Positions 1 through 64,000 of a DNA stretch of 64,000 nt are shown here, one piece after another. The notes under the pieces are model-generated. The model saw nothing but the letters and a program-made list of their open reading frames with translations. It was not told the DNA's origin and did not search any database. Numbering within the stretch: position 1 is the first letter of the stretch; each line of letters starts with the position of its first letter. Location of the stretch: contig NZ_FQZT01000010.1 in the NCBI RefSeq assembly GCF_900142125.1, positions 62,001 to 126,000 on the forward strand, written 5' to 3'. Origin of the DNA: Malonomonas rubra DSM 5091 (lineage in GTDB: Bacteria > Desulfobacterota > Desulfuromonadia > Desulfuromonadales > Geopsychrobacteraceae). The translations under genes were made by a program, and so were the position numbers.

Positions 1-863
1 GCAGATTCATCCATCTCTGTTTGATCAACACTGATTGTTAATATACGGTCGATAAAAGTTTGGTCAGTGACAGAGACAACACCAATCATGCCGACAATCA
101 GCAAAAGAACAATTTTTTTTCTGTGTTTCTGTGGAGCAAAAATGCAGGATATTATAGCGCCGGCGACCAATCCAACAAATGCCCCACGACTGCGGCAAAG
201 GATAACAGCATTGACAGTAAAGGCGCCCGAAACTAAGCAAATTATCTTGCCATACCAGGGGCTTCTTAAAAACTGAATGGCAATAATGGGTAACATCGCC
301 GCCATGAAGGCGGCAAAGAAATTTGCCTCGGCAAAATCAGCGCCACCGATCCCCTCCAAACGTCCTCTGGAAAAGGCACCGAAAGGTATGCTGTAGGCTT
401 TCATCCCGAGAATTGTAGCCGCTCCCGCCAACACCCAGAACAACCCACTGAGTTTCTTATAGTCAGTGATGACGTGGGTCATCATCAGGGTGAAAATAAC
501 AATCTTGGTGAATTTAACCGTTGGGTGATCAGTTGCCCCATAGCGACCAACAGTTTCAGGAGAAATAAAGTGAGTCAGCCATAATGCCAGCAAGAAAAAA
601 AGGAGATACCATTCTTGCCTGTAAAGAAGCGCTTCACCAAATTTCAACTTCTTGCGCTGAAGAATAATTCCAATCAAAGTTGCTACTGCCAAGGTAAAAG
701 AAAAACGAAATCCCATTCTCGCAAAAGGTCTGCCATACCATTGATCAGCAGGATTTATGCAATAATCCGCAAGGTACCCGTAAATCCCTAGGTGCGGAAA
801 CAGTAAAGAACCAGCAGAAAAAATAAAAAAACAAGCTATGAAGAAGTATCCCTTTAAAGACAT
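1..863 (-). CDS. O-antigen ligase-like membrane protein (exosortase A-associated type), 3' end off the left edge
   Basis: An open reading frame runs without a stop from ATG at 863 to the window edge (287 codons seen). It encodes a polytopic membrane protein with an N-terminal hydrophobic segment, a stretch beginning QEWYLLFFLLALWLTHF, and a region with CRSRGAF followed by more hydrophobic helices. This layout is that of Wzy/WaaL-type O-antigen polymerases and ligases, and specifically resembles the putative O-glycosylation ligase found with exosortase A. Such proteins act in the inner membrane on the periplasmic face, joining lipid-linked glycans to each other or to an acceptor. The start codon overlaps the stop of the upstream acyltransferase gene by one base (TGATG), which suggests translational coupling. 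The C-terminal part is not visible, so polymerase and ligase cannot be told apart. Confidence 0.75.
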   Translation of the reverse strand, partial: MSLKGYFFIACFFIFSAGSLLFPHLGIYGYLADYCINPADQWYGRPFARMGFRFSFTLAVATLIGIILQRKKLKFGEALLYRQEWYLLFFLLALWLTHFISPETVGRYGATDHPTVKFTKIVIFTLMMTHVITDYKKLSGLFWVLAGAATILGMKAYSIPFGAFSRGRLEGIGGADFAEANFFAAFMAAMLPIIAIQFLRSPWYGKIICLVSGAFTVNAVILCRSRGAFVGLVAGAIISCIFAPQKHRKKIVLLLIVGMIGVVSVTDQTFIDRILTISVDQTEMDES

Positions 864-1888
864 CACAGCCTACTGTATCTACTTCTCAAGCTCAAAATGG
901 GCTTTTCAACTAAATAGTACGAAACCAATGCCGCTACAAAAACCAACAGAATATTCAGCGGGAAGCTGTTATAAATTAAATCAGATTTCCTATTTAAAAA
1001 AGGTTGCTGCCAAAGATATAAAGAGTAGCTCAAAGTCCCAATATAAACGAAAATTTTTGAGTTCAATATAGAATACGATATTCCATTTTTCAGTCTCGTT
1101 GCCCACTCAATCAATAAAGCTATACAAATATTCAGCAAGGTATAACCTATTGGATAGCTAAGAGATATAGATCCCCGAAAATAGTTCAAAAAGAAAACCA
1201 ATATAACTAACAAAGGAACCAGCCACCCTCCAACACTCCTACCCCATAAACTAGGAGTTCCCCAGTAATATCTAATTCCAGCCAAGACGCAACCAGTTGC
1301 TAATGCGTCACACACCGTATGAAAAGTAGCCCCGATCCCTGGGAACTGAGATGGCATAAACTGCCACGTCAAAACCCTAATAACTGGGACTACAAGAATT
1401 ACACCGCAAGCAAACAACAAACCTCTTTTATTCCCCAATAAAAGCAAAGTTAACGGCCATAGTAAATAAAACTGTTCCTCTACGGCCAGTGACCACAAAT
1501 GACCAACCTGCCAACTACTATCGAAATAATAGTTAACCGTATAAGTGATGGAATAAATAAAATCAAGAGCAGTCAAGTCAAGCCAACCTAAATAGTCAGC
1601 AATAAAAATGCAGAATACATAAAAGTACAAAGCAGGAAAAATTCTTATAGTTCTCCTCATATAGAATTTTTTCAAAGATATTTGACCATACTTCTCGCGC
1701 TCTAAGAGAAGTAATGTTGTAATTAAATAGCCTGAAAGAACAAAAAATATTCTGACACCAAGGTTTCCAAGTCCAAACAAAGGTGCTATGAATTGAGGAT
1801 AATAAAATCCAACAGTTCCTCTAGTGTGCGACAGTAAAACAAAAACAACTGCAATGCACCTAATACCATCTAAAGACGGAATCCTCAT
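863..1888 (-). CDS. Acyltransferase 3 family membrane protein (OafA/NodX type)
   Basis: A 341-residue polytopic membrane protein with the family's N-terminal signature LDGIRCIAVVFVLLSHTRG, containing the conserved His, and the motif WSLAVEEQFYLLWP near the middle. Members transfer acetyl, succinyl or other acyl groups from a cytoplasmic acyl-CoA to exported sugars. The protein has only the membrane domain; the SGNH domain often fused at the C-terminus is missing, but the gene just upstream (1888-2580) encodes a separate SGNH hydrolase and overlaps this one by a single base (TAATG). The pair may therefore work as a split OafA-like O-acyltransferase. That pairing is inference from the overlap; the family assignment is firm. 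Confidence 0.88.
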   Translation of the reverse strand: MRIPSLDGIRCIAVVFVLLSHTRGTVGFYYPQFIAPLFGLGNLGVRIFFVLSGYLITTLLLLEREKYGQISLKKFYMRRTIRIFPALYFYVFCIFIADYLGWLDLTALDFIYSITYTVNYYFDSSWQVGHLWSLAVEEQFYLLWPLTLLLLGNKRGLLFACGVILVVPVIRVLTWQFMPSQFPGIGATFHTVCDALATGCVLAGIRYYWGTPSLWGRSVGGWLVPLLVILVFFLNYFRGSISLSYPIGYTLLNICIALLIEWATRLKNGISYSILNSKIFVYIGTLSYSLYLWQQPFLNRKSDLIYNSFPLNILLVFVAALVSYYLVEKPILSLRSRYSRL

Positions 1889-2580
1889 TATTTATTCCAA
1901 CCTATACTCTCTAAAAGCCTCTGGACCTCTTCTCCAAACAACTTATACCCACTACCATTCAAATGAATACCGTCATTCGTAAAATTAGGCGAAAGCATTT
2001 TGTCCTGACCATAAACAAAGGAAGGAGTTTTCATATTATGTACATTTTTTTTGATCGATAGCGCATTCAACTGACTGTTAAATTCAAAAATATCAGAATT
2101 TTTCAATTTAATATCTCGCAAAGCACCTATTGGCAGTAAAGAGGCTACAACTACTTCAGACTCAGGGAACTTAGCTTTGACATCAGAAAGCAATTTTGAA
2201 TATTCCCTTATAATATCAACAGCTTTAAAACCTCTAGCCAGATCATTAAAACCAATCATAATAAAAATGATTTTAGGTGAAACTCCAATAGAAGACTCTA
2301 AACGTGCCCTCACCCCACTGACAGTGTCTCTACCAATACCGCGATTGTAGACTCCTTTACTACCGATAAGCTCTTGCCATTCAGCACGATCAATATGGCT
2401 ATCACCAATCATATATAACCCATTAGGATCAGGTTGCAACTGAGAGAAATGCCCAACCCTAGCTTGATAATAAAGGTCTCTATTTGGAGGCTTCTCATCA
2501 AGCAAATGTTTGATGAGAAATGAAAACAAAAGGCACCATCCGACAGCAGCAAAAACGATAAATATCTTCTTTAAGGGCAA
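1888..2580 (-). CDS. Membrane-anchored SGNH/GDSL hydrolase-like protein
   Basis: A 230-residue protein with an uncleaved-looking N-terminal membrane segment (about residues 5-25) followed by a periplasmic SGNH domain. Block I is MIGDSHIDR with the catalytic Ser in GDS, block III is IGFNDL with the oxyanion Asn, and block V is DGIHLNGSGY with the Asp-His pair. All catalytic residues are present. Such enzymes are acetyl- or acyl-esterases or, next to acyltransferase-3 or MBOAT proteins, transfer partners that move an acyl group to a sugar. The stop codon overlaps the start of the acyltransferase-3 gene, which supports a joint role in O-acylating the exported polysaccharide; the substrate is unknown. 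Confidence 0.82.
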   Translation of the reverse strand: MPLKKIFIVFAAVGWCLLFSFLIKHLLDEKPPNRDLYYQARVGHFSQLQPDPNGLYMIGDSHIDRAEWQELIGSKGVYNRGIGRDTVSGVRARLESSIGVSPKIIFIMIGFNDLARGFKAVDIIREYSKLLSDVKAKFPESEVVVASLLPIGALRDIKLKNSDIFEFNSQLNALSIKKNVHNMKTPSFVYGQDKMLSPNFTNDGIHLNGSGYKLFGEEVQRLLESIGWNK

Positions 2581-2626
2581 ATCAAACCTCTAAAAAATAG
2601 ATTAATTGCTACATTCAAGTAACGGA

Positions 2627-4117
2627 TCAATCATTATAGTACCTATCTTTCAGATGGGTATTCGCCCAGATAAATAACAATGGTCGCACCGGTGACGTTA
2701 ACCAGGGTCTCCATTTTTTGTTGTTTGACATAAAAAACAAAACATTACTGTTAAACAACTTAAGAAACTTATTGAATTCCTTGAGGAGAAAGACCTTGAA
2801 CTTCGAATATGGCTTCATACCCAAGTTCTTTAGAAAAAGATTGAAGCTCTCGTGAGCCTCGCTCGTTGAAGGCCACCAGAAAGGCGTATTTGAAGCTGTA
2901 TCTTTTTTCCTAACCCCAAACAGCTCACGAGGCACACCCGCCCTTTCTCCCAAGCGCCGAGCTATCGGTCGGTCATAATCGGTGTTCAAAGTCCATGGCT
3001 TCATTTCCTCAAGTAGGCTGATCTTTTGTATTTCTGCGGCATGTCTGATTCCCCACCAAGGAACAAGCGTCATAAATAAACCGGTTACCAGGCGAAATTC
3101 ACACATCATTTCTTCAAAATCTCCCACAGCCTCAGCTAGCCCTTGCTGCTTTCTTTCCCAGACGGTGTCACCATACCCTCCACTGAAAAACAAACTAAGT
3201 GGTTGCGGATATTCAAATATCGAAAGATTTCTTCCTCCTGACCCTCCAGAGCCAGCCCAAACAGTGACCTCATTTCTATACGCCTTAGGTTCTTGCCGGT
3301 AGGTTTGACATTGGACATTTAAATAAGTAGCTATCTTTTCACCAGAGTCAGACCCCCTCCACAGGCTTGATGAGTTGACAATAGAAAAAGTTTTTGTACA
3401 GCCTGCAGCTTGTGCAACAACAGTTGCCGCAACTGAATCATATCCGGAAGAAAGTCCTGCAATCATTTCAATGCCGTGACTACGTTTGGCAGACCTAGCA
3501 TTGGCCCCCATGCGTTCAGCCGCTTCCAATAAATAAGTTTCATAGTCTTTATAGCTTTTTACAGAAGGGAATAAATCTGGTTTATCAACCAGTACCAACT
3601 GCCCTTCATTCCATACAATATTTTTGAAATATACAATATTGATATCTGTCCCGGACGAGGGGATCGATTCTTTATAAGAGTTCAAGCCTCTTGATTCAAC
3701 AGTGAATAAATCTGAAACATAATTTGGATAATTTTCATCCAGACTAAGATCTGCAACCTTCAAAAGGCCTGGGAGGGAATTGCTAATATATATATGCCCA
3801 TCTATTTCACAGTACCAAAGCCTATCAATACCTGTTGCAGAGCTTACAAATATCAGCTGTTCTCCTCTTCTTCGAACTCCCGACCCAAAAATCAAATCAG
3901 CCTTATCGAAATCTCCGCACTCAAAACCTCCGTCCCAAACAGCCTCAACAGCCCAATTTTCAGCAATTTCAACCAATGGTCCATGAAATAAATCAGCACA
4001 TTGTGCAGAACGATTAACAACACACACCCAAGCTAACTTGGGCCAGTTTTTCTGCAAAACATAATTAATCGTAGTCATAGAAAAAACACGCTCTAGCAAG
4101 CCAGTTGACGTAAACAT
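2627..4117 (-). CDS. Asparagine synthase-like protein lacking the glutaminase nucleophile
   Basis: A 496-residue protein whose second half has a degenerate PP-loop, GLSSGYDSVAA, in place of the SGGxDS loop of asparagine synthetases, with a downstream SIVNSSSLWRGSDSGEK stretch that fits the ATP-pyrophosphatase domain. The first half resembles the N-terminal fold of asparagine synthetase B, but no Met-Cys start is present, so it should not hydrolyse glutamine. Proteins of this group occur in many polysaccharide loci, where they are suspected of amidating or otherwise activating a carboxylate. The start at 4117 overlaps the upstream acetyltransferase gene by 25 bases and is preceded by AGGA; the ATG at 4078 is an alternative without a clear ribosome site. 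It is distinct from the Cys-bearing XrtA amidotransferase. Function unproven. Confidence 0.7.
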   Translation of the reverse strand: MFTSTGLLERVFSMTTINYVLQKNWPKLAWVCVVNRSAQCADLFHGPLVEIAENWAVEAVWDGGFECGDFDKADLIFGSGVRRRGEQLIFVSSATGIDRLWYCEIDGHIYISNSLPGLLKVADLSLDENYPNYVSDLFTVESRGLNSYKESIPSSGTDINIVYFKNIVWNEGQLVLVDKPDLFPSVKSYKDYETYLLEAAERMGANARSAKRSHGIEMIAGLSSGYDSVAATVVAQAAGCTKTFSIVNSSSLWRGSDSGEKIATYLNVQCQTYRQEPKAYRNEVTVWAGSGGSGGRNLSIFEYPQPLSLFFSGGYGDTVWERKQQGLAEAVGDFEEMMCEFRLVTGLFMTLVPWWGIRHAAEIQKISLLEEMKPWTLNTDYDRPIARRLGERAGVPRELFGVRKKDTASNTPFWWPSTSEAHESFNLFLKNLGMKPYSKFKVFLLKEFNKFLKLFNSNVLFFMSNNKKWRPWLTSPVRPLLFIWANTHLKDRYYND

Positions 4118-4644
4118 TTACCCGGGTTTCCTGCAATAATTGAATAGGGCTCAACATTCTGTCGAACGACGGCCCCGGAACCAATTATGCTGCCCTTGCC
4201 TAAAACAACATCAGGAAAGATAATTGCTCCAGCCCCAATCCAACAATCATCCTCAACGATGATAGGTCCCAATTTACGAATCATCGGCTTGACCTCAGGA
4301 TGCTCATTGAGCCTCGACAAATCCGGATAACTGCTGGAAACAAACGTCACATATGGGGCGACAGCAACCCGTTCTCCGAAAGTCACCGCAGGTGGTTCTT
4401 TCGCCAGACCAAGCACCAATGCTCCGTAACCAATGCAAGTATCTTTACCAACAGGAATTCCAGACAAACGGAGCAAATGCGCTCTTAAATTTGCGTAAGG
4501 ATTGTGTGCAGCCTTATTGCGCAAAACAGTCGCAGGATAGCACCACCAAAAAAGTTGATAGAAGGTCCACGCAGGTCCAGTGTTGATTAAATCACGGATT
4601 CTAAACCCAAAGGCTAGCATTGTTTTAAAAAAATCATTCCGCAT
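4093..4644 (-). CDS. Hexapeptide-repeat O-acetyltransferase (WcaF/LbH type)
   Basis: A 183-residue protein. The N-terminal third is the WcaF-like lead segment, with FYQLFWWCYPATVLRNK, and the C-terminal two thirds show left-handed beta-helix hexapeptide repeats such as VEDDCWIGAGAIIFPDVVLG and KGSIIGSGAVV, ending in the typical IAGNPGK. The family transfers acetyl from acetyl-CoA to sugar hydroxyls in the cytoplasm, as in colanic acid synthesis. The gene sits 3 bases downstream of the flippase gene and overlaps the asparagine-synthase-like gene, so it is in the same transcript. It is likely to acetylate a precursor sugar of this exopolysaccharide; the exact sugar cannot be read from sequence. 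Confidence 0.85.
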   Translation of the reverse strand: MRNDFFKTMLAFGFRIRDLINTGPAWTFYQLFWWCYPATVLRNKAAHNPYANLRAHLLRLSGIPVGKDTCIGYGALVLGLAKEPPAVTFGERVAVAPYVTFVSSSYPDLSRLNEHPEVKPMIRKLGPIIVEDDCWIGAGAIIFPDVVLGKGSIIGSGAVVRQNVEPYSIIAGNPGKCLRQLAC

Positions 4645-4647
4645 GGC

Positions 4648-6180
4648 TCAACCTCTGAAACTAAACTTTGCAAAAAAACGGATGCGTAAATCGACTGGGA
4701 CCAACAAGAACAAACCGAGAACAAACCATATCAATACAGCTAACAAAACTTGCAAGCTGAAAGTTGACCACTTCTCAGGAGGAAAATAGGTTACACCTAA
4801 CCAGCAGAAAGTCGAAAACAGACCACTTGAGACGATAGACGGCAGCACAGCTGATTTTACAAACCCACTAAATGAAAGCCTTAATTTTTTAAACAGATAC
4901 CAAGGCATCGCCACACTGGGAACCAACAATCTAGCAACAAGAGTACCTCCCGCAACACCTGCTATTCCCATATCTAAAACTGTTACAAAAAGTATCGACA
5001 ACAAAAGATTAACAAAAGCCTCTACCACGGTTACTTTTGCTGTGTAAGCAACATACCCCAATGCAGATAAAACATTAACGCAGGGCTGTATAATTAATGT
5101 AGGAAATTTCGACAGAGCCAAAAGTGCCATTATTTCTGCTGCTGCAAAAACAGATTCTTTCCCGAACCCATCCTGAAACATCCACAGATCGATAAAAGAT
5201 TTTGAGTAGAACACAAAACCAACATAAACTAACAATCCAAAGCAGAGAGTAACGCGCAATTGCCGGTAAAAGAGATGCCGCACTTCCCCCTCTGTACCGC
5301 CGGCTGCCGCACGCTGGATTGCCGGAAAAAATGTGTTCCCGATTATAACGATAAAAGTCGCTGAATAGTAGACCAGCATCGCCCCAACATTGTATTCGCG
5401 AACATCTGCAACTGCTAAAAAAATACCAACGATAACAAGGTCGCTCTGACCTATTATTTTAACAGCGGCATTGGTAAAAAATGAGGCGAGTCCGTACCCC
5501 AGCAATTCCTTTATGCGTTCTTGGGAAAAAAGAAAAGGAAAGGTTCTCAAATCTTGCTGAATTATTCCAGCAAAGATTCGATTCCCAAAAACTGCACAAA
5601 TATTTCCTGCAATAATCGCAAGCACCAATCCCCAAAGTCCCCAGCCGACCTCAAGTGCATAGATAGTCCCGACCGTCCGCACCAATAGCACAACTAAGTC
5701 AACGCCACGAGCCAGGTCGAAACGATCGTGAGCTGCTAAAACACTTGAATAGATTGCAGCGATAGCAGCCAACCATACATTAACAACCATTAAAGGAAGA
5801 AGAATGCTAACCGTATCATAGTGCTCGGGAGGAACTCCCTCAAACATTGCAGGGAACAACCAACCGAGCCCTATACCAACCAGCAAAATCAGAACGCCCG
5901 CGAGGCTGAAAAAGCCGAAGCCTGCCCGAATGGTTTCGTCCACCCCAACAAGATCGTTTTTACCGAGATAAAGCGCAACATAGCGCCCAACACTGGCGCG
6001 CACACCAAGATCAAAGATCCCCATGTAACCAGTCAGAACATTCAAAAGACTCCATATCCCGTAAGAAATCGCATCAAGTTTACCAACTATGTATGGCGAC
6101 AAAAAAAACATAACCAGCAAAGTCGCAGCATGACCTCCCCAGTTAAAGGCAAGATTTCGTAAGTGAGTACGGGCACTCAT
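4648..6180 (-). CDS. Wzx-type lipid-linked oligosaccharide flippase
   Basis: A 510-residue membrane protein with about 12-14 hydrophobic helices and no other domain, of the length and helix pattern of the polysaccharide transporter/MATE-like flippase family. The N-terminus (SARTHLRNLAFNWGGHAATL, then MFFLSPYIVGKLDAISYGIWSLL) matches the family's usual first helices and loop. These proteins turn undecaprenyl-linked repeat units from the cytoplasmic to the periplasmic leaflet of the inner membrane. Its presence with a Wzz-like protein, a Wza-like protein and an O-antigen-ligase-like protein makes the locus a Wzx/Wzy-type pathway. ATG at 6180 follows the MBOAT gene by 34 bases. Confidence 0.87.
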   Translation of the reverse strand: MSARTHLRNLAFNWGGHAATLLVMFFLSPYIVGKLDAISYGIWSLLNVLTGYMGIFDLGVRASVGRYVALYLGKNDLVGVDETIRAGFGFFSLAGVLILLVGIGLGWLFPAMFEGVPPEHYDTVSILLPLMVVNVWLAAIAAIYSSVLAAHDRFDLARGVDLVVLLVRTVGTIYALEVGWGLWGLVLAIIAGNICAVFGNRIFAGIIQQDLRTFPFLFSQERIKELLGYGLASFFTNAAVKIIGQSDLVIVGIFLAVADVREYNVGAMLVYYSATFIVIIGNTFFPAIQRAAAGGTEGEVRHLFYRQLRVTLCFGLLVYVGFVFYSKSFIDLWMFQDGFGKESVFAAAEIMALLALSKFPTLIIQPCVNVLSALGYVAYTAKVTVVEAFVNLLLSILFVTVLDMGIAGVAGGTLVARLLVPSVAMPWYLFKKLRLSFSGFVKSAVLPSIVSSGLFSTFCWLGVTYFPPEKWSTFSLQVLLAVLIWFVLGLFLLVPVDLRIRFFAKFSFRG

Positions 6181-6214
6181 ATATATTCAAAACCTCTATC
6201 CAACACAGATTTCG

Positions 6215-7633
6215 TCAAAATTGAAAATACAAAAAAGCGGATTTATTCGTATCTAAAGCTATCATCAGATAAATAATTAAAGTAGCCACTCCCGCGCTGA
6301 CGGCAACCGGGAGCCTTATAAAACCAGCTAGCAACAAATCTTTCCATTTAACAGGCACAAAATGCGTAACCACCGACAGAGCTAACACACACGCAGAAAG
6401 TGCAGTCACTGGGAAGGCCTCTACCGACGAAGTAAACATCGACACGACATAATCGAACGCACTGGCAACATCATCACACCTGAAGAGTATTCGCGTTAAG
6501 GACACAATAGAAAAAACTTGGAAGACACGCAGGCCCAATAAGAATCCCCGGTACACATACGGAGGCTTATTGGCTTGCAATCTACGATTTTTAAAGAAAT
6601 GCTCCAGTCCAACAAAGCTGCCATGAATAAGACCATAAACAACAAAATTCCAACCAGCCCCATGCCAAAGGCCCACGGCAACAAAAACGATCAATACCTT
6701 TATATATAGATTGCACCAACTCCAATCGGCTATAGCCCCATACAGATAATCTCTAAAAAATGAAGACATGGAGATGTGCCAACGTTGCCAGTAATTGGCA
6801 ACACTTGTGGCAATGTACGGACGATTGAAGTTAATGGGCAAATCATACCCAAGCATTTTGCCTGTTCCCAAAGCAATATCTGTGTACCCGGACAAATCCA
6901 TGTAAATCTGAAAACTAAAAGCAACAAGTGAAAAAACCAAAAAAGCAGAGGAGTATTCATGGGGTGTATTGAAAGCAGGATCAACGATTTGAACGGCGAG
7001 AATATCTGCAATTATGATTTTCTTAACCAGGCCGCTGACAACCAATACCAAGCCTTCAGACAGGTTCTTATTGTTGGCCTTTGCTGTCTGCTTGAGTTGT
7101 GGCAAAAAGTATGATGCCCTAACTATTGGGCCTGACAACAACTGAGGAAAGAAAGACATAAACAGTACAAAATCTTTAATTGACGAACTGCTTTTTATTC
7201 TTTCAGCATAGATATCGAGGGGATACGTGATGGCTTGGAACGTCATGAAGGAAATTCCAACCGGGAGAACGACCTGTATTATGAGCTGGTCACGCTCGAA
7301 AAAACTAAAACTTAATAACTGCAAAACTGAATCGATAAAAAAGTTCGCGTATTTAAAATAGAAAAGAATCGACAAACTTAGAAGCAATGCCGCCGAAACC
7401 GCTATTTTCTTTATCCTCTGACTGTTTGACCTGAGTATCACTGAACCACAAAAATAATTTATAGCAGTCAGCGACAACAGCAAGAAGGAAAACCTCCAGT
7501 CGATCGTCATATAAAAATAGTAACTGGCTAATATGAGGACCGTTTTCTTCTGTTCATTCCTATCTTCTACTAGAAGACATACGAAGAAAATGACGAGATA
7601 AAAAATAAAAAATGGAAATGATGTCAATGACAT
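6215..7633 (-). CDS. MBOAT O-acyltransferase (AlgI/DltB-like)
   Basis: A 472-residue polytopic membrane protein with the full MBOAT signature: SGYTDIALG around residues 248-256, NYWQRWHISMSSFFRDYLYG around 280-299, the invariant catalytic His in LWHGAGWN (about 324), a second His at about 337, and the typical C-terminus ending YFQF. AlgI and DltB carry acyl groups across the inner membrane and hand them to periplasmic partners that esterify a polymer. The gene lies directly downstream (62 bases) of the adenylation-carrier-SGNH fusion gene, so the two together contain counterparts of all four Dlt functions. The acyl donor is therefore inferred to be the carrier domain of the neighbour rather than acetyl-CoA. 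No N-terminal signal other than the first membrane helix is seen. Confidence 0.9.
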   Translation of the reverse strand: MSLTSFPFFIFYLVIFFVCLLVEDRNEQKKTVLILASYYFYMTIDWRFSFLLLSLTAINYFCGSVILRSNSQRIKKIAVSAALLLSLSILFYFKYANFFIDSVLQLLSFSFFERDQLIIQVVLPVGISFMTFQAITYPLDIYAERIKSSSSIKDFVLFMSFFPQLLSGPIVRASYFLPQLKQTAKANNKNLSEGLVLVVSGLVKKIIIADILAVQIVDPAFNTPHEYSSAFLVFSLVAFSFQIYMDLSGYTDIALGTGKMLGYDLPINFNRPYIATSVANYWQRWHISMSSFFRDYLYGAIADWSWCNLYIKVLIVFVAVGLWHGAGWNFVVYGLIHGSFVGLEHFFKNRRLQANKPPYVYRGFLLGLRVFQVFSIVSLTRILFRCDDVASAFDYVVSMFTSSVEAFPVTALSACVLALSVVTHFVPVKWKDLLLAGFIRLPVAVSAGVATLIIYLMIALDTNKSAFLYFQF

Positions 7634-7695
7634 AAAAGCAACCAGATCCCACAGTGCAAAAAGTAGCTTTTTAGTATAAATCTGCTATCGTGAAC

Positions 7696-10239
7696 TCAAT
7701 TCATGAACTTTAAAGCAGTAAAAATTTTATCTGCGACATAATGTCTGCCATTTTCATTGAAGTGACTTCCACTTTCAAAAAACTTCTTTCCGCCTGGCAT
7801 TTCTTTTGCTAAGTCAATCAAAGTCAGGTCATACTTTTGGGCAATCCGCCTGATTTGATCGTTAAATTCATCGCCTACGGCAATGAGATCATCACCATCA
7901 AAACAATAGTAGTAGTACAATGCGTCCTTCAAATACGATGATTGAACGTTGTCAGAAACATTGCTATATACACGCGCATTTGTCATTAATACCGGCTCTA
8001 TACCTTCTGCCACAATATCCTGAACAAGCCTCTCATATTCTAAGCCATACTCACTCAAATCAATACTGGAAGGATTTAATAAACCAGGATTTCTGGTCTT
8101 CTGTTCCGTCAAAAAAGTCGTATTTTTCCGAATCATTTCTCTGGTCAATGCCCAGTCAGGCAAGCCCAAAGAAGGCAAAGCGCTTCGCTGCGATGCAGTG
8201 CTTAAGTTATCACGACATAATTTAGATATATTATTCATGCCGGTATAAATTACGATTGCAGATGGATTCTGAGGGAAGATTAGCCCCCGCGTTATCTTCC
8301 CAATGCTTTTTAAGTCGAGGCCCTCAATGCCACCATTAATTACGCTAACTGTTCCATGATGCACTTGATATAACCTATCTTGAAGCAACTGAGAAAGCAT
8401 ACTTTCATTGTTAGACGAAAAAGCTACGGTGGAAGATCCAACAATCGCAATTCTCAATTCATCATTCCTCAATATCGAATCAATTTCTGGGCTTCTCAAA
8501 CCAAGAGAATTTGTAGAAAAAACGATATTTCCCGTGTCATCATACCTTTCCAGCAAAGGGCGATAAGTCTTGGCCCCTACGTTTTCATTGTAAACAACTG
8601 TGCTTTCGCTGAAAGCACGGTTAAAGACACTTCTTCCATGTTTAATTTGGCTTCTTAATTGCAAAAAAAGTTCTCCGCAAATAAGAAAAAGAACTGTAAG
8701 GGCTATAAAGAGAACGACCTTTTTTTTAACCCCTTCTTGACTGCCATCATCACTACCCTGAAATTTAATTTTCTCAATTTCAGAAAACGTCAAAGACTCC
8801 CAATTTTCTGGCAGGAAACCCAAGAATTTTTCAATAGCAACCGATGCTACAACATACGACAGGGAGTCTCCACCTAGACTTATAAAACTATCTGAAGGCC
8901 TAACATCATCTGTGTTAAACACACCTTTAATGATTTCAACAAGATTTTCACTTGCGTCATTTTCATTCGCAGAAATAGGATCATTGAAAATTTGTCTATT
9001 CTCAAAGTTTTCCGATAGGATCTTTCTCTTTATTTTGCCAGTATCTGTTGACGGAAGATGGTCGACAATTTCGAAATGCAGAGCAGTCCCAGCCTGAACG
9101 TTAATGTTATTCAAGACATCTTTGACTTGGTTCTTAACGTCTAGGACATGCTCTCCCAAATGGGATTCAATAGCGACAAGGATCCCTTCACCCCGTAATT
9201 GGTCTTTTACCTTCGCAACAGCAATCCCTTTATTGATACTTGTTCTCTTACGAATCTCTCGTTCTACATATTCTGGAAAGATTTTGATCCCACCGCAGTT
9301 GATAACATCATCAGATCGTCCTTGAAAGTAGAGATACCCATCCTTTAGGTATCCTCTGTCGTTAGTTGTAAGCCAACCCTCTTCATCAACGAGAGAGACC
9401 AGCCCCCTGTCAGTGAGTTTTTGCCTAGCGACATGGGCTCCTTTGATCTTGATATTACCCTCTGTACTTATTCCTATTTCAACAGAGCCCAAAGCCATTC
9501 CGACGGATTCTAATGCCTCTCCGCTGGTCTCAGAGATATCCAGAAATGAACTCCTAGATGCCTCAGTCAAACCATAATGCTGAACAATTTTGGCGTTCGG
9601 AAAAAGTACCTTCATCCGCTCTTTTTCCGAACGTGACATATATTGGCTGCCAATTTCTATCCAAAGAACCTTTTCTCCCAAAGTTCCTATTAATTTGTCT
9701 TGGTCTAAAACGAGCCGGCACAATGTTGGGACCATAGAAATTGCATTTATCTTATCTGCCCCTAAAAGATTCGCAATTTCCAAGAGATCAAAGCCCTTAT
9801 GGGGGATATATGCTCTTCCTCCTACCGCCAAACAAGACCTTACACGTCCAAAACCAAAAGAGTGATAGACTGGCACGCCAATATACTCGGAGATTCTCTC
9901 GTCAAGGCCCATCACATTTTTCAATCTATCTACTACATCACGTAAATTTGCGTGTGTCAGGACTATTCCTTTAGGTTTACCCGTAGTCCCGGATGTAAAT
10001 GATATTTGGGCAATCCCCTCTCCACCATCAAACACATCCGCGCTATCTAGCCACCCTCCTTCAGAACCCGGTTCGACGATACGAACAAAATCAAGGCCAT
10101 CGAAGTTGCCTTCACTGTCCAGGCTAGAATCCTTCAACGGAACAACGACCTCATTATTTCTGTAGGCGCTGAATACCTCATGTATGTAATTTTTAGAATT
10201 GTGAGCGACAATGCCCACAACATTTATTTCATCGCTCAT
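7696..10239 (-). CDS. Fusion: adenylation domain + acyl-carrier domain + membrane helix + SGNH domain (DltA/DltC/DltD-like in one chain)
   Basis: An 847-residue protein with four parts in order. Residues 1-410 are an ANL adenylation domain with FTSGTTGKPKG (81-91), YGLTE (222-226), TNDRGY (292-297), GRSDDVINCGG (307-317) and the catalytic-Lys region STDTGKIKRK (397-406). Residues 430-492 are a carrier domain with phosphopantetheine Ser459 in LGGDSLS. Residues 507-526 form a membrane helix. Residues 535-847 are an SGNH domain with GSST (601-604), GMNN (667-670) and His826 in GSHFN. The first two would be cytoplasmic and the last periplasmic. The N-lobe of the adenylation domain is about 50 residues shorter than usual, and the Asp three places before His826 is Ser. 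With the MBOAT neighbour it mirrors DltABCD; the activated acid (amino or other) is unknown. No clear ribosome site precedes ATG 10239. Confidence 0.85.
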   Translation of the reverse strand: MSDEINVVGIVAHNSKNYIHEVFSAYRNNEVVVPLKDSSLDSEGNFDGLDFVRIVEPGSEGGWLDSADVFDGGEGIAQISFTSGTTGKPKGIVLTHANLRDVVDRLKNVMGLDERISEYIGVPVYHSFGFGRVRSCLAVGGRAYIPHKGFDLLEIANLLGADKINAISMVPTLCRLVLDQDKLIGTLGEKVLWIEIGSQYMSRSEKERMKVLFPNAKIVQHYGLTEASRSSFLDISETSGEALESVGMALGSVEIGISTEGNIKIKGAHVARQKLTDRGLVSLVDEEGWLTTNDRGYLKDGYLYFQGRSDDVINCGGIKIFPEYVEREIRKRTSINKGIAVAKVKDQLRGEGILVAIESHLGEHVLDVKNQVKDVLNNINVQAGTALHFEIVDHLPSTDTGKIKRKILSENFENRQIFNDPISANENDASENLVEIIKGVFNTDDVRPSDSFISLGGDSLSYVVASVAIEKFLGFLPENWESLTFSEIEKIKFQGSDDGSQEGVKKKVVLFIALTVLFLICGELFLQLRSQIKHGRSVFNRAFSESTVVYNENVGAKTYRPLLERYDDTGNIVFSTNSLGLRSPEIDSILRNDELRIAIVGSSTVAFSSNNESMLSQLLQDRLYQVHHGTVSVINGGIEGLDLKSIGKITRGLIFPQNPSAIVIYTGMNNISKLCRDNLSTASQRSALPSLGLPDWALTREMIRKNTTFLTEQKTRNPGLLNPSSIDLSEYGLEYERLVQDIVAEGIEPVLMTNARVYSNVSDNVQSSYLKDALYYYYCFDGDDLIAVGDEFNDQIRRIAQKYDLTLIDLAKEMPGGKKFFESGSHFNENGRHYVADKIFTALKFMN

Positions 10240-10267
10240 TACAACAATCCGTATCTAATAAGAGCAT

Positions 10268-11470
10268 TTATTTAGAGCACTCATAGATCTGAGAATAAAC
10301 CGTGGTCGTCCGCTCCCAGGTATGGTTTTCTCGTACCCAGCGCATCCCACGAACTTCTAAAGCTTTTCTCTTTTCAGAGTCGCCTAAAAGCTCATTGACC
10401 ACCCTAGCAAGATCGTTTTCATCATCGGCCTTGAAAAGCACCCCGGTTTCACCGTCAGTAATCAGCTCTTTATGCCCACCGACATCACTGGCAACCAGCA
10501 CCTTGCCCATGGCCATCGCTTCCATCGGCTTGAGCGGAGTCACCAACTCGGTCAAACGCATCGAATAGCGTGGATAAGCGAGGATATCGACCATGGCATA
10601 GACACCGGGAACCCGCTCATGGGGAACGCGGCCGGGCATAACGACGCGATCAGACAAGTTACGCGCTGCGATCAACTCTTTAAGTTCCGCTTCCATCTCA
10701 CCGCCCCCGACCAGCAGCAGCACAGCATCCGGGTTTTCATCGGCGATCCGGGCGAAGGATTTGACCAGCAGGTCGAGCCCTTCGTAACGGTAGAAGGAAC
10801 CGATAAAACCGATCACCTGCTTGCCTTCCAGGTTCCATGCACGCAGATATTCTTCATCTGGTTGGCAGGGCTTGAAATCATCGGGATTGACGCCGTTGAA
10901 AATCGGGGTGATTTTATCTGCAGGAATACCGCGACTGACCAGATCCTTTTTCAGCCCGTTGCAGAGGATGCCAACATGATCCACCCTTTTACAGACTTGG
11001 GTTTCAAGCCATTTGGTCAGATTGTAGCGCAGCGAACCTTCAGTGGTGGTGCCATGATCGACAGCGGCATCTTCCCAAAAGGCGCGAATCTCATAAACAA
11101 CCGGCACACCGAATTTACGCGCCGCCCAGATGGCGGGGATACCATTCAACACAGGAGAGTGCGCATGGATGATGTCCGGCTTTTCTATTTCAGCCACTTC
11201 TAGAATTCGCCGTGACAGAACATGCATCAGCCAGAGTTCGCTGGTCATTGGCCCGGGCAAGTTTTTGGTGGCCCCGGTGCGATAATAAGTGAAACCATTG
11301 ATTTCTTCTTTTGGAGCCCAGTCACCATCCCAGTTTTCTTCATGCTTTGGGGATGTCAGGACAACCGGCTCAAAACCCATTTTCCGCTGCGAGCGAAACA
11401 GGTTCTGGCTGCGAAAGGTGTAGCCGCTGTGCAGCGGCAGACTGTGATCGAGGATGTGGAGGATCTTCAT
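10268..11470 (-). CDS. Glycosyltransferase family 4, PEP-CTERM/XrtA system type (TIGR04063-like)
   Basis: A 400-residue GT-B glycosyltransferase. The N-terminus MKILHILDHSLPLHSGYTFR with HAHSPVLNGIPA near residue 105 is the acceptor lobe of the TIGR04063 group; the C-terminal donor lobe has VIGFIGSFYRYEGLDLL, then PLKPMEAMAMGKVLVASDVGG with the conserved E-x7-E type donor motif. It transfers a sugar from a nucleotide sugar to the lipid-linked repeat unit at the cytoplasmic face. ATG at 11470 is chosen because it gives the family's usual start; a TTG four codons upstream is the only longer option. It is separated from the next gene upstream by a repeat-containing spacer at 11471-11686. Confidence 0.88.
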   Translation of the reverse strand: MKILHILDHSLPLHSGYTFRSQNLFRSQRKMGFEPVVLTSPKHEENWDGDWAPKEEINGFTYYRTGATKNLPGPMTSELWLMHVLSRRILEVAEIEKPDIIHAHSPVLNGIPAIWAARKFGVPVVYEIRAFWEDAAVDHGTTTEGSLRYNLTKWLETQVCKRVDHVGILCNGLKKDLVSRGIPADKITPIFNGVNPDDFKPCQPDEEYLRAWNLEGKQVIGFIGSFYRYEGLDLLVKSFARIADENPDAVLLLVGGGEMEAELKELIAARNLSDRVVMPGRVPHERVPGVYAMVDILAYPRYSMRLTELVTPLKPMEAMAMGKVLVASDVGGHKELITDGETGVLFKADDENDLARVVNELLGDSEKRKALEVRGMRWVRENHTWERTTTVYSQIYECSK

Positions 11471-11492
11471 GTAAATACCCAAAATCTATAAT

Positions 11493-11689
11493 GGCCACAG
11501 ACACACACGGACAAGTACTGGACAAAAGAAAAATCAATTCAATCGCCACAGACACTTCAGAAAAAGGCGGACAGGACCTGAAGTCATTATGGTTAACCCC
11601 AAAGATCTTCTTCTGACCTTGTCTGGTTTGTCGGTGGCTAAAAAAGCCTTTGGCCTTTGTCCGTGTACGTCTGTGTGTGTCCGTGGCTA
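11493..11689. repeat. Imperfect inverted repeat element between two glycosyltransferase genes
   Basis: The spacer is framed by two 21-base arms, 11493-11513 and 11669-11689, which are inverse complements with two or three mismatches and consist of a CACAGACACACACGG-like text. A shorter copy of the same text, GCCACAGACAC, lies at 11545-11555, and GGTGGCTA at 11633-11640 echoes the outer end of the right arm. The right arm includes the TAG stop codon of the upstream gene. No open reading frame in it resembles a protein. It looks like a small non-coding repeat, perhaps of a dispersed REP-like family; copies elsewhere in the genome cannot be seen here. Confidence 0.55.
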
Positions 11690-12907
11690 ATTCTGCTTTT
11701 CTATTATTTCCACCAATCGCTGCAAATGCGATTCCCAGGAGTGCTCCCGTTCGACATAAGCTCTGGCCATGCGTCCCATCTCTCGTTGCCGTTCGGGATC
11801 TGTCAGCAGCGCGACAATCTCGTTTGCCATCTGCTGTTCTTTGTCGGCAATGATGAGTTCTTTACCGTCAATTGCTTTGGTGCCGGTGGCTGCTCCGGTT
11901 GTTGCGATCACCGGCTTTTCCATCGCCATCGCCTCAAGGACTTTGTTCTGTATCCCCCGGGCAATCAGCAGAGGGACGACGCAGATGGTTGCGGTTGCCA
12001 GGTGGTCGCGCATATCGGGAACCGTTCCGGTCACTTCGACCCCGGATATCTTTTTCAGCGCCAGCACCTCATCGGTCGGGTTGCGACCGGCGATACAGAA
12101 AACGGCATCGGGACATGACACTTTAACCAGCGGGAAGATTTTTTCCGCAAACCAAACGGCGCCTTCGACGTTCGGCCAGTAATCCATCGCCCCGGAAAAA
12201 ACCAGTTTATGCAGTGCGGTGGGATGCTTCTCTTTATCGACCTTGTCGGGCGAGAAATACTCCAGGTCGACCCCGTTGGATAAAGCCTCAACCTTCCCGA
12301 CCTCACCATGGGCAGCGAGAACCTTTTTCTCCTCCTCGGTGACCAGGAAGGAACAGTCAAAATCGGCAGCAATCCTCAACTCATACGGCAGCAGCAAATG
12401 CGCTTCACGCTGGTAAATCCACTTCATGAAACCGGTTTTTTGCTCTGCGTACTGGCCCCATTTTTCTGAATCGACATCGATCAGATCGTTGAGCAGAATG
12501 CGATTTTTCAGATCTGCCATTTTATGCCTGGAACGATAAAGGTATTCAGCCGAGGACGAGCAGAAACACAGTACAGCCGCTTCTTGATGCTGCCCCAGGT
12601 AATCATCGATCTGCTTCTGCAGTGCCTGAGAATAAAAACATTGCTGGGTGAATGAGCGACCGGTACAAAGTGACAAGAGAGCATGCAGCTTCATCGCTTT
12701 GGAAGAGCGGAAATGGTAGTGAACTTTAGCGACGATCTTTTCCAGTTCCGGCACATATTTTAGATCATCTGCATCATCAATCATGCAGGCAACAGTTATC
12801 CGGTAGCGTTCGGCAAGATAGCGCACCATATTATAGGTACGGATCTTATCCCCTTTATCGGGTGGGTAAGGAATACGATGAGCAATGATGAGCAGTTCTT
12901 TTTTCAT
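11687..12907 (-). CDS. Glycosyltransferase, PEP-CTERM/EpsH1 system type (TIGR03087-like)
   Basis: A 406-residue GT-B glycosyltransferase beginning MKKELLIIAHRIPYPPDKGD, the characteristic start of the TIGR03087 group, with KIRTYNMVRYLAERY following. The donor lobe carries LVFSGAMDYWPNVEGAVWF and the nucleotide-sugar binding stretch RGIQNKVLEAMAMEKPVIAT. It would add one sugar of the repeat unit at the inner-membrane surface. The start codon overlaps the stop of the upstream FemAB-like gene (ATGA). The stop codon lies inside the right arm of the repeat element at 11493-11689, so the last few codons may have been shaped by that element. Confidence 0.9.
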   Translation of the reverse strand: MKKELLIIAHRIPYPPDKGDKIRTYNMVRYLAERYRITVACMIDDADDLKYVPELEKIVAKVHYHFRSSKAMKLHALLSLCTGRSFTQQCFYSQALQKQIDDYLGQHQEAAVLCFCSSSAEYLYRSRHKMADLKNRILLNDLIDVDSEKWGQYAEQKTGFMKWIYQREAHLLLPYELRIAADFDCSFLVTEEEKKVLAAHGEVGKVEALSNGVDLEYFSPDKVDKEKHPTALHKLVFSGAMDYWPNVEGAVWFAEKIFPLVKVSCPDAVFCIAGRNPTDEVLALKKISGVEVTGTVPDMRDHLATATICVVPLLIARGIQNKVLEAMAMEKPVIATTGAATGTKAIDGKELIIADKEQQMANEIVALLTDPERQREMGRMARAYVEREHSWESHLQRLVEIIEKQN

Positions 12908-13932
12908 AGTGAAATATATTTCCTGACCTGCGAACCAACAGCTGTCGCCAGCGGAACGGGAAGCTTTTGCCAGATCCCGGCAATCAGTTCGCGCTTACTT
13001 GATTTCTGAGTTTTGCCGGCTTCGGCCACCACACCATCATCCGGCCACTGGTACCAGAAAAGCGGCTTGGGTTGTGCGCCCCATTGCTGCTTGAATTTAT
13101 AGGTCCCTTCTCCCGGTGTCGAACGACCGAAGTCGAATGCGCGATAGCCGTTATCTGCAGCGAACTGGAGAAAGGTCCAGTAAAGCAGCATATTCGGGTT
13201 CAAACGGTTAAACTCCCTCAGTGCCGAAGCCCAGGGAATGGAAACAGTCTGCCGATGCAGCAGGATGATTCCAGCGGCGGCGGGCTCTCCCTCTGGGGTA
13301 TAAACAACGGCGACCCGACAATTTTCAGCGTAACAAGCGACAACTGACTTTATCCAGAGGAGGCTGTGCACCGGCGAGCCGAGATCACGCATATTGGCAG
13401 CGAAAACCCGGTAAAATATCTCGACAAGCTCTTCCCCTCCCATTTTGACCGTCAAACCGTCACGAATCGGTTTTTTCACCTGGCTGCGCAGTTTCGATTT
13501 CAACCCCGCCAGCAACTGTTCCGAGCCGACCGGAAGTTCAAGCAGCATGCGGACCTTGTCGGTTTGATTGCTTGGTCCCGAACTTAATTCAACCGACGAG
13601 CGGATTTCACAGTTTGCTCCCGCAGCCTCTGCAACAGCAAAACCCACTAAATCATTTGCGACTTCGGGCGAATCCGCAAGAACGCCGCCGGCATCGCAGT
13701 AAGGCAACGAGATCAGGCTTTTTCCGCGAAGTGGCACAGCAAACTCGACTAATGGCAAAACGCCGCAAATAGCTCCGGAAGATTCCGCCAGCAGATTTTT
13801 GCTATTTAATCCGTAGGCTTGCTTGACCGCCTGTCCCCAGGCAAACAATTGATAGGCAATCCCCTCCGAATGATTTTGAACATATTCATCCCATGCAGGC
13901 TGATCTGCAGTTGTCGCGATACGTATCTGCAT
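12904..13932 (-). CDS. FemAB-like GNAT-fold protein, XrtA/PEP-CTERM system-associated
   Basis: A 342-residue protein with two GNAT-like halves. The N-terminal half has NHSEGIAYQLFAWGQAVKQAYG and SLPYCDAGGVL; the C-terminal half has AAAGIILLHRQTVSIPWASA, LNPNMLLYWTFLQFAADNGY and FDFGRSTPGEGTYKFKQQWG, all characteristic of the FemAB-related family found in exosortase A polysaccharide loci. FemAB enzymes transfer amino acids from aminoacyl-tRNA; whether this branch does so or acylates a sugar is not known. It overlaps the glycosyltransferase gene downstream by four bases and follows the deacetylase gene by nine, so it belongs to the same transcript. Confidence 0.87.
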   Translation of the reverse strand: MQIRIATTADQPAWDEYVQNHSEGIAYQLFAWGQAVKQAYGLNSKNLLAESSGAICGVLPLVEFAVPLRGKSLISLPYCDAGGVLADSPEVANDLVGFAVAEAAGANCEIRSSVELSSGPSNQTDKVRMLLELPVGSEQLLAGLKSKLRSQVKKPIRDGLTVKMGGEELVEIFYRVFAANMRDLGSPVHSLLWIKSVVACYAENCRVAVVYTPEGEPAAAGIILLHRQTVSIPWASALREFNRLNPNMLLYWTFLQFAADNGYRAFDFGRSTPGEGTYKFKQQWGAQPKPLFWYQWPDDGVVAEAGKTQKSSKRELIAGIWQKLPVPLATAVGSQVRKYISL

Positions 13933-13941
13933 TTGAAGAAA

Positions 13942-14811
13942 TCAAGCCTCGCCAGCAATCGGGCCAAAGTCAAAATCTCTGATCAATTGTTTGAACCGTG
14001 CCTCGGTTCTGCTCAAATTAAGATAATGACGAAAGCGACTTTTAGCGCTGCAACCTTCCATGCGTGGCTGTTCAGGATCAAATTCCCACGGATGGAGGTA
14101 AAACACGAACGGCTGCTTTTCTTTACAGTTGATTCGTTTTAAGCCCCAACGGGTGACGGAATACGGCAGCAAGCGAAAGTATCCACCACCAGCGATCGGC
14201 AGATTTCTGTTTCCCAAACGAAGAGTGGTGATCGGTAGTTCTTTGATCGCCAGCTGACCTTCTTCCGGTTGTTCTCTGTCCTGCCAGCTTTGTCCATTTT
14301 TAACGGCATAACCGGAAAACCGCGGCCAATCAGGAATGCCGTAAAAATCGTGCTGCATGGGGAAGATGCTGGAGTCATACTGGTAACCAGCCTCCAGCAG
14401 TTCTTCAAACGCCCAATCGGTCTCACGAGTAATCGAATAGCTTGGGGCCCGGTAACCTGCAACGGCCTCACCACTCTGATCTTCCAGCAGTTGCTTGCTG
14501 CGGCGGATATCCTCTCGATAGGTATCCCGATCCTGCAGCGCTACCCGTTGGTGCAAAAAGCCGTGACTGGCGATTTCGTGACCGGCGGCAGCGATTCGCG
14601 GCACCAGCTGCGGGTATTTCTCTGCCACCCAACCGAGGACAAAGAAAGTCGCTTTTACTGAGGCCTCTTCGAGCAGGGTTAAAACCACCTCGGTGTTTCG
14701 TTCCACCCGACTTTGTCGCTCAGACCAGGTTGATGGTGGCGAGATCTTCTCGAATGCGGAGACGTGGAAGTAGTCTTCAACATCGATTGTGAGGTAGTTT
14801 TTGATCTGCAT
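13942..14811 (-). CDS. XrtA system polysaccharide deacetylase
   Basis: A 289-residue carbohydrate esterase 4 protein. The metal-binding and catalytic motifs are TIDVEDYFHVSAFE at the start (catalytic and metal Asp), SHGFLHQRV (the HxxxH pair) near residue 95 and RAPSYSI; the C-terminal half has FYLHPWEFDPEQPR. It removes N-acetyl groups from GlcNAc-type residues of the polymer. ATG at 14811 is chosen since it gives the family's normal N-terminus; a longer frame to 14859 would overlap the dehydrogenase gene and adds no conserved residues. No signal peptide is visible, as is usual in this branch. It begins 7 bases after the dehydrogenase stop. Confidence 0.9.
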   Translation of the reverse strand: MQIKNYLTIDVEDYFHVSAFEKISPPSTWSERQSRVERNTEVVLTLLEEASVKATFFVLGWVAEKYPQLVPRIAAAGHEIASHGFLHQRVALQDRDTYREDIRRSKQLLEDQSGEAVAGYRAPSYSITRETDWAFEELLEAGYQYDSSIFPMQHDFYGIPDWPRFSGYAVKNGQSWQDREQPEEGQLAIKELPITTLRLGNRNLPIAGGGYFRLLPYSVTRWGLKRINCKEKQPFVFYLHPWEFDPEQPRMEGCSAKSRFRHYLNLSRTEARFKQLIRDFDFGPIAGEA

Positions 14812-14818
14812 AAGTCGA

Positions 14819-16135
14819 TCAGAGTGACCAGTAACCGAGCCCGGCCGTCTCAACCTCACTCTTATTCAAAAGACACTTAACGTCTATGACAACACCGGAA
14901 CCGTTGCCATTACCACAAATCTCCTTCAGAGTGGCAGGAGTCATATCGGCAAATTCTTTGTGGCCGACGGCAAGAATAACCGCGTCAACTTTTCCAACCT
15001 GGGCTAAAGCTGTCAGCTCCAAACCGTATTCATGTTTGGTTTCATTAGCATCTGCCAGAGGGTCGTGGATCAGCACCTCAACACCGTAATCTTCCAGTTC
15101 AGAAACAATGTCGACAACCTTGGTGTTACGGATATCCGGCACATCCTCCTTGAACGTCAAACCGAGCATCAGGACCTTGGAGCCTTTGATGACCTTGCCC
15201 GCCTTGATCATCTGCTTGACGGTATTTTCCGCGACATACTTGCCCATGCCATCATTGATGCGACGACCGGCAAGGATGACCTGCGGCAGATAACCGATCT
15301 GTTCTGCTTTATGGGTCAGGTAGTAGGGATCAACACCGATACAGTGGCCACCAACCAGACCGGGGGTAAATTTCAAGAAATTCCACTTGGTGCCAGCAGC
15401 GGCGAGGACATCCATCGTCGGGATATCGAGCTTGTTGAAAATCAGTGCCAGTTCGTTGATCAGGGCAATATTCAGGTCACGCTGGGTGTTCTCGATAACT
15501 TTAGCAGCTTCAGCAACTTTGATGCTGGAGGCACGGTGTACGCCTGCAGTGACGACCAGTTCATAAACTTTGGCAACGGTCTCAAGTGTTTCGTCATCCT
15601 GGCCGGAAACCACTTTGACGATTTTATCGACGGTATGCACCTTATCGCCGGGATTGATCCGTTCCGGAGAGTATCCAACTTTAAAATCAACACCACACTT
15701 CAAGCCGGACTCTTCTTCCAGAATCGGTACGCAGATATCCTCTGTTACGCCAGGGTATACGGTCGACTCATAAACAACGATGGCGCCTTTTTTCAAATTC
15801 TGGCCGATGGTTTTCGATGCAGCTTCCATCGGGTAGAGATCGGGATTGTTGTTTTCATCAATCGGCGTCGGAACGGTGACAATAATAAAATCACCCGTTT
15901 TGAGTTCTTCTGGATTAGTTGTGTAGGCAATCTCTGTTGATGCAAGCTCTTCTGAGGTCAACTCGCCAGTTGCGTCAAAACCACCCTTGAGTTGCTCAAC
16001 TTTTTCAGCGTGGATATCAAAACCAAGCACGTCGACCTTGCGGCCGAAAGCTGCGGCAAGGGGCAATCCGACATAACCCAACCCCACAACTGCAATACGT
16101 GCTTCTTTCGAAAGGATTTTTTCAACTGTGACCAA
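14819..16135 (-). CDS. tviB: Nucleotide-sugar dehydrogenase (UDP-HexNAc 6-dehydrogenase, TviB/WbpA-like)
   Basis: A 438-residue UDP-glucose/GDP-mannose dehydrogenase family enzyme with the NAD-binding loop GLGYVGLP at 18-25 and the catalytic Cys at about 265 in GGHCIGVDPYYLT. That last motif with the following THKAEQIGY is typical of the WbpA/TviB branch, which oxidises UDP-GlcNAc or UDP-GalNAc at C6 to the uronic acid. The length is normal. The locus polysaccharide is thus likely to contain an acidic amino sugar. The gene stands inside the XrtA operon between the deacetylase and the AAA ATPase genes. The exact substrate is inferred from the motif only. Confidence 0.9.
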   Translation of the reverse strand: MVTVEKILSKEARIAVVGLGYVGLPLAAAFGRKVDVLGFDIHAEKVEQLKGGFDATGELTSEELASTEIAYTTNPEELKTGDFIIVTVPTPIDENNNPDLYPMEAASKTIGQNLKKGAIVVYESTVYPGVTEDICVPILEEESGLKCGVDFKVGYSPERINPGDKVHTVDKIVKVVSGQDDETLETVAKVYELVVTAGVHRASSIKVAEAAKVIENTQRDLNIALINELALIFNKLDIPTMDVLAAAGTKWNFLKFTPGLVGGHCIGVDPYYLTHKAEQIGYLPQVILAGRRINDGMGKYVAENTVKQMIKAGKVIKGSKVLMLGLTFKEDVPDIRNTKVVDIVSELEDYGVEVLIHDPLADANETKHEYGLELTALAQVGKVDAVILAVGHKEFADMTPATLKEICGNGNGSGVVIDVKCLLNKSEVETAGLGYWSL

Positions 16136-16186
16136 AATATTCTCCTGATTTTCTATGAACTTTCAGCAAATGCTGGGCTGGACAAA

Positions 16187-17338
16187 TTAGAACCGACCGT
16201 TTTTGGCTCTGCCTTCAAGCAGCAAAGGTTCCTGATGCTCAACTCTTTTGCCATCGACAAGCAGCATCTGCCGCAAACGATCTATCTGTGATGAAATTTT
16301 CTTCAACTGGTCTTCGAACTGGTTAAACTGGTTTTGTTGCTGATTGATGAGATACTCAAGGATACTGCCCTGGCTCGACAGCCGCTCTAAAATCGCCTCT
16401 TTTTCAGAACGCTGCGCATTCAGCTTGGCATAGTTTTCTTCAATCTGCGCCAAACGATCATCAACTGTTCCAGAAACAACTGGCCGATCACCGCGCACCC
16501 TTTCATTGCCGATATCCAAGGGCAGCTGAACATCCTCAAAGGAGAGTTCGTTGACAGCATCTTTTACCAGCTCAACGTCGATCTCCTTAGTTTCTTCGAC
16601 AAATGCAGACAACAGCAGAAAATCACAGATCAAATTGATCAATCTGGGAATGCCGCCACTGAAGCGGTAAATCATGTCGAACACGCCCTCTTTGAAAGAA
16701 ACGCAATCCCGGCTACCGACGGTTCCGATTCGATGGAAAATGTATTCTTCGGTTTCTTCCCGATTTAGCGGGTTGAGGTGACAGCTGATGCTAATGCGCT
16801 GGCGCAGCTGGCGCAGAGATGGCTTGGCAATGATCTGCTTTAACTCGGGTTGACCAACGAGGATAATCTGCACCAGTTTAAAGCTATCCGCCTCCAGGTT
16901 GGAGAGCAAACGAATTTCCTCGAGAGAGTCGGCCGAAAGGTTCTGCGCTTCATCGACGATGATAATCGGCTGGCGACCTTCGCTGCACTCATCGAGCAGA
17001 AAATCATTCAGCTCACGCAGCAGCTGCACCTTGTCTTTGCCGACAACATCCAAGCCGAAATCTTCGTTAATCATGCTCACAAGCTGATGTGAGTCGACCC
17101 GAGTGTTGAACACCATGGCAAGAGTTGTATCGGAACTGATCCGGTTGATGATGTCACGCACCAAGGTTGTCTTGCCGGAACCAACCTCGCCCGTCATCAA
17201 AGTAAAACCGGCATGTTCCTGAACACCGTATTGCAGGTAACTTAATGCCTTGCGGTGTCCTTTACTCAAGTAGAGAAACTTGGGGTTCGGAAGCAATTCG
17301 AACGGCTTGGCACTGAGGCCGAAAAACTCTGTGTACAT
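16187..17338 (-). CDS. XrtA/PEP-CTERM system-associated AAA ATPase (ExeA-like)
   Basis: A 383-residue cytoplasmic ATPase beginning MYTEFFGLSAKPFELLPNP, the standard opening of the ExeA/GspA-like family. Walker A is GEVGSGKTT at 50-58 and Walker B IIIVDEAQNL at about 125-134. The last 90 residues, after RGDRPVVSGTVDDR, form a charged, Gln-rich coiled coil that in this family replaces the peptidoglycan-binding tail of ExeA. It is a fixed member of exosortase A polysaccharide loci and is presumed to power or assemble part of the export machine; its molecular role has not been shown. It follows the outer-membrane barrel gene by six bases. Confidence 0.9.
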   Translation of the reverse strand: MYTEFFGLSAKPFELLPNPKFLYLSKGHRKALSYLQYGVQEHAGFTLMTGEVGSGKTTLVRDIINRISSDTTLAMVFNTRVDSHQLVSMINEDFGLDVVGKDKVQLLRELNDFLLDECSEGRQPIIIVDEAQNLSADSLEEIRLLSNLEADSFKLVQIILVGQPELKQIIAKPSLRQLRQRISISCHLNPLNREETEEYIFHRIGTVGSRDCVSFKEGVFDMIYRFSGGIPRLINLICDFLLLSAFVEETKEIDVELVKDAVNELSFEDVQLPLDIGNERVRGDRPVVSGTVDDRLAQIEENYAKLNAQRSEKEAILERLSSQGSILEYLINQQQNQFNQFEDQLKKISSQIDRLRQMLLVDGKRVEHQEPLLLEGRAKNGRF

Positions 17339-17344
17339 AATGTC

Positions 17345-18595
17345 CTAAAACCTTACTCTGACGCTCAGAGTTACTGTGTTTTCAGTATAATCATCTACAT
17401 CTGTTTCAATATCTGAATCATTGACTCGATGTTTGTATTCAAGTGACGTCAGGAACCTGCTGATCTCATAATCGAAGGAAACACCGAGAACATACTCATC
17501 AACCGTCTTATCGATATCACCGCGATATTCAGAAGTCTCATATTCCGCAGTCAAGCCAGTTTTCAAGTTACTGTAGAGGGGAATAGAAAGGCTAAACAAC
17601 CCACCGTACGATTCATCTTCACGGTTTAAGCGAACATAATCCGTGTCCTCCCAGTATGCTTGCAGGCTTGCTCCAAAAGAATCCTTGACGTAATCAACGG
17701 CAAATGAGGCATCGCGGGATTCGGTCAAACCGTTTGTAGAAGAGTCGTCAAAATCCTGAGAGAACATCAGTTCAAGAGTTAACGAAGCTGAAAGACGGTA
17801 CGTAATATCTGCATTCCAGGTCACACCCTCAGTTTCATAATCGATATCCGAATACTCAATCGTGCTATAGCCGCCTTCAAGCTCTACGGTTGTGCGAGGA
17901 CCAAGCTGCTGTTTGATACCCAAGCTGGTGGATTGCCGATCATAATCATCTTCGTCGTCAGACTTGTTAATTTTGTAGGTGTAATTTGCCGAGAGCTCAG
18001 TATTTGTCGATAGCTCTTTGATAAGAGAAACGCGCCCGCTGTGCCCTTGGTAATCATCTCCCCGTGAATCTTCGTGGTAGGTCTGATCATAAAGATATCC
18101 GAACACCAGCGAGGATTGCCCACCGAGGCGGATACGATACCTCGGGTACACAGTGAGATCGTAAACTGTTGACTTGTTGATCAATTCGTTCGCATCACTG
18201 TTATTTTCACTCTCGTCGAGAGTTTCACGGCGGATAGTGCCATTTATTCCTACAGAAAAAGGACGCCCCTCAAAAAGAGTGGTACCGAGATCAGCGCGCT
18301 GCCCACCCTCAAAATCAAAATCGGTCAACTCATCGTGAATCAAATAGTGTTCGTAGCGGAACGAATAATCGAGAGACAAATCGATCCATCGACTCTCTAC
18401 TTTAATTGCAACTCCAGGAGAAACAGTTGTTATCCACTCATCTTTTTCATCTTCATGATCAAGAAAAAGATTATCTGTATACTCCTCTTCAAAAGTGATC
18501 TTTGGTGATAATTTTATTTTAGCTTGAGCATCGTAAGTAGCCACAGTACAAAAAGAAAAACAAAGTAATAGGATTAAAGAAAAACGCAATTTCAT
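17345..18595 (-). CDS. PEP-CTERM system-associated outer-membrane beta-barrel protein (TIGR03016-like)
   Basis: A 416-residue protein with a signal peptide of about 25 residues (ending near DAQA) and a body of alternating-hydrophobic strands rich in Tyr, Glu, Asp and Ser, ending in the strand VTLSVRVRF with a terminal Phe recognised by the BAM machinery. The opening KLSPKITFEEEYTDNLFL is typical of the family. It is expected to sit in the outer membrane, probably as part of the polysaccharide export route alongside the Wza-like protein. No enzymatic motif is present. Confidence 0.85.
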   Translation of the reverse strand: MKLRFSLILLLCFSFCTVATYDAQAKIKLSPKITFEEEYTDNLFLDHEDEKDEWITTVSPGVAIKVESRWIDLSLDYSFRYEHYLIHDELTDFDFEGGQRADLGTTLFEGRPFSVGINGTIRRETLDESENNSDANELINKSTVYDLTVYPRYRIRLGGQSSLVFGYLYDQTYHEDSRGDDYQGHSGRVSLIKELSTNTELSANYTYKINKSDDEDDYDRQSTSLGIKQQLGPRTTVELEGGYSTIEYSDIDYETEGVTWNADITYRLSASLTLELMFSQDFDDSSTNGLTESRDASFAVDYVKDSFGASLQAYWEDTDYVRLNREDESYGGLFSLSIPLYSNLKTGLTAEYETSEYRGDIDKTVDEYVLGVSFDYEISRFLTSLEYKHRVNDSDIETDVDDYTENTVTLSVRVRF

Positions 18596-18621
18596 TTTAG
18601 AGTCCCCTTTTAAAAGACTAC

Positions 18622-19470
18622 TTAGCGATAGTAATAATAGTAGTTGTTCTTTTTTGTAAACGCATGAGCATCGTTATAAATAACACCAAGGAGATTATGT
18701 TTCTTGAATTCCTCAATGGTACTAAGCAGGTCCTGCTTCCTTGCCCGACCTTCCCTCGCGACAAAAAGTGTAGCATCTATGTTTGCAGCAAGAACGCTGG
18801 CATCAGCAAAAGGCATTGAAGGAGGCGTATCAAAAATGACATAGCGTTCAGCATAGCGCTGCTTCAACTCGAGAATGATTTCTTTCATTCGATTTGAAGA
18901 CAGCATATCTAACGGGTCTTTGATTGCCTCGCCAGCCGGGAGAACAACCAATTTCCCTATACCTGTTTTTATCAAGGCTTTTTCGATTGGCAGGCCATCG
19001 CGCAGACAATGAACCAAACCGACGTCTGGTTTCAAGCCAAGGAAACGATGAACAGAAGGTCTTCGAAGATCGGTATCTACCAGCAGCACAGTGTGATCAT
19101 GCTCTTTTGCCAATGAAATGGCCAAGTTCAAGGCAGTCATCGATTTTCCCTCTTCGCTGATGGTGCTGGTCACCAGCAGCGTATTGGAAAACTTCTCGCC
19201 CTTGGTCAAGGCGATGACCGTTGAACGCAGTTTGTTGTACTCCTCGACGACATCCGACTTGGCATCGTAGGCAGTTGCCAATAATAAATTATCGACCTTG
19301 ATTGGAGGCACTTCCAGCAGACTGCTGAACCCTTCGCCAGCATCTGGTGATGGAGAAATTTTCGAATCTACCTTTTTCAAAGCAGAGGAGGTGGCATTTC
19401 CCTCTTCTTCTCCAGAGGGGGTGCTTCTCTGGCTTGCTGCTTTTTTTAATGCTTCTTCAATACGACTCAT
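18622..19470 (-). CDS. XrtA-associated tyrosine autokinase (BY-kinase)
   Basis: A 282-residue cytoplasmic bacterial tyrosine kinase domain. The Walker A' region is STISEEGKSMTALNLA (about 102-117), Walker A'' is VLLVDTDLRRP (128-138) and Walker B is YVIFDTPPS. The C-terminus ends in a run of five Tyr (NNYYYYYR), the autophosphorylation cluster. It works with the separate Wzz-like membrane protein encoded next upstream (19505-21043) to control chain length and polymer export. The N-terminal MSRIEEALKKA is the standard start of this family. The Pro-Gly of the usual PGEGKS loop is replaced here by Ser-Glu. Confidence 0.92.
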   Translation of the reverse strand: MSRIEEALKKAASQRSTPSGEEEGNATSSALKKVDSKISPSPDAGEGFSSLLEVPPIKVDNLLLATAYDAKSDVVEEYNKLRSTVIALTKGEKFSNTLLVTSTISEEGKSMTALNLAISLAKEHDHTVLLVDTDLRRPSVHRFLGLKPDVGLVHCLRDGLPIEKALIKTGIGKLVVLPAGEAIKDPLDMLSSNRMKEIILELKQRYAERYVIFDTPPSMPFADASVLAANIDATLFVAREGRARKQDLLSTIEEFKKHNLLGVIYNDAHAFTKKNNYYYYYR

Positions 19471-19504
19471 ATCGACAACCTGACTCTAATCTCGCTACAA
19501 AAAT

Positions 19505-21043
19505 TTAGCGAAGGAATATCTCATACGCAAAAAGCCCGACAAAGCAAAGCCAATAGCAACTTGTCACACCAAAAAAGATAAAGTCTTTCTTTCGTCTTTT
19601 TTGCTTCACATCTGGCTCTGCAATATTGGGAACAACCGCTAAGACTTCTATACCTAGATCTTTAAACACATCAGTGTTTCTGACCTTACTGTCCAGGTTT
19701 TCCAAAAGAAATACTAAGGCTGCAACGCTAGCCAAACCGCCAACAACCGCCATCAGGAAAAACTTCATCATATTAGGCGAGATCGGCACTTCTGGATAAA
19801 CGGCAGGGTCGACAACCCTGAAAGTTGCTGTTTTGTTACCGATCTCCATCTGCTTGGAAACTTCTGACTGTCCCATGCGAGAAAGCAAATCCTGATAAAC
19901 TTTCTGATAGGAATCCCGCTCTTCAATAAGCACTTTTAACGCCTTACGTTTTTCTGGCACTTCGTGAAGAGCCTTCTCACGCTTTGCGATTAACCGCTGC
20001 AGATTCTGTTTTTGAGACTGTGCAGATGTCATATCACTCTCTATAGCCAGAAGCCTCTGCTGAACATCCAGGTAGAGAGGGTTCATCGAGGCCATCTCCG
20101 AGCCTTCAATTTCTGGCAAAGGAACCTGTTGATCGACTGGCTCTTCTTCTAAACGCTTGCGCAAATTTTCAATTTCGAATTTCAAACGGACAATTTCTGG
20201 ATAGTTATCGGTGTATCTCAAACGCAGGTCGCTTAATTTTTTCTCCATGGCGGCAAGTTGTGGATCGCTTTCAACGGAATCGAAAGCAAAATCGTCACCG
20301 AAAAAACTTTCCATTTTGGGGCTCATTGTTGAGAGCTGGGTCTGAAGTTGCTTTTTCTGAGCTTTTAATGTTTCCAGAGCGAGCTCTATTTTTTCAATTT
20401 CCCCCATGTAGCTTTTTATTTCTTCGACAGTCGATCTCTCATCGACATTAAAATAAAGTCCCTGCTTTTTTCGAAACTCGATTATGTCATCTTCCGCTTT
20501 TTCTAATTTTCCTTTAAACAGTTCAATTTGTTCGTCCAGAAAGCGGTTAGCACCATAAGCCTCTTCACGCTTTGATGAGATGTTCTCTTCCACATATTTT
20601 CCAACCAACGTATTAATATACTTAGCGATAAAAGATGGGTCTTTACCAGTTAGAGAAACAGTAAAAAGGTCGTTTCCTCGCACACGAATTTGTGTTTGTT
20701 CTTTAAGTCCTGCAATATAATTTTGCTGTTCAGCGTTCGACTTAATGAAAATATCTGACTCAATTTCTTCTAGAGTCTTTACAATTAAATCACGGCTGGA
20801 CAAAGCAAACTGTAAAACTCTGATGCGGCTATTAATATTGGGAGTGACAGCAATTCCCTTTACAAGACTATCAATAACACTCTGCTCAATAAAAACAGTA
20901 CTATCAGCCTGATACATCTTGGGCCGGGTAAAACCGTAAACACCAACGACAGTCATCACCAGCAATGCGAGAATCGTTGCCAGATAGCGATAACGGATTA
21001 GCGCCTGGAGATAACGATAGACTTCTTTTAAATTCTGGTTCAT
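19505..21043 (-). CDS. XrtA system polysaccharide chain-length determinant (Wzz/PCP type)
   Basis: A 512-residue inner-membrane protein with a helix near residues 22-38 (YLATILALLVMTVVGVY), a long periplasmic part with heptad-like coiled coil (about 160-400), a proline-rich piece DPAVYPEVPISPN just before the second helix, and a short tail. This is the layout of polysaccharide co-polymerases. It sets the length distribution of the polymer together with the autokinase encoded 34 bases downstream. The tail holds an additional hydrophobic helix at the very C-terminus (YWLCFVGLFAYEIFL). Confidence 0.92.
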   Translation of the reverse strand: MNQNLKEVYRYLQALIRYRYLATILALLVMTVVGVYGFTRPKMYQADSTVFIEQSVIDSLVKGIAVTPNINSRIRVLQFALSSRDLIVKTLEEIESDIFIKSNAEQQNYIAGLKEQTQIRVRGNDLFTVSLTGKDPSFIAKYINTLVGKYVEENISSKREEAYGANRFLDEQIELFKGKLEKAEDDIIEFRKKQGLYFNVDERSTVEEIKSYMGEIEKIELALETLKAQKKQLQTQLSTMSPKMESFFGDDFAFDSVESDPQLAAMEKKLSDLRLRYTDNYPEIVRLKFEIENLRKRLEEEPVDQQVPLPEIEGSEMASMNPLYLDVQQRLLAIESDMTSAQSQKQNLQRLIAKREKALHEVPEKRKALKVLIEERDSYQKVYQDLLSRMGQSEVSKQMEIGNKTATFRVVDPAVYPEVPISPNMMKFFLMAVVGGLASVAALVFLLENLDSKVRNTDVFKDLGIEVLAVVPNIAEPDVKQKRRKKDFIFFGVTSCYWLCFVGLFAYEIFLR

Positions 21044-21056
21044 TTAGCAGACTTCC

Positions 21057-21842
21057 CTAAAAAAGGCTCTCTTCAACGATGACATAGTCACCTGGATTGA
21101 GCTGAACATTTCCAGTAAGGTCTTTTCCCTGCTTGACCTTTTTCAAATCAATTTTCTTTTTCTTTTTGTTTTTATCGATAACAAAAACAGAACTCTCTTT
21201 GGCAAATTCAGTAAAGTTGCCCGCGGCAAGAATAGCATCCAAAATGGTCATACCCTCATAATGCTGAAGCTGTTGCGGTGTTCCCACCGCTCCAAGAACA
21301 TAAACCAGATTACGCTTGTTACTCGGGATAAAGACAATATCTTCAGCCTTCAACTCGACATCCTGAGACATATCCCCTTCGTAATAAAGAGCATAGAAAT
21401 CAGTGTCTATTTTCTTGCCATCACGAGAGACATAAGCCCGACGCAGATCGGTTTCAGCGAAATCACCCAACTCACTCATCATCTTCATCAAGGTGGTCTT
21501 TTTCGACAGGTTGAAAACTTGAGATTTTCCCCCGCCGGTCAGATAAACCCGGCTATTCTGGATGCCTGAAACGGAAACAGTGACAATCGGCTGCTTAATG
21601 TATTCGGCCATTTTCTCTGTAAGAATCTTGCTTAACTCTTCAGGAGAGACCTGATCGGCCTTGACATCACCGATCGCAGGCAGGGTTATCTTGCCGTCAG
21701 GACGGACAACGACGGCACGACTCATTTCCGGCACGCCCCAAACAGCAATTTCAAGAGAATCACCTCGTCCGATCTGATAATCTTCGGCCAGAACCGGAAC
21801 GACAAAAAGTAAACTTGCGAGAAAAGCCAACAACCATTTCAT
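21057..21842 (-). CDS. XrtA/PEP-CTERM system polysaccharide export protein (Wza-like)
   Basis: A 261-residue protein with an N-terminal signal peptide ending VPVLAED, then the polysaccharide export domain with YQIGRGDSLEIAVWGVPEMS and VVVRPDGKITLPAIGDVKA, and SLBB-type beta-grasp repeats in the rest (VYVLGAVGTPQQLQHYEGMT). It forms the periplasmic part of the outer-membrane export channel. No lipobox Cys is present, in contrast to classical Wza; the protein seems to be cleaved by signal peptidase I. The outer-membrane pore may be supplied by the barrel protein at 17345-18595. A Lys-rich segment, KNKKKKKIDLKKVKQG, lies near the end. Confidence 0.9.
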   Translation of the reverse strand: MKWLLAFLASLLFVVPVLAEDYQIGRGDSLEIAVWGVPEMSRAVVVRPDGKITLPAIGDVKADQVSPEELSKILTEKMAEYIKQPIVTVSVSGIQNSRVYLTGGGKSQVFNLSKKTTLMKMMSELGDFAETDLRRAYVSRDGKKIDTDFYALYYEGDMSQDVELKAEDIVFIPSNKRNLVYVLGAVGTPQQLQHYEGMTILDAILAAGNFTEFAKESSVFVIDKNKKKKKIDLKKVKQGKDLTGNVQLNPGDYVIVEESLF

Positions 21843-21847
21843 AAACT

Positions 21848-23209
21848 TTATCTCCCACCAAAACCGGATAAAACGACCCGGACCGTATCCATGATAATTT
21901 TAAAATCGAGAAAGATTGAGTAGTTCTTGATGTAGAACAGGTCATAGCGGAGTTTCTCCAGCGCATCTTCTTCAGAAGCCCCGTATGGATAACAGACTTG
22001 AGCCCACCCAGTCACACCCGGTTTAACAAAGTGGCGCGTTGAATAAAAGGGGATGTTCAGCTTCAAGCGTTCGACAAAAGCCAGTCGCTCAGGACGTGGG
22101 CCGACGAAACTCATGTCCCCCTTCAGGACATTGAACAACTGCGGTATCTCATCAATCCGAGTTTTCCGCATAAAGGCTCCAACTTTTGTCACCCGCGGAT
22201 CATCCTTTTGCGCCCAGACAGCGCCAGTTTCCTTCTCTGCGTCCTGCCCCATCGTGCGAAACTTATAAACAAAAAACTCAACTTCGCGCTCACCGACCCG
22301 AAGTTGCTTGTAAAAAACAGGGCCAGGTGAATCGAGCTTGATGATTAAAGCGACAATAGGAAAAAACGGCAGGGTGATCGATAAACCAATGACGGAAAAG
22401 ATGATATCAAAGATGCGTTTATAGCTACGCATCAGGTTGGTCATGCGAAAGCCATGGGTGTAGATGAAAGCGCTCGGCTGAACGTTTTCGATCAACAGGC
22501 AACCGGTCTCCTGTTCGTAGAACGTAGCTGCGTCAAGCACTTCCACACCACGCAGTTTGCAGTGCATAATATCTTTCAGAGGAAGCGCTCCTCGTCTGTC
22601 TGTCAACGAAACAATGATCTTGTGTGGACGATAATCATAAATAAGGTCGGAAAGCTCATCGACGTGACCGATAATTTTATCTTCGGAAACAGAGCTTTCA
22701 TCTTTGCCGCAGCGGACAAAGCGAACATAACTATGCGGATTGACATCGGACGGAATGATATTCGCAATTTTCTCAGCGTACTCGCCTGTACCAAGGATTA
22801 ACACCCTGCTGGCAAAACGCGCGTTGCCGGAAAAACGACGGATAATAAGCCTTAACAGGACTAGCCCGATGCCGAAAAAGAACAAGGACAGAAAAAGCAA
22901 TCCTCGGCCAAGCTGCTGAGATGGAAACAGAAAATAGTACGCAGACAGAGAAACAAAGGCGACAAGGAGTGCCGCAATAACCCGGCGTACAATAATCACA
23001 GGGTCCTTAAATGACCGAACCTCCTGCAACTCGAAAAAATATGCTGCGAAAGTACAAAGGGTCACATAACTGGCAATTCGCCAGCCACCTTCATCCCAAA
23101 GCAAGTCGTAGCCGTTGCCGCTGAAGCGAATAGCATAAGCTGAAAACAAAGCTAAGTAGGCAATGACGATATCTGCAGTAATAATCAGATATTTGGGTCG
23201 AATATTCAT
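21848..23209 (-). CDS. Undecaprenyl-phosphate sugar phosphotransferase, XrtA system type
   Basis: A 453-residue polyprenyl-phosphate hexose-1-phosphate transferase. The N-terminal half has four to five membrane helices and a CoA-binding-like domain ([18 protein letters not shown]); the C-terminal half is the catalytic bacterial sugar transferase domain with [54 protein letters not shown] and VGPRPER. It starts repeat-unit synthesis by moving a sugar-1-phosphate onto undecaprenyl phosphate. It lies between the export protein and prsT genes, the normal position in exosortase A loci. Confidence 0.93.
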
Positions 23210-23225
23210 TCGTAAACCCCGCGGC

Positions 23226-25859
23226 CTACAGCGCCTTTAACAACTGCTTCGCTTGTGCAGCATCGTCTTTGTTTTCAGCATCAACGATCTGTTGCAGCAG
23301 TTCTTTCGCCTCAGCCTTTTCTCCCAATGCCTGCTTAGCCATTGCCAGATGAAGAGTGATCGTCGAAACCTGCGGCAAAAGCTCATGTGCTTTTGTCAGC
23401 AGATTTGCCGCGTCCTTGTAACGTTCGTTTTTCAGAAGAACATAGCCGAGAGTATCCATGACCCGCGGATCGCCAGGCTGTAAACGGTAAACTGCCATTG
23501 CATGAGTCAGTGCCTCTTTTGGCTCACCAAAGTTTGTAACCAGAAGATAGGCAAGATTATTCAAAGCCAGAGCATTATTCCGATCATACCTCAGAGTCTT
23601 GCGATACAACTCCAAAGCCTCCCCTTTATCGCCAACTCTTTCCTTGATAGTCGCAAGAGAAGCATACGCATCTGGGAAGCGCGGCGCTTTGTCGATAATC
23701 CCCTGATAAATCTGCTCCGCCTGCTGTATACGACCTGCTGCATCGAAAATCTGTGCAAGACGCATCAACAAGCGTAATGGGTTCTTCGCTTTGGAGATTC
23801 CTTCCTGCAAAGTCTCGACAGCGCCCTTCCCATCCTTTTTCGACAGACTGACAGTTGATGAAAGCAGGTAGGGATACTCAAGCTCAGGAGATTTCTGCAA
23901 ACTTTCGGCGACCAGGCTCTCCGCTTTAGCCAACTGATTATTGGCCAGATAGAGGGCTACAAGTTGAGCAGTGCCCTGCTCCGGTGATAAGCCCGACAAT
24001 GAAATAAAAGCCGACTCTGCCGCCTCAACGTTTTTCTCCTGCTTGTGCAGTGCTCCTTTCAGCGCCAGCAAGGGAGCCGAAGCAGTATGCTGCTGGAGGG
24101 CATTATCAACCGTTTCCAGAGCACCATTGAAATCACGCTTCTTTACTTTATATTGGGCTGCTGCGAGAGAAGATTGTTCATCACCGACAGCCTCGATCCG
24201 GCCAAAAACCTGATCAACCTTGTCGCTCTGCCCCTGCACAGCATATAGGGATGCCAATCCGAGATACGCTTTAAGATTATCGTTCTGCTGTTCTAAGATT
24301 TGATTATATTCAGTTTCAGCTTTTGGATATTCCGCCTGTGAAACATAGTAAGAAGCCAAGTTGAAGTAAGGCGTGAGATAGTCCGGCTTCACCTCTTTGG
24401 CCTTATTTAAAGCTGCGATCGCCTCATTCGGTTTTTTCTGAGAAAAATATGCAGCAGCGAGATAGTTGTTCAGTAATGCATCCGTCGCAGAGCCATTCAA
24501 CCCGGTCTGGAGAGTTTCGATAGCAGAAGAGTAATTTTTCTGCCGCAAATAGTGTGTAACCAGCATCAAGCGGCTGTTCAGTACCTCGGGTGCGGCGTTA
24601 ACCGCATTGACCAAACCGGCCTCTCCAAGTTCCCCCTCACCTTTCGCGAGATGAAAAAGACCCTGCTTCAAGTGAGCGTCAGCCATAGAGGGGTCGAGCT
24701 CTGTGGCAGCCTCAAGCTCCTCCATGCCCTGGTCATACTGGCCGGTAGCCAGATAAGCGCTGCCAAGAATGTTGCGCGCATAGGCATTCTCAGGGTCTTT
24801 GTCGAGAACCCGTTTGACTTCGATGATGGCATCGTCGATACGCTTCTGCTTGAGCAGTGTCATTGCAACCAGCAAGCGGGCGCGATCAAAATCAGCACTG
24901 ATATCAAGGGATTTCTGGAATTGGCTGAGAGCTTGCTCATACTGCTCTAAAGAGAAATAGGCCATACCGAGGAAAAAAAAGCTGAGTGGATGCTGTTCGG
25001 TCTTTAACGCTTCCTGCAGAGGAATAACAGCTTCTTCAAATTTGCTTTGTCGATAAAGCAACATCCCCTTCAGACGGTTGGACGCTGCCTGCTTGGGAAA
25101 TGATGTGGCAAGTTTTCCGACAGTCGCTTCTGCAGCTACCATGTCACCAAGATCCATCTGCAGAATACCGCTCATATATAGAGCCTCAAGCTGCTTGCCA
25201 TCGACAGTCAACAAGTCCTGATAAACTTTGAGAGCTTCCTCACGCTGGCCAGCCCTGTTTTCAATATTCGCCAGCAGGTAATAAGCTGCAATGTTTCCGC
25301 TGTCGATAGAAAGGACCTCCTGAAGATAGCTACGAGCCCTATCGAGATCCTTTTCCTGCAAAGCAACCTTGGCAAGATTTATACGGGCATCAGTTGATTT
25401 TCCATCCAGCTGTAGCGCTTTACTGAAAAATGATTTGGCCGAGCCAAGATCGCCTGAAGCGCCATGCGCCAATCCATAAAGAACTGCGGACTCAGCGGTT
25501 TCTGAATTAGCAGTGTGATATTTATCAAGTTCAAGGAGAGCTTTTTCAGGCTGTCGCTGCTGAATATAAACAGTCGCCAATTTAAGCTGTGCACCTGTAT
25601 TGGAGGGGTTTTGGTGTAGAACTTTTTGAAACTCTTTTTCGGCACGTGAAAAGTTGCCACTATTCAAATAGGCATCAGCCAATTCAAAACGTGCGTCAAC
25701 ATAATTTGCATCTTTTTCCAACGAGCTTTTGTACAAAACGATGGCCCCGCGGAAATTGCCCTGATCCCGAAGCCGATTACCCTCTTGCAACAACTCTTCT
25801 TTCGTCTGACTGCTACAAGCGACCAACAAAAAACAGATGAATAAAAAAATTACGCGCAC
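23226..25859 (-). CDS. prsT: XrtA/PEP-CTERM system TPR-repeat lipoprotein PrsT
   Basis: An 877-residue lipoprotein consisting almost wholly of tetratricopeptide repeats (about 20 units, for example the typical YLNSGNFSRAEKEFQKVLHQ). The signal peptide ends in LVACSS, so Cys is lipidated. It is a hallmark of exosortase A systems and is thought to be an outer-membrane-tethered scaffold linking polymer synthesis and export, in the manner of AlgK and PelB. GTG at 25859 is chosen because a GGGGG stretch stands five bases ahead; the longer frame from TTG at 25871 uses part of that ribosome site. It is the first gene of the minus-strand operon. Confidence 0.93.
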   Translation of the reverse strand: MRVIFLFICFLLVACSSQTKEELLQEGNRLRDQGNFRGAIVLYKSSLEKDANYVDARFELADAYLNSGNFSRAEKEFQKVLHQNPSNTGAQLKLATVYIQQRQPEKALLELDKYHTANSETAESAVLYGLAHGASGDLGSAKSFFSKALQLDGKSTDARINLAKVALQEKDLDRARSYLQEVLSIDSGNIAAYYLLANIENRAGQREEALKVYQDLLTVDGKQLEALYMSGILQMDLGDMVAAEATVGKLATSFPKQAASNRLKGMLLYRQSKFEEAVIPLQEALKTEQHPLSFFFLGMAYFSLEQYEQALSQFQKSLDISADFDRARLLVAMTLLKQKRIDDAIIEVKRVLDKDPENAYARNILGSAYLATGQYDQGMEELEAATELDPSMADAHLKQGLFHLAKGEGELGEAGLVNAVNAAPEVLNSRLMLVTHYLRQKNYSSAIETLQTGLNGSATDALLNNYLAAAYFSQKKPNEAIAALNKAKEVKPDYLTPYFNLASYYVSQAEYPKAETEYNQILEQQNDNLKAYLGLASLYAVQGQSDKVDQVFGRIEAVGDEQSSLAAAQYKVKKRDFNGALETVDNALQQHTASAPLLALKGALHKQEKNVEAAESAFISLSGLSPEQGTAQLVALYLANNQLAKAESLVAESLQKSPELEYPYLLSSTVSLSKKDGKGAVETLQEGISKAKNPLRLLMRLAQIFDAAGRIQQAEQIYQGIIDKAPRFPDAYASLATIKERVGDKGEALELYRKTLRYDRNNALALNNLAYLLVTNFGEPKEALTHAMAVYRLQPGDPRVMDTLGYVLLKNERYKDAANLLTKAHELLPQVSTITLHLAMAKQALGEKAEAKELLQQIVDAENKDDAAQAKQLLKAL

Positions 25860-26248
25860 AATTACCCCCAAATCATTACGGCCTACTGAAAATTTCTATA
25901 TTTTTTAAAGAGATATGGCTAGAAAACTGCTTGTCCCCCAAACGCTCATCAGAAAATGTGAATAGAAGTATTGACGAAAACAGAGTAAATTGCAAGCGCT
26001 AGATTTTGTCATATTCGAATGTACAGTGCCGAAATCAAGATCCTAAAAAGAGGAAAGATAAGAATATTCGATTATTATTTAATCTGTATTAGCAAAAAGA
26101 GCTCTCTTTACCAGATGAAACAATACTTATGATATGCTAACCTTAAGCTTAAAAAATTGTGAGGAAATCCTTAAAGACACAGAGTTTCAAATCTTTTATG
26201 CCAAGGTAAAAGATTTCCTCTCTGGACATTGAAAGCAGGACTCTATAA
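25860..26248. other. Divergent intergenic region between the XrtA operon and the E1/RND operon
   Basis: AT-rich spacer of 389 bases that must hold promoters for prsT (minus) and for the E1-like gene (plus). No protein-like frame is seen. On the plus strand 25916-25932 reads TGGCTAGAAAACTGCTT, which keeps the GG and GC of a sigma-54 promoter at the right spacing but departs from consensus at three places and lies 330 bases from the gene. No convincing sigma-70 pair was found for prsT. Confidence 0.5.
26161..26220 (+). promoter_or_regulatory. Nested inverted repeats in the leader of the E1/RND operon
   Basis: Two overlapping stems can form: GAGGAAATC at 26161-26169 with GATTTCCTC at 26212-26220 (nine perfect pairs, long loop), and AATCTTTTA at 26190-26198 with TAAAAGATT at 26207-26215 (nine perfect pairs, 8-base loop). 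They share 26212-26215 and so exclude each other, as in attenuators. The region ends 28 bases ahead of the E1-like start. No known riboswitch family is recognised and no T-run follows. Confidence 0.45.
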
Positions 26249-27124
26249 ATGAATTATCAAGATCTGATTGATGACGAGTTTTCACGCAACATTGGCTTGC
26301 TCAGCGAGGAAGAACAAAAAAAACTTCTTTCTTCTCAAGTGTCTGCTGTCGGCGCCGGTGGTGTTGGTGGCCTTCACATTCTCACTCTTGCCCGTCTCGG
26401 AGTCGGCAAATTTCATATAGCAGATCCGGACACCTTTGAGGCTGCCAATGTCAGTCGCCAATTTGGTGCCTCGAAACGAAGCTACGGAAAAAACAAGGCT
26501 GAAGTCTTGGCTGAAATGGTACGTGACATCAATCCACAGGCAGAGATCAGGGCTTACACTGAAGGCGTCACTGACGACAACCTTGATGAATTCCTCGATG
26601 GCTCAACGGCCCTGGTTGATGGAATTGATTTTTTCCAGTTTGAGATGAGACGTAAGCTCTTTATACGAGCGAGAGAAAAAGGAATTTACGCAATCACCTG
26701 TGCTCCTCTCGGCTTTGGCAGCACTCTGCAGGTTTTTTCACCGCAAGGGATGGATTTCGATACCTATTTCGGCATCAGGGAAAACGACCCTGACGAGAAA
26801 AAACTGGCAGCATTCGCTTCTGGCTTAGCCCCCTACCCTTATCATCTTAAATATCTCGACCTTTCCAAGGTCGACATGGCAGCACAGAAAGGCCCTGCCG
26901 TTGCTCCGGCCTGTACCCTGGCGGCGTCACTACTAACAACTGAAGCTGTTAAAATCATCACCGGTAGCCAACCAATCTATCCAGTACCACACTACATCCA
27001 GATAGATATGTACCGCCGCAAACTCAAAAAAGGTTTTCTTCTGTTCGGCGGTAAAAACCCGATACAGATGTTAAAAACCTATCTTATTTATGAAAAGCTT
27101 AAAGAAAGCATGAAGGGCAAATGA
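26249..27124 (+). CDS. ThiF/E1-like adenylyltransferase-fold protein
   Basis: A 291-residue protein of the ubiquitin-activating E1/ThiF/MoeB superfamily. The nucleotide-binding loop is GAGGVGG at 35-41, followed by the family's DPDTFEAANVSRQ stretch (59-71, with the Asn-Arg-Gln of ATP binding) and Lys in YGKNKAEV, then ALVDGID. The CxxC zinc pairs of MoeB and ThiF are absent. E1-like enzymes adenylate a carboxyl terminus or small acid. The sequence resembles the ThiF part of Rv1355c-like ThiF/nitroreductase fusion proteins, and a nitroreductase-like gene ends the same operon. It overlaps the next gene by four bases (ATGA). The substrate is unknown. Confidence 0.8.
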   Translation: MNYQDLIDDEFSRNIGLLSEEEQKKLLSSQVSAVGAGGVGGLHILTLARLGVGKFHIADPDTFEAANVSRQFGASKRSYGKNKAEVLAEMVRDINPQAEIRAYTEGVTDDNLDEFLDGSTALVDGIDFFQFEMRRKLFIRAREKGIYAITCAPLGFGSTLQVFSPQGMDFDTYFGIRENDPDEKKLAAFASGLAPYPYHLKYLDLSKVDMAAQKGPAVAPACTLAASLLTTEAVKIITGSQPIYPVPHYIQIDMYRRKLKKGFLLFGGKNPIQMLKTYLIYEKLKESMKGK

Positions 27125-27897
27125 ATATGCTCAGACCTTTATCAGCCTTACTGATCTTCCTGTTCTTCATTCCCAACGGCTACGGCTCTGCCACGATCAC
27201 TCCTGAGCAGCTCGCTCAAAAGGTTTATGATCGCTACGTTGGTGATGACATGCAGGTGAAAGGCACGATGGAGCTCATCAGCAAAAAGGGGCATTTCCGT
27301 AGCCGTGATTTCATTTCTGCACGCAAAGACAAGGGCGAAGAAAGGATGCAACTGATCCGCTTTACCTCTCCCGCAGACATCAGAGGGACTGCTTTCCTGA
27401 CGATCGAGCAAGAAGGCAGCAGCAAGACAGAGCAGCACCTCTACCTTCCAGCGCTGAAAAGAACACGCCGCATCGTCGCCAGCCAGCAAGGACGCAGCTT
27501 CGTCAACTCTGATTTCACCTATGAAGACATGCAGCGCCACCCGGTGGATGACTGGACCTACCAGATCGAGGGGGAAGAGAACATCTTGGGGCGGACCTGC
27601 TATATTCTGACCAGCATCCCGAAACCAGAGACGGACACCCAGTACAGCAAGGTCACTTCATGGATCGACAAAGAGCACCTGATTGTGCTGAAAACGCTTT
27701 TCTGGGATGACAAAAACCGCCAGTCAAAAAACTACAGGGTCAACACGTTTGAGATTGTCGATGGGATCGCCACGGAAACGAACGTGCTTATGACGGATCT
27801 TCAGTCAAGCCACCAAACCCGTCTCACAACGCAAAAAATAGTTTACAATTCAGGCTTGGATGATTCACTCTTTACTAAAAGAGCCATGGAAAAATAA
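27121..27897 (+). CDS. LolA-like outer-membrane lipoprotein-sorting protein
   Basis: A 258-residue periplasmic protein with a signal peptide (cleavage near YGSA) and the LolA-like fold signature of the lipoprotein-sorting family often paired with RND exporters: GTAFLTIEQEGS, LYLPALKRTRRI, FVNSDFTYEDM, and WIDKEHLIVLKTLFWD. Such proteins are expected to shuttle a lipid or lipoprotein through the periplasm between an MMPL/RND pump and the outer membrane. The RND pump gene is two genes downstream. The start overlaps the E1-like stop, so translation is probably coupled. Confidence 0.88.
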   Translation: MNMLRPLSALLIFLFFIPNGYGSATITPEQLAQKVYDRYVGDDMQVKGTMELISKKGHFRSRDFISARKDKGEERMQLIRFTSPADIRGTAFLTIEQEGSSKTEQHLYLPALKRTRRIVASQQGRSFVNSDFTYEDMQRHPVDDWTYQIEGEENILGRTCYILTSIPKPETDTQYSKVTSWIDKEHLIVLKTLFWDDKNRQSKNYRVNTFEIVDGIATETNVLMTDLQSSHQTRLTTQKIVYNSGLDDSLFTKRAMEK

Positions 27898-27909
27898 CTG
27901 GTTGTGAAA

Positions 27910-29832
27910 ATGAAATTTAATTTAATAAAAGTTTATCGACACTTCAGAGTCCTTTTTGGTTACTTGGTTTTTTCGCTATTTTTCCTGCCAGGGGTTTGCC
28001 ATGCAGCACAGCTTGAAGATATAAAGCTTGAAACAGACCCTACAACGACTGAAATAATTCTCATCCTCGATGAAAACGTTCGCTTCACACAGCACACACT
28101 TGCAGCCAAAGGTCGTTATCCCGATCGCTGCTACATCGACTTGTTCAGCACAAGCAGAAGCCCGTCTCTGCAATCGACACCAACGATTTCCAGTCAACAT
28201 GTCGAAAGGATTAGAACCGGAGATCACGCAACAAAATTGCGCATTGTTTTCGATCTCAAGCAACCGCACCCTTGCACGGTCACAACCTCCGAGGAACCAT
28301 TCACAATCAAGGTCAGTTTCTCATCTCCACTAGAGGCGACCTCAGAAAAGCTCCTTGAATCGACTGAAAACAGCGAAGCACAAGACATCCCTGCAAATCA
28401 TTCGGTTCCAGCTCAGGAACCGAATGACAGTGAAATTGAAGCCCCTACCACATTGCCCAATCTTGCTGCAGATAGTGAAGAAGAGCCCGTTTTCTTTTTT
28501 GCTGGAGACGAGTCGCTGAAAAGCAACAAACCTGACATCTGGGGCTGGGTTAAGTTTTTTGCTGCTCAAGACACAAATGAAGATGATGCCGAAGATCATC
28601 ACCTCTCAAGAGCACGAGGAAGACTTGGGGCGGACTGGCAAAGGTCTCTTTCAAACGATCAGACCCTCCTGGCTAAAGGCTCGATCGATGTTGACAGATT
28701 ATTTTATGATGCCAACGAAGCCGATGACGAAACGGAATTCAAGCTACACGAAGCCTACCTCCAGCTAAACGGACGAAACTGGGATATATCGTTCGGTAAA
28801 CAGCGGGTTCGCTGGGGCAAAAGCGATCAACTCTCACCAGTCGACACCATCAACCCGCAAGACTTCCGGCAATCTCTGGCTGTCGATCTGGAAGAAAGAG
28901 CGATTCCTAGCTGGATGCTGCGCTCACGTTGGCATGGGGATTCATTTGGGCTTGAGACGGTTGTCCAGCCATGGTTTGAACAATCGGAAATAGACTATTT
29001 TGATTCTGACTGGGCCCTTTTCCGCAACCTGCGTCAAGCGATCAATGACAACCCATCTATAAACCCATTGTTGCAGAATTATGCATCAACCCTTTATGTC
29101 GATGACAACAAACCGACAAAAAACCTAGAAAACATATCAGCCGGACTCAGATTGAAACTGCAGACAGAACAGACAGATTTTGCTGTCAGCTATCACTACG
29201 GCTGGGAGACGCTGCCGACAATCGAACAGTTCTCGGTCGGTGGGATCAACTACAACGGCGATCCTGACAGTGACCTGACAGAAACGGTTGCTTCAATTAC
29301 ACCATTCCCACCAGTGACCAACCGAATCGAGGCGACATACAAAAGGCAGCAAACCATCGGCTTTGAATGGGAGACATCGAGTCTCGACCCATTTGGATTC
29401 CGGGGGGAAATCGCTTACAAAGACGAAGTCACCTTTCTTAACAGCACCCTGACGTCCACAAGGAGCCAGGTGACCCATTTGGTGACGGGAGTCGACTACA
29501 CAACAGAATCAGAGTGGTACTTCAATATTCAGGGCTCATGGCAACACATTCACAGCTACGATAATGACATTCTCTATTTTGATAAAGATACCGTTGCTCT
29601 CCTAGGTGAGATCAGCAAACCGGTCTGGCGCGGCAACCTTGAGTTATCGGCCAAATACAATTATGTCATGACCGATAAAAGCAGTTTCGTGCAACCATCA
29701 GCAACACTGAAATACTTCCGCAATACCGAACTCGAAATTGGAGTAATGGTCTACAGTGGAGATGGAGAAACACTGCTTGGGTCCTATGATAAGGCTGATC
29801 AAATATACGGTATCGTGAAAATTTCTTTTTAA
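27910..29832 (+). CDS. AMIN-domain outer-membrane beta-barrel protein (DUF1302-like)
   Basis: A 640-residue protein. Residues 1-33 form a signal peptide ending in CHAA. Residues 35-135 resemble an AMIN domain (CYIDLFSTSR, VERIRTGDH, LRIVFDLKQP), which in other proteins binds peptidoglycan or septal components. An acidic, Pro-rich linker (about 145-200) follows. Residues 210-640 are a beta-barrel with WGWVKFFAAQ at the start, GKQRVRWGKSDQLSPVDTIN in the middle, and a C-terminal strand ending in Phe. The barrel half is that of DUF1302-type proteins encoded with RND pumps. Starting at ATG 27910; GTG at 27904 is an alternative. It would be the outer-membrane exit of the pump system, with an unusual wall-binding head. 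Confidence 0.8.
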   Translation: MKFNLIKVYRHFRVLFGYLVFSLFFLPGVCHAAQLEDIKLETDPTTTEIILILDENVRFTQHTLAAKGRYPDRCYIDLFSTSRSPSLQSTPTISSQHVERIRTGDHATKLRIVFDLKQPHPCTVTTSEEPFTIKVSFSSPLEATSEKLLESTENSEAQDIPANHSVPAQEPNDSEIEAPTTLPNLAADSEEEPVFFFAGDESLKSNKPDIWGWVKFFAAQDTNEDDAEDHHLSRARGRLGADWQRSLSNDQTLLAKGSIDVDRLFYDANEADDETEFKLHEAYLQLNGRNWDISFGKQRVRWGKSDQLSPVDTINPQDFRQSLAVDLEERAIPSWMLRSRWHGDSFGLETVVQPWFEQSEIDYFDSDWALFRNLRQAINDNPSINPLLQNYASTLYVDDNKPTKNLENISAGLRLKLQTEQTDFAVSYHYGWETLPTIEQFSVGGINYNGDPDSDLTETVASITPFPPVTNRIEATYKRQQTIGFEWETSSLDPFGFRGEIAYKDEVTFLNSTLTSTRSQVTHLVTGVDYTTESEWYFNIQGSWQHIHSYDNDILYFDKDTVALLGEISKPVWRGNLELSAKYNYVMTDKSSFVQPSATLKYFRNTELEIGVMVYSGDGETLLGSYDKADQIYGIVKISF

Positions 29833-29852
29833 TTTATTCACTTTAGGTGTTT

Positions 29853-32138
29853 ATGATTCAGAAGCTTGTTGAACGCAACTGCCAAGCGATCTTTAAATAC
29901 CCGGCAGTCTATCTCTCAATTCTTCTCATCTTGACAGGGATTGCAAGCTACTATTATGCCACCCTTCCAACAGAAACCTCTGTCGAGTCCTTAATCATAG
30001 AAAATGATGAAGACCTGGTTTTCTACGAAAAATTTAAAGAGCAGTTTGGTGAAGATGAGTTCCTGGTCGTCGGTATTCCGGCGGATGATGTTTTTGACCA
30101 AGAAATTCTCAAGTTCATTTCAGCCCAGACAGAAAAGCTGGAAACTCTGGATGAAGTCAAGGAAGTTGTCAGCCTGAGCAACGTGGATGACTTTATCGGT
30201 TCCGACAGTGACTTCATTGTCCAACCCTTACTCGAATCGATACCGAAAACAAGACAAGAAAAAGAACATCTGCGCAAGCGTGCTCTCGCTAATTCGCTGA
30301 TCGGCGAAAACCTGCTTAATACAAGCTCGTCGGCAACACTGATTTTCATCCGCCCCGATAGTCGTCCAGACGACCCTCAATACGACGAACGATTAGTCAG
30401 CAAAGTCGAACAGATATTCGAATTTTCCACACCACCGTGGCCAGGCTATGAACACCACATCGCAGGCTGGCTGGCCACCGATGTCAACCTGAGCCGCTCA
30501 ATGACCCGAGACATGATGGTCTTCATGCCTCTGACCTATCTCCTTCTGGTTGTTCTGATCAGCCTTGCCCTGAAAAATCGCTGGGCGGTCATCCTTGCAA
30601 TAACTAATGTCAGTATCTGTCTCATCTGGACCTTGGCCTTATTGAACATGATTGGTGGTGCCATGAGCCCCATCACATCGATTCTCCCACCATTGATGAT
30701 GGCACTGGCCGTATCAGACAGTATTCATATTTTTGTCGAATTTCTTAAGCAGGACAGGCAAAAAAACACCATATATGATGCCATACGGACAACAGTAAAA
30801 AATCTTGCCATGCCTTGCTTCCTAACTAGCTTTACCACGGCAATCGGTTTTATCTCACTTGCAGTGAGTGATGTTCCGCCGATCCGCAACTTTGGTATCG
30901 CAGCAGCGGGCGGCATGATGGCAGAGTTTGCCTTGTCAATGACCATCATTCCGCTCGGTTTGTATTTTTTGAGAAACAAAAGCGCTCTGCAGCAACCATC
31001 AGTCACCGACACATCTTTTTTTCACAACCGGCTCTCCAGATTCGCCCAGGCTCTTCCAAACTATAGAAGACAGCTCCTCTGGGGCAGCGCTGCACTTATC
31101 GTCATATCGCTCTATCTGACAACACAAATCAAAGTCGAAACCAACCTGCTTGAATATTTCAAACACTCCAGTCCGGTTCGGCAAGCATCAGATTTTATCG
31201 ATCAGCAACTTGGTGGTGTGGAAACGTTTGAAATCTCCCTCAATGCTGAACGAGAGGATTTCTTCCTGCTCCCCGAGAACCTTCAACTCGTTGAGAAAAT
31301 AGAAAATTATCTAGAAAAACAAGGCATTGTCACAGATGTTATGTCGATCAATGATTTATTCCGGGAGATGAATAAAGCTTTCCATAATGAAAATCAAAAT
31401 TGGTACAAGCTCCCCGACAGCCGCGAAATGGCTGCTCAGTATCTGCTGCTATATGATGGAGACGACCTCGACTACCTTCTAGATAATGCAAGACAATGGA
31501 CACGCATATCGGCCCGTATAACCGAACACAATTCCAGTAAGGTCGCTGTTTACATCGATGAGTTGGCAGGATTTCTCCAAGATGCAACAGAGGAGAAAAA
31601 AATAGAAGCCCAAGTCACAGGAAAAACACTGATCGCAAACAAGCTCATCGATTTTATTGTCAACAGCCAAGTACAAAGTCTTTCACTGGCATTCCTATTG
31701 ATTTTTTTATTGATGCTAAGAATTTTCAAGTCCTGGAAACTCGGAATTATTTCATCAATTCCCAACATGCTGCCTATACTTTTAAATTTCGCTGTTATGG
31801 GCCTATTCGGCGTTCCACTGAACAGTGCTACTGCGATTATTGCAGCTGTTGCTATAGGCATTGCCGTTGACGATACGATTCATTTTATCTGTCAGTATCA
31901 ACAAAATAGGCAAAAGGGAAAAATGGCTGCAAATGCTGTACAAAATGCTATCGTCACCAAAGGCACACCAATTATCATGACCTCCCTCATTATGACAGGC
32001 GGTTTTGGTATCTTGCTTTTTGGGAGTTTTGTCCCGACCATCCAGTTCGGTATCTTAAGTGCCTTGATTATGCTGTTTGCCGTCATTAGTGACTTACTTG
32101 TGTTGCCTGCACTTTTACTGAAGTTTGATGCCAACTAA
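29853..32138 (+). CDS. MMPL/HpnN-type RND transporter
   Basis: A 761-residue inner-membrane pump with two repeats of six helices and a large periplasmic loop after helices 1 and 7. The conserved proton-relay Asp motifs are ALAVSDSIHIFVEF in the first repeat and GIAVDDTIHFICQY in the second. Length and topology agree with HpnN/MmpL-like lipid exporters rather than drug-efflux AcrB proteins. With the LolA-like and barrel proteins it forms a three-part envelope route for a hydrophobic cargo. ATG at 29853 is used because AGG stands at proper distance; GTG at 29847 is the longer option. Confidence 0.9.
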   Translation: MIQKLVERNCQAIFKYPAVYLSILLILTGIASYYYATLPTETSVESLIIENDEDLVFYEKFKEQFGEDEFLVVGIPADDVFDQEILKFISAQTEKLETLDEVKEVVSLSNVDDFIGSDSDFIVQPLLESIPKTRQEKEHLRKRALANSLIGENLLNTSSSATLIFIRPDSRPDDPQYDERLVSKVEQIFEFSTPPWPGYEHHIAGWLATDVNLSRSMTRDMMVFMPLTYLLLVVLISLALKNRWAVILAITNVSICLIWTLALLNMIGGAMSPITSILPPLMMALAVSDSIHIFVEFLKQDRQKNTIYDAIRTTVKNLAMPCFLTSFTTAIGFISLAVSDVPPIRNFGIAAAGGMMAEFALSMTIIPLGLYFLRNKSALQQPSVTDTSFFHNRLSRFAQALPNYRRQLLWGSAALIVISLYLTTQIKVETNLLEYFKHSSPVRQASDFIDQQLGGVETFEISLNAEREDFFLLPENLQLVEKIENYLEKQGIVTDVMSINDLFREMNKAFHNENQNWYKLPDSREMAAQYLLLYDGDDLDYLLDNARQWTRISARITEHNSSKVAVYIDELAGFLQDATEEKKIEAQVTGKTLIANKLIDFIVNSQVQSLSLAFLLIFLLMLRIFKSWKLGIISSIPNMLPILLNFAVMGLFGVPLNSATAIIAAVAIGIAVDDTIHFICQYQQNRQKGKMAANAVQNAIVTKGTPIIMTSLIMTGGFGILLFGSFVPTIQFGILSALIMLFAVISDLLVLPALLLKFDAN

Positions 32139-32207
32139 AAATCTTTCATGTATCAATCAACCTCAGAGCTTTTAATATTTACTACTATCTAAAATGTTGG
32201 AGGCACC

Positions 32208-33266
32208 ATGGATTCACGCATAATAAAAATTATTGAATATGCCATCATGGCCCCCTCGGGTGACAATTGCCAACCCTGGCGCTTTAGTGTCACGGGCAAG
32301 CAAATCAATCTGTACAACATACCGGAGCGAGACACATCACTATATAATCTTCATCAGCGTGCGTCTCTAGTTTCTCATGGAGCAGTGCTTGAAAATATCG
32401 AAATCTGTGCCCCTTCATTCGGGTTAACTGCAGACATCAGATTATTACCGGACCAGACGGACCCAAATCTCATCGCAACAGCACTGCTTACAGAATGTCC
32501 AACGAAAAACCATGAGCTATTAGATACCATCTCAAAACGCCACACCAACAGAGAAGCATACAGTTCTGTCGAAATATCTAACACACAGAGAAAAAAATTG
32601 ATGACCTTGGGAACTCAAGACGGCCAAGAGGTTTGGTTGAGTCAAACCACAGCCGAAAGAAAAAGCCTAGCCAAGCTGCTCTCATATAACGAGCGACTTG
32701 TTTTTGAAATCCACGAATTGCACCAATTCCTTTTTGAACATCTTCGTTGGACCGATGAGGAAGCGATAAAAACTGGAGATGGTCTGGACATCAAAACTTT
32801 AGGCTTAAATTCGATTGATAAATACGCCTTTAATTTTTTAAAAAACTGGCAGTTTGTTAATTTGCTGAACAAAGTAGGCTTCTCTAAAATCATTGAATTC
32901 AAAGGAAGGCAACTCTTAAATACGGCATCCTCAGTGGCCATTCTCAGCATTACAGGTTCAGAACCAAAGGACTATGTACAAGGCGGACAATTATGGCAGA
33001 GATTCCTTTTGCACCTGGCTAAAGAAGGGTTAACAGCACATCCAGTGGCCGGCCTGGCTTTTTTGCTGCAATCTGTGAAAGAGGGATCACTGAAAAATCA
33101 TTTGAACAACTCCCAACTTCAACGTCTCAATGCCATTCTGAACGATTTGCAACAAATGACTAACTCAAATGATAGCACCCTCCTTTCAATGTTTCGAATT
33201 GGGCAAGGGGCAGAGGTGACGCGTGCTCTCAGAAAACCTGTTGAATGCTTTATTGTCAATCACTAA
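32208..33266 (+). CDS. Nitroreductase-like flavoprotein domain (Rv1355c/MoeY type)
   Basis: A 352-residue protein beginning IEYAIMAPSGDNCQPWRF, the FMN-phosphate-binding opening typical of the nitroreductase domain of Rv1355c-like proteins. Further matches to the fold are the Arg-rich KRHTNREAY in the middle and the region VQGGQLWQRFLLHLAKEGLTAHPVAG near the end, where nitroreductases place the flavin-stacking residues. The ribosome site GGAGG is ideal. It closes the E1/LolA/barrel/RND operon with a 69-base gap. The paired E1-like and nitroreductase-like genes look like a split form of the ThiF-nitroreductase fusion. Reaction unknown. Confidence 0.75.
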   Translation: MDSRIIKIIEYAIMAPSGDNCQPWRFSVTGKQINLYNIPERDTSLYNLHQRASLVSHGAVLENIEICAPSFGLTADIRLLPDQTDPNLIATALLTECPTKNHELLDTISKRHTNREAYSSVEISNTQRKKLMTLGTQDGQEVWLSQTTAERKSLAKLLSYNERLVFEIHELHQFLFEHLRWTDEEAIKTGDGLDIKTLGLNSIDKYAFNFLKNWQFVNLLNKVGFSKIIEFKGRQLLNTASSVAILSITGSEPKDYVQGGQLWQRFLLHLAKEGLTAHPVAGLAFLLQSVKEGSLKNHLNNSQLQRLNAILNDLQQMTNSNDSTLLSMFRIGQGAEVTRALRKPVECFIVNH

Positions 33267-33301
33267 CGTATTCACCACATGACCCCCAATTGAAACTGAA
33301 C

Positions 33302-33323
33302 AAAACCTACTTAACAGGGTTTT
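33302..33323 (+). terminator. Weak hairpin after the nitroreductase-like gene
   Basis: AAAACC at 33302-33307 pairs with GGTTTT at 33318-33323 with a 10-base loop, 36 bases after the stop codon. The stem is short and AT-rich, so termination would be inefficient. Confidence 0.3.
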
Positions 33324-33380
33324 CTGCTTAAATGGTTGCTATCTCCCATTGCTAAAATTTTTAACGCATACTTGTATTCG

Positions 33381-33396
33381 TTCTAGAGTTCTAGAA
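33381..33396. promoter_or_regulatory. Palindrome upstream of a sigma-54 promoter; candidate activator site
   Basis: TTCTAGAGTTCTAGAA is an inverted repeat of seven bases per arm with a 2-base centre. It lies about 90 bases ahead of the -24 element of the PEP-CTERM gene promoter, a usual distance for an enhancer-binding protein. A PrsR-type response regulator is the obvious candidate in XrtA systems. Binding is inferred. Confidence 0.55.
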
Positions 33397-33481
33397 TCCA
33401 CATTTTGTCGAACAATTTAACAACCTCCTCAAACAAGAAATCAGACCTGAAAAAAAACCACAATATCAGTGACTTATAAAT

Positions 33482-33498
33482 AGGCACGGCATTTGCTT
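33482..33498 (+). promoter_or_regulatory. Sigma-54 promoter of the PEP-CTERM gene
   Basis: AGGCACGGCATTTGCTT matches the TGGCACG-N4-TTGCT consensus at every position except the first. The -24 GG is at 33483-33484 and the -12 GC at 33495-33496, with the exact 10-base interval. The start of transcription would be near 33508, about 55 bases before the ATG, leaving room for the strong AAGGAG ribosome site. Confidence 0.85.
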
Positions 33499-33563
33499 AC
33501 AGTTTAATAAAAGATAAATTCATTTATCAATTAGTTGAACTTCACATCAAAAAGGAGAAAAAA

Positions 33564-34457
33564 ATGAAAAAATTTGTTTTAACTGTTTCTGCCTTATTGT
33601 TGCTCGCAAGTCCTGCGCTAGCAACGACTTTCACTTGGGACATGTCTTTGGTTGACTACGCTGCTTATAGCAACAGCACTGATGTTGTCTTAGGTGACAT
33701 TGTAACTTTTGACGACGTGACCGTTTCTGGAGGCGCAACTGTTACCCAGTCTCTTACTGGCGGAGCTGATGACACTATTTTAGATAATTACGATACCTTT
33801 ACGGAATTCGGCGCACTGAACATCATAGGGTCTAATGTTGACGGAACTGACCATCCTCTGCTGATTGACGATACGACGACGGCTACCTTCGGTGATGCAT
33901 ACGCGTACGTTGTGTTTTCTGGCCTGTCTGGTTATATCTTTGATTATAATGATGGTGGTACAGCAACTAGCATCGCAAATTTTGGAACGGCCCTTCTGGA
34001 TGACAGCTATAAAATAGCTTTTGATGCTGGCGTTGGTGACATCTTCGTATATCTTGATGACAACACAAATCCAAACGATGGCGCATTGGAACTGGCTGAG
34101 CTTGAACTTACTGCAGGCTTCGGCACATCCCCGATTCCTATTTTGGGTAGCCCTGAGGGTCAGTTTGGTCTGACGGCTGAATTTGTATCTGTTCTCCCAG
34201 ATTTCTGGACGCTGAAAGATTTAGGATTTGATTTTGAAGATTTTCCACTTGGATTGGATAAGATCCTGCTTTCCTCATTCAACCTCGGTGCAACTGCAGA
34301 CCTGGACTCTTTCACGACTGATGGCACCAACATTATATTTGACGTTGTGAACGAAGGCAGCCTCGTCGTAAGCGCTGTACCAGAACCCTCTACATTCCTT
34401 CTCTTGGGTGGTGGTTTGGTTGGCCTGGGTTTCTATGCACGCCGCAAAAAAAAGTAA
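33564..34457 (+). CDS. PEP-CTERM sorting-signal protein
   Basis: A 297-residue exported protein. The signal peptide ends SPALA. The mature part is acidic, rich in Asp, Thr and Gly, without Cys, and has no domain I can name. The C-terminus has the full sorting signal: PEPST, a hydrophobic helix rich in Leu and Gly, and the basic tail ARRKKK. Exosortase A is expected to cut at this signal and release or attach the protein, commonly to the exopolysaccharide. The gene has its own sigma-54 promoter, strong ribosome site and a perfect terminator, so it is a single-gene transcript. Such proteins promote flocculation or biofilm formation in studied bacteria. Confidence 0.95.
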   Translation: MKKFVLTVSALLLLASPALATTFTWDMSLVDYAAYSNSTDVVLGDIVTFDDVTVSGGATVTQSLTGGADDTILDNYDTFTEFGALNIIGSNVDGTDHPLLIDDTTTATFGDAYAYVVFSGLSGYIFDYNDGGTATSIANFGTALLDDSYKIAFDAGVGDIFVYLDDNTNPNDGALELAELELTAGFGTSPIPILGSPEGQFGLTAEFVSVLPDFWTLKDLGFDFEDFPLGLDKILLSSFNLGATADLDSFTTDGTNIIFDVVNEGSLVVSAVPEPSTFLLLGGGLVGLGFYARRKKK

Positions 34458-34839
34458 ACTATTAATATATAGAAAGGGCGAATCAAACTGATCCGCCCTG
34501 CACAAAACAAAAAACCCCGCTAGTTGGCGGGGTTTTTTGTTTTGTGCATTTGATATCTCATCAAATTTTCGCAAAAGCTAAAGGCAGTTACTAAGCTACC
34601 AAAAGGCCACTCAACGAAGCCAAACATATAAAGACCTAGCCAGGGCCTGACTCAATAAAGTCTTCCTTGAAACAAGAATTGATTATAAAAAAACATCCCA
34701 CCGGCCATGGAAATGTTTAATTTGATAGAAATTAAGCTAGAATATAGATGATCTCGAATTTCAATTAAGCAACATATATATCCGCACTTAAAAAACAGCT
34801 TTATGTCCATAGGGGCTACATAAATCACAGGAGCATGTA
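34458..34839. other. Intergenic region after the PEP-CTERM gene
   Basis: Beyond the terminator at 34500-34547 the remaining ~290 bases are AT-rich and without a protein-like frame. TTGATA at about 34718 could serve as a -35 box for the acyltransferase gene but its -10 partner (TAGATG) is poor. No sigma-54 sequence was found here. Confidence 0.45.
34500..34547. terminator. Bidirectional intrinsic terminator
   Basis: A perfect 21-base-pair stem (34500-34520 with 34527-34547) and a 6-base loop, with a GC-rich core CCCCGC next to the loop and A/T-rich lower stem, giving a T-run in the plus direction. It ends the PEP-CTERM transcript. Confidence 0.93.
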
Positions 34840-35535
34840 ATGTCTTATTTTACCTTTAGAAAACTGACCCCTGAAGACAGCCTTTTCCCAGAGTTATTTA
34901 AACTCCGTTATAGGGTATATATAGAGGAGTGGAAATTCGAAAAGCCAGAAGATCACCCTGGTGGCATTGAACGAAATATTTATGACGACCACGCTGTTCA
35001 CCTTGCAGCAATCCTCAATAAAGAACCTAGCGTCATCGGAACCAGCAGGTTGGTTCTTGATTCACCCCACGGATTTCCTATTGAAGAAAATATGGAAATA
35101 ACAGCGGATACTTCCAATATACCTAGAAATAAAATTTGCGAGATTTCTAGATTATGTGTCAGAGGAGACTATTCTCGAAGACGAGACGACAAAGCTTTAA
35201 ATGGTGATGACTCTACTGGGTCGGCAAAGGAAGATCCTAAGCTAGTCAACCAAAGAAGAGAAGAAAATGATATTGTTACGGGCATATTCAAGTGCATTGC
35301 CAAAGAGAGTCGTATTCATGGAATCACCCACTGGTATGTAGGCATGGCCAGAGGCCTAAACGTCCTATTGAAAAGAAGAGGGATAAATTTTGAGGAGGCA
35401 GGGCCTGAGATTGATTATCACGGTCTTCGCAGACCATATTTTGGTCCGATCGAGAAAATTTTAGCAAAGAGCAAACTCTTTCTCGACATCTATACAGGAA
35501 AAACTGACTTTCCGTATGACGAAAACTCTTTATGA
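34840..35535 (+). CDS. PEP-CTERM/exosortase-associated acyltransferase (AHL-synthase-like), copy 1
   Basis: A 231-residue GNAT-fold protein of the family related to LuxI-type N-acyl-homoserine-lactone and N-acyl-amino-acid synthases. The opening has FKLRYRVYIEEWKFE, corresponding to the RxxV/F-W region of LuxI enzymes, followed by the acidic YDDHAVHLAA, the core VIGTSRLVLDSPHGFPIEE and the Ser/Arg motif CEISRLCV. The C-terminal part has HWYVGMARGLNVLLKRRG. It would join an acyl group from acyl-ACP to an amine-bearing metabolite. A second copy lies convergent at 35621-36280. ATG 34840 follows AGGAG at good distance. Product unknown. Confidence 0.85.
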   Translation: MSYFTFRKLTPEDSLFPELFKLRYRVYIEEWKFEKPEDHPGGIERNIYDDHAVHLAAILNKEPSVIGTSRLVLDSPHGFPIEENMEITADTSNIPRNKICEISRLCVRGDYSRRRDDKALNGDDSTGSAKEDPKLVNQRREENDIVTGIFKCIAKESRIHGITHWYVGMARGLNVLLKRRGINFEEAGPEIDYHGLRRPYFGPIEKILAKSKLFLDIYTGKTDFPYDENSL

Positions 35536-35540
35536 TTTCA

Positions 35541-35588
35541 TTTAAGGATGAAGGGATAAGCTTTTAGCAATATCCCTTCATCCTTAAA
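35541..35588. terminator. Bidirectional terminator between convergent acyltransferase genes
   Basis: A perfect 18-base-pair stem (35541-35558 with 35571-35588) and 12-base loop between the two converging genes; A-runs on one side and T-runs on the other serve both directions. Confidence 0.85.
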
Positions 35589-35620
35589 AGCTTGAAGCAT
35601 CCGTATTGCTAATATAAAAA

Positions 35621-36280
35621 TTAAGCTGCAGCAACTGCCCTGCCAGCACTGAACGCCCGATAAAGATCATCATTTCCCATGATGATGTTCTCAAGAAGAC
35701 CAAAATAAGGGGCGCGCATCCCATGATAATCAATCTCTGGGCCGATACGTGGAAAAACAATCTTTCGCCGTTTCAAAATTACAAACAGAGCTCTTGCCAT
35801 AACAGCATACAAGTGGGTTATCCCTCTATCTCTGCATTCAATCACTATACAGCGAATCAATCCGGCGATCATATCTGCTTCAGGGTTTCCTTTAGCCTGA
35901 GTCATGCCATCTCGTTTTGATGTTACTTTTCGCCATAACTCACGACAAGCTTCACTGTTAACGGCAAGTCTTGAAACTTCGCCGATATTGTCTTTTTTTA
36001 TGTAAGAAGTGTCTTTATCAAACTTAAAATGATTTTCAATTGGAAATCCATCAGGAGATTTGAGGATAAGACGAATTGTGCCAAGAACCTCGTTCGTTTC
36101 ATTATGGATGGCAGCAAAATGAACTGCATGCTCGTCAGAAACATCCCTCTCTAAGCCATCTGGATAATCTTCAGGATTTTCAAACCCCCTCTGCTCACAA
36201 TAAATTCGATACCTTAATGCTAGAACATCAGTAAATAATGGATGGTTTTTTTCAATTTTTTCAAATTTGCACTTAGTCAT
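35621..36280 (-). CDS. PEP-CTERM/exosortase-associated acyltransferase (AHL-synthase-like), copy 2
   Basis: A 219-residue paralogue of the protein at 34840-35535, with the same order of motifs: LALRYRIYCEQRGFENPEDY, DEHAVHFAA, VLGTIRLILKSPDGFPIE, EVSRLAV, then HLYAVMARALFVILKRRK and IGPEIDYHGMRAPYFG. The shared IGPEIDYHG-type segment near the end is the strongest link between the two. It reads towards copy 1 and is separated from it by a bidirectional terminator, so the two are under separate control and may use different acyl chains or acceptors. Confidence 0.85.
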   Translation of the reverse strand: MTKCKFEKIEKNHPLFTDVLALRYRIYCEQRGFENPEDYPDGLERDVSDEHAVHFAAIHNETNEVLGTIRLILKSPDGFPIENHFKFDKDTSYIKKDNIGEVSRLAVNSEACRELWRKVTSKRDGMTQAKGNPEADMIAGLIRCIVIECRDRGITHLYAVMARALFVILKRRKIVFPRIGPEIDYHGMRAPYFGLLENIIMGNDDLYRAFSAGRAVAAA

Positions 36281-36467
36281 TTATGGCTCCCTTAGGAAGT
36301 GTATGATCAACAGCGTTCCCCCTCCAATTTTTAGCACTGAAGACCTTTAAAAGTTATACCTTGTAAAGCTTTTCCCTAAACAGAACATCTATAGAATGGA
36401 AAACATCTAAATTCTTCTCATTTAACAAACATAGGTCTTGCTTCGTAAATATATCTCCTGCCCATTA

Positions 36468-36486
36468 CAGCTAGATAATCTAGCTG
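36468..36486. promoter_or_regulatory. Near-perfect 19-base palindrome
   Basis: CAGCTAGATAATCTAGCTG has nine-base arms around one central base. It is followed by TTTTAAG on the plus strand. It could be an operator or, less likely given the tiny loop, part of a terminator for a transcript that is not recognised. Confidence 0.4.
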
Positions 36487-36932
36487 TTTTAAGAAATGAA
36501 CTTATTTAAATTAGTGTCTAAAAAGATAATCGAAACGCATATATCAAAACAAATAAAGACAAACAAATTATCAAAGAGCAAAAAAATTTTGAATTTAGCA
36601 CCTTTCTGACTAATTCTTCAAAGCACCACTAAGGCAAAAAGGCTTTTATTTTGAAATTGAAATCTATATCTTCACACTCATGCTTATACTAAAAACATAC
36701 ATTTTTACCACATTTCACTTAGCCCATCCATACTTCCAAAATATCGATTCACAACTTTAAAAGATGAAATTTTTTAACATAAACTTAGCTTGAGGTCAGT
36801 AGGTATTTTATGATTTTAGGTGCTTTTCTCTAATCGAAAACGCCTAAACCCTAGAAAAGTAATGATTTATACAACTTACATAACAATAATATTAATTAAT
36901 GATGCTTTTTATATAATGAAGATTTTTCGAGT

Positions 36933-36946
36933 TTGATATCAATCAA
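36933..36946 (+). promoter_or_regulatory. FNR/CRP-family binding site before the DUF4388-pilT operon
   Basis: TTGATATCAATCAA is an exact match to TTGAT-N4-ATCAA. TAAAGT at 36970-36975 is a possible -10 box; a start near 36982 would place the site centre at about -42, the usual class II activator position. The DUF4388 gene starts 125 bases downstream. Confidence 0.5.
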
Positions 36947-37070
36947 ATTATTCGTTTGTCTATTTTTAGTAAAGTATCAACTCAAACCACTTGAATATCC
37001 ATTACTCCATAGTTTAATATACTCTAACCTTCAAATGCTAATTGTGACTTACTGAGGAAAGGGATCTAAT

Positions 37071-38792
37071 ATGCCTCTAACCGGCGAACTCGAGCACCTG
37101 CCGATTGTTGATGTCATACAGCTGATTTACACATCCCGAAAATCTGGCACTCTAAATGTGTATAGTCGCAAAGGTGAAGGGCAACTGCTGTTCAACCAAG
37201 GCTATATTGTAGGTGCGACCCACTCAAACGAGGAGTTGCGCATTGGCCAGATCCTCAGCGAAGCGGGAATTGTCACAACGGACGATCTCGACAAAGCACT
37301 GGAAATGCAGCGAGAAGCCGGCGACAGCAAAAAACCTTTGATCGCCACCCTGATCGAATACTGTGGCATGTCAAAGGAAACGGCCTTTAAAGCCCTTGAG
37401 ACCCTGATCGAAATGACCATCGTTGAGATGATCGGCTGGACCAAGGGGATTTTTTCCCTGGAGATGGAAAAGATCCATATTTTCGACGAATATCGCTACC
37501 TGCCAGACCATTTACAGGATCTAAACCTCGATACGCAAATGGTGTTGATGGATGCACTGCGGATCTTTGATGAAAAAGTTCATGCCGGCGAGATCAACCT
37601 TGCCGAAGAAGAAGAGGCCTGTGAGGAACCCACAGAGGATATTGAGATCTCCGAAGATATTCTCGGGCTAGCAGATCTGGACAAGGTCGAACGAAAAAAA
37701 CCGCATGTTTTTAAAAGCCTTCCCGCTTTCGATTATTCAGAGTTGCACCGCCAGATCGTTGAGACTGAACTTTCTCACCTGTCTGACCCTGACAAATTTA
37801 AAATCATCGAACTTCTGAGCGAGCTGTCAAAATCCTCAGCAGAGACAGAGAGCACCGGGTCCAGATCTCAAGCGATTGTCATGTTCGGCGATGATTCCTT
37901 TGCCCAGCATGTTGTCATGACAGTTTGCCAAAAACATGGTGTCCTGTTTTTCTCAGCTTCGGACAATGATATGTTTCTTCCCCTGGTCGATCGGGCTTGG
38001 GAAAAAGACATTGAACCTCTTCTGCTTTTCGACAGCAACGAAATCCCAGAGGATCTGAAAAGTTCAGTCCAGCAAAAATATGGCGAAATTCTTCAAATGA
38101 TGACCCTGTCAGCCGAATCACAGGGTGCGGACATACAGGGTGAGATAGATTTCAACTCGACTCATCTGCATACAATCTACAAACCGCAAGCTAACAGCGA
38201 GTCAGCCTCCTACATCAACGAACTGACAGAATTTATTAACACCGCTCAGAATCATTTACAGCAGTTCTGCAATGCACCCCGCAGGCAACAGTTCATCAAC
38301 CTACAGAACAGCCTTTATCAACTTAAAAACTGTTCCAAGGCGCAGGATATATCTTTACAGGCGTTGCAGTTCGTAGGTGATTTTTTTGAACGCAGCCAAA
38401 CGTTGATTATCAGCAAGGGCGAGCTGATTTCAGAACGCAGCATTGGCATTACCAGAGATAAAGCTGATGGAGTTTGCGCAGCGCAAAAAATCAAAGTCCC
38501 GCTGGTGGAGAATTCGATCCTGCAAAAAGTTAGAACCTCCGGGAAAATATTCTTTGATTCATGCCGTGACAGCACAATCGAAGAGCACTTATTCCACGAA
38601 ATAGGCGCTCCTCTCGATTCGAAACTTTTCCTCGCGCCCCTGATTGTCAACAATCGTACCGTCACGCTGACTTATGCTGATTTTGGAAACGAAACAGCAT
38701 GCCCGGTACCGATTGATCTGGTAGAATTCTTTTTTAATCAGGCTGGGCCGTTTATGCAAAAAGCTCTCGCCGCGAAAACAACCAAGGCCTAA
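37071..38792 (+). CDS. DUF4388 (PatA-like) protein with C-terminal GAF-like domain
   Basis: A 573-residue cytoplasmic protein. Residues 1-165 are a DUF4388 domain (GELEHLPIVDVIQLIYTSRK, SGTLNVYSRKGEGQLLFNQG), found in signalling and gliding-motility proteins of deltaproteobacteria. The middle (200-400) is acidic and contains a receiver-like stretch, AIVMFGDDSFAQHVVMTVCQ, without a clear phosphorylation Asp triad. The last 170 residues look like a GAF fold. A PilT-like ATPase gene follows after 18 bases, so the pair is probably one operon concerned with pilus control or surface sensing. The precise signal is unknown. Confidence 0.75.
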   Translation: MPLTGELEHLPIVDVIQLIYTSRKSGTLNVYSRKGEGQLLFNQGYIVGATHSNEELRIGQILSEAGIVTTDDLDKALEMQREAGDSKKPLIATLIEYCGMSKETAFKALETLIEMTIVEMIGWTKGIFSLEMEKIHIFDEYRYLPDHLQDLNLDTQMVLMDALRIFDEKVHAGEINLAEEEEACEEPTEDIEISEDILGLADLDKVERKKPHVFKSLPAFDYSELHRQIVETELSHLSDPDKFKIIELLSELSKSSAETESTGSRSQAIVMFGDDSFAQHVVMTVCQKHGVLFFSASDNDMFLPLVDRAWEKDIEPLLLFDSNEIPEDLKSSVQQKYGEILQMMTLSAESQGADIQGEIDFNSTHLHTIYKPQANSESASYINELTEFINTAQNHLQQFCNAPRRQQFINLQNSLYQLKNCSKAQDISLQALQFVGDFFERSQTLIISKGELISERSIGITRDKADGVCAAQKIKVPLVENSILQKVRTSGKIFFDSCRDSTIEEHLFHEIGAPLDSKLFLAPLIVNNRTVTLTYADFGNETACPVPIDLVEFFFNQAGPFMQKALAAKTTKA

Positions 38793-38810
38793 GTTGTAAA
38801 AAGGGATCAT

Positions 38811-39878
38811 ATGGACATCAAAACACTGAACCAGATTCTTGAGATTGCCTTTGCCAAACGCGTCTCGGATATTCATTTCGAGGTGGACAACCCACCTTTC
38901 TTTCGGGCTCACGGGCAATTGTTGCGCTCAAAGCTTCCGCCCTTGAGTCCAGCGGACACAGAGTTTATTGCTGCCCGAATCATGGAGCAGAACAAACGTG
39001 ATCTGCCGGAAGATTTTAAGGAGTTTGATGCGTCTTATGCACTGGAGAACAGTGGTCGTTTTCGTGTCAGCATGTTCCGCCAGCGTGGCAATATCGGTAT
39101 CGTCATGCGGGTTATCCCACCTGAGATAGGCAACTTTCAAGACCTGAAACTGCCAGCCGTTTTGTCAGAGATCGTCAAAGCTCCAAATGGGTTGGTTCTG
39201 GTGACCGGCCCGACAGGTAACGGCAAATCGACCACCCTCGCATCGATGATCAACCATATCAACGAGAAGTATGGTTACAACATCATCACCATCGAAGACC
39301 CGATCGAGTTCCTGTTCCAGTCGAAAAAAAGCTGCATCATCCAGCGTGAAGTCGGTATCGACACAGAAGGCTTCAACCCGGCTCTCAAAGCTGCCTTGCG
39401 GATGGATCCGGACGTCATTATGGTTGGTGAGATGCGTGACCTGGAAACCATTGATGCCTGTATCAAGGCCTCAGAAACCGGACACCTGGTTTTCTCGACC
39501 CTGCACACGCAAAATGCAACCTCGACCATCAACCGCCTGATCGGTCACTTCCCTCCGGATGCCCAGGAAATTGTTCGGCAGCGTTTAGCCGACATCCTGG
39601 TGGCAACGATCTCCTTGCGCCTGGTTGAAGACAAAAGCGGGGAGAACGTCCTGCCGGTCGTCGAGATCATGCGCTCAACAACAACCATTCAGGCCTGTAT
39701 CCGCGAAGGCAATCTGGACGAGATCGAAAACCACATCGAAAAAGGTAATGCCCAGTACCAGATGCAGTCGATGGACCAACACCTGATCGCTTTGTGCAAA
39801 AAAGGGATTATCTCGATGAAGGAAGCGAAACGGGTGTCCAATTCCATGGACCTGGAGCGAAAGTTGAACTTCACTTAA
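38811..39878 (+). CDS. PilT/PilU-like type IV pilus retraction ATPase
   Basis: A 355-residue hexameric ATPase of the PilT family. Walker A is GPTGNGKST at 133-141 (Asn in place of the usual Ser), the Asp box is IITIEDPIEF, Walker B is DVIMVGEMRDLET at about 201-213, and the His box is STLHTQNA. It retracts type IV pili from the inner-membrane base. The AIRNLIRE helix of canonical PilT is replaced by QACIREGNLDEIE, and the pairing with a DUF4388 protein suggests an accessory PilT paralogue. A strong terminator follows 17 bases after the stop. Confidence 0.9.
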   Translation: MDIKTLNQILEIAFAKRVSDIHFEVDNPPFFRAHGQLLRSKLPPLSPADTEFIAARIMEQNKRDLPEDFKEFDASYALENSGRFRVSMFRQRGNIGIVMRVIPPEIGNFQDLKLPAVLSEIVKAPNGLVLVTGPTGNGKSTTLASMINHINEKYGYNIITIEDPIEFLFQSKKSCIIQREVGIDTEGFNPALKAALRMDPDVIMVGEMRDLETIDACIKASETGHLVFSTLHTQNATSTINRLIGHFPPDAQEIVRQRLADILVATISLRLVEDKSGENVLPVVEIMRSTTTIQACIREGNLDEIENHIEKGNAQYQMQSMDQHLIALCKKGIISMKEAKRVSNSMDLERKLNFT

Positions 39879-39894
39879 GATTTGTTGAACAGAT

Positions 39895-39937
39895 TCAAAC
39901 GAAAAAGCCTGTCATTCCGACAGGCTTTTTCGTTTGA
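39895..39937. terminator. Bidirectional intrinsic terminator after the pilT-like gene
   Basis: A perfect 19-base-pair stem (39895-39913 with 39919-39937) with a 5-base loop, GC core CCTGTC next to the loop and A5/T5 runs. It separates the plus-strand pilT-like gene from the minus-strand gene at 39963-40352. Confidence 0.93.
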
Positions 39938-39962
39938 ACTTAAATTGTAAAGAATATCGACA

Positions 39963-40352
39963 TCAGCAACCGCAACCGCAATTATGACAAACAACCTTAT
40001 CGCTTCCCGATGGCTCCACTGTTTCAGGAGCAAAAGCAACGCGGTTGATACCACGCTTCAGGTCTTCGACGATATCGAGATTCTGACTGGCGCTGATGAT
40101 ATGGCCGAGGCAATAGCTACCGACACCGGCAGAAGGAAAACTGATCCGCATACTGTTTAGCAGTTCGCCGTAGCCTTTAATCACAGAGGTAAATTCTTCG
40201 TCGACACAACGCAGCTCGATGTCGAATTTTTCCAGCTCGGCCTTCATAGCGGCAAGCATCGGCGCCAACGCGGCGGTAACATCCGGATACTTTTCGTATC
40301 TCCAGCTGTCGACCGGAATGCGCTTGAAGAAAACAACATCGAGAGGCTTCAT
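39963..40352 (-). CDS. Hypothetical small protein with Cys-rich C-terminus
   Basis: A 129-residue soluble protein I cannot assign to a family. The first 95 residues look like a compact alpha/beta domain with ALAPMLAAMKAELEKFDIEL. The last eight residues are CHNCGCGC, a dense Cys cluster reminiscent of metal-binding tails. The frame after the TGA stop runs into the terminator at 39895-39937, so the TGA is a real stop and not a selenocysteine codon. ATG at 40352 follows the upstream YrdC-family gene by three bases and AGGGG by about ten, so the two are co-transcribed. Confidence 0.6.
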   Translation of the reverse strand: MKPLDVVFFKRIPVDSWRYEKYPDVTAALAPMLAAMKAELEKFDIELRCVDEEFTSVIKGYGELLNSMRISFPSAGVGSYCLGHIISASQNLDIVEDLKRGINRVAFAPETVEPSGSDKVVCHNCGCGC

Positions 40353-40355
40353 CAA

Positions 40356-40973
40356 TCAAGACCCCTGTTCTATCCAGGAGATATCGCCAGAACCTTCACG
40401 TAACACTTCAATCTCGTCATCGACCAGACTGATCACGGATGACGCTTCGCCAAGAGAAATGCCGCCGTCGACAACCATATCGACCATCCGCCCCATGAGA
40501 TCATGGATTTCCTGGGGATCCTGAGGGGTTTCTTCGCCGGAAATATTGGCGCTGGTCGTCACCAGAGGATGACCGAGTTCACGAACGATCTCCTGGCAGA
40601 TTTTATTTTCAGGGATGCGCACACCAACGGTTTTCTGCTTCGTACTCAAAGAATCAGGGACAATTTTGGTCGCTTCGAGAACAAAGGTGTAAGGCCCGGG
40701 CAGATGGCGCTTCATGATTTTAAACGCGAAATTACTGACCTGGGCATAGTTGGAAACTTCGGCCAAATCACTGCAGATGAAAGAGAATGGCTTGCGGCTG
40801 TCTCGCTGCTTGATCTGGAAGATCTTCTTCACACCCTTTTTGTTGAAAATATCGCAACCGATGCCGTAGGTGGTATCGGTCGGGTAGATAATCACCCCAC
40901 CCTGCCGCAAACAGTCCACGACTTGATTGATATGACGACCATGAGGATTGTCAGGATTTATCGACAGTATCAT
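40356..40973 (-). CDS. L-threonylcarbamoyladenylate synthase family protein (YrdC/Sua5/YciO)
   Basis: A 205-residue YrdC-fold protein with IIYPTDTTYGIGCDI, the KQRDSRKPFSF motif (KxRxxxKP type, binding ATP and threonine), LPGPYTFVLEAT, VGVRIPENKI and VTTSANISGEE. TsaC/Sua5 proteins form threonylcarbamoyl-AMP for tRNA t6A37. The details GIGCDI and the short C-terminus are closest to the YciO branch, whose role in vivo is less certain. Encoded with the Cys-tailed protein downstream. Confidence 0.85.
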   Translation of the reverse strand: MILSINPDNPHGRHINQVVDCLRQGGVIIYPTDTTYGIGCDIFNKKGVKKIFQIKQRDSRKPFSFICSDLAEVSNYAQVSNFAFKIMKRHLPGPYTFVLEATKIVPDSLSTKQKTVGVRIPENKICQEIVRELGHPLVTTSANISGEETPQDPQEIHDLMGRMVDMVVDGGISLGEASSVISLVDDEIEVLREGSGDISWIEQGS

Positions 40974-41008
40974 CAGCTTCTCCAGAAAAATAACATAAGG
41001 AAATAAAC

Positions 41009-41032
41009 AGGAATTTTACGTAAAGAGTTCCT
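41009..41032 (-). terminator. Possible weak terminator after the DUF493 gene
   Basis: AGGAA and TTCCT flank a TTTACGTAAA palindrome right after the stop codon at 41033; the minus strand continues GTTTATTT. The stem is AT-rich with a mismatch. Confidence 0.35.
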
Positions 41033-41305
41033 TTAAAGCAACATTTTCAGGCCATCAACCTTGCGCATTTCTGCGTAAATACTGGTTAGTTGTTGATAAT
41101 TCTGCAATATCACCAGCACCGAGACCGACTGGTAGGTTCCTTTTCCGCTCGGTTTACTACGAACAGCATCTGCTGAGACAGCAACATGCTTATCCGCCGC
41201 GGCCATAACCGCTTGCTTGAACAGGTCGCCCGCCATACCAACCGCCTTGAACTCGTAGTGACAAGGAAATTCAAGTAAATCTTCCGGGTTCTTTTTTTCC
41301 GACAT
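41033..41305 (-). CDS. DUF493/YbeD family protein
   Basis: A 90-residue protein starting MSEKKNPEDLLEFPCHYEFK with VSADAVRSKPSGKGTYQSVS, the conserved core of the DUF493 (YbeD) ferredoxin-like-fold family, and VILQNYQQLTSIYAEMRKV at the end. The family has an ACT-like fold and no agreed function. The frame can be read further upstream to 41461 but that part lies inside dut and is not conserved; ATG 41305, one base after the dut stop and preceded by GAGGG, is the natural start. Confidence 0.85.
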   Translation of the reverse strand: MSEKKNPEDLLEFPCHYEFKAVGMAGDLFKQAVMAAADKHVAVSADAVRSKPSGKGTYQSVSVLVILQNYQQLTSIYAEMRKVDGLKMLL

Positions 41306-41306
41306 C

Positions 41307-41759
41307 CTATCCCTCTTTATGACCTGTGTGGCCAAAGCCCCCTGCCCCACGTTCAGTTTCCGACAACTCTGCCACGTTAACCAGTTCAGCCTGGCACACC
41401 GGAGCAATAACCAATTGGGCGATCCGATCACCACGATTAATTGTAAAAATGTCCTGCCCATGATTGATCAGAATGATACCGATTTCACCACGATAATCAG
41501 CATCAATCGTACCAGGCGAATTCACCAGGGCGATACCATGCTTGATCGCCAGCCCAGAGCGCGGCCGCACCTGAATCTCAAAACCAGGCGGAATCGCAAC
41601 GGCCAAACCGGTCGGGACCAGGCAGCGCTCACCAGGAGCCAGTTCAATCATATTCTCCGGCAGAGCCTGAATGTCGAGCCCGGCAGCAAGTTCGGTCATG
41701 TAGCGCGGCACCTGAGCGTCAGGGTGCAGTTTTTTAAATTCTACAGTCGGTTTCTGCAT
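41307..41759 (-). CDS. dut: dUTP diphosphatase
   Basis: A 150-residue trimeric dUTPase. The five motifs are in order: [45 protein letters not shown], and the C-terminal GAGGFGHTG arm that closes the active site. It cleaves dUTP to dUMP and keeps uracil out of DNA. ATG at 41759 gives the family length; the frame is open to 41810 but that part overlaps the preceding M16 peptidase gene. It starts 10 bases after that gene's final stop. Confidence 0.94.
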
Positions 41760-41769
41760 TTTTACAACT

Positions 41770-43029
41770 TTACGCAATGGTGAGATTATCGAGTTTAAGG
41801 TCAGCATCACTGACCGGTCCGATAATATTGAGGTTCAGTGAATCATCCGCCAAGATCCGGTTTGCCAGAAGCTGAATTTCAGAGGTCGTGACTTTATCAA
41901 TAGAAGCAACAATCTCTTCGATATCCGGCTGACGGCCAAGGAAAATCTCGTTCTTCGCCTATCGTGTCATCCGGTTATCGGAACTTTCCAGCGACATCAA
42001 CAGCGTTCCTTTGAGTTGTTCTTTTGCCATCTGCAATTCTTCTTCGCTGACTTGCCCGGCCTTCAGCAAAGCAAACTGTTCCAGCGTCACCTGCACGGTT
42101 TCCCACAATTCATCGCGACTGGTGCCACCATAAACAACCAGAGCACCTGCATCTGAGTGCACATTCAGGTAGCTGTAGACAGAATAAGCCAGGCCGTGTT
42201 CTTCACGCACTTTCTGGAACAGGCGAGAGCTCATGCTGCCACCGAGGATGCTGTTGAGCAGTTGCTGGACAAAACGATCTTCATGGTTCTGTGGCAGCGC
42301 TTTACAACCGAGGCAGAAATGAACCTGTTCCAACTCTTTATGTACGACCTGCAAACCCGGGCGATAAGCGGGCAAGGTGCAGCGATTGTTTGCCTCTCCT
42401 GAATTAACGCCCTGAAACGCCTGCTCAATCTGGGCACGAACCTGGTGATGCTCAAGATCCCCAGCAACTGCGATCAATATATTTCGACCTACATAACGTT
42501 TTTGCATCATCTGCAACAGGTCTTCGCGAGAAATGCGTCGCACCGTGTCGCGGGTCCCAAGGACTGGCCGTCCGAGCGGATGTAAATGCCAGATCGACTC
42601 GCAGAACAGATCATGCACCTGATCGTCCGGCGTATCTTCGACCATCGCGAGTTCCTGCAGAATAACGCGGCGCTCTTTCTCAATGTCCTTTTCAGAAAAA
42701 ATCGAGTTAAGGACAAGGTCGGAGAGCAGATCTATGGCTTGGGGGAGTTTATCGCCAAGGACCTTGGCGTAATAGCAGCTGAACTCCCGGCCGGTGAAGG
42801 CGTTAAGCACTCCACCGACCGAGTCGATCTCTTTTGCAATATCGAGGGCGAACCGATTGGTCGTCCCTCTAAACAGCATATGCTCGACAAAATGAGATAT
42901 ACCGTTGTGGCCTTCGGTTTCGTGGCGCGAACCGTTCTGCACCCAGAAACCGATAGATGCAGAGTGAAGCTCCGGCATCCGCTCGGTAATGACGCGGATG
43001 CCGTTATTCAGCGTCGACTGCTGCAACAT
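41770..43029 (-). pseudogene. M16 zinc peptidase gene interrupted by one in-frame TAG
   Basis: The frame starts at ATG 43029 and encodes a YmxG-like M16 peptidase with the zinc motif HFVEH at 46-50 and the distal Glu in EKERRVILQELAM. At 41959-41961 a TAG stops it after residue 356 (DNRMTR). The same frame continues directly with AKNEIFLGRQPDIEEIVASI for another 62 residues and ends with TAA at 41770, giving a normal total of about 419. Relatives commonly read RMSRLAKNE here, so one base change (TTG to TAG) explains the break. It could be a true nonsense mutation, a sequencing error, or a read-through codon. The truncated product keeps the catalytic half. The gene sits between pnp and dut, its usual place. 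Confidence 0.85.
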
Positions 43030-43040
43030 GGCAAACCGGA

Positions 43041-45140
43041 TTAATCTTCTTCCGGCAATTCCTGACCGAGGGCAGCCTTGCGGGAGAGCTTGATTTTGCC
43101 CTGACGGTCGATGCCGATGCATTTCACCAGAACTTCGTCACCTTCATTGAGAACGTCGGTGACGTTACGGACACGCTCGTTGGCCAGTTCGGAGACATGA
43201 ACCAGGCCGTCGGTGCCGGGGAAGATCTCGACGAAAGCACCAAACTCCATGATCTTCTTGACCTTGCCCATGTAAAGTTTATCGACTTCAGCTTCCTGGG
43301 TCAGGTCGCGGATCATCTTGATCGCAGCCTTGGCGGCAGCGCCGTCGCTGGATGCAATCTTGATGGTGCCGTCATCTTCGATGTCGATGGCACAACCGGT
43401 CGCATCGATGATGCCACGAACGTTCTTGCCACCGGAACCGATAACGGTGCGGACCTGATCCGGCTTGACCTTGATGCTGGTGATCTGCGGTGCATGCTCG
43501 GACAGTTCAGCGCGCGGCGTGTCGATCGCCTTGGCCATCTCGCCGAGGATGTGGATACGGCCTTCTTTTGCCTGCTCCAGCGCCTGCTGCATGATCTCCT
43601 TGGTGACACCGGTAATCTTGATGTCCATCTGCAAAGCAGTGATGCCATCAGCAGAACCGGTGACTTTGAAGTCCATGTCGCCGAGGTGATCCTCGTCACC
43701 GAGAATGTCGGACAGAACTGCGATGTCATCGCCTTCCTTGATCAGACCCATGGCGATACCAGCGATCGGCGTGGTCACCGGCACACCAGCGTCCATCAGC
43801 GACAGAGACGCGCCACAAACCGAAGCCATCGAGGAGGAACCGTTCGATTCGAGGACATCGGAGACGATACGGATGGTGTACGGAAAGTCCTCGTGCTGCG
43901 GCAGGATCTGGGCAGCGCTGCGCTCGGCGAGGAAACCGTGACCGATTTCGCGGCGGCCCGGGAAAAGGCGCATGCTGGTTTCACCAACGCAGAACGGCGG
44001 GAAATTGTAGTGCAGCATGAACTTCTTGAATTCCATCCCCTGCACATTATCGACACGCTGCTCGTCGGTACCGGTGCCGAGAGTGGTGGTCACCAGCGCT
44101 TGGGTCTCGCCGCGGGTAAACAGGGCGCTACCATGAGCGCGCGGCAGGACACCGACTTCGCAACTGATCGGACGAATGGTGGTCATGTCGCGGCCATCAA
44201 TACGAACGCGTTCCTTGGTGACCATGCGACGAACAACGGTCTTTTCAACTTTGCCGAGAGCTGCGGAGATTTCCTCTTCACGACCCTCAAACGTTTCGGC
44301 CAGTTGCTCTTTGACGTCAGCGCGGATGTCAGACAGGGCCGCATAGCGATCCTGCTTGACGCGGATATTGAAGGCTTCGGCAACCTTCGCTTCAGCCAGT
44401 TCGGTCACTTTAGCGACCAACTCTTCATCGGCCTGCGGAACGACGAACTCACGCTTTTCTTTACCGACCAGCGCAGCCAGTTCTTCCTGCAGCTTGATCA
44501 GCGGTTGCAGCGCTTCGTGGCCGAAGAAGATAGCATCGAGCATCTCCTGCTCGCTGAGGAAGTTGGACTCACCCTCAACCATCATGACGGCATCTTTAGA
44601 ACCGGAGATAACAATTTCAACGTCGCTCTCGGCAATCTGCTCATTGGTCGGATTGGCAACGAACTCGCCATCAACGCGGCAAACACGCACCGCAGCGATC
44701 GGCCCTTCGAAAGGAATGTCGGAGACTGCAACAGATGCTGAAGCGGCAACCATCGCCAGGGTATCCGGATCGTTGACCATGTCGGCGGAAATGACCGAAG
44801 GCATGATCTGAGTCTCGAACATGTAGCCCTTCGGGAACAGCGGACGCATCGGACGGTCGATCAGGCGGCAGATCAGGGTCTCGCGCTCAGTCGCACCACG
44901 CTCGCGGCGAAAGAAGGAACCGGGAATCTTGCCAGCTGCGTAGAATTTTTCAGCGTAGTTGACTGTCAGGGGGAAGAAATCCTGCCCTTCGCGCATTTTT
45001 CTTGCGGAAACGACAGTACAGAGGACTTTGGTGTCACCGTAAGTGACAATGACGGCGCCGTCAGCCTGACGGGCGACTTTACCAGTTTCGATGGTCAACG
45101 GCTGACCATTAAATTCAACTTCTACCTTATGAAAGGCCAT
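43041..45140 (-). CDS. pnp: Polyribonucleotide nucleotidyltransferase
   Basis: A 699-residue PNPase with the complete domain order: two RNase PH-like domains (first with [20 protein letters not shown], second with the catalytic [20 protein letters not shown] region), the linking helical domain, a KH domain ([17 protein letters not shown]) and an S1 domain ([20 protein letters not shown]). It degrades RNA 3' to 5' with phosphate and takes part in the degradosome. Ribosome site AAGGAG. It lies downstream of rpsO, the near-universal order. Confidence 0.97.
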
Positions 45141-45283
45141 ATTTTCTCCTTTTTGCGTTCTTCAGCCATCTGAAGAACAATCAGCTTAAAAAAATAGCTG
45201 TTGGAGGTTGGCCTGAGACAACCCTGTTCATAGGAACAGAGACTCTCTCCGGACAGCCTCCAGAGCTACAACGGTGTGAAAGG

Positions 45284-45319
45284 AAAAGGCAGCATGCCCT
45301 TTTCGACATGCTGCCTTTT
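45284..45319 (-). terminator. Hairpin after rpsO
   Basis: A perfect 13-base-pair stem (45284-45296 with 45307-45319) and 10-base loop just after the rpsO stop. The T-run on the minus strand is only four bases, so it may act partly as a terminator and partly as a processing site for the rpsO-pnp message. A further hairpin, CTGTTC with GAACAG at 45224-45239, lies in the pnp leader. Confidence 0.65.
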
Positions 45320-45322
45320 GAT

Positions 45323-45589
45323 TTAGCGGCGAATCCCGAGAGCTTTGATGATCGTCCTGTAGCGCTCGATGTCCTGCTTGATCAGGTAGTCAAGCAAGCG
45401 TCGGCGCTGACCAACCATCTTCAGCAATCCACGGCGGGAATGGTGATCCTTCTTGTGTGTCTTGAAGTGATCAGTCAGGTAAGTGATCCGCTCAGTCAAA
45501 AGAGCAATTTGGACTTCCGGGGAACCCGTGTCGCCTTCATGGCGCTTGAATTCGTTGATAATTTCCTGTTTACGTTCTGTGCCCAGCAC
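45323..45589 (-). CDS. rpsO: Ribosomal protein S15
   Basis: An 88-residue S15 with [20 protein letters not shown] and the RNA-binding [20 protein letters not shown] stretch. Starts with GTG at 45589 after AGGAGACCACA. It binds 16S rRNA early in 30S assembly. Confidence 0.97.
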
Positions 45590-45703
45590 TGTGGTCTCCT
45601 TTTAGTTTACAAATAAAGCCAGTGGCGGTGGCTTGTTTTCTTCGTTTGAACCTACGCTATCTACCATAACTCTGGTTCATATGTAAAGAATATTTGAACG
45701 ATT

Positions 45704-46609
45704 TTATTGACCGACAAAAACCCGTATCAGCTCAAAATCTCCACGTTTTTCCTTCTTGCGCTGCGGTGCAAATCGGGCCATGGCCGCAAGGCTACCCTTG
45801 ATCTGCAAGCGCACCATCTGCCCATCGGTAATTTCTGTTTCGCACATCGTTTGCTCACGTGTCGGCGGCACACCGCAGCGCAAGGACGAAACGGCTTCGT
45901 TTCGCACATTTACAGCGGGATGCTCGGCCAGCGCAGCGTCCATCGACAACAGTCCAGGCAGCTCACCCTCGGCAGTTTTCAGCTGATCGAGAGTCACGCA
46001 CTCATCGATATGAAAGAGACCACTTCGGGTTCTGCGCAACGCCGTCATGTGCGCCCCGCAGCCAAGCTCAGCTCCGATGTCATCAATCAGGGTACGGATG
46101 TATGTTCCTTTCGAACAATCGACATCGATGGTGACAAAGGGGAAATCGACAGCGATAATCTCCAGCTTGCTGATAGTTACCGGGCGCGCTTCACGCTCAA
46201 CCTCTTTCCCCTCGCGAGCCAGTTTGTAAAGCGGCACACCGTTTTTTTTCAGTGCCGAGTACATCGGCGGCACCTGCATGATGTCACCACGGAATTTTTC
46301 GCAGACGGCGTCCAGTTGGGCGGGGGAAAGTTCCGGCACATCTTTCACGGCCAACACCTCCCCTTCCGAATCGAGGGTGTCGGTCGCAACCCCCAGTTTC
46401 AGCGTTGCCCGGTAACTCTTGTTATCGGCAAACAGGAACTGCAGGACCTTGGTGCCATCGTTGACCGCAACCGGCAAGACTCCCGTTGCCAGGGGATCAA
46501 GGGTCCCGGCGTGTCCGACTTTTCGGGTCTTGCAAATGCGGCGCACGTGACGCACGACGTCATGCGAGCTTAACCCGGCGGGTTTATCTATCAACAGAAG
46601 TCCGTGCAC
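45704..46609 (-). CDS. truB: tRNA pseudouridine-55 synthase
   Basis: A 301-residue TruB with the opening LLIDKPAGLSSHDVV and the catalytic Asp in KVGHAGTLDPLATGVLPV, then KSYRATLKLGVATDTLDSEG and CSKGTYIRTLIDDIG. It converts U55 of tRNA. GTG at 46609 is the start; nrnA ends 9 bases upstream. The C-terminal part has a PUA-like segment. Confidence 0.96.
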   Translation of the reverse strand: MHGLLLIDKPAGLSSHDVVRHVRRICKTRKVGHAGTLDPLATGVLPVAVNDGTKVLQFLFADNKSYRATLKLGVATDTLDSEGEVLAVKDVPELSPAQLDAVCEKFRGDIMQVPPMYSALKKNGVPLYKLAREGKEVEREARPVTISKLEIIAVDFPFVTIDVDCSKGTYIRTLIDDIGAELGCGAHMTALRRTRSGLFHIDECVTLDQLKTAEGELPGLLSMDAALAEHPAVNVRNEAVSSLRCGVPPTREQTMCETEITDGQMVRLQIKGSLAAMARFAPQRKKEKRGDFELIRVFVGQ

Positions 46610-46618
46610 GTGAATAAA

Positions 46619-47575
46619 TCAGATGAGACGATCGAGCAGACGGGAAACAGTCGCCCTGGCTTCTTCGAGAGAACCGTTGACCTTGGCTCCTGCAGCATTG
46701 TGATGACCACCACCGCCCAGTTCACGGGCCATGGCGCCGACATCAATGGTGCCCCGCGAGCGCATGCTGATCTTATAGGCGTCAGCTCCGATCTGGCGAA
46801 AGAAGAGAGCAACCTCAACACCGCGGATAGCGCGAGGATAGTTGACAAAACCATCGGTGTGCTCTTCAGACGCTCCGGACTGCTTAAGAATGTCTTCGGT
46901 CATGGCAACCGATGCATAACGACCACAGTCAGAGATTTCCAGCGTTGGCAGCACCAAGCCGAGCAATTTCATCCGCTCCGGCGCCAGACTTTCATACAGG
47001 CAACTGGCAATTTCCCAGGGGTCAATACCCATACCGACCAGACGACCGGCAACACTAAAGGCTTCAGGATTGGCACTTGAATAACGGAACGAACCGGTAT
47101 CAGAAAGAATACCGAGGTAGAGCGGCTTGGCGACATCCAAACTCATCCGGTAATCACACTGCTGCAGTACCCGGTCAATCAAGACCGCCGTAGCACTGGC
47201 AGTGGTGTCGACATAGCAGATATCACCGAATTCGGAATGAGGATGATGATCGATGTTCACCAGAGCTTTACAGCACTCCTGCACAGGCACTCCGGCACGT
47301 ACCAGATCACCCGAATCGAGGACAAAAGCAACATCGAACTGTTTATTTTCCGGCAGAGTGGTGACCAGCTGATCGAACCCGGGCAGGAACTGCATGATCT
47401 GCGGAACACCGTCAACATTGAGTGCCACCACGTCTTTACCCATTTCGCGCAGGGCGTTGGCCAAACCAAGGGTCGAGCCGATGGCGTCGCCGTCCGGGTT
47501 TTCGTGCGCAACAACGAGGAAACTTGTGTTCGCCTCAATCAGGTCAACTATCTGCTGAATCATCCGTATCATCAT
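46619..47575 (-). CDS. nrnA: Bifunctional oligoribonuclease/PAP phosphatase (DHH/DHHA1)
   Basis: A 318-residue DHH phosphoesterase with VAHENPDGDAIGS (metal-binding DxD), VLDSGDL, the signature NIDHHPHSEFGD (DHH) and the DHHA1 tail GGGGHHNAAG. It degrades nano-RNA and 3'-phosphoadenosine 5'-phosphate. The start is uncertain: ATG at 47575, 47572 and 47563 are all in frame and all overlap the rbfA end; the last gives the N-terminus most like relatives (MIQQIVDLIEAN). Confidence 0.93.
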   Translation of the reverse strand: MMIRMIQQIVDLIEANTSFLVVAHENPDGDAIGSTLGLANALREMGKDVVALNVDGVPQIMQFLPGFDQLVTTLPENKQFDVAFVLDSGDLVRAGVPVQECCKALVNIDHHPHSEFGDICYVDTTASATAVLIDRVLQQCDYRMSLDVAKPLYLGILSDTGSFRYSSANPEAFSVAGRLVGMGIDPWEIASCLYESLAPERMKLLGLVLPTLEISDCGRYASVAMTEDILKQSGASEEHTDGFVNYPRAIRGVEVALFFRQIGADAYKISMRSRGTIDVGAMARELGGGGHHNAAGAKVNGSLEEARATVSRLLDRLI

Positions 47576-47924
47576 CCTTTAAATCGTCCTGAACCTGACG
47601 CAGCAGGTCGTCGATTTTACGTCCGTAACCGATCGACTTATCATATTCGAAACGCAGCTCCGGGATAAAACGCATACGGATAACCTGTCCCAATTGTCGG
47701 CGCAAATAAGGAGCAACGCTTTTCAGACCACGTTCTGCGTCCTTACGCTCAGTCGCTTCATCGAGTACGGTAAAAAAAACCTTTGCGATGCTCAGGTCTT
47801 TCGACACGGTCACACCAGTAATTGAGACCGGGGCAACGCGCGGGTCCTTGATGCCATGCATCATCAACAGGGCGACTTCTTTATGGATCTGTTCTGCGAC
47901 CCGTTCTGGACGATAACCACTCAA
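47544..47924 (-). CDS. rbfA: Ribosome-binding factor A
   Basis: A 126-residue KH-fold protein with YRPERVAEQIHKEVALLM, GIKDPRVAPVSITGV and LRRQLGQVIRMRFIPELRF. It assists 30S maturation by binding near helix 1 of 16S rRNA. An acidic tail of Asp and Ser closes the protein and overlaps the nrnA start. The start overlaps the DUF503 gene by four bases (ATGA). Confidence 0.96.
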   Translation of the reverse strand: MSGYRPERVAEQIHKEVALLMMHGIKDPRVAPVSITGVTVSKDLSIAKVFFTVLDEATERKDAERGLKSVAPYLRRQLGQVIRMRFIPELRFEYDKSIGYGRKIDDLLRQVQDDLKDDDTDDSADS

Positions 47925-48223
47925 GAAAAATCTTCTCCGTAATGCAGAAACTCGACATCGGTGTCGAGCAACTCGGCGAAACCACAGCTTTCGATTTCGC
48001 TTTCGACCTTATGGAAAACCGACTCCAATTGTGACTCGGAGCCGGCTGTCATACTTAATCCAATCACGGCACGTTGCAACAGATCCTGACAGCCGACTTC
48101 GGCAACCGAAACCGGATAACGGGAACGCAGTCGCGCCGTTATTTTATTAACCTGCGAACGCTTCTGTTTCAGACTCTGGGTGTCGTACAGACGGATGTCC
48201 AGTCTCAATACACCGACAACCAT
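47921..48223 (-). CDS. DUF503/YlxP family protein
   Basis: A 100-residue protein with MVVGVLRLDIRLYDTQSLKQ, KRSQVNKITARLRSRYPVSV and AEVGCQDLLQRAVIGLSMTA, the whole conserved core of DUF503. It is regularly encoded between infB and rbfA and is presumed to help ribosome assembly or translation; in Gram-positives the relative is YlxP. Four bases overlap with rbfA. Confidence 0.93.
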   Translation of the reverse strand: MVVGVLRLDIRLYDTQSLKQKRSQVNKITARLRSRYPVSVAEVGCQDLLQRAVIGLSMTAGSESQLESVFHKVESEIESCGFAELLDTDVEFLHYGEDFS

Positions 48224-48246
48224 AATCAGAGCCTTTCACCGTACCA

Positions 48247-50988
48247 TTAAAGCGTCGTTTTGATCTCTTCCATCTCGAAGGCTTCGACAATGTCGCCAAC
48301 CTTGATGTCGTTGTAGTTCTCCAGACCGATACCACATTCGTAACCGCTGGCAACTTCCTTGACGTCATCCTTGAAGCGTTTGAGGGAGCTGAGCTTGCCT
48401 TCCCAGATAACAACATTATCACGTACCAGGCGAACCTGGGCATTACGCACAACCTTGCCATCGAGGACGTAACAACCGGCGATGGTTCCGATGCGGGAAA
48501 CATGGAAAGTTTCGCGCACTTCGACACGACCCAAGTCCTTCTCGCGCAGGGTCGGTGCCAGCAGGCCTTCCATCGCGTCACGGATATCGTTGACGGCATC
48601 ATAGATGACACTGTACAGCCGGATATCGACCTTCTCGGTTTCGGCCATGGTTTTCGCCTTGGTTTCCGGGCGTACGTTGAAACCGAGGACGATTGCGTTC
48701 GATGCCGTAGCGAGGGTGACATCACTCTCGGAGATACCGCCAACACCGGTGTGGATGACATTCAGGCGGCAAGAATCTGTCGACAGTTTTTCCAGTGTAT
48801 CGCGGACCGCTTCGACAGAACCCTGCACGTCGGCCTTGATAATGACGGCCAACTCTTCAACTTCGCCTTCCTGCATTTTAGCGAACAACTGATCGAGAGA
48901 CACCTTACTGCTCTTGGCCAGATCGATCTCGCGTTGCTTCTGCTGACGGTGCTGGGAAACATCCTTGGCAGCTTTTTCACTTTCAACGGCATGGAATGTC
49001 TCACCGGCATCCGGCACCCCACCAAGACCGGTCACCTCGACCGGGAAGGATGGGCCAGCTTCCTTAACCTGTTTACCGGTTGCGGTCGTCATTGAACGAA
49101 CGCGGCCGAAATGCAGACCGGCAACGATCGCATCACCCTGTTTGAGGGTACCGTCCTGAACCAGAACAGTAGCAACCGGACCGCGGCCTTTGTCGAGACG
49201 GGCCTCGACGATGGAGCCCTTGGCACGCTTGTTCGGATTTGCCTGCAGTTCGAGAACTTCGGCCTGCAGCAGAATCATTTCCAGCAGAGTATCAAGGTTG
49301 GTCTGCTGTTTAGCAGAGACCTCGACAAAAATAGTATCACCACCCCACTCTTCCGGCACCAGTTCGAACTCGGTCAGTTCCTGCTTGACCCGCTCCGGGT
49401 TGGCTTCCGGTTTATCGATCTTGTTGACAGCAACGATCAGCGGGACACCGGCAGCCTTGGAGTGGTTGATCGCTTCCTTGGTCTGCGGCATGACGCCGTC
49501 ATCAGCAGCAACCACGAGAATAACGATATCGGTCACACCAGCACCACGGGCACGCATGGCGGTAAAGGCTTCGTGACCCGGGGTATCGAGGAAGGTGATC
49601 TTGCGACCGTCCAATTCGACGTCGTAAGCACCGATATGCTGGGTGATACCACCGGCCTCACCCTCGGTAACATTGGCTTCACGAATGGCATCGAGCAAGC
49701 TGGTTTTACCGTGGTCAACGTGACCCATAATGGTCACCACCGGCGGACGAGTCTTCAGATCCTCGGCATTATCTTCTGCCTCTTTTTTCGCTTCGACTTC
49801 AAGAATGGTCTCTTCGTCGAAGGCAACGTTTTCAACTTCGTAGTTGAATTCGGACGCAAGGATCGCTGCGGACTCGTAATCGAGGGGATGGTTGATAGTC
49901 ACCATCGACCCCTGGCGCATCAATTCAGCAATCAGTTCGTTCGCTTTGACGCCCATCCGTTTAGCGAGTTCACCAACAGTGATCGAGTCACTGATGCGGA
50001 TAATCCGCTTGATCGCTTTACTGATGGTGACTTCAGTCTGCTTGGTCTGTTTCGCCTGCTTACCACCGCGCTTTTTCTTCCCGCCCATGCGGCTCGGCTC
50101 AAACACCTCAACCCTTCTGCCGCGCCTGGAAACCCGTCCGTCCTCACCATTGTCATGGTCGTTACGACGTCCCTTCTTGCGCTTCTTATTGCGGCCTTCT
50201 TTTTCCGGCAGAGGTTGTTCCATGGGGGCCGCAGGAGCAACATCAACCCGTTTGCGACCACGTGCGGGAGCACCTGCATCGGGTCTGGCACCCGGCCGTT
50301 GCGGCCGATCCTGTCGTGCCGGACGCTCCCCGTTACGACCACGGGAACGGTCCTGGCGATCCTGTCCTGCAGGTGCAGGCTTGGGCAACTCGACCCGACC
50401 GAGGATCTTGGCCTTATCTGCGGTCGCTTTAACTGTCTTCTTCGGCTTCGGCTCTTCAACCGGTTTGGTTTCCGGTTCCGGCTTAGGAGTCGGGGCAGGC
50501 TCTTTGGCCACTTCCGGTTCCGGCTCGGGAGTCGGAGCAGGCTCTTCGGCCACTTCCGGTTCCGGCTCGGGAGTCGGAGCAGGCTCTTCGGCCACTTCCG
50601 GTTCCGGCTCAGAAGTCGGAGCAGGCTCTTCGGCCACTTCCGGTTCCGGCTCAGGAGTCGGAGCAGGCTCTTCGGCAACCTCCGGTTCCGGCTCGGGAGT
50701 CGGAGCAGGCTCTTCGGCCACTTCCGGTTCCGGCTCGGGAGTCGGAGCAGGCTCTTCAGCCTTTTTACGCACGACAGTTTTCCGCCGACGGATCAGGCCC
50801 GGCTTGATGCGAGCTTCCTCGATCTTCTCTTCTTGCGGAGTGTCCAGCGCCTTGAGCTTCTGCAGATCTTCATCAGTGAGAGAACTGGCGTGGGATGCCA
50901 CTTCAACCCCGGCATCGGCAAGCTTGGCCAGCATCTCCTTGTTTTCAAGCCCAAGTTCTTTCGCCAGTTCGTATACCCTCTTGCCCAT
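48247..50988 (-). CDS. infB: Translation initiation factor IF-2
   Basis: A 913-residue IF-2. The N-terminal IF2N motif [20 protein letters not shown] begins the protein, followed by a Pro/Glu-rich repeat linker, an Arg/Gly-rich segment, a second IF2N domain ([20 protein letters not shown]), the GTPase domain with [17 protein letters not shown] and NKID, and domains II-IV. It brings initiator tRNA to the 30S subunit. ATG 50988 overlaps the ylxR-like stop by one base (TGATG) and follows GGGAG; the TTG one codon upstream is not needed. The linker repeat is described separately. Confidence 0.97.
50467..50760 (-). repeat. 42-base tandem repeat within infB, seven units
   Basis: Seven units in the coding frame specify [14 protein letters not shown] or close variants (one Ser for Pro, one Lys for Glu, the last with a Lys for Glu and Thr end). 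Several units are identical at DNA level. Unit number is therefore prone to slippage. The linker is expected to be an extended, acidic, Pro-rich rod. Confidence 0.9.
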
Positions 50989-51581
50989 CAATTCTCCCTT
51001 ACCAGTTGCTTATATCTTTGCAATTCAATCAAAATTGCATCTGCCAGAGTGCCTTTTTGCACGGCAACAGCACTCCGTTCCCCTTTACCTAAAATCTGCC
51101 CAAGCAGATCCTTGGTTAACATCTGACTGCATTCTACCTTGTGGTGTGCCGCCAAAGACTGAAGCTTCTCGGCAATTGCAGTCGAAATGTCATTCGTCAC
51201 AATAACCAAGGCGAAATCACTCGCCTGGCGCAGGCCGGTCATGATGGCGTTCGTCCCAGAGACCACCTGCCCCGATTTCCTGCCCATTCCGAGCAGGCTT
51301 ACTATTTTCTGTTCCAGTGCCGAAGTCAACTGGTTCGTCAGATCTGACAATTCGGCATTTTTACACTTCCCTTTGAAACTGCGCTGAAACTGCTTTCGCT
51401 CAACGGCAGTATGCAAACACTCCAGATCGATACAGGTGTAAGCGCCCCGACCCGGCAAGCGATTCCGGTAGTCAACCACAAGTGCACCGTCCGGCGCAAC
51501 GACATAGCGGACAAGTTGCCCCTGTGGTTTTGTCTCACGGCAAGCAACACAGGAGCGATGCGGGCCTTTATCAGCAGACAA
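50988..51581 (-). CDS. YlxR (DUF448) and L7Ae/YlxQ-like fusion
   Basis: A 197-residue protein. Residues 7-80 are YlxR/DUF448 with [20 protein letters not shown] and [20 protein letters not shown]; residues 95-190 are an L7Ae-like RNA-binding domain with [20 protein letters not shown] and [12 protein letters not shown]. In many bacteria these are two genes between nusA and infB; here they are joined. Start is TTG at 51581, preceded by AGGAG at ideal distance. Likely an RNA-binding protein of the translation apparatus. Confidence 0.88.
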
Positions 51582-51589
51582 GCTTACTC

Positions 51590-52774
51590 CTAAACCTGAT
51601 CGTCATCCTTGGTCGCATCTTCTACAGCCTCTTCGGCTTCCACGACAGGAGTTTCTTCAACCTCGGCGACAGCGTCTACCTCAGCTGCGTCAACAGTCTC
51701 CTCGGGCGCTTCTTCAGCAGAAGCCGCCTGCTGTTCTTCTTCCTGTGCGTGGGTCTCGCTCTTGATGTCGATCTTCCAGTTGATCAGCTTGGCGGCGAGG
51801 CGGACATTCTGGCCTTTTTTGCCGATCGCCAGCGAGAGCTGATCATCCGGCACGATAATTTCCATCGATTCAGCTTCATCATCGATATAAACCCGGGACA
51901 CTTCAGCCGGAGCCAGTGCCGCACAAGCAAAACGGGCCGGATCGGGAGTCCAGGGGATAATATCGATGCGCTCTCCGCGCAACTCGGTCACAACATTCTG
52001 TACCCGGGAGCCACGCATACCAACGCAGGCACCAACCGGATCGACATCGATGTCATGCGACTCAACAGCAATCTTCGCCCGACTGCCCGGCTCACGGACA
52101 GCATTTTTGATTTCGACGATGCCTTCAGCAATCTCCGGCACTTCCGATTTGAACAGCGAAATCAGCAGGCCAGGATGGGTGCGCGAAAGAATGATCTGCG
52201 GCCCCTTGGCCGACATTTTCACTTCAGAGATGTAAGCGCGAACGCGGTCAGACTGGCGATAGTTTTCCCGCGGCACCTGTTCGCGGTTCGGCAACAGGGC
52301 CTCAGCACGACCGAGGTCGACGATCAGGTCGCCACGCTCGTAGCGGCGCACGATACCGTTAACAACTTCACCAACACGGTCCTTGAACTCGTTGAAAACA
52401 CCTTCACGCTCAGCCTCGCGTACTTTCTGGATAATCACCTGCTTGGCTGTCTGAGCGGCAATCCGACTGAAGCTGCCAGCTTCCATCATCATGCCGAGGG
52501 AGTCACCAACCTCGACATCCGGGTCAACCTCGCGAGCCTCCTCGATATCGATCTCCTTGTAGGAGTCGACCACTTCTTCAACAACGGTGACGAATTCGAA
52601 CACCTCGACCTCACCGATCTCATCGTTGAAGTGAGCTTCAAGATCACGCGTGTTGCGAAACTTCTTGTTCGCCGCGGAAAGGACTGCGGATTCGAGAGCT
52701 TCGACCAGAATTTCGCGATCGATCCCCTTGTCCTTGACCACCTGATCGATGATGTGATTAAGGTTGCCCACCAT
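51590..52774 (-). CDS. nusA: Transcription termination/antitermination factor NusA
   Basis: A 394-residue NusA: N-terminal RNA polymerase-binding domain ([18 protein letters not shown]), S1 domain ([20 protein letters not shown]), KH1 ([20 protein letters not shown]) and KH2 ([20 protein letters not shown]), followed by an acidic, Ala/Glu-rich tail in place of helix-hairpin-helix AR domains. It controls pausing and termination. Confidence 0.96.
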
Positions 52775-52841
52775 CTTGTCATACCCCTTTTGCTGTCTGT
52801 AACAGCCGTTTTTTGTTTAAACTCTACTGCCGTTAGCGCAG

Positions 52842-53324
52842 TTAAAACTCATATTCCAGATTCGCTCTTTCGATCTGATCCAACGGGATCTTGACCTGCA
52901 CAGCGTTTTTTTCTTTCAATGTCACAACAACATCGGCCCCGGCCATTCCGTCCAGAGTCCCAGTAAAAGACTTACGGTTGCGCCCACGCCCATCCGGGTC
53001 ACAAGCGACAACGGTTTTGATCTTTACGTTTTGCCCGGCGAAACGGTCAAAATCTTTTGCCTTCTTCAAAGGCCGATCGAGACCAGGCGAGGACACTTCA
53101 AGGTTGTACGCCGTTCCGATCACATCCTCAACATCAAGAATAGCGCTGATCTCACGGCTGGCCTCAGCACACTGATCGAGCGTGATACCACCTTCTTTAT
53201 CCAGGTAAAAACGCAGCACCCAGCCGCGCCCTTCCCGCTGGTACTCAAGATCAACCAATTCCAGGCCCAGATCATCCAGAATCGGTTGTACCAACAGCTC
53301 TACCTGTTCAACAATTTGCGCCAA
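52842..53324 (-). CDS. rimP: Ribosome maturation factor RimP
   Basis: A 160-residue protein with LELVDLEYQREGRGWVLRFY, GITLDQCAEASREISAILD and the signature YNLEVSSPGLDRPLKKAKDF. It assists 30S assembly. Start is TTG at 53324 preceded by GAGG. It is the first gene of the rimP-nusA-ylxR-infB-DUF503-rbfA-nrnA-truB block and has a promoter and hairpin just upstream. Confidence 0.95.
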   Translation of the reverse strand: MAQIVEQVELLVQPILDDLGLELVDLEYQREGRGWVLRFYLDKEGGITLDQCAEASREISAILDVEDVIGTAYNLEVSSPGLDRPLKKAKDFDRFAGQNVKIKTVVACDPDGRGRNRKSFTGTLDGMAGADVVVTLKEKNAVQVKIPLDQIERANLEYEF

Positions 53325-53342
53325 TTTCAGCCTCGTAATAAC

Positions 53343-53367
53343 AAAAAAAAGCGAGCCGAGGGCTCAC
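53343..53367 (-). terminator. Intrinsic terminator in the rimP leader (possible attenuator)
   Basis: On the minus strand GTGAGCC (53367-53361) pairs with GGCTCGC (53357-53351) over a 3-base loop with one G-T pair, followed by eight T. It ends about 20 bases before the rimP start codon. A promoter-like sequence lies upstream of it, so it is either the end of the preceding transcript or an attenuator for the rimP operon. Confidence 0.7.
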
Positions 53368-53400
53368 TTTCCAAGGGTGGTACGTCGTGAAAACTCAATG

Positions 53401-53429
53401 TTGATACCACTTCACATTTACAAAAGCAA
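53401..53429 (-). promoter_or_regulatory. Candidate sigma-70 promoter of the rimP-nusA-infB operon
   Basis: On the minus strand TTGCTT (53429-53424) and TATCAA (53406-53401) are 17 bases apart. An inverted repeat, TACCAC at 53405-53410 with GTGGTA at 53377-53382, overlaps the -10 box. The start would fall near 53394, upstream of the hairpin at 53343-53367. Confidence 0.45.
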
Positions 53430-53445
53430 GTAAATAATTAATCCT

Positions 53446-53799
53446 TCACCGCTTAAACAGCAGCGTTGCAGCTTTACGTTTTTGCTGCTGAAGTTTCGTC
53501 AGCATTTGCGCCGGAAACTCTGGTTTACCCAGATAGGCTGTCGCGGTCTGAAGAAAAGATTCAATCAGGCCGCTTATCGTCTCTTCAACCTCCGCGGAGG
53601 GTACACCCATCTTTTCCAGAGACCGTTCCAGCTGCGCCTTGTCACGATCAAGTCCCTGCGTCAGAGCGAATTCGAGCGGCAATTCTATGACCACCTGCAG
53701 GCAGATCCGATGAAAATCGCCGAAATAGCGATTACTCCGGTCGAAGAAGCTGACCTGAATCCCGTTTTCAAGCGTCACTTTTTTCACCATATCAGCCAT
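53446..53799 (-). CDS. Conserved-looking hypothetical protein
   Basis: A 117-residue soluble protein with no family I recognise. It starts MADMVKKVTLENGIQVSFFD, contains the segment ICLQVVIELPLEFALTQGLD and ends in a basic helix (KLQQQKRKAATLLFKR). It overlaps the trmJ stop by eight bases and so is co-translated with it. ATG at 53799 is chosen, eight bases after GAG-type ribosome bases; GTG at 53808 and ATG at 53790 are alternatives. Confidence 0.6.
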   Translation of the reverse strand: MADMVKKVTLENGIQVSFFDRSNRYFGDFHRICLQVVIELPLEFALTQGLDRDKAQLERSLEKMGVPSAEVEETISGLIESFLQTATAYLGKPEFPAQMLTKLQQQKRKAATLLFKR

Positions 53800-54547
53800 T
53801 CTTGCCACTCTCTTTTAACCTCTGCATCTGCTCGTCGAGGTAATCGATACGGCTGAACAGCCCCCGCAAGATGCGCACATCGCGGTCATTCAGTTCAGCC
53901 CGGCCGAGGATACGGCGGAAAGCACGCAGGATATGATCCGGGTTCTGCGGATCCAGGTAGGCGACACGGGTCAATGATTCGCGCATGTGCTGAAACATCC
54001 GCTCCAGGTCATCATTTGAAGCCAGACTCTTGCGACCGTGCTCTGCACCTGCCATCTCCCCTTTGGTCTTACTGATTTCGTACAGGCAAAGAGCCACCGA
54101 TTGTGCCAGGTTCATTGATGGCAACCGGTCGCTGGTCGGGATGGTGACAAAACGCTGACAAAGATCGAGTTCAGCCGTATGCAACCCCTTATCCTCACGA
54201 CCGAAAACCAGTGCAACCTTGGCTTCTGCAGTCACCGGCAGTAGCAATTTCGCCGCCTCATCCGGATGCAGCATATCCTCGCGGTAGCGACCGAATCGCC
54301 GGGTCGTGCCAATACTCAAAGCACAATCAGCCAGAGCATCCTCGAGACGGGTAAAGATGACAGCCTCTTCCAGCACAGTGGTCGCCTTAACCGCCATCTG
54401 CCGCGCTTCATGCAGCAGATGATCGGTCTGCGGATTGACCAGGCGCAGCTCGACCATACCGAAGTTAAGCATGGCCCGGCAGACCGAACCGATATTGCGC
54501 GGGCCCTGAGGTTCGACCAGCACGATGACAACGTTTTCCGTATTCAC
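53792..54547 (-). CDS. trmJ: tRNA/rRNA 2'-O-methyltransferase, TrmJ-like SpoU family
   Basis: A 251-residue SPOUT methyltransferase with the three SpoU motifs: EPQGPRNIGSVCRAM, VALVFGREDKGL, and IPTSDRLPSMNLAQSVALCLYE, and a C-terminal helical extension (RMFQHMRESLTRVAYLDPQN, ILRAFRRILGRAEL) that is specific to the TrmJ branch. It methylates the ribose at position 32 of tRNA. GTG at 54547 is the start. Confidence 0.92.
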   Translation of the reverse strand: MNTENVVIVLVEPQGPRNIGSVCRAMLNFGMVELRLVNPQTDHLLHEARQMAVKATTVLEEAVIFTRLEDALADCALSIGTTRRFGRYREDMLHPDEAAKLLLPVTAEAKVALVFGREDKGLHTAELDLCQRFVTIPTSDRLPSMNLAQSVALCLYEISKTKGEMAGAEHGRKSLASNDDLERMFQHMRESLTRVAYLDPQNPDHILRAFRRILGRAELNDRDVRILRGLFSRIDYLDEQMQRLKESGKNG

Positions 54548-54562
54548 CTGGACTTCAACTTT

Positions 54563-55375
54563 CTAACGACCGAGGTCCCCGGCCGCAAACTGAATGATAC
54601 CGGCGGCGAGAATTGCTGCCGACTCGGTGCGTAGAATCCGTGGACCAAGGCTCACCGGCTGAACCCCCTTCGCCCGAGCCTGTTCGATTTCCTCTTTCGT
54701 GAAACCGCCCTCGGGGCCGACCATCACCGCAACCCTGTGCCCCTTAAATTTATTTATCGTCTCGGATAGCGGCCAGGCACCTTCGCCTTCGTAGCAAAGC
54801 AGCGACATTTCGGCATCTGCGCACTCAGCCAGAGCCTCCTGCCAATCAACAACCGGTGACAACTCGGGAATTTCCCCACGACGACACTGGCGAGCCGCTC
54901 TCAATAGCACGTTTGGCCAGCGATGAGATTTCTTCTGCCCGGAATCACGTTCTTCCATGGTTGAGGATTTTGCCGACTGATAGGGAACGATGCGCACGAC
55001 ACCAATTTCGGTCGCTTTCTGCAGGACCAGTTCGAAACGCTCCTTTTCCGGCAAAGCCTGAAATAGAGTGATTCGCAGAGGGCTTTCCGACGGTGGAATT
55101 TCAGCAAAGGGCAACAGGGTAACCGAGTCGTCGTTCAACGCGACGATGCGGACACGGTACTCCTGCTGTTGCGGGTCGCAGGCGGTGAAAATTTCACCAA
55201 TCCGCCCTCGCCAGCAGTGCAACGCGTCAACGACCTCACGACCGAGAGTGACTTCCTGATCGAGCTGGGGAATGTCCGGCAACCGGATACGACTGATTGC
55301 ACCAGCCGTATTAATACATTTGCGGGTCGAACCCGAGCTCCCGATATTGACGGAAACGGGCGCGGGAGAGCTCAT
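54563..55375 (-). CDS. rsmE: 16S rRNA (uracil-1498-N3)-methyltransferase
   Basis: A 270-residue SPOUT enzyme with LFQALPEKERFELVLQKATE, IVPYQSAKSS, MVGPEGGFTKEEIEQARAKG and LGPRILRTESAAI, all typical RsmE motifs. The N-terminal PUA-like domain begins near ISRIRLPDIPQ. No ATG, GTG or TTG exists close to that point in frame; the nearest is ATG at 55375, which overlaps holC by 65 bases and adds about 27 residues not typical for the family. TTG at 55402 is longer still. The true start is therefore uncertain. Confidence 0.88.
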   Translation of the reverse strand: MSSPAPVSVNIGSSGSTRKCINTAGAISRIRLPDIPQLDQEVTLGREVVDALHCWRGRIGEIFTACDPQQQEYRVRIVALNDDSVTLLPFAEIPPSESPLRITLFQALPEKERFELVLQKATEIGVVRIVPYQSAKSSTMEERDSGQKKSHRWPNVLLRAARQCRRGEIPELSPVVDWQEALAECADAEMSLLCYEGEGAWPLSETINKFKGHRVAVMVGPEGGFTKEEIEQARAKGVQPVSLGPRILRTESAAILAAGIIQFAAGDLGR

Positions 55376-55727
55376 GACGCTGCGGATCAAAGACTTCAGC
55401 AAAATCGATAACCAATTCGAATTTCTTTAAATAACCGGGGGAACAGGGCTCCCCCATAATCAATACAGATGCACCGTTCGGATTCTCTTCACGAACGCTG
55501 ATCACGATCGGTTCGTCGAGACAATCGACCGAACCGTTATTAAACGCATGTGGTAAAAAAGCGCCCTTATCCCAAGTCCACATGAAACGATCGAGCGCGA
55601 CCGCCTGATTGTCGTCCTGCACCCGGATGAGGATTTTTTTGTCGAGAGCCTGTTGTTCTTCAGCCAACTGGCAGAGCAGCCGTGCTTTCTCCGGCCGCTC
55701 AAGCTTGGCAAATCTAACAACTGTCAC
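55311..55727 (-). CDS. holC: DNA polymerase III chi subunit
   Basis: A 138-residue protein with VVRFAKLERPEKARLLCQLA, MWTWDKGAFLPHAF, EEPNG-like SVREENPNGASVLIM and the C-terminal FELVIDFAEVFDPQRHELSR. These are the conserved blocks of HolC, which links the clamp loader to single-strand binding protein. GTG at 55727 is the start. It is eight bases downstream of apgM and overlaps rsmE. Confidence 0.88.
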   Translation of the reverse strand: MTVVRFAKLERPEKARLLCQLAEEQQALDKKILIRVQDDNQAVALDRFMWTWDKGAFLPHAFNNGSVDCLDEPIVISVREENPNGASVLIMGEPCSPGYLKKFELVIDFAEVFDPQRHELSRARFRQYRELGFDPQMY

Positions 55728-55734
55728 GACCCTG

Positions 55735-56934
55735 TTAACCGCGCTCGATCAGCAGTGGCAGCAGCTGGTGACCAGCAACCAGCAGGCCGCTTGCCTTCGC
55801 TTCAGCCTCGCTGTAACCGGCAACAGAAGCAGCTTCATCTGTCCGGGAATCGAACATGATGAAGGGAACCGGGTCGGACGTGTGGGTTCGCTTGGCGACA
55901 GGTGTCGGGTGATCAGGGGTGACCAAAATCCGGCAGTCACCAATCTGCTCCAAGCTGTCGAGCACGGTGCCGACGACATCACGATCAAAATCCTCGATCG
56001 CCTTGATTTTCTCCTGCAGCAGTCCGCCGTGAGCTGCCTCGTCCGGCGCTTCGACGTGGACATAGATGAAGTCTTTCTCTGCCAGCGCCTTGACCGCGTA
56101 CTCCCCCTTGCCCTTGTAGTTGGTGTCGATGTAACCGGTCGCGCCAGGGACCTCGATGTTGTCGAGTCCGGCATTAACGCCGATGCCCTTGATCAGGTCG
56201 ACAGCAGAAATAACCGCACCGCTCAGATCGAATCGCTGCTGGTAAGTTTCCATCTGCGGCTTGCGGCCATGGCCCCAGAGCCAGATCGAGTTGGCTGGCA
56301 CTTTGCCGTTCTCTTCACGCTTGTGATTGACCGGATGGTGCGCCAGAACCATCTGCGCAGCATTGGTCAGGTGCATCAATTCTTTGGCACCTTCACCTTG
56401 AGGCAAATAGTCTTCGATACTCTGGGTGATGATATCGTGCGGCGGGGTAAACTTGAGCTGATCGCGGCCGTTCTTCCAGACCAGCAAGTGGCGATAGGAA
56501 ACACCGGGATAGAATGTGAACTCATCATCCCCCAGTTCTTCCTGCAGGGTTTTGATCAGCGCAGCAGCTTCTTCGGTTGAAATATGACCGGCGGAGAAAT
56601 CACCCATGTACATTTTGCCATAGTGAGCTTCCAGCCAGACGAAGTTAAGTCGAAATGCGACATCATTCGGCCCCAGTTCGACCCCCATACTGGCCGCTTC
56701 CAAAGGCGAGCGTCCGCTGTAGCAATCGGCCGGGTTGTAGCCAAACACCGAGAGGTTGGCGACATCGCTGCCAGGGTGGAAACCTTTTGGCACCGTCGCA
56801 GCCAAACCGATTTTGCCGGCTTTCGCCAAGCGGTCCATATTCGGAGTATTGGCGACTTCCAGCGGTGTTTTGCCACCTAGCTGATCATTCGGTTCATCTG
56901 ACATGCCGTCGCCAAGGAGAACGATATACTTCAT
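55735..56934 (-). CDS. apgM: 2,3-bisphosphoglycerate-independent phosphoglycerate mutase, archaeal type
   Basis: A 399-residue alkaline-phosphatase superfamily enzyme with LLGDGMSDEPNDQLGGKTPL (metal and phospho-Ser region), GSDVANLSVFGYNP, and EAPDEAAHGG/TPDHPTPV near the end for the second metal site. Length and order are those of ApgM, not of the 510-residue GpmI. It interconverts 3- and 2-phosphoglycerate in glycolysis. Confidence 0.94.
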   Translation of the reverse strand: MKYIVLLGDGMSDEPNDQLGGKTPLEVANTPNMDRLAKAGKIGLAATVPKGFHPGSDVANLSVFGYNPADCYSGRSPLEAASMGVELGPNDVAFRLNFVWLEAHYGKMYMGDFSAGHISTEEAAALIKTLQEELGDDEFTFYPGVSYRHLLVWKNGRDQLKFTPPHDIITQSIEDYLPQGEGAKELMHLTNAAQMVLAHHPVNHKREENGKVPANSIWLWGHGRKPQMETYQQRFDLSGAVISAVDLIKGIGVNAGLDNIEVPGATGYIDTNYKGKGEYAVKALAEKDFIYVHVEAPDEAAHGGLLQEKIKAIEDFDRDVVGTVLDSLEQIGDCRILVTPDHPTPVAKRTHTSDPVPFIMFDSRTDEAASVAGYSEAEAKASGLLVAGHQLLPLLIERG

Positions 56935-56956
56935 AAATTCCTCTTCTATTCCGGGT

Positions 56957-57847
56957 TCAGCCCCGGGGATGGTAACGCTGATGCAGTTGCTTCAGCCTTT
57001 CCTGAATGACATGGGTATAAATCTGCGTCGTCGAAATATCAGCATGCCCAAGCATGGTCTGTACCGCGCGCAGATCAGCACCGTTTTCCAACAAGTGGGT
57101 GGCAAAAGAGTGCCGCAACATGTGCGGATAAACATCCTGCCGAATCCCGGCCTGCAGAGCGTAACGTTTCAGGTTTTTCCAGAACCCCTGGCGCGACATT
57201 GCCTTGCCACTGCGGTTCAGAAAGACCTGCTCGCACCCGGTTGATTTCTGCAGTTTCGGCCGCCCATTCTGCAGATAATCGCCGAGGATTTCAAGTGCCA
57301 CCTCTCCCAAGGGGATCAAACGCTGCTTCCCCCCCTTACCGAAAGCGTTGACACAGCCAACATCCAGCTTGAGATCGATCAGATTTAAGCCGACCAGTTC
57401 CGACACCCGCATCCCGGTGGCATAAAGGGTTTCCAGCATCGCCCGATCGCGCAGGGTCATCGGGGTTGCATCGCCTGGAGCACAGAGCAGATCCTCGACC
57501 TGCTGCTGCGACAGCAGCTTCGGTAAACCCGGCAAAGCACGGGGCGACTCGATCAAAGCGGTCGGATCGATCTGCGTATATTTTTCCCGCAGAAGAAAAC
57601 GGTGGAACATTCGCAGCGCACTTAAGTGGCGTGCCCTGCTGCGTGCCGAAAGACCATCTTTTTTCAGAGCAGCAAGAAAATTGATGACCATCTGCTGCCG
57701 AACATCGACAAGCGCAGTCAGTTTTTCCTTGTCGACCAGAAAATCGATATAACGGCTCAGATCGCGACTGTAAGCGCTTAACGTGTTTTGCGCCAAGCCA
57801 CGCTCAACTTTCAGATGATTGATGAAATAGTCGAGATACTCATCCAT
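56957..57847 (-). CDS. xerD: Tyrosine recombinase XerD
   Basis: A 296-residue recombinase with an N-terminal SAM-like core-binding domain (LKVERGLAQNTLSAYSRDL) and a catalytic domain with Arg in ATGMRVSELVGL, HMLRHSFATHLL (His and Arg) and the nucleophile Tyr in ISTTQIYTHV. It resolves chromosome dimers at dif. It lies in the core block between glnD and apgM, so it is housekeeping and not a phage integrase. Confidence 0.95.
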   Translation of the reverse strand: MDEYLDYFINHLKVERGLAQNTLSAYSRDLSRYIDFLVDKEKLTALVDVRQQMVINFLAALKKDGLSARSRARHLSALRMFHRFLLREKYTQIDPTALIESPRALPGLPKLLSQQQVEDLLCAPGDATPMTLRDRAMLETLYATGMRVSELVGLNLIDLKLDVGCVNAFGKGGKQRLIPLGEVALEILGDYLQNGRPKLQKSTGCEQVFLNRSGKAMSRQGFWKNLKRYALQAGIRQDVYPHMLRHSFATHLLENGADLRAVQTMLGHADISTTQIYTHVIQERLKQLHQRYHPRG

Positions 57848-57862
57848 CGACAGGGCAACCGC

Positions 57863-60559
57863 TTAGGCAATCCGCTCCAGCATGGTCTGGCGGATCTGCT
57901 CGATCTTCTCTGGATCGGTTATTTTCTGGCCAAAAATATCGCTGACATAAAAAACGTCGGCCGCCTGGTCGACCTTTGTCGAAATTTTTGACACAGCGAT
58001 GTAAAGGCCCAATTCACTTAAAGTTCTGGCAATATTGTAAAGCAGGCCAACCTTGTCGTTGGCAAAGATATCAATAACCGTGTACTGGTCAGAAACTTCG
58101 TTATCGAACTCGACTTTATTCGGCCGTTTCGGTTTCTCCTTGGTCCGCTGCATGTAATCCGGTTCACGCTGCGCCTTCTCGACCATCTCCTGCACGTTCA
58201 AACGACCTTCGATGGCTGCGATCAAGTCTTTCTCTACCCGCTTGAGTTTGGCCTCGTTGCTCACAATATCGCCGACAGCGCTGTTGACCTGCAACACGTC
58301 GAGCACGGCACCTGTCTTGCGGGTATGAATCTGGGCACCAAGGATATTGATCGAATGTCCTGCCATGACTCCAGTAATAATTGAAAAAAGGCCTGGAGAA
58401 TCGATCGTCGCCAGGGTCAACTCGGTATAGCCGGTTTCAGGCACCTGTTCGGCCTGTAACGCCAGAGTCTTTCTACCTCGCCCCAACGCCAAACGCAGGT
58501 GCGGGATGATCTGCTTGGAACGGTAGCTCATCAGGTAGCGGGTATTCAAACTGTTGATTGCTTTGTTGATGCGACTTTCCGGGAATTCTCCAGCCAAGGC
58601 TTCGCGGACTTTGCGCTTGCGGTTGCGGACCTTCTCTGAACGCATCTCCTGGAAAAAATCTTTCTTTTCCAGCACATCGTAGGTTTTTTCATACAGTTCC
58701 TGCAGCAGTTGCCCCTTCCACTCCGACCAGACGTCCGGCCCGACGGCCTTCAGGTCGGAAAAAGTGAGCAGGTAAAGCATGCGCAGGTTTTCGCTCATCC
58801 CCATCAATTCGGCGAACTGGGTGATCATTTTCATATCATGCAGATCTCGCCGCTGGGAAATGTGCGCCATTTTAAGGTGGTGCTGCACCAGGAACTGCAA
58901 CCGATGGCTGTCTTCCCGGTTCAAACCCATTCGGCGGGAAATGGTCGGGATCATGGCCGCACCGCGACTGCTGTGGTCGCTACCACTGCCTTTACCGATA
59001 TCGTGAAACATGATCGACAAAAGCAACAACTCGCGCTTTTCTATGTTGTTGGCAACATCAGTCAGCAGCGGATAAGCTTCAGCGTACTCGCCGGCCCACA
59101 GCTTCCCCATCTGTTCGATGGCGAACAGGGTATGAATATCGACGGTGTAAACATGGTAAAGGTCGAACTGCACCTTGCAGAAAATATTCTTGAATTCCGG
59201 GATAAAGGCATTTAGCACGTGCAGATGATGCATCTTACGAAGAATTTTCCCGACATTCTTCGGATGACGAAGGATGCTCATAAAAGACTCATTCATCTGC
59301 TTGGATCGCCGCACCTTGTCATTGATCAGGTGCAGGTCCTCGCGGATCAAAGCCTTCAGTTTCAGGTTGAGCTTGACACCATGCCTCTGAGCCAGCTCAA
59401 AAGCAGTCATAATCAAGGCCGGGTTCTTTTTGAAAATTTCCTCGTCGCTGCAGCCTAGCTCTCCACGGCCGACGGTAAAACCATGCTCCAGGGAACGTCG
59501 TGAGAAGAAACCGACGATTCCGGTCTGCAGCTTATCACGTTGTGTCGCCTCGACAATCATGTTGGACGCGAGATGTTCAACATGGGCCGCGTGCTGATAA
59601 TAGTTCTGCATGAACTGTTCAACAGCAGAGCCTTTTCTTCCATCTTTATAGCCGAAAGCATCAGCGATCTGTCGCTGCAGTTCGAAAGTGATCTGATCGC
59701 TTTTGCGCTGCCCAAGAAAATGCAGGTAATTACGAATTTTCCAGAGGTAATCGAGGGCGGCACGGTAGTCAGCAGCCTGGGCTTCATTGATGACACCTTT
59801 TATCACCAGTTCCTGCAAACTGTTTGCTTTAAACTTGACCTGAGCAATCCAGAGACAGGCATGCAGATCGCGTAAGCCCCCCTCGCCCTCTTTCAGGTTC
59901 GGTTCCAGCATGTAAACCGAAGAACCATACTTTTTCCGACGTTCGTTGTTTTCTTCCAGCTTCAGCTTGATAAATTTCTGTGACTCGTTATTGAGAATGT
60001 AACTACCGACCTTGCTCTGAAAGCCGGCGTACACATCAGGGTTGCCACAGAGCAGGCGGGCATCGAGCAGTGAAGTCCGTACCGTAGTGTCATGGCAATG
60101 ATCGATACAATCCTTGGCCGAACGAACGCTGTAGCCGACATCCAGGCCGAGATCCCAGAGCAGGTAGAGCATACGATCAGAAATGATCTTGGCCACCTCC
60201 TCGCCCTTGGGCTCAAAATAGAACATCAAGTCGAGGTCCGATTTCGGATTCATCTCACCGCGACCGTAGCCACCGAGCGCAATCAGGGCACACTGATCAA
60301 CACCATCCTGGTCGAGGTCGTAGCTGACAACCTGGAACAGGATATCGTTGAGCTGATCAAAAGCCGCCGTCAATTCCTGCACGACGGCACGTCCGGAGGC
60401 ACCATCGATGGTCATCTTTTTCGTGCGTTCCAGGTGGCTGGTAATGAACTCGCGAGTCGCTTCGAGTATGGCTTGACGCCGTTCCTCATACGGAGCGCTA
60501 CTGAGTAAACTAGCCGTCGGGAAAGAGGTATTTATATCTGGGACAGTATCTATTGTCAT
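57863..60559 (-). CDS. glnD: [Protein-PII] uridylyltransferase/uridylyl-removing enzyme
   Basis: An 898-residue GlnD with the nucleotidyltransferase motif ALGGYGRGEMNPKSDLDLMF, the HD domain (SIMFHDIGKGSGSDHSSRGA), and two ACT domains at the C-terminus (ELTLATIDSPGLFSIITGVM and YTVIDIFANDKVGLLYNIAR). It adds or removes UMP on PII depending on glutamine and so controls nitrogen assimilation. It overlaps the amidase stop by four bases (ATGA). Confidence 0.96.
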   Translation of the reverse strand: MTIDTVPDINTSFPTASLLSSAPYEERRQAILEATREFITSHLERTKKMTIDGASGRAVVQELTAAFDQLNDILFQVVSYDLDQDGVDQCALIALGGYGRGEMNPKSDLDLMFYFEPKGEEVAKIISDRMLYLLWDLGLDVGYSVRSAKDCIDHCHDTTVRTSLLDARLLCGNPDVYAGFQSKVGSYILNNESQKFIKLKLEENNERRKKYGSSVYMLEPNLKEGEGGLRDLHACLWIAQVKFKANSLQELVIKGVINEAQAADYRAALDYLWKIRNYLHFLGQRKSDQITFELQRQIADAFGYKDGRKGSAVEQFMQNYYQHAAHVEHLASNMIVEATQRDKLQTGIVGFFSRRSLEHGFTVGRGELGCSDEEIFKKNPALIMTAFELAQRHGVKLNLKLKALIREDLHLINDKVRRSKQMNESFMSILRHPKNVGKILRKMHHLHVLNAFIPEFKNIFCKVQFDLYHVYTVDIHTLFAIEQMGKLWAGEYAEAYPLLTDVANNIEKRELLLLSIMFHDIGKGSGSDHSSRGAAMIPTISRRMGLNREDSHRLQFLVQHHLKMAHISQRRDLHDMKMITQFAELMGMSENLRMLYLLTFSDLKAVGPDVWSEWKGQLLQELYEKTYDVLEKKDFFQEMRSEKVRNRKRKVREALAGEFPESRINKAINSLNTRYLMSYRSKQIIPHLRLALGRGRKTLALQAEQVPETGYTELTLATIDSPGLFSIITGVMAGHSINILGAQIHTRKTGAVLDVLQVNSAVGDIVSNEAKLKRVEKDLIAAIEGRLNVQEMVEKAQREPDYMQRTKEKPKRPNKVEFDNEVSDQYTVIDIFANDKVGLLYNIARTLSELGLYIAVSKISTKVDQAADVFYVSDIFGQKITDPEKIEQIRQTMLERIA

Positions 60560-62244
60560 CGCTTAGCAACCTGATCGATAGTCGCCGCATAGTTCTTGAC
60601 GCCTTTGACAATCGCGTCGGCAACTCGTTTTTGGTAGGCTTTACTTGTGAGACGTTTCTCTTCTCGCGTGTTACTGATAAAGGCTGCTTCCACCAGAACC
60701 GAAGGCATCGTTGCCCCGAGCAGCACATGAAACGGACCCTGGCGTACACCAAGATCCTTGATACGGCTGTAGTGCGGTCGCAGACCTGCCACCATCGCCT
60801 GTTGCACTTCTGCCGCCAAACGGCTCGATTCGTTGATCTTGGCGTTCGCCATCAAATCGAAAAGAATTGCTTCCAAGTTGCTCACATCCTGCAGCGAAGT
60901 GCCATTCTCTCGAGCTGCGACCTCGGCCGCCTGATCGTTTTTGGACAGGTTGAGGAAGTAGGTTTCCAGCCCGTAGGCCTTGCGGCTTTTAGCCGCATTC
61001 GCATGCAAAGAGATAAACAGGTCAGCTCCGACCTTGTTAGCATAAGCAGTCCGGTCACGCAGCTCGATAAAGCGATCATCAGAGCGGGTGAGCAGGACCT
61101 TCACCCCGAGCCTCTGCCGCAGTTGACGCGCCAGTTCCTTGGCCATGCCGAGGGTGACGTTCTTTTCCAGAACTTTGTTTGGTCCAACAGCACCAGGGTC
61201 ACGACCGCCATGTCCGGCATCAACAACGATCAACTTGATTCCCTGATCTTTTCGCTGTTGCGGTACATGTAATACCGGCTGATCCGGCACAGTATCGAGA
61301 ATGCCTGCGATCGAATCATCGGTCGGAGAGGCTCCGCCTGGTTCCGGTTGCTGCACGCCAGCACGGCTCGGGGCGCCGAGAACATCAACCACAAAACGAT
61401 AAGGATCTTCCAGGTGAGCAAACTTGTATTCCGCCTGCCGGTTCAGATCAAGAACCACGCGCGTGCGCTGTTCATCGTAGCGACTGGTGCGGACACGTTT
61501 TACCAGCCCGTTGAGAATCGGCAGGTTCTGTTGCAGCTGCGGAGCCATATCGGTGTAGAGCAGATCAAAATAGATGCGCGGATTGTCACCTTTGAGCATG
61601 TTCGGCTCGGCAGAAACAGGCGCTGACAGATCGAAGACGACGCGGGTGTATTCCGGACCACTCCAGTAGCGGATTTTTTCCAGTCGGGGAGAGTCAGCGG
61701 TTTTTAAATAGGCGGTCTGCTTGACCGGTGGAACCTTCTCAACTTCAGGTTTCGGCAGAGCTGAAAGCCGCTGTCTGGCTTTGTTCACCATATCGCCCTG
61801 TGGCATCTGGTCCGTCAGCCAGCGATAATAACGGTAAGCGGCAGCTTTATCGTAAAGACGGTTTTCTGCAATCTGCCCGGCAGAATAGAGGGCATCATCT
61901 GCCAAAGTGTGTGACGGGTAGCGTTCGGCCATCGCCAGGTACTGGTTGACTGCTTCCCGTGCATCCTCCTGACCACCGGACGCACGCGATAAGCCGTCCC
62001 AGGTCCGAGCTTTTAAAAACAAGGCCTTGGGAGCGTTGGATGATTGTGAATTCTGCTCGACGTAACGCTCGAAACGCTGGATAATTTTTTCCCAATTGAC
62101 CCGCTGACGCTGTTGCTGCGCCGATTTGACCAGGCCGTGATAATCACTGCGGATCGCATCATACGATTCGGCAAAAGATTGCTGCGCGTAAAAGAAAATC
62201 GCGCCCAGCACCAGCAATAAAAAGTAGAGTCGTAACTTAGACAT
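60556..62244 (-). CDS. N-acetylmuramoyl-L-alanine amidase with AMIN domain (AmiC-like)
   Basis: A 562-residue periplasmic enzyme. Signal peptide ending SFAES; a TPR-like helical region up to residue 180; an AMIN domain (YTRVVFDLSAPVSAEPNMLK, VKRVRTSRYDEQRTRVVLDL); then the amidase_3 zinc domain with VVDAGHGGRDPGAVGPN, NKVGADLFISLHANAAK and VLVEAAFISNTREE. It cuts the amide bond between MurNAc and the peptide during cell separation. Its AMIN domain is of the same kind as in the barrel protein at 27910-29832. Confidence 0.94.
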   Translation of the reverse strand: MSKLRLYFLLLVLGAIFFYAQQSFAESYDAIRSDYHGLVKSAQQQRQRVNWEKIIQRFERYVEQNSQSSNAPKALFLKARTWDGLSRASGGQEDAREAVNQYLAMAERYPSHTLADDALYSAGQIAENRLYDKAAAYRYYRWLTDQMPQGDMVNKARQRLSALPKPEVEKVPPVKQTAYLKTADSPRLEKIRYWSGPEYTRVVFDLSAPVSAEPNMLKGDNPRIYFDLLYTDMAPQLQQNLPILNGLVKRVRTSRYDEQRTRVVLDLNRQAEYKFAHLEDPYRFVVDVLGAPSRAGVQQPEPGGASPTDDSIAGILDTVPDQPVLHVPQQRKDQGIKLIVVDAGHGGRDPGAVGPNKVLEKNVTLGMAKELARQLRQRLGVKVLLTRSDDRFIELRDRTAYANKVGADLFISLHANAAKSRKAYGLETYFLNLSKNDQAAEVAARENGTSLQDVSNLEAILFDLMANAKINESSRLAAEVQQAMVAGLRPHYSRIKDLGVRQGPFHVLLGATMPSVLVEAAFISNTREEKRLTSKAYQKRVADAIVKGVKNYAATIDQVAKR

Positions 62245-62252
62245 ACGAGAAA

Positions 62253-64000
62253 TCAGAGCAGTTCTTTCAGTTCGTTTAGCAGATTCATCGCATCGAGCGG
62301 AGTCATGTTACTCAAATCAGCCGACTCCAGCTTGGTACGGATCACATCGTCTGCATCAGTATTAAAGAGTGACAACTGTGACGATGGCTGCTTTTTTGGT
62401 TTATTGCGACTTTCTCCCAAACGCGGCTCGCCCGACTTGCCAAACTCGCCAGCTTCGAGATTCTGCAGAATTTCTTTCGCCCGTTTGATCACCGGATCGG
62501 GCAAACCGGCCAGCCGCCCGACCTGGATACCGTATGAACGACTGGCGCCACCGGTAACGATCTTGCGGAGAAAGATGATCTGGTCGTTCCATTCCTTGAC
62601 CGCAATATTGTAGTTCTTTACCCGCTCGCGCGTCAGTGCCAGATCAGTCAACTCATGATAATGAGTCGCAAACAGGGTCTTGGCGGCAACCGCTGGATTG
62701 TCATGCAAATACTCAGCGACCGCCCAAGCGATGCTGACACCATCGAACGTCGAGGTTCCACGGCCGATCTCATCTAGAATCACCAGGCTCTTGTCGGTTG
62801 CATGGCGCAGGATGTTCGCGGTCTCGTTCATCTCCACCATGAAGGTTGATTCACCTTTTGCCAGATTATCACTTGCGCCAACCCGAGTAAAGATGCGGTC
62901 GACCACACCGATATGCGCGTTCTCAGCCGGCACGAAACTGCCGATCTGCGCCATCAGGGTTATCAGCGCCACCTGCCGCATGTAGGTCGACTTACCCGCC
63001 ATATTCGGGCCGGTGATGATCAGCAGCTGGTTTTTCTCGTTATCCAGCTCGACATCGTTCGGCACAAAGGCTTCTTTCAACGGCATCCCTTCAACCACCG
63101 GGTGACGGCCTGCTTCAATATTAAGAACACCGGAATCATCAATCGTCGGTCGATTGTAATTGCGGTCATGAGCCAGGTCAGCCAGTGCCATCAAGGCATC
63201 AAGTGCTGCCAGGGCATCGGCACTCTGCTGGATTCTCCGCCCTTCAGCAGCAGTCTGCAGACGCACCTGCTGGAACAGGTTGTATTCCAATTCAACCAGC
63301 TTCTCTTCGGCCCCAAGAACCTTGCTTTCGTATTCTTTCAGCTTCGGCGTGATAAATCGCTCCGCGTTGCTCAGTGTCTGCTTGCGCTGATAATCTTCCG
63401 GGATGCGGTCAAGGTTTTTGTTGGTGACCTCGATGAAATAGCCAAAGACCTTGTTGTACTTAACCTTCAGGGTTGGAATGTCGGTTCGTTCACGCTCTTC
63501 CTGCTCCAGGCGGGCAATCCAGCTTTTACCATCACGGCTGATGCTGCGAAGCTCGTCCAGCTCTTCGTTGTAACCGTCGCGGATAATACCGCCGTCACGC
63601 AGAACAAAGGGGGGATCATCGACGATTGCCTTTTCCAGCAAATCAACCAGCTCCGGCAGCAGGTCGATCTTGGCCCGCAATTCTTTCAGGTATTCGCCGC
63701 CTGCAAAAACAAGCAGCTGATCATCGATCCGCGGCAGCCGCTGCAACGAAGTACGCAACGCAGCGACATCCTTGGCGTTAGCACTGGCCATGGCGATTTT
63801 GCTGTTAAGTCGCTCCAGATCATAAACCCCGTCGAGCGCTTCGATCAGCTCGATCCGCTGCAAACTGTCGTCCACTAACTGCGCGACGGCTTGTTGACGT
63901 TTAAGGATTTGCTGCTGATCGACCAGTGGATAATGGATCCAGTGACGCAGCATACGGCCACCCATCGCTGTCACCGTGCGATCGAGAACACCGAGCAGTG
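62253..64000 (-). CDS. mutS: DNA mismatch repair protein MutS, 5' part off the right edge
   Basis: The frame is open to the window edge; 582 codons of the C-terminal part are present, beginning [20 protein letters not shown]. It contains the lever and clamp domains and the ATPase with Walker [15 protein letters not shown], Walker [18 protein letters not shown] and [11 protein letters not shown]. The end is normal ([10 protein letters not shown]). It ends nine bases before the amidase start. Confidence 0.96.

Follow-up and report, generated by a model that had tools for sequence, protein, structure and literature searches.

A fused adenylation-carrier-SGNH protein and its MBOAT neighbour as a candidate carrier-fed transferase in an exopolysaccharide locus of Malonomonas rubra

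What might be the joint task of two neighbouring genes in Malonomonas rubra DSM 5091, one encoding adenylation, carrier, membrane-helix and SGNH parts in a single chain and the other an MBOAT protein? The original prediction placed them in a Gram-negative XrtA-type exopolysaccharide locus. This placement holds: within the window (the whole stretch of DNA that was analysed, 64,000 nucleotides), ten XrtA/PEP-CTERM NCBIfam models exceed their cut-offs, and exosortase A (XrtA; 227 bits versus 208) is encoded on the same contig about 20 kb outside the window start. We propose, with a probability of about 0.6, that the fusion and the MBOAT would jointly decorate the exopolysaccharide of this locus, as a carrier-fed MBOAT/SGNH transferase. 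The features of the two genes are as follows.

6215-7633, minus strand: MBOAT O-acyltransferase, DltB/AlgI-like, 472 aa (Pfam PF03062, E 8.3e-19; DltB structures)
6218-6235, minus strand: C-terminal FLYFQF of the MBOAT, with Tyr469 (sequence; matches the FXYXXF acyl-shuttle motif)
7696-10239, minus strand: fusion open reading frame, 847 aa, one chain
9004-10239, minus strand: compact ANL adenylation domain, residues 1-412 (Pfam PF00501, NCBIfam, motif positions, alignment)
8863-8865, minus strand: codon of the carrier Ser459 (GGDSL motif)
8770-8970, minus strand: phosphopantetheine carrier domain, residues 424-490 (Pfam PF00550; GGDSL motif)
8656-8727, minus strand: predicted single membrane helix, residues 505-528, with a Lys-rich inner side (hydropathy scan; model)
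7699-8622, minus strand: SGNH domain, putatively periplasmic (fold model and PDB matches, profile search, alignment)

The predicted order of parts in one 847-residue chain, namely ANL, carrier (Ser459), helix and SGNH, is borne out by the open reading frame, Pfam, motifs and fold model. Pfam placed AMP-binding (PF00501) at residues 73-257 (E 1.7e-26) and PP-binding (PF00550) at residues 432-473 (E 2.5e-4, 21.7 bits against a cut-off of 20.8), both above cut-off, whereas the two GDSL-type matches within residues 596-838 remained below theirs (23.7 versus 32.9 and 22.2 versus 23.6). The SGNH assignment, weak by profile, is nevertheless firm by the predicted fold. When the last 349 residues were modelled with AlphaFold2 (mean pLDDT 79.9; helix at model residues 3-35), the best PDB match was CgnD (8a2n), ahead of the acetyl xylan esterase 7ddy, TesA and further GDSL/SGNH enzymes. 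A profile built from this part and 20 relatives found 51 PDB sequences at E <= 0.01, mostly GDSL/SGNH, with 7ddy as the best (6.8e-18). Motif positions identify Ser603, Gly640, Asn669 and His826 as the SGNH residues; the usual Asp of DxxH is Ser823 in the fusion, at an alignment position that holds Asp in 12 of 14 relatives. Block II keeps its Gly640, whereas PatB and OatA have Ser or Asn there, according to the portions of PMC12148441 consulted. A hydropathy scan gave one membrane segment at the stricter threshold; loosening the threshold added a weaker segment at residue 450 of P0001. The topology suggested earlier, with two cytoplasmic domains, one helix and one periplasmic domain, fits these predictions from hydropathy and model.

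In the cytoplasmic half, the ANL core motifs and the carrier Ser are intact by alignment and motif positions (A3 at residues 80-91, A4 as SFGFGR, A10 at Lys402). Residue 23 of the adenylation domain falls on position 65 of the 442-position NCBIfam MenE model, which makes the domain compact, with about 40 positions fewer at its N-terminal end. In the host genome, two ACPS-type phosphopantetheinyl transferase matches pass the cut-off, one of AcpS size and one of Sfp size. The DltA model TIGR01734 does not reach its cut-off on the fusion (67 bits versus 559.85). In the alignment with an NRPS A domain, SFGFGR stands opposite FDLS and lacks the A4 Asp. In amino-acid adenylators, this Asp (FDxS) binds the amino group. 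D-alanine or another amino acid was therefore rejected as cargo, since A4 carries Gly where FDxS has Asp; because the ANL family is without the A4 Asp seen in an amino-acid adenylator, an amino-acid cargo is improbable and the acid that is activated is probably of another kind. Inspection by eye of a further 20 kb of the window's contig gave no clue to this acid.

The following gene, 62 bases further on the same strand, had been called a DltB/AlgI-like MBOAT, and its Pfam E-value and matches to DltB structures confirm this: among PDB sequences only two lie at E <= 0.01, both DltB (E 3.2e-25). The DltB model TIGR04091 matches with E 2.3e-45, at 155.4 bits short of its cut-off of 375. His286, His324 and Tyr469 are conserved in all 31 alignment rows, in which the window is counted twice. 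A stretch of carrier-linked MBOATs, FSRWILDYIFxPLQ, is absent from the window MBOAT, and from DltB too. As to the six DltB residues that the consulted part of PMC11035591 reports to touch DltC, pairwise alignment shows five to differ in the window MBOAT and the sixth to fall in a gap. The FXYXXF motif of PatA carries the acyl group, as established by experiment in the portion of PMC12148441 seen, and in Dlt the shuttle motif is borne by DltX, as FLYFGF, according to the part of PMC11035591 seen. With FLYFQF at the MBOAT end, and thus the DltX function, the two genes would therefore hold all five Dlt-type functions. This supports the earlier idea that the Dlt functions are packed into two genes and adds the DltX function, which had not been mentioned; in sequence terms, the pair appears to be a variant of the Dlt-like kind.

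From the observed domains, their order, the motifs, the locus and the relatives, together with the predicted topology, we infer a partnership, a type of acid and acceptor, and chemical steps as follows. In the cytoplasm, the ANL domain would activate a carboxylic acid with ATP and load it onto the phosphopantetheine arm on Ser459. The MBOAT would take the acyl group from the carrier at the inner face and, using His324, pass it to Tyr469 of its own FLYFQF at the outer face. On the far side of the chain's helix, the SGNH domain would accept it on Ser603 and transfer it to a sugar hydroxyl. If this is true, one chain holds both the cytoplasmic start and the periplasmic end of an acyl relay, and the acyl-Tyr relay across a membrane could be studied in a small system of two proteins, the fusion and its MBOAT, where a single chain does both loading and transfer.

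Several known systems share parts of this arrangement. The adenylation, carrier, MBOAT, FXYXXF and SGNH-type functions of the Gram-positive Dlt system (DltA, DltC, DltB, DltX and DltD) are all found in the window pair, but Dlt spreads them over five genes (four or five separate proteins) instead of two and has the shuttle motif on the separate peptide DltX, whereas here it is on the MBOAT itself. The window pair further differs from Dlt in an ANL domain without the amino-acid Asp, in scores below the DltA and DltB cut-offs and in its Gram-negative exopolysaccharide locus. PatA/PatB, AlgIJFX of alginate and WssHIFG of cellulose likewise combine an MBOAT that has its own C-terminal FXYXXF with a tethered SGNH protein; however, PatA is fed by acetyl-CoA and the non-Dlt pairs are without a carrier, in the sections of PMC12148441 consulted, whereas in the window carrier and SGNH domain share one chain. 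AT3-SGNH proteins such as OatA and OafB have a membrane acyltransferase and an extracytoplasmic SGNH domain, with an acyl-Tyr step (PMC12148441, in the same sections), as proposed for the window, but use AT3 in place of an MBOAT. AlmEFG of Vibrio cholerae is, like the window pair, a Gram-negative set of adenylation, carrier and transferase functions for a surface glycan; it differs in placing glycine on LPS with an LPLAT-domain transferase, and MBOAT or SGNH proteins are unmentioned in the portion of PMC3783018 consulted.

Relatives of both genes were compared for signs of a wider family. In genomes of the window's own taxonomic class, motif searches of 29 MBOAT loci found a small carrier-like gene close by in at least 14 and an ANL gene in 11; the carrier counts are lower bounds because the flanks read were about 1.5 kb, for 30 of the matches, and the carrier of one locus, L119, was checked with Pfam. 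L119 shows the order ANL-ACP-MBOAT-SGNH in separate genes (Pfam), and its ANL protein is near acetate-CoA ligase (694 bits versus 729) and 25% identical to the window ANL. L196 and L197 have a likewise ordered ANL-ACP-MBOAT-SGNH-like run, by motif and by eye. These three runs place the same four functions side by side as the window pair, but as separate genes and with an MBOAT of another clade; no description of such unfused runs appeared among the results listed by the literature searches. In the MBOAT tree, in which an ANL gene sufficed to count L132, L140 and L152 as carrier-linked and one protein appears twice, as L012 and L134, the window MBOAT falls in a clade of ten rows, and the other nine (eight distinct) have no carrier gene in the stretches read. 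One member of this clade, L127, follows an ANL-like gene. The closest relative of the window MBOAT belongs to a Spartinivicinus SGNH+MBOAT pair, with no annotated ANL gene within 9 kb of the pair.

The adenylation-carrier half, judged by sequence, is a member of a large family, for which we found no name. A scan of genome contigs with two peptide patterns kept 80 of 106 relatives. The A4 pattern SFGx[GA]R occurs in 83 of 85 family ORFs, and at least 150 residues follow the carrier in 78 of the 85. BLAST clustering divided these 78 extensions into 45 AT3-type, 30 divergent AT3-like (one of them, L105, cut off before any membrane part), two hexapeptide modules and one thioesterase. The remaining seven comprise four that run off the contig (L096, L100, L108 and L116), two pieces of broken frames (L036 and L079) and L103, the sole complete, unfused ANL-carrier ORF among them. 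Pfam Acyl_transf_3 matched 17 of the 18 AT3-type modules tested (of 45) and 7 of the 25 divergent ones tested (of 30), some others being run separately; the model of one divergent module matched HGSNAT weakly (best E 0.03, none at E <= 0.001). Since profile-profile comparison of the two membrane modules gave an hhalign probability of 9.9, their kinship rests on the Pfam matches (7/25) and the weak HGSNAT fold match. With 78 of 85 extended, mostly by AT3-type or AT3-like modules, the ANL-carrier module habitually stands with acyl-group handlers. The fusion fits this family in its compact ANL domain with SFGx[GA]R, its carrier and its C-terminal acyl-handling module; its SGNH module is unique among those seen.

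In the ANL tree (79 of the 85 ORFs and the window, after removal of six ORFs that do not cover the region), the window groups with five relatives of the divergent AT3-like type (99/98). One of these nearest kin adjoins an exosortase-like gene, and a motif pattern found an exosortase-motif gene in the flanks of 12 of 29 divergent-type loci. The link with exosortase-type loci extends to the AT3-type, as 3 of 41 such loci hold an XrtA-type ATPase. Representatives of the relatives' conserved neighbours are glycosyltransferases, exosortase, TPR lipoprotein, chain-length and serine-acetyltransferase-like proteins, and five AT3-type loci have in common a gene represented by a type I PKS-like protein that scores below cut-off; the attempt to read the acid from these neighbour genes gave no identification. 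For AT3 enzymes, the consulted part of PMC9558356 favours acyl-CoA over carrier proteins as donor, and the fused ANL-carrier-AT3 kin suggest exceptions.

Together, the relatives suggest similar carrier-fed machines in other Gram-negative bacteria. The odds are about even that a large, so far unrecognised class of carrier-fed envelope acyltransferases exists in Gram-negatives. In this class, a portable adenylation-carrier cassette would be joined within one chain to exchangeable outputs (AT3-like, HGSNAT-like, hexapeptide, SGNH plus MBOAT), with unfused ANL-ACP-MBOAT-SGNH sets beside them; the window cassette would have swapped the membrane acyltransferase for an SGNH domain with an MBOAT as partner. 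Dedicated carriers fused or clustered with such enzymes would let Gram-negative exopolysaccharides receive acids beyond the available CoA esters. As for the joint function inferred originally, the ANL-carrier proteins fused to acyltransferases and the unfused sets support it.

By its relatives, the exact fusion is one of several outputs of the larger adenylation-carrier family, and a second copy was not found in the sets searched. The whole chain (E <= 1e-40) found none in 10 genomes of the genus or 44 of the family, and the C-terminal part alone none in 244 genomes of the class or 395 of the phylum, where every match in an open frame of more than 510 aa came from the window's genome; these sets overlap, with the window's genome among their members. 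In 72,556 plasmid records, no single place covered 80% of the query, and viral contigs gave none. Within this scope, the earlier statement that no described system with this exact fusion was known stands.

Other readings concern the supply of the acyl group, and three further features of the locus bear on them.

863-1888: free AT3 protein (Pfam)
1888-2580: SGNH neighbour of the free AT3 protein (Pfam)
4093-4644: hexapeptide transferase (Pfam)

The MBOAT and SGNH parts might be an ordinary acetyl-CoA-fed O-acetylation pair of the PatAB/AlgI type, beside an ANL-carrier part that serves otherwise or has lost its use. That the window MBOAT is sister to the Spartinivicinus pair, in a clade with no visible carrier gene, speaks for this, as do the existence of SGNH+MBOAT pairs with no ANL or carrier nearby and the non-Dlt MBOAT/SGNH systems without a carrier in the sections of PMC12148441 consulted. 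We still consider it unlikely: the ANL-carrier part keeps its core motifs and its carrier Ser, a single chain that spans the membrane points to a common task, and the ANL-carrier kin are mostly fused to acyltransferase-like modules. That same kinship with AT3-like and hexapeptide modules, and the presence of both enzyme kinds in the locus, would allow the ANL-carrier part to hand its acyl group to the AT3 or the hexapeptide protein, leaving SGNH and MBOAT to a separate activity. This is highly improbable, as the AT3 protein does not significantly resemble the fused modules (best E 0.29) and has an SGNH neighbour of its own.

The reading of the pair as one chain plus an MBOAT depends on a short repeat in the fusion gene.

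8720-8727, minus strand: run of eight A in the gene (T8 on the plus strand), exactly at the carrier/helix joint (sequence)

The true length of this run decides between fused and separate genes. A programmed frameshift at its A AAA AAG is not claimed, because the downstream hairpin (z -1.88) is about 20 bases away. It is decidedly unlikely that the fusion is unreal, either as two genes merged by a wrong run length or as both forms arising through slippage; the proteins would then still act together, as a three-gene set. In favour of this alternative, the run sits precisely on the joint and the SGNH proteins of relatives are separate genes; another frame has GTG, ATG and ATG at 26, 23 and 20 bases ahead of the run, with AGGG further upstream, so that a ninth A would make the SGNH part a gene of its own. 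With nine A, however, the two genes would overlap by about 110 bases and the carrier gene would end in a 25-codon tail. The window has 10 other 8-base runs, and the listed ORFs that contain six of them are uninterrupted; moreover, 78 of the 85 ANL-carrier ORFs run on beyond the carrier boundary.

The two minus-strand genes at 6215-10239, spaced by 62 bases, encode a fusion protein and an MBOAT (Pfam):

7696-10239, minus strand: fusion gene, 847 residues in one chain with ANL (adenylation), carrier, helix and SGNH parts
Ser459, same chain: carrier domain, narrowly above its Pfam cut-off
residues 505-528, same chain: membrane helix, the only one of the fusion

The original prediction of this domain order held, including the carrier at Ser459. 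In the Pfam search the carrier was recovered, while matches to the SGNH part stayed below their cut-offs; this part was recognised by fold model and profile search. The best match in the PDB to its AlphaFold2 model (mean pLDDT 79.9) is CgnD (8a2n); acetyl xylan esterase 7ddy, TesA and further GDSL/SGNH enzymes come next, and a profile of this part and 20 relatives retrieved 51 PDB sequences, mostly GDSL/SGNH enzymes. The Asp of the DxxH motif, present in 12 of 14 relatives, is replaced by Ser823. Block II retains its Gly, unlike that of PatB and OatA in the available text of PMC12148441.

The MBOAT, whose sole PDB relative at E <= 0.01 is DltB, ends in FLYFQF, and His286, His324 and Tyr469 are invariant in 31/31 aligned rows (the window accounts for two). 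According to the parts of the sources available, the Tyr of PatA's own C-terminal FXYXXF is acetylated and PatB accepts an acetyl-Tyr peptide as donor (PMC12148441), and in Dlt the motif lies on the separate shuttle peptide DltX, there as FLYFGF (PMC11035591). Since the MBOAT ends in this shuttle motif, the two genes hold counterparts of all five Dlt proteins, DltA, DltC, DltB, DltX and DltD; the predicted packing of the Dlt functions into two genes is thus supported and extended by DltX. Six residues of DltB are reported to contact DltC (in the part of PMC11035591 available); the window MBOAT has another residue at five of these positions and a gap at the sixth. Neither window protein reaches the DltA or DltB family cut-offs; by membership this is therefore not a Dlt system, although it would work like one. 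Judged by motif, the genes are a PatAB-type MBOAT/SGNH pair, but PatAB-type pairs have no carrier as far as PMC12148441 describes them, whereas the window pair has one. AlmEFG is a Gram-negative analogue (PMC3783018, available in part). In line with the earlier remark that no described system with this fusion was known, the open-access matches listed contained no account of it or of an unfused ANL-ACP-MBOAT-SGNH set.

The joint between carrier and helix coincides exactly with eight consecutive A (8720-8727), and another frame offers ATG ATG with AGGG upstream. Nine A would turn the SGNH part into a gene of its own, at the cost of about 110 overlapping bases. Ten other 8-base runs occur in the window; six lie inside listed ORFs, all uninterrupted, and we therefore think that eight is the right length. 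No second copy was found among 244 class and 395 phylum genomes searched with the C-terminal part, 10 genus and 44 family genomes searched with the whole chain, plasmid records and viral contigs. Within the window's class, the four functions occur as separate-gene runs:

L119:9668-14072: ANL, ACP, MBOAT (Pfam-matched) and GDSL-type (below cut-off) genes in succession
L196:7049-11298 and L197:8744-13251: same order, the fourth gene recognised only from position and N-terminal helix

The ANL of L119 is close to acetate-CoA ligase.

Two conserved peptides, used to scan 84,980 species genomes, yielded 106 ANL-carrier relatives, 80 of which were kept; plasmid records added three. The 80 loci (L038-L117) represent a family, for which we found no name, whose compact ANL-carrier proteins occur in Pseudomonadota, Chlorobiota, Cyanobacteriota and others and are mostly fused to AT3-type or divergent AT3-like membrane modules. 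At least 150 residues follow the carrier in 78/85 ORFs; the remaining seven comprise four cut short by a contig end, two fragments of broken frames and one complete, unfused ORF (L103, with PKS-like surroundings by eye). BLAST clustering sorted the C-terminal parts into 42 + 3 AT3-type, 30 divergent (counting L105, though it is cut off ahead of any membrane part), 2 hexapeptide and 1 thioesterase. When submitted together, 17/18 AT3-type and 7/25 divergent modules matched Pfam Acyl_transf_3; profile-profile comparison of the two kinds gave a probability of just 9.9. A divergent module model (pLDDT 88.0) matched best, weakly, human membrane acetyltransferase HGSNAT (E 0.03, probability 1.00). 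Both kinds adjoin as two ANL-carrier fusions on a Parabeggiatoa contig (L062:1157-6495), and L098, L102 and L105 carry extra carrier repeats. The available text of PMC9558356 favours CoA over a carrier protein as AT3 donor, a preference that the fused ANL-carrier-AT3 kin put in question. That of PMC9833829 names SGNH and alanine racemase as AT3 fusions and lacks the terms 'carrier protein' and 'AMP-binding'.

Five proteins of the divergent type, from Emcibacteraceae and Chlorobiaceae, group with the window protein (99/98) in an 80-row tree. An exosortase-motif gene flanks 12/29 divergent-type loci, including the nearest kin L038, versus 0/41 AT3 loci, three of which have an XrtA-type ATPase; the exosortase gene of L109 is XrtD (NCBIfam). 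At E 1e-3, neither the SGNH part nor the MBOAT of the window matched any ORF in the ANL-carrier loci; the sole match in this comparison was the Spartinivicinus plasmid, included on account of its SGNH. We infer that the helix-SGNH part took the place of a membrane acyltransferase that was fused to the ANL-carrier half in an ancestor, membrane transfer then being supplied in trans by the MBOAT.

The Spartinivicinus plasmid carries the nearest SGNH+MBOAT pair found (35% and 48% identity, respectively), with no annotated ANL within 9 kb. An MBOAT matches at E <= 1e-30 in 59/238 genomes of the window's class, the window genome included. Among 29 other loci read for same-strand neighbours by motif within ~1.5 kb, a small carrier-like gene is present at 14 and an ANL gene at 11. 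All 17 carrier-linked proteins fall into one MBOAT clade of 23 and the window into the other, with nine further rows (eight distinct) that lack a visible carrier, one of them (L127) following an ANL-like gene; this tree speaks against a simple story. After the first His, the carrier-linked clade has FSRWILDYIF.PLQ or a near form, and the window SSFFRDYLY. This difference does not settle the acyl donor, because DltB (WFRDFVF) lacks that form too. In L193:1-3683, which belongs to the family of the window, the final part of an ANL-like gene, a PLP decarboxylase-like gene (by eye) and an MBOAT with YIYFQF at its C-terminus come in succession.

In 83/85 family ORFs the A4 region is SFGx[GA]R, its Gly aligning with the Asp of FDLS in an NRPS A domain, and the best solved relatives of the ANL by sequence include oxalate-CoA ligase, 4-coumarate-CoA ligase and MenE. 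We conclude that an amino acid is an unlikely cargo. Five loci with AT3-type fusions (L053, L069, L078, L080, L082) share a nearby gene, type I PKS-like in its L082 representative, which may point to a polyketide-like acid.

The proposed exopolysaccharide (XrtA) setting is confirmed by ten XrtA/PEP-CTERM NCBIfam models above cut-off at 10268-25871 and by exosortase A (227 bits, cut-off 208) on the same contig, ~20 kb beyond the window start. GC is ~0.40 in the part holding the two genes versus 0.51 in the adjoining part, which might fit the variable end of an XrtA-type locus. The locus also contains a hexapeptide transferase gene (4093-4644). A 496-residue protein (2627-4117) resembles an asparagine synthase by eye, but neither Pfam nor NCBIfam models match it at E 0.01. 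At 863-2580, the gene of a free AT3 acyltransferase shares 1 base with an SGNH gene, an arrangement that resembles a split AT3-SGNH pair.
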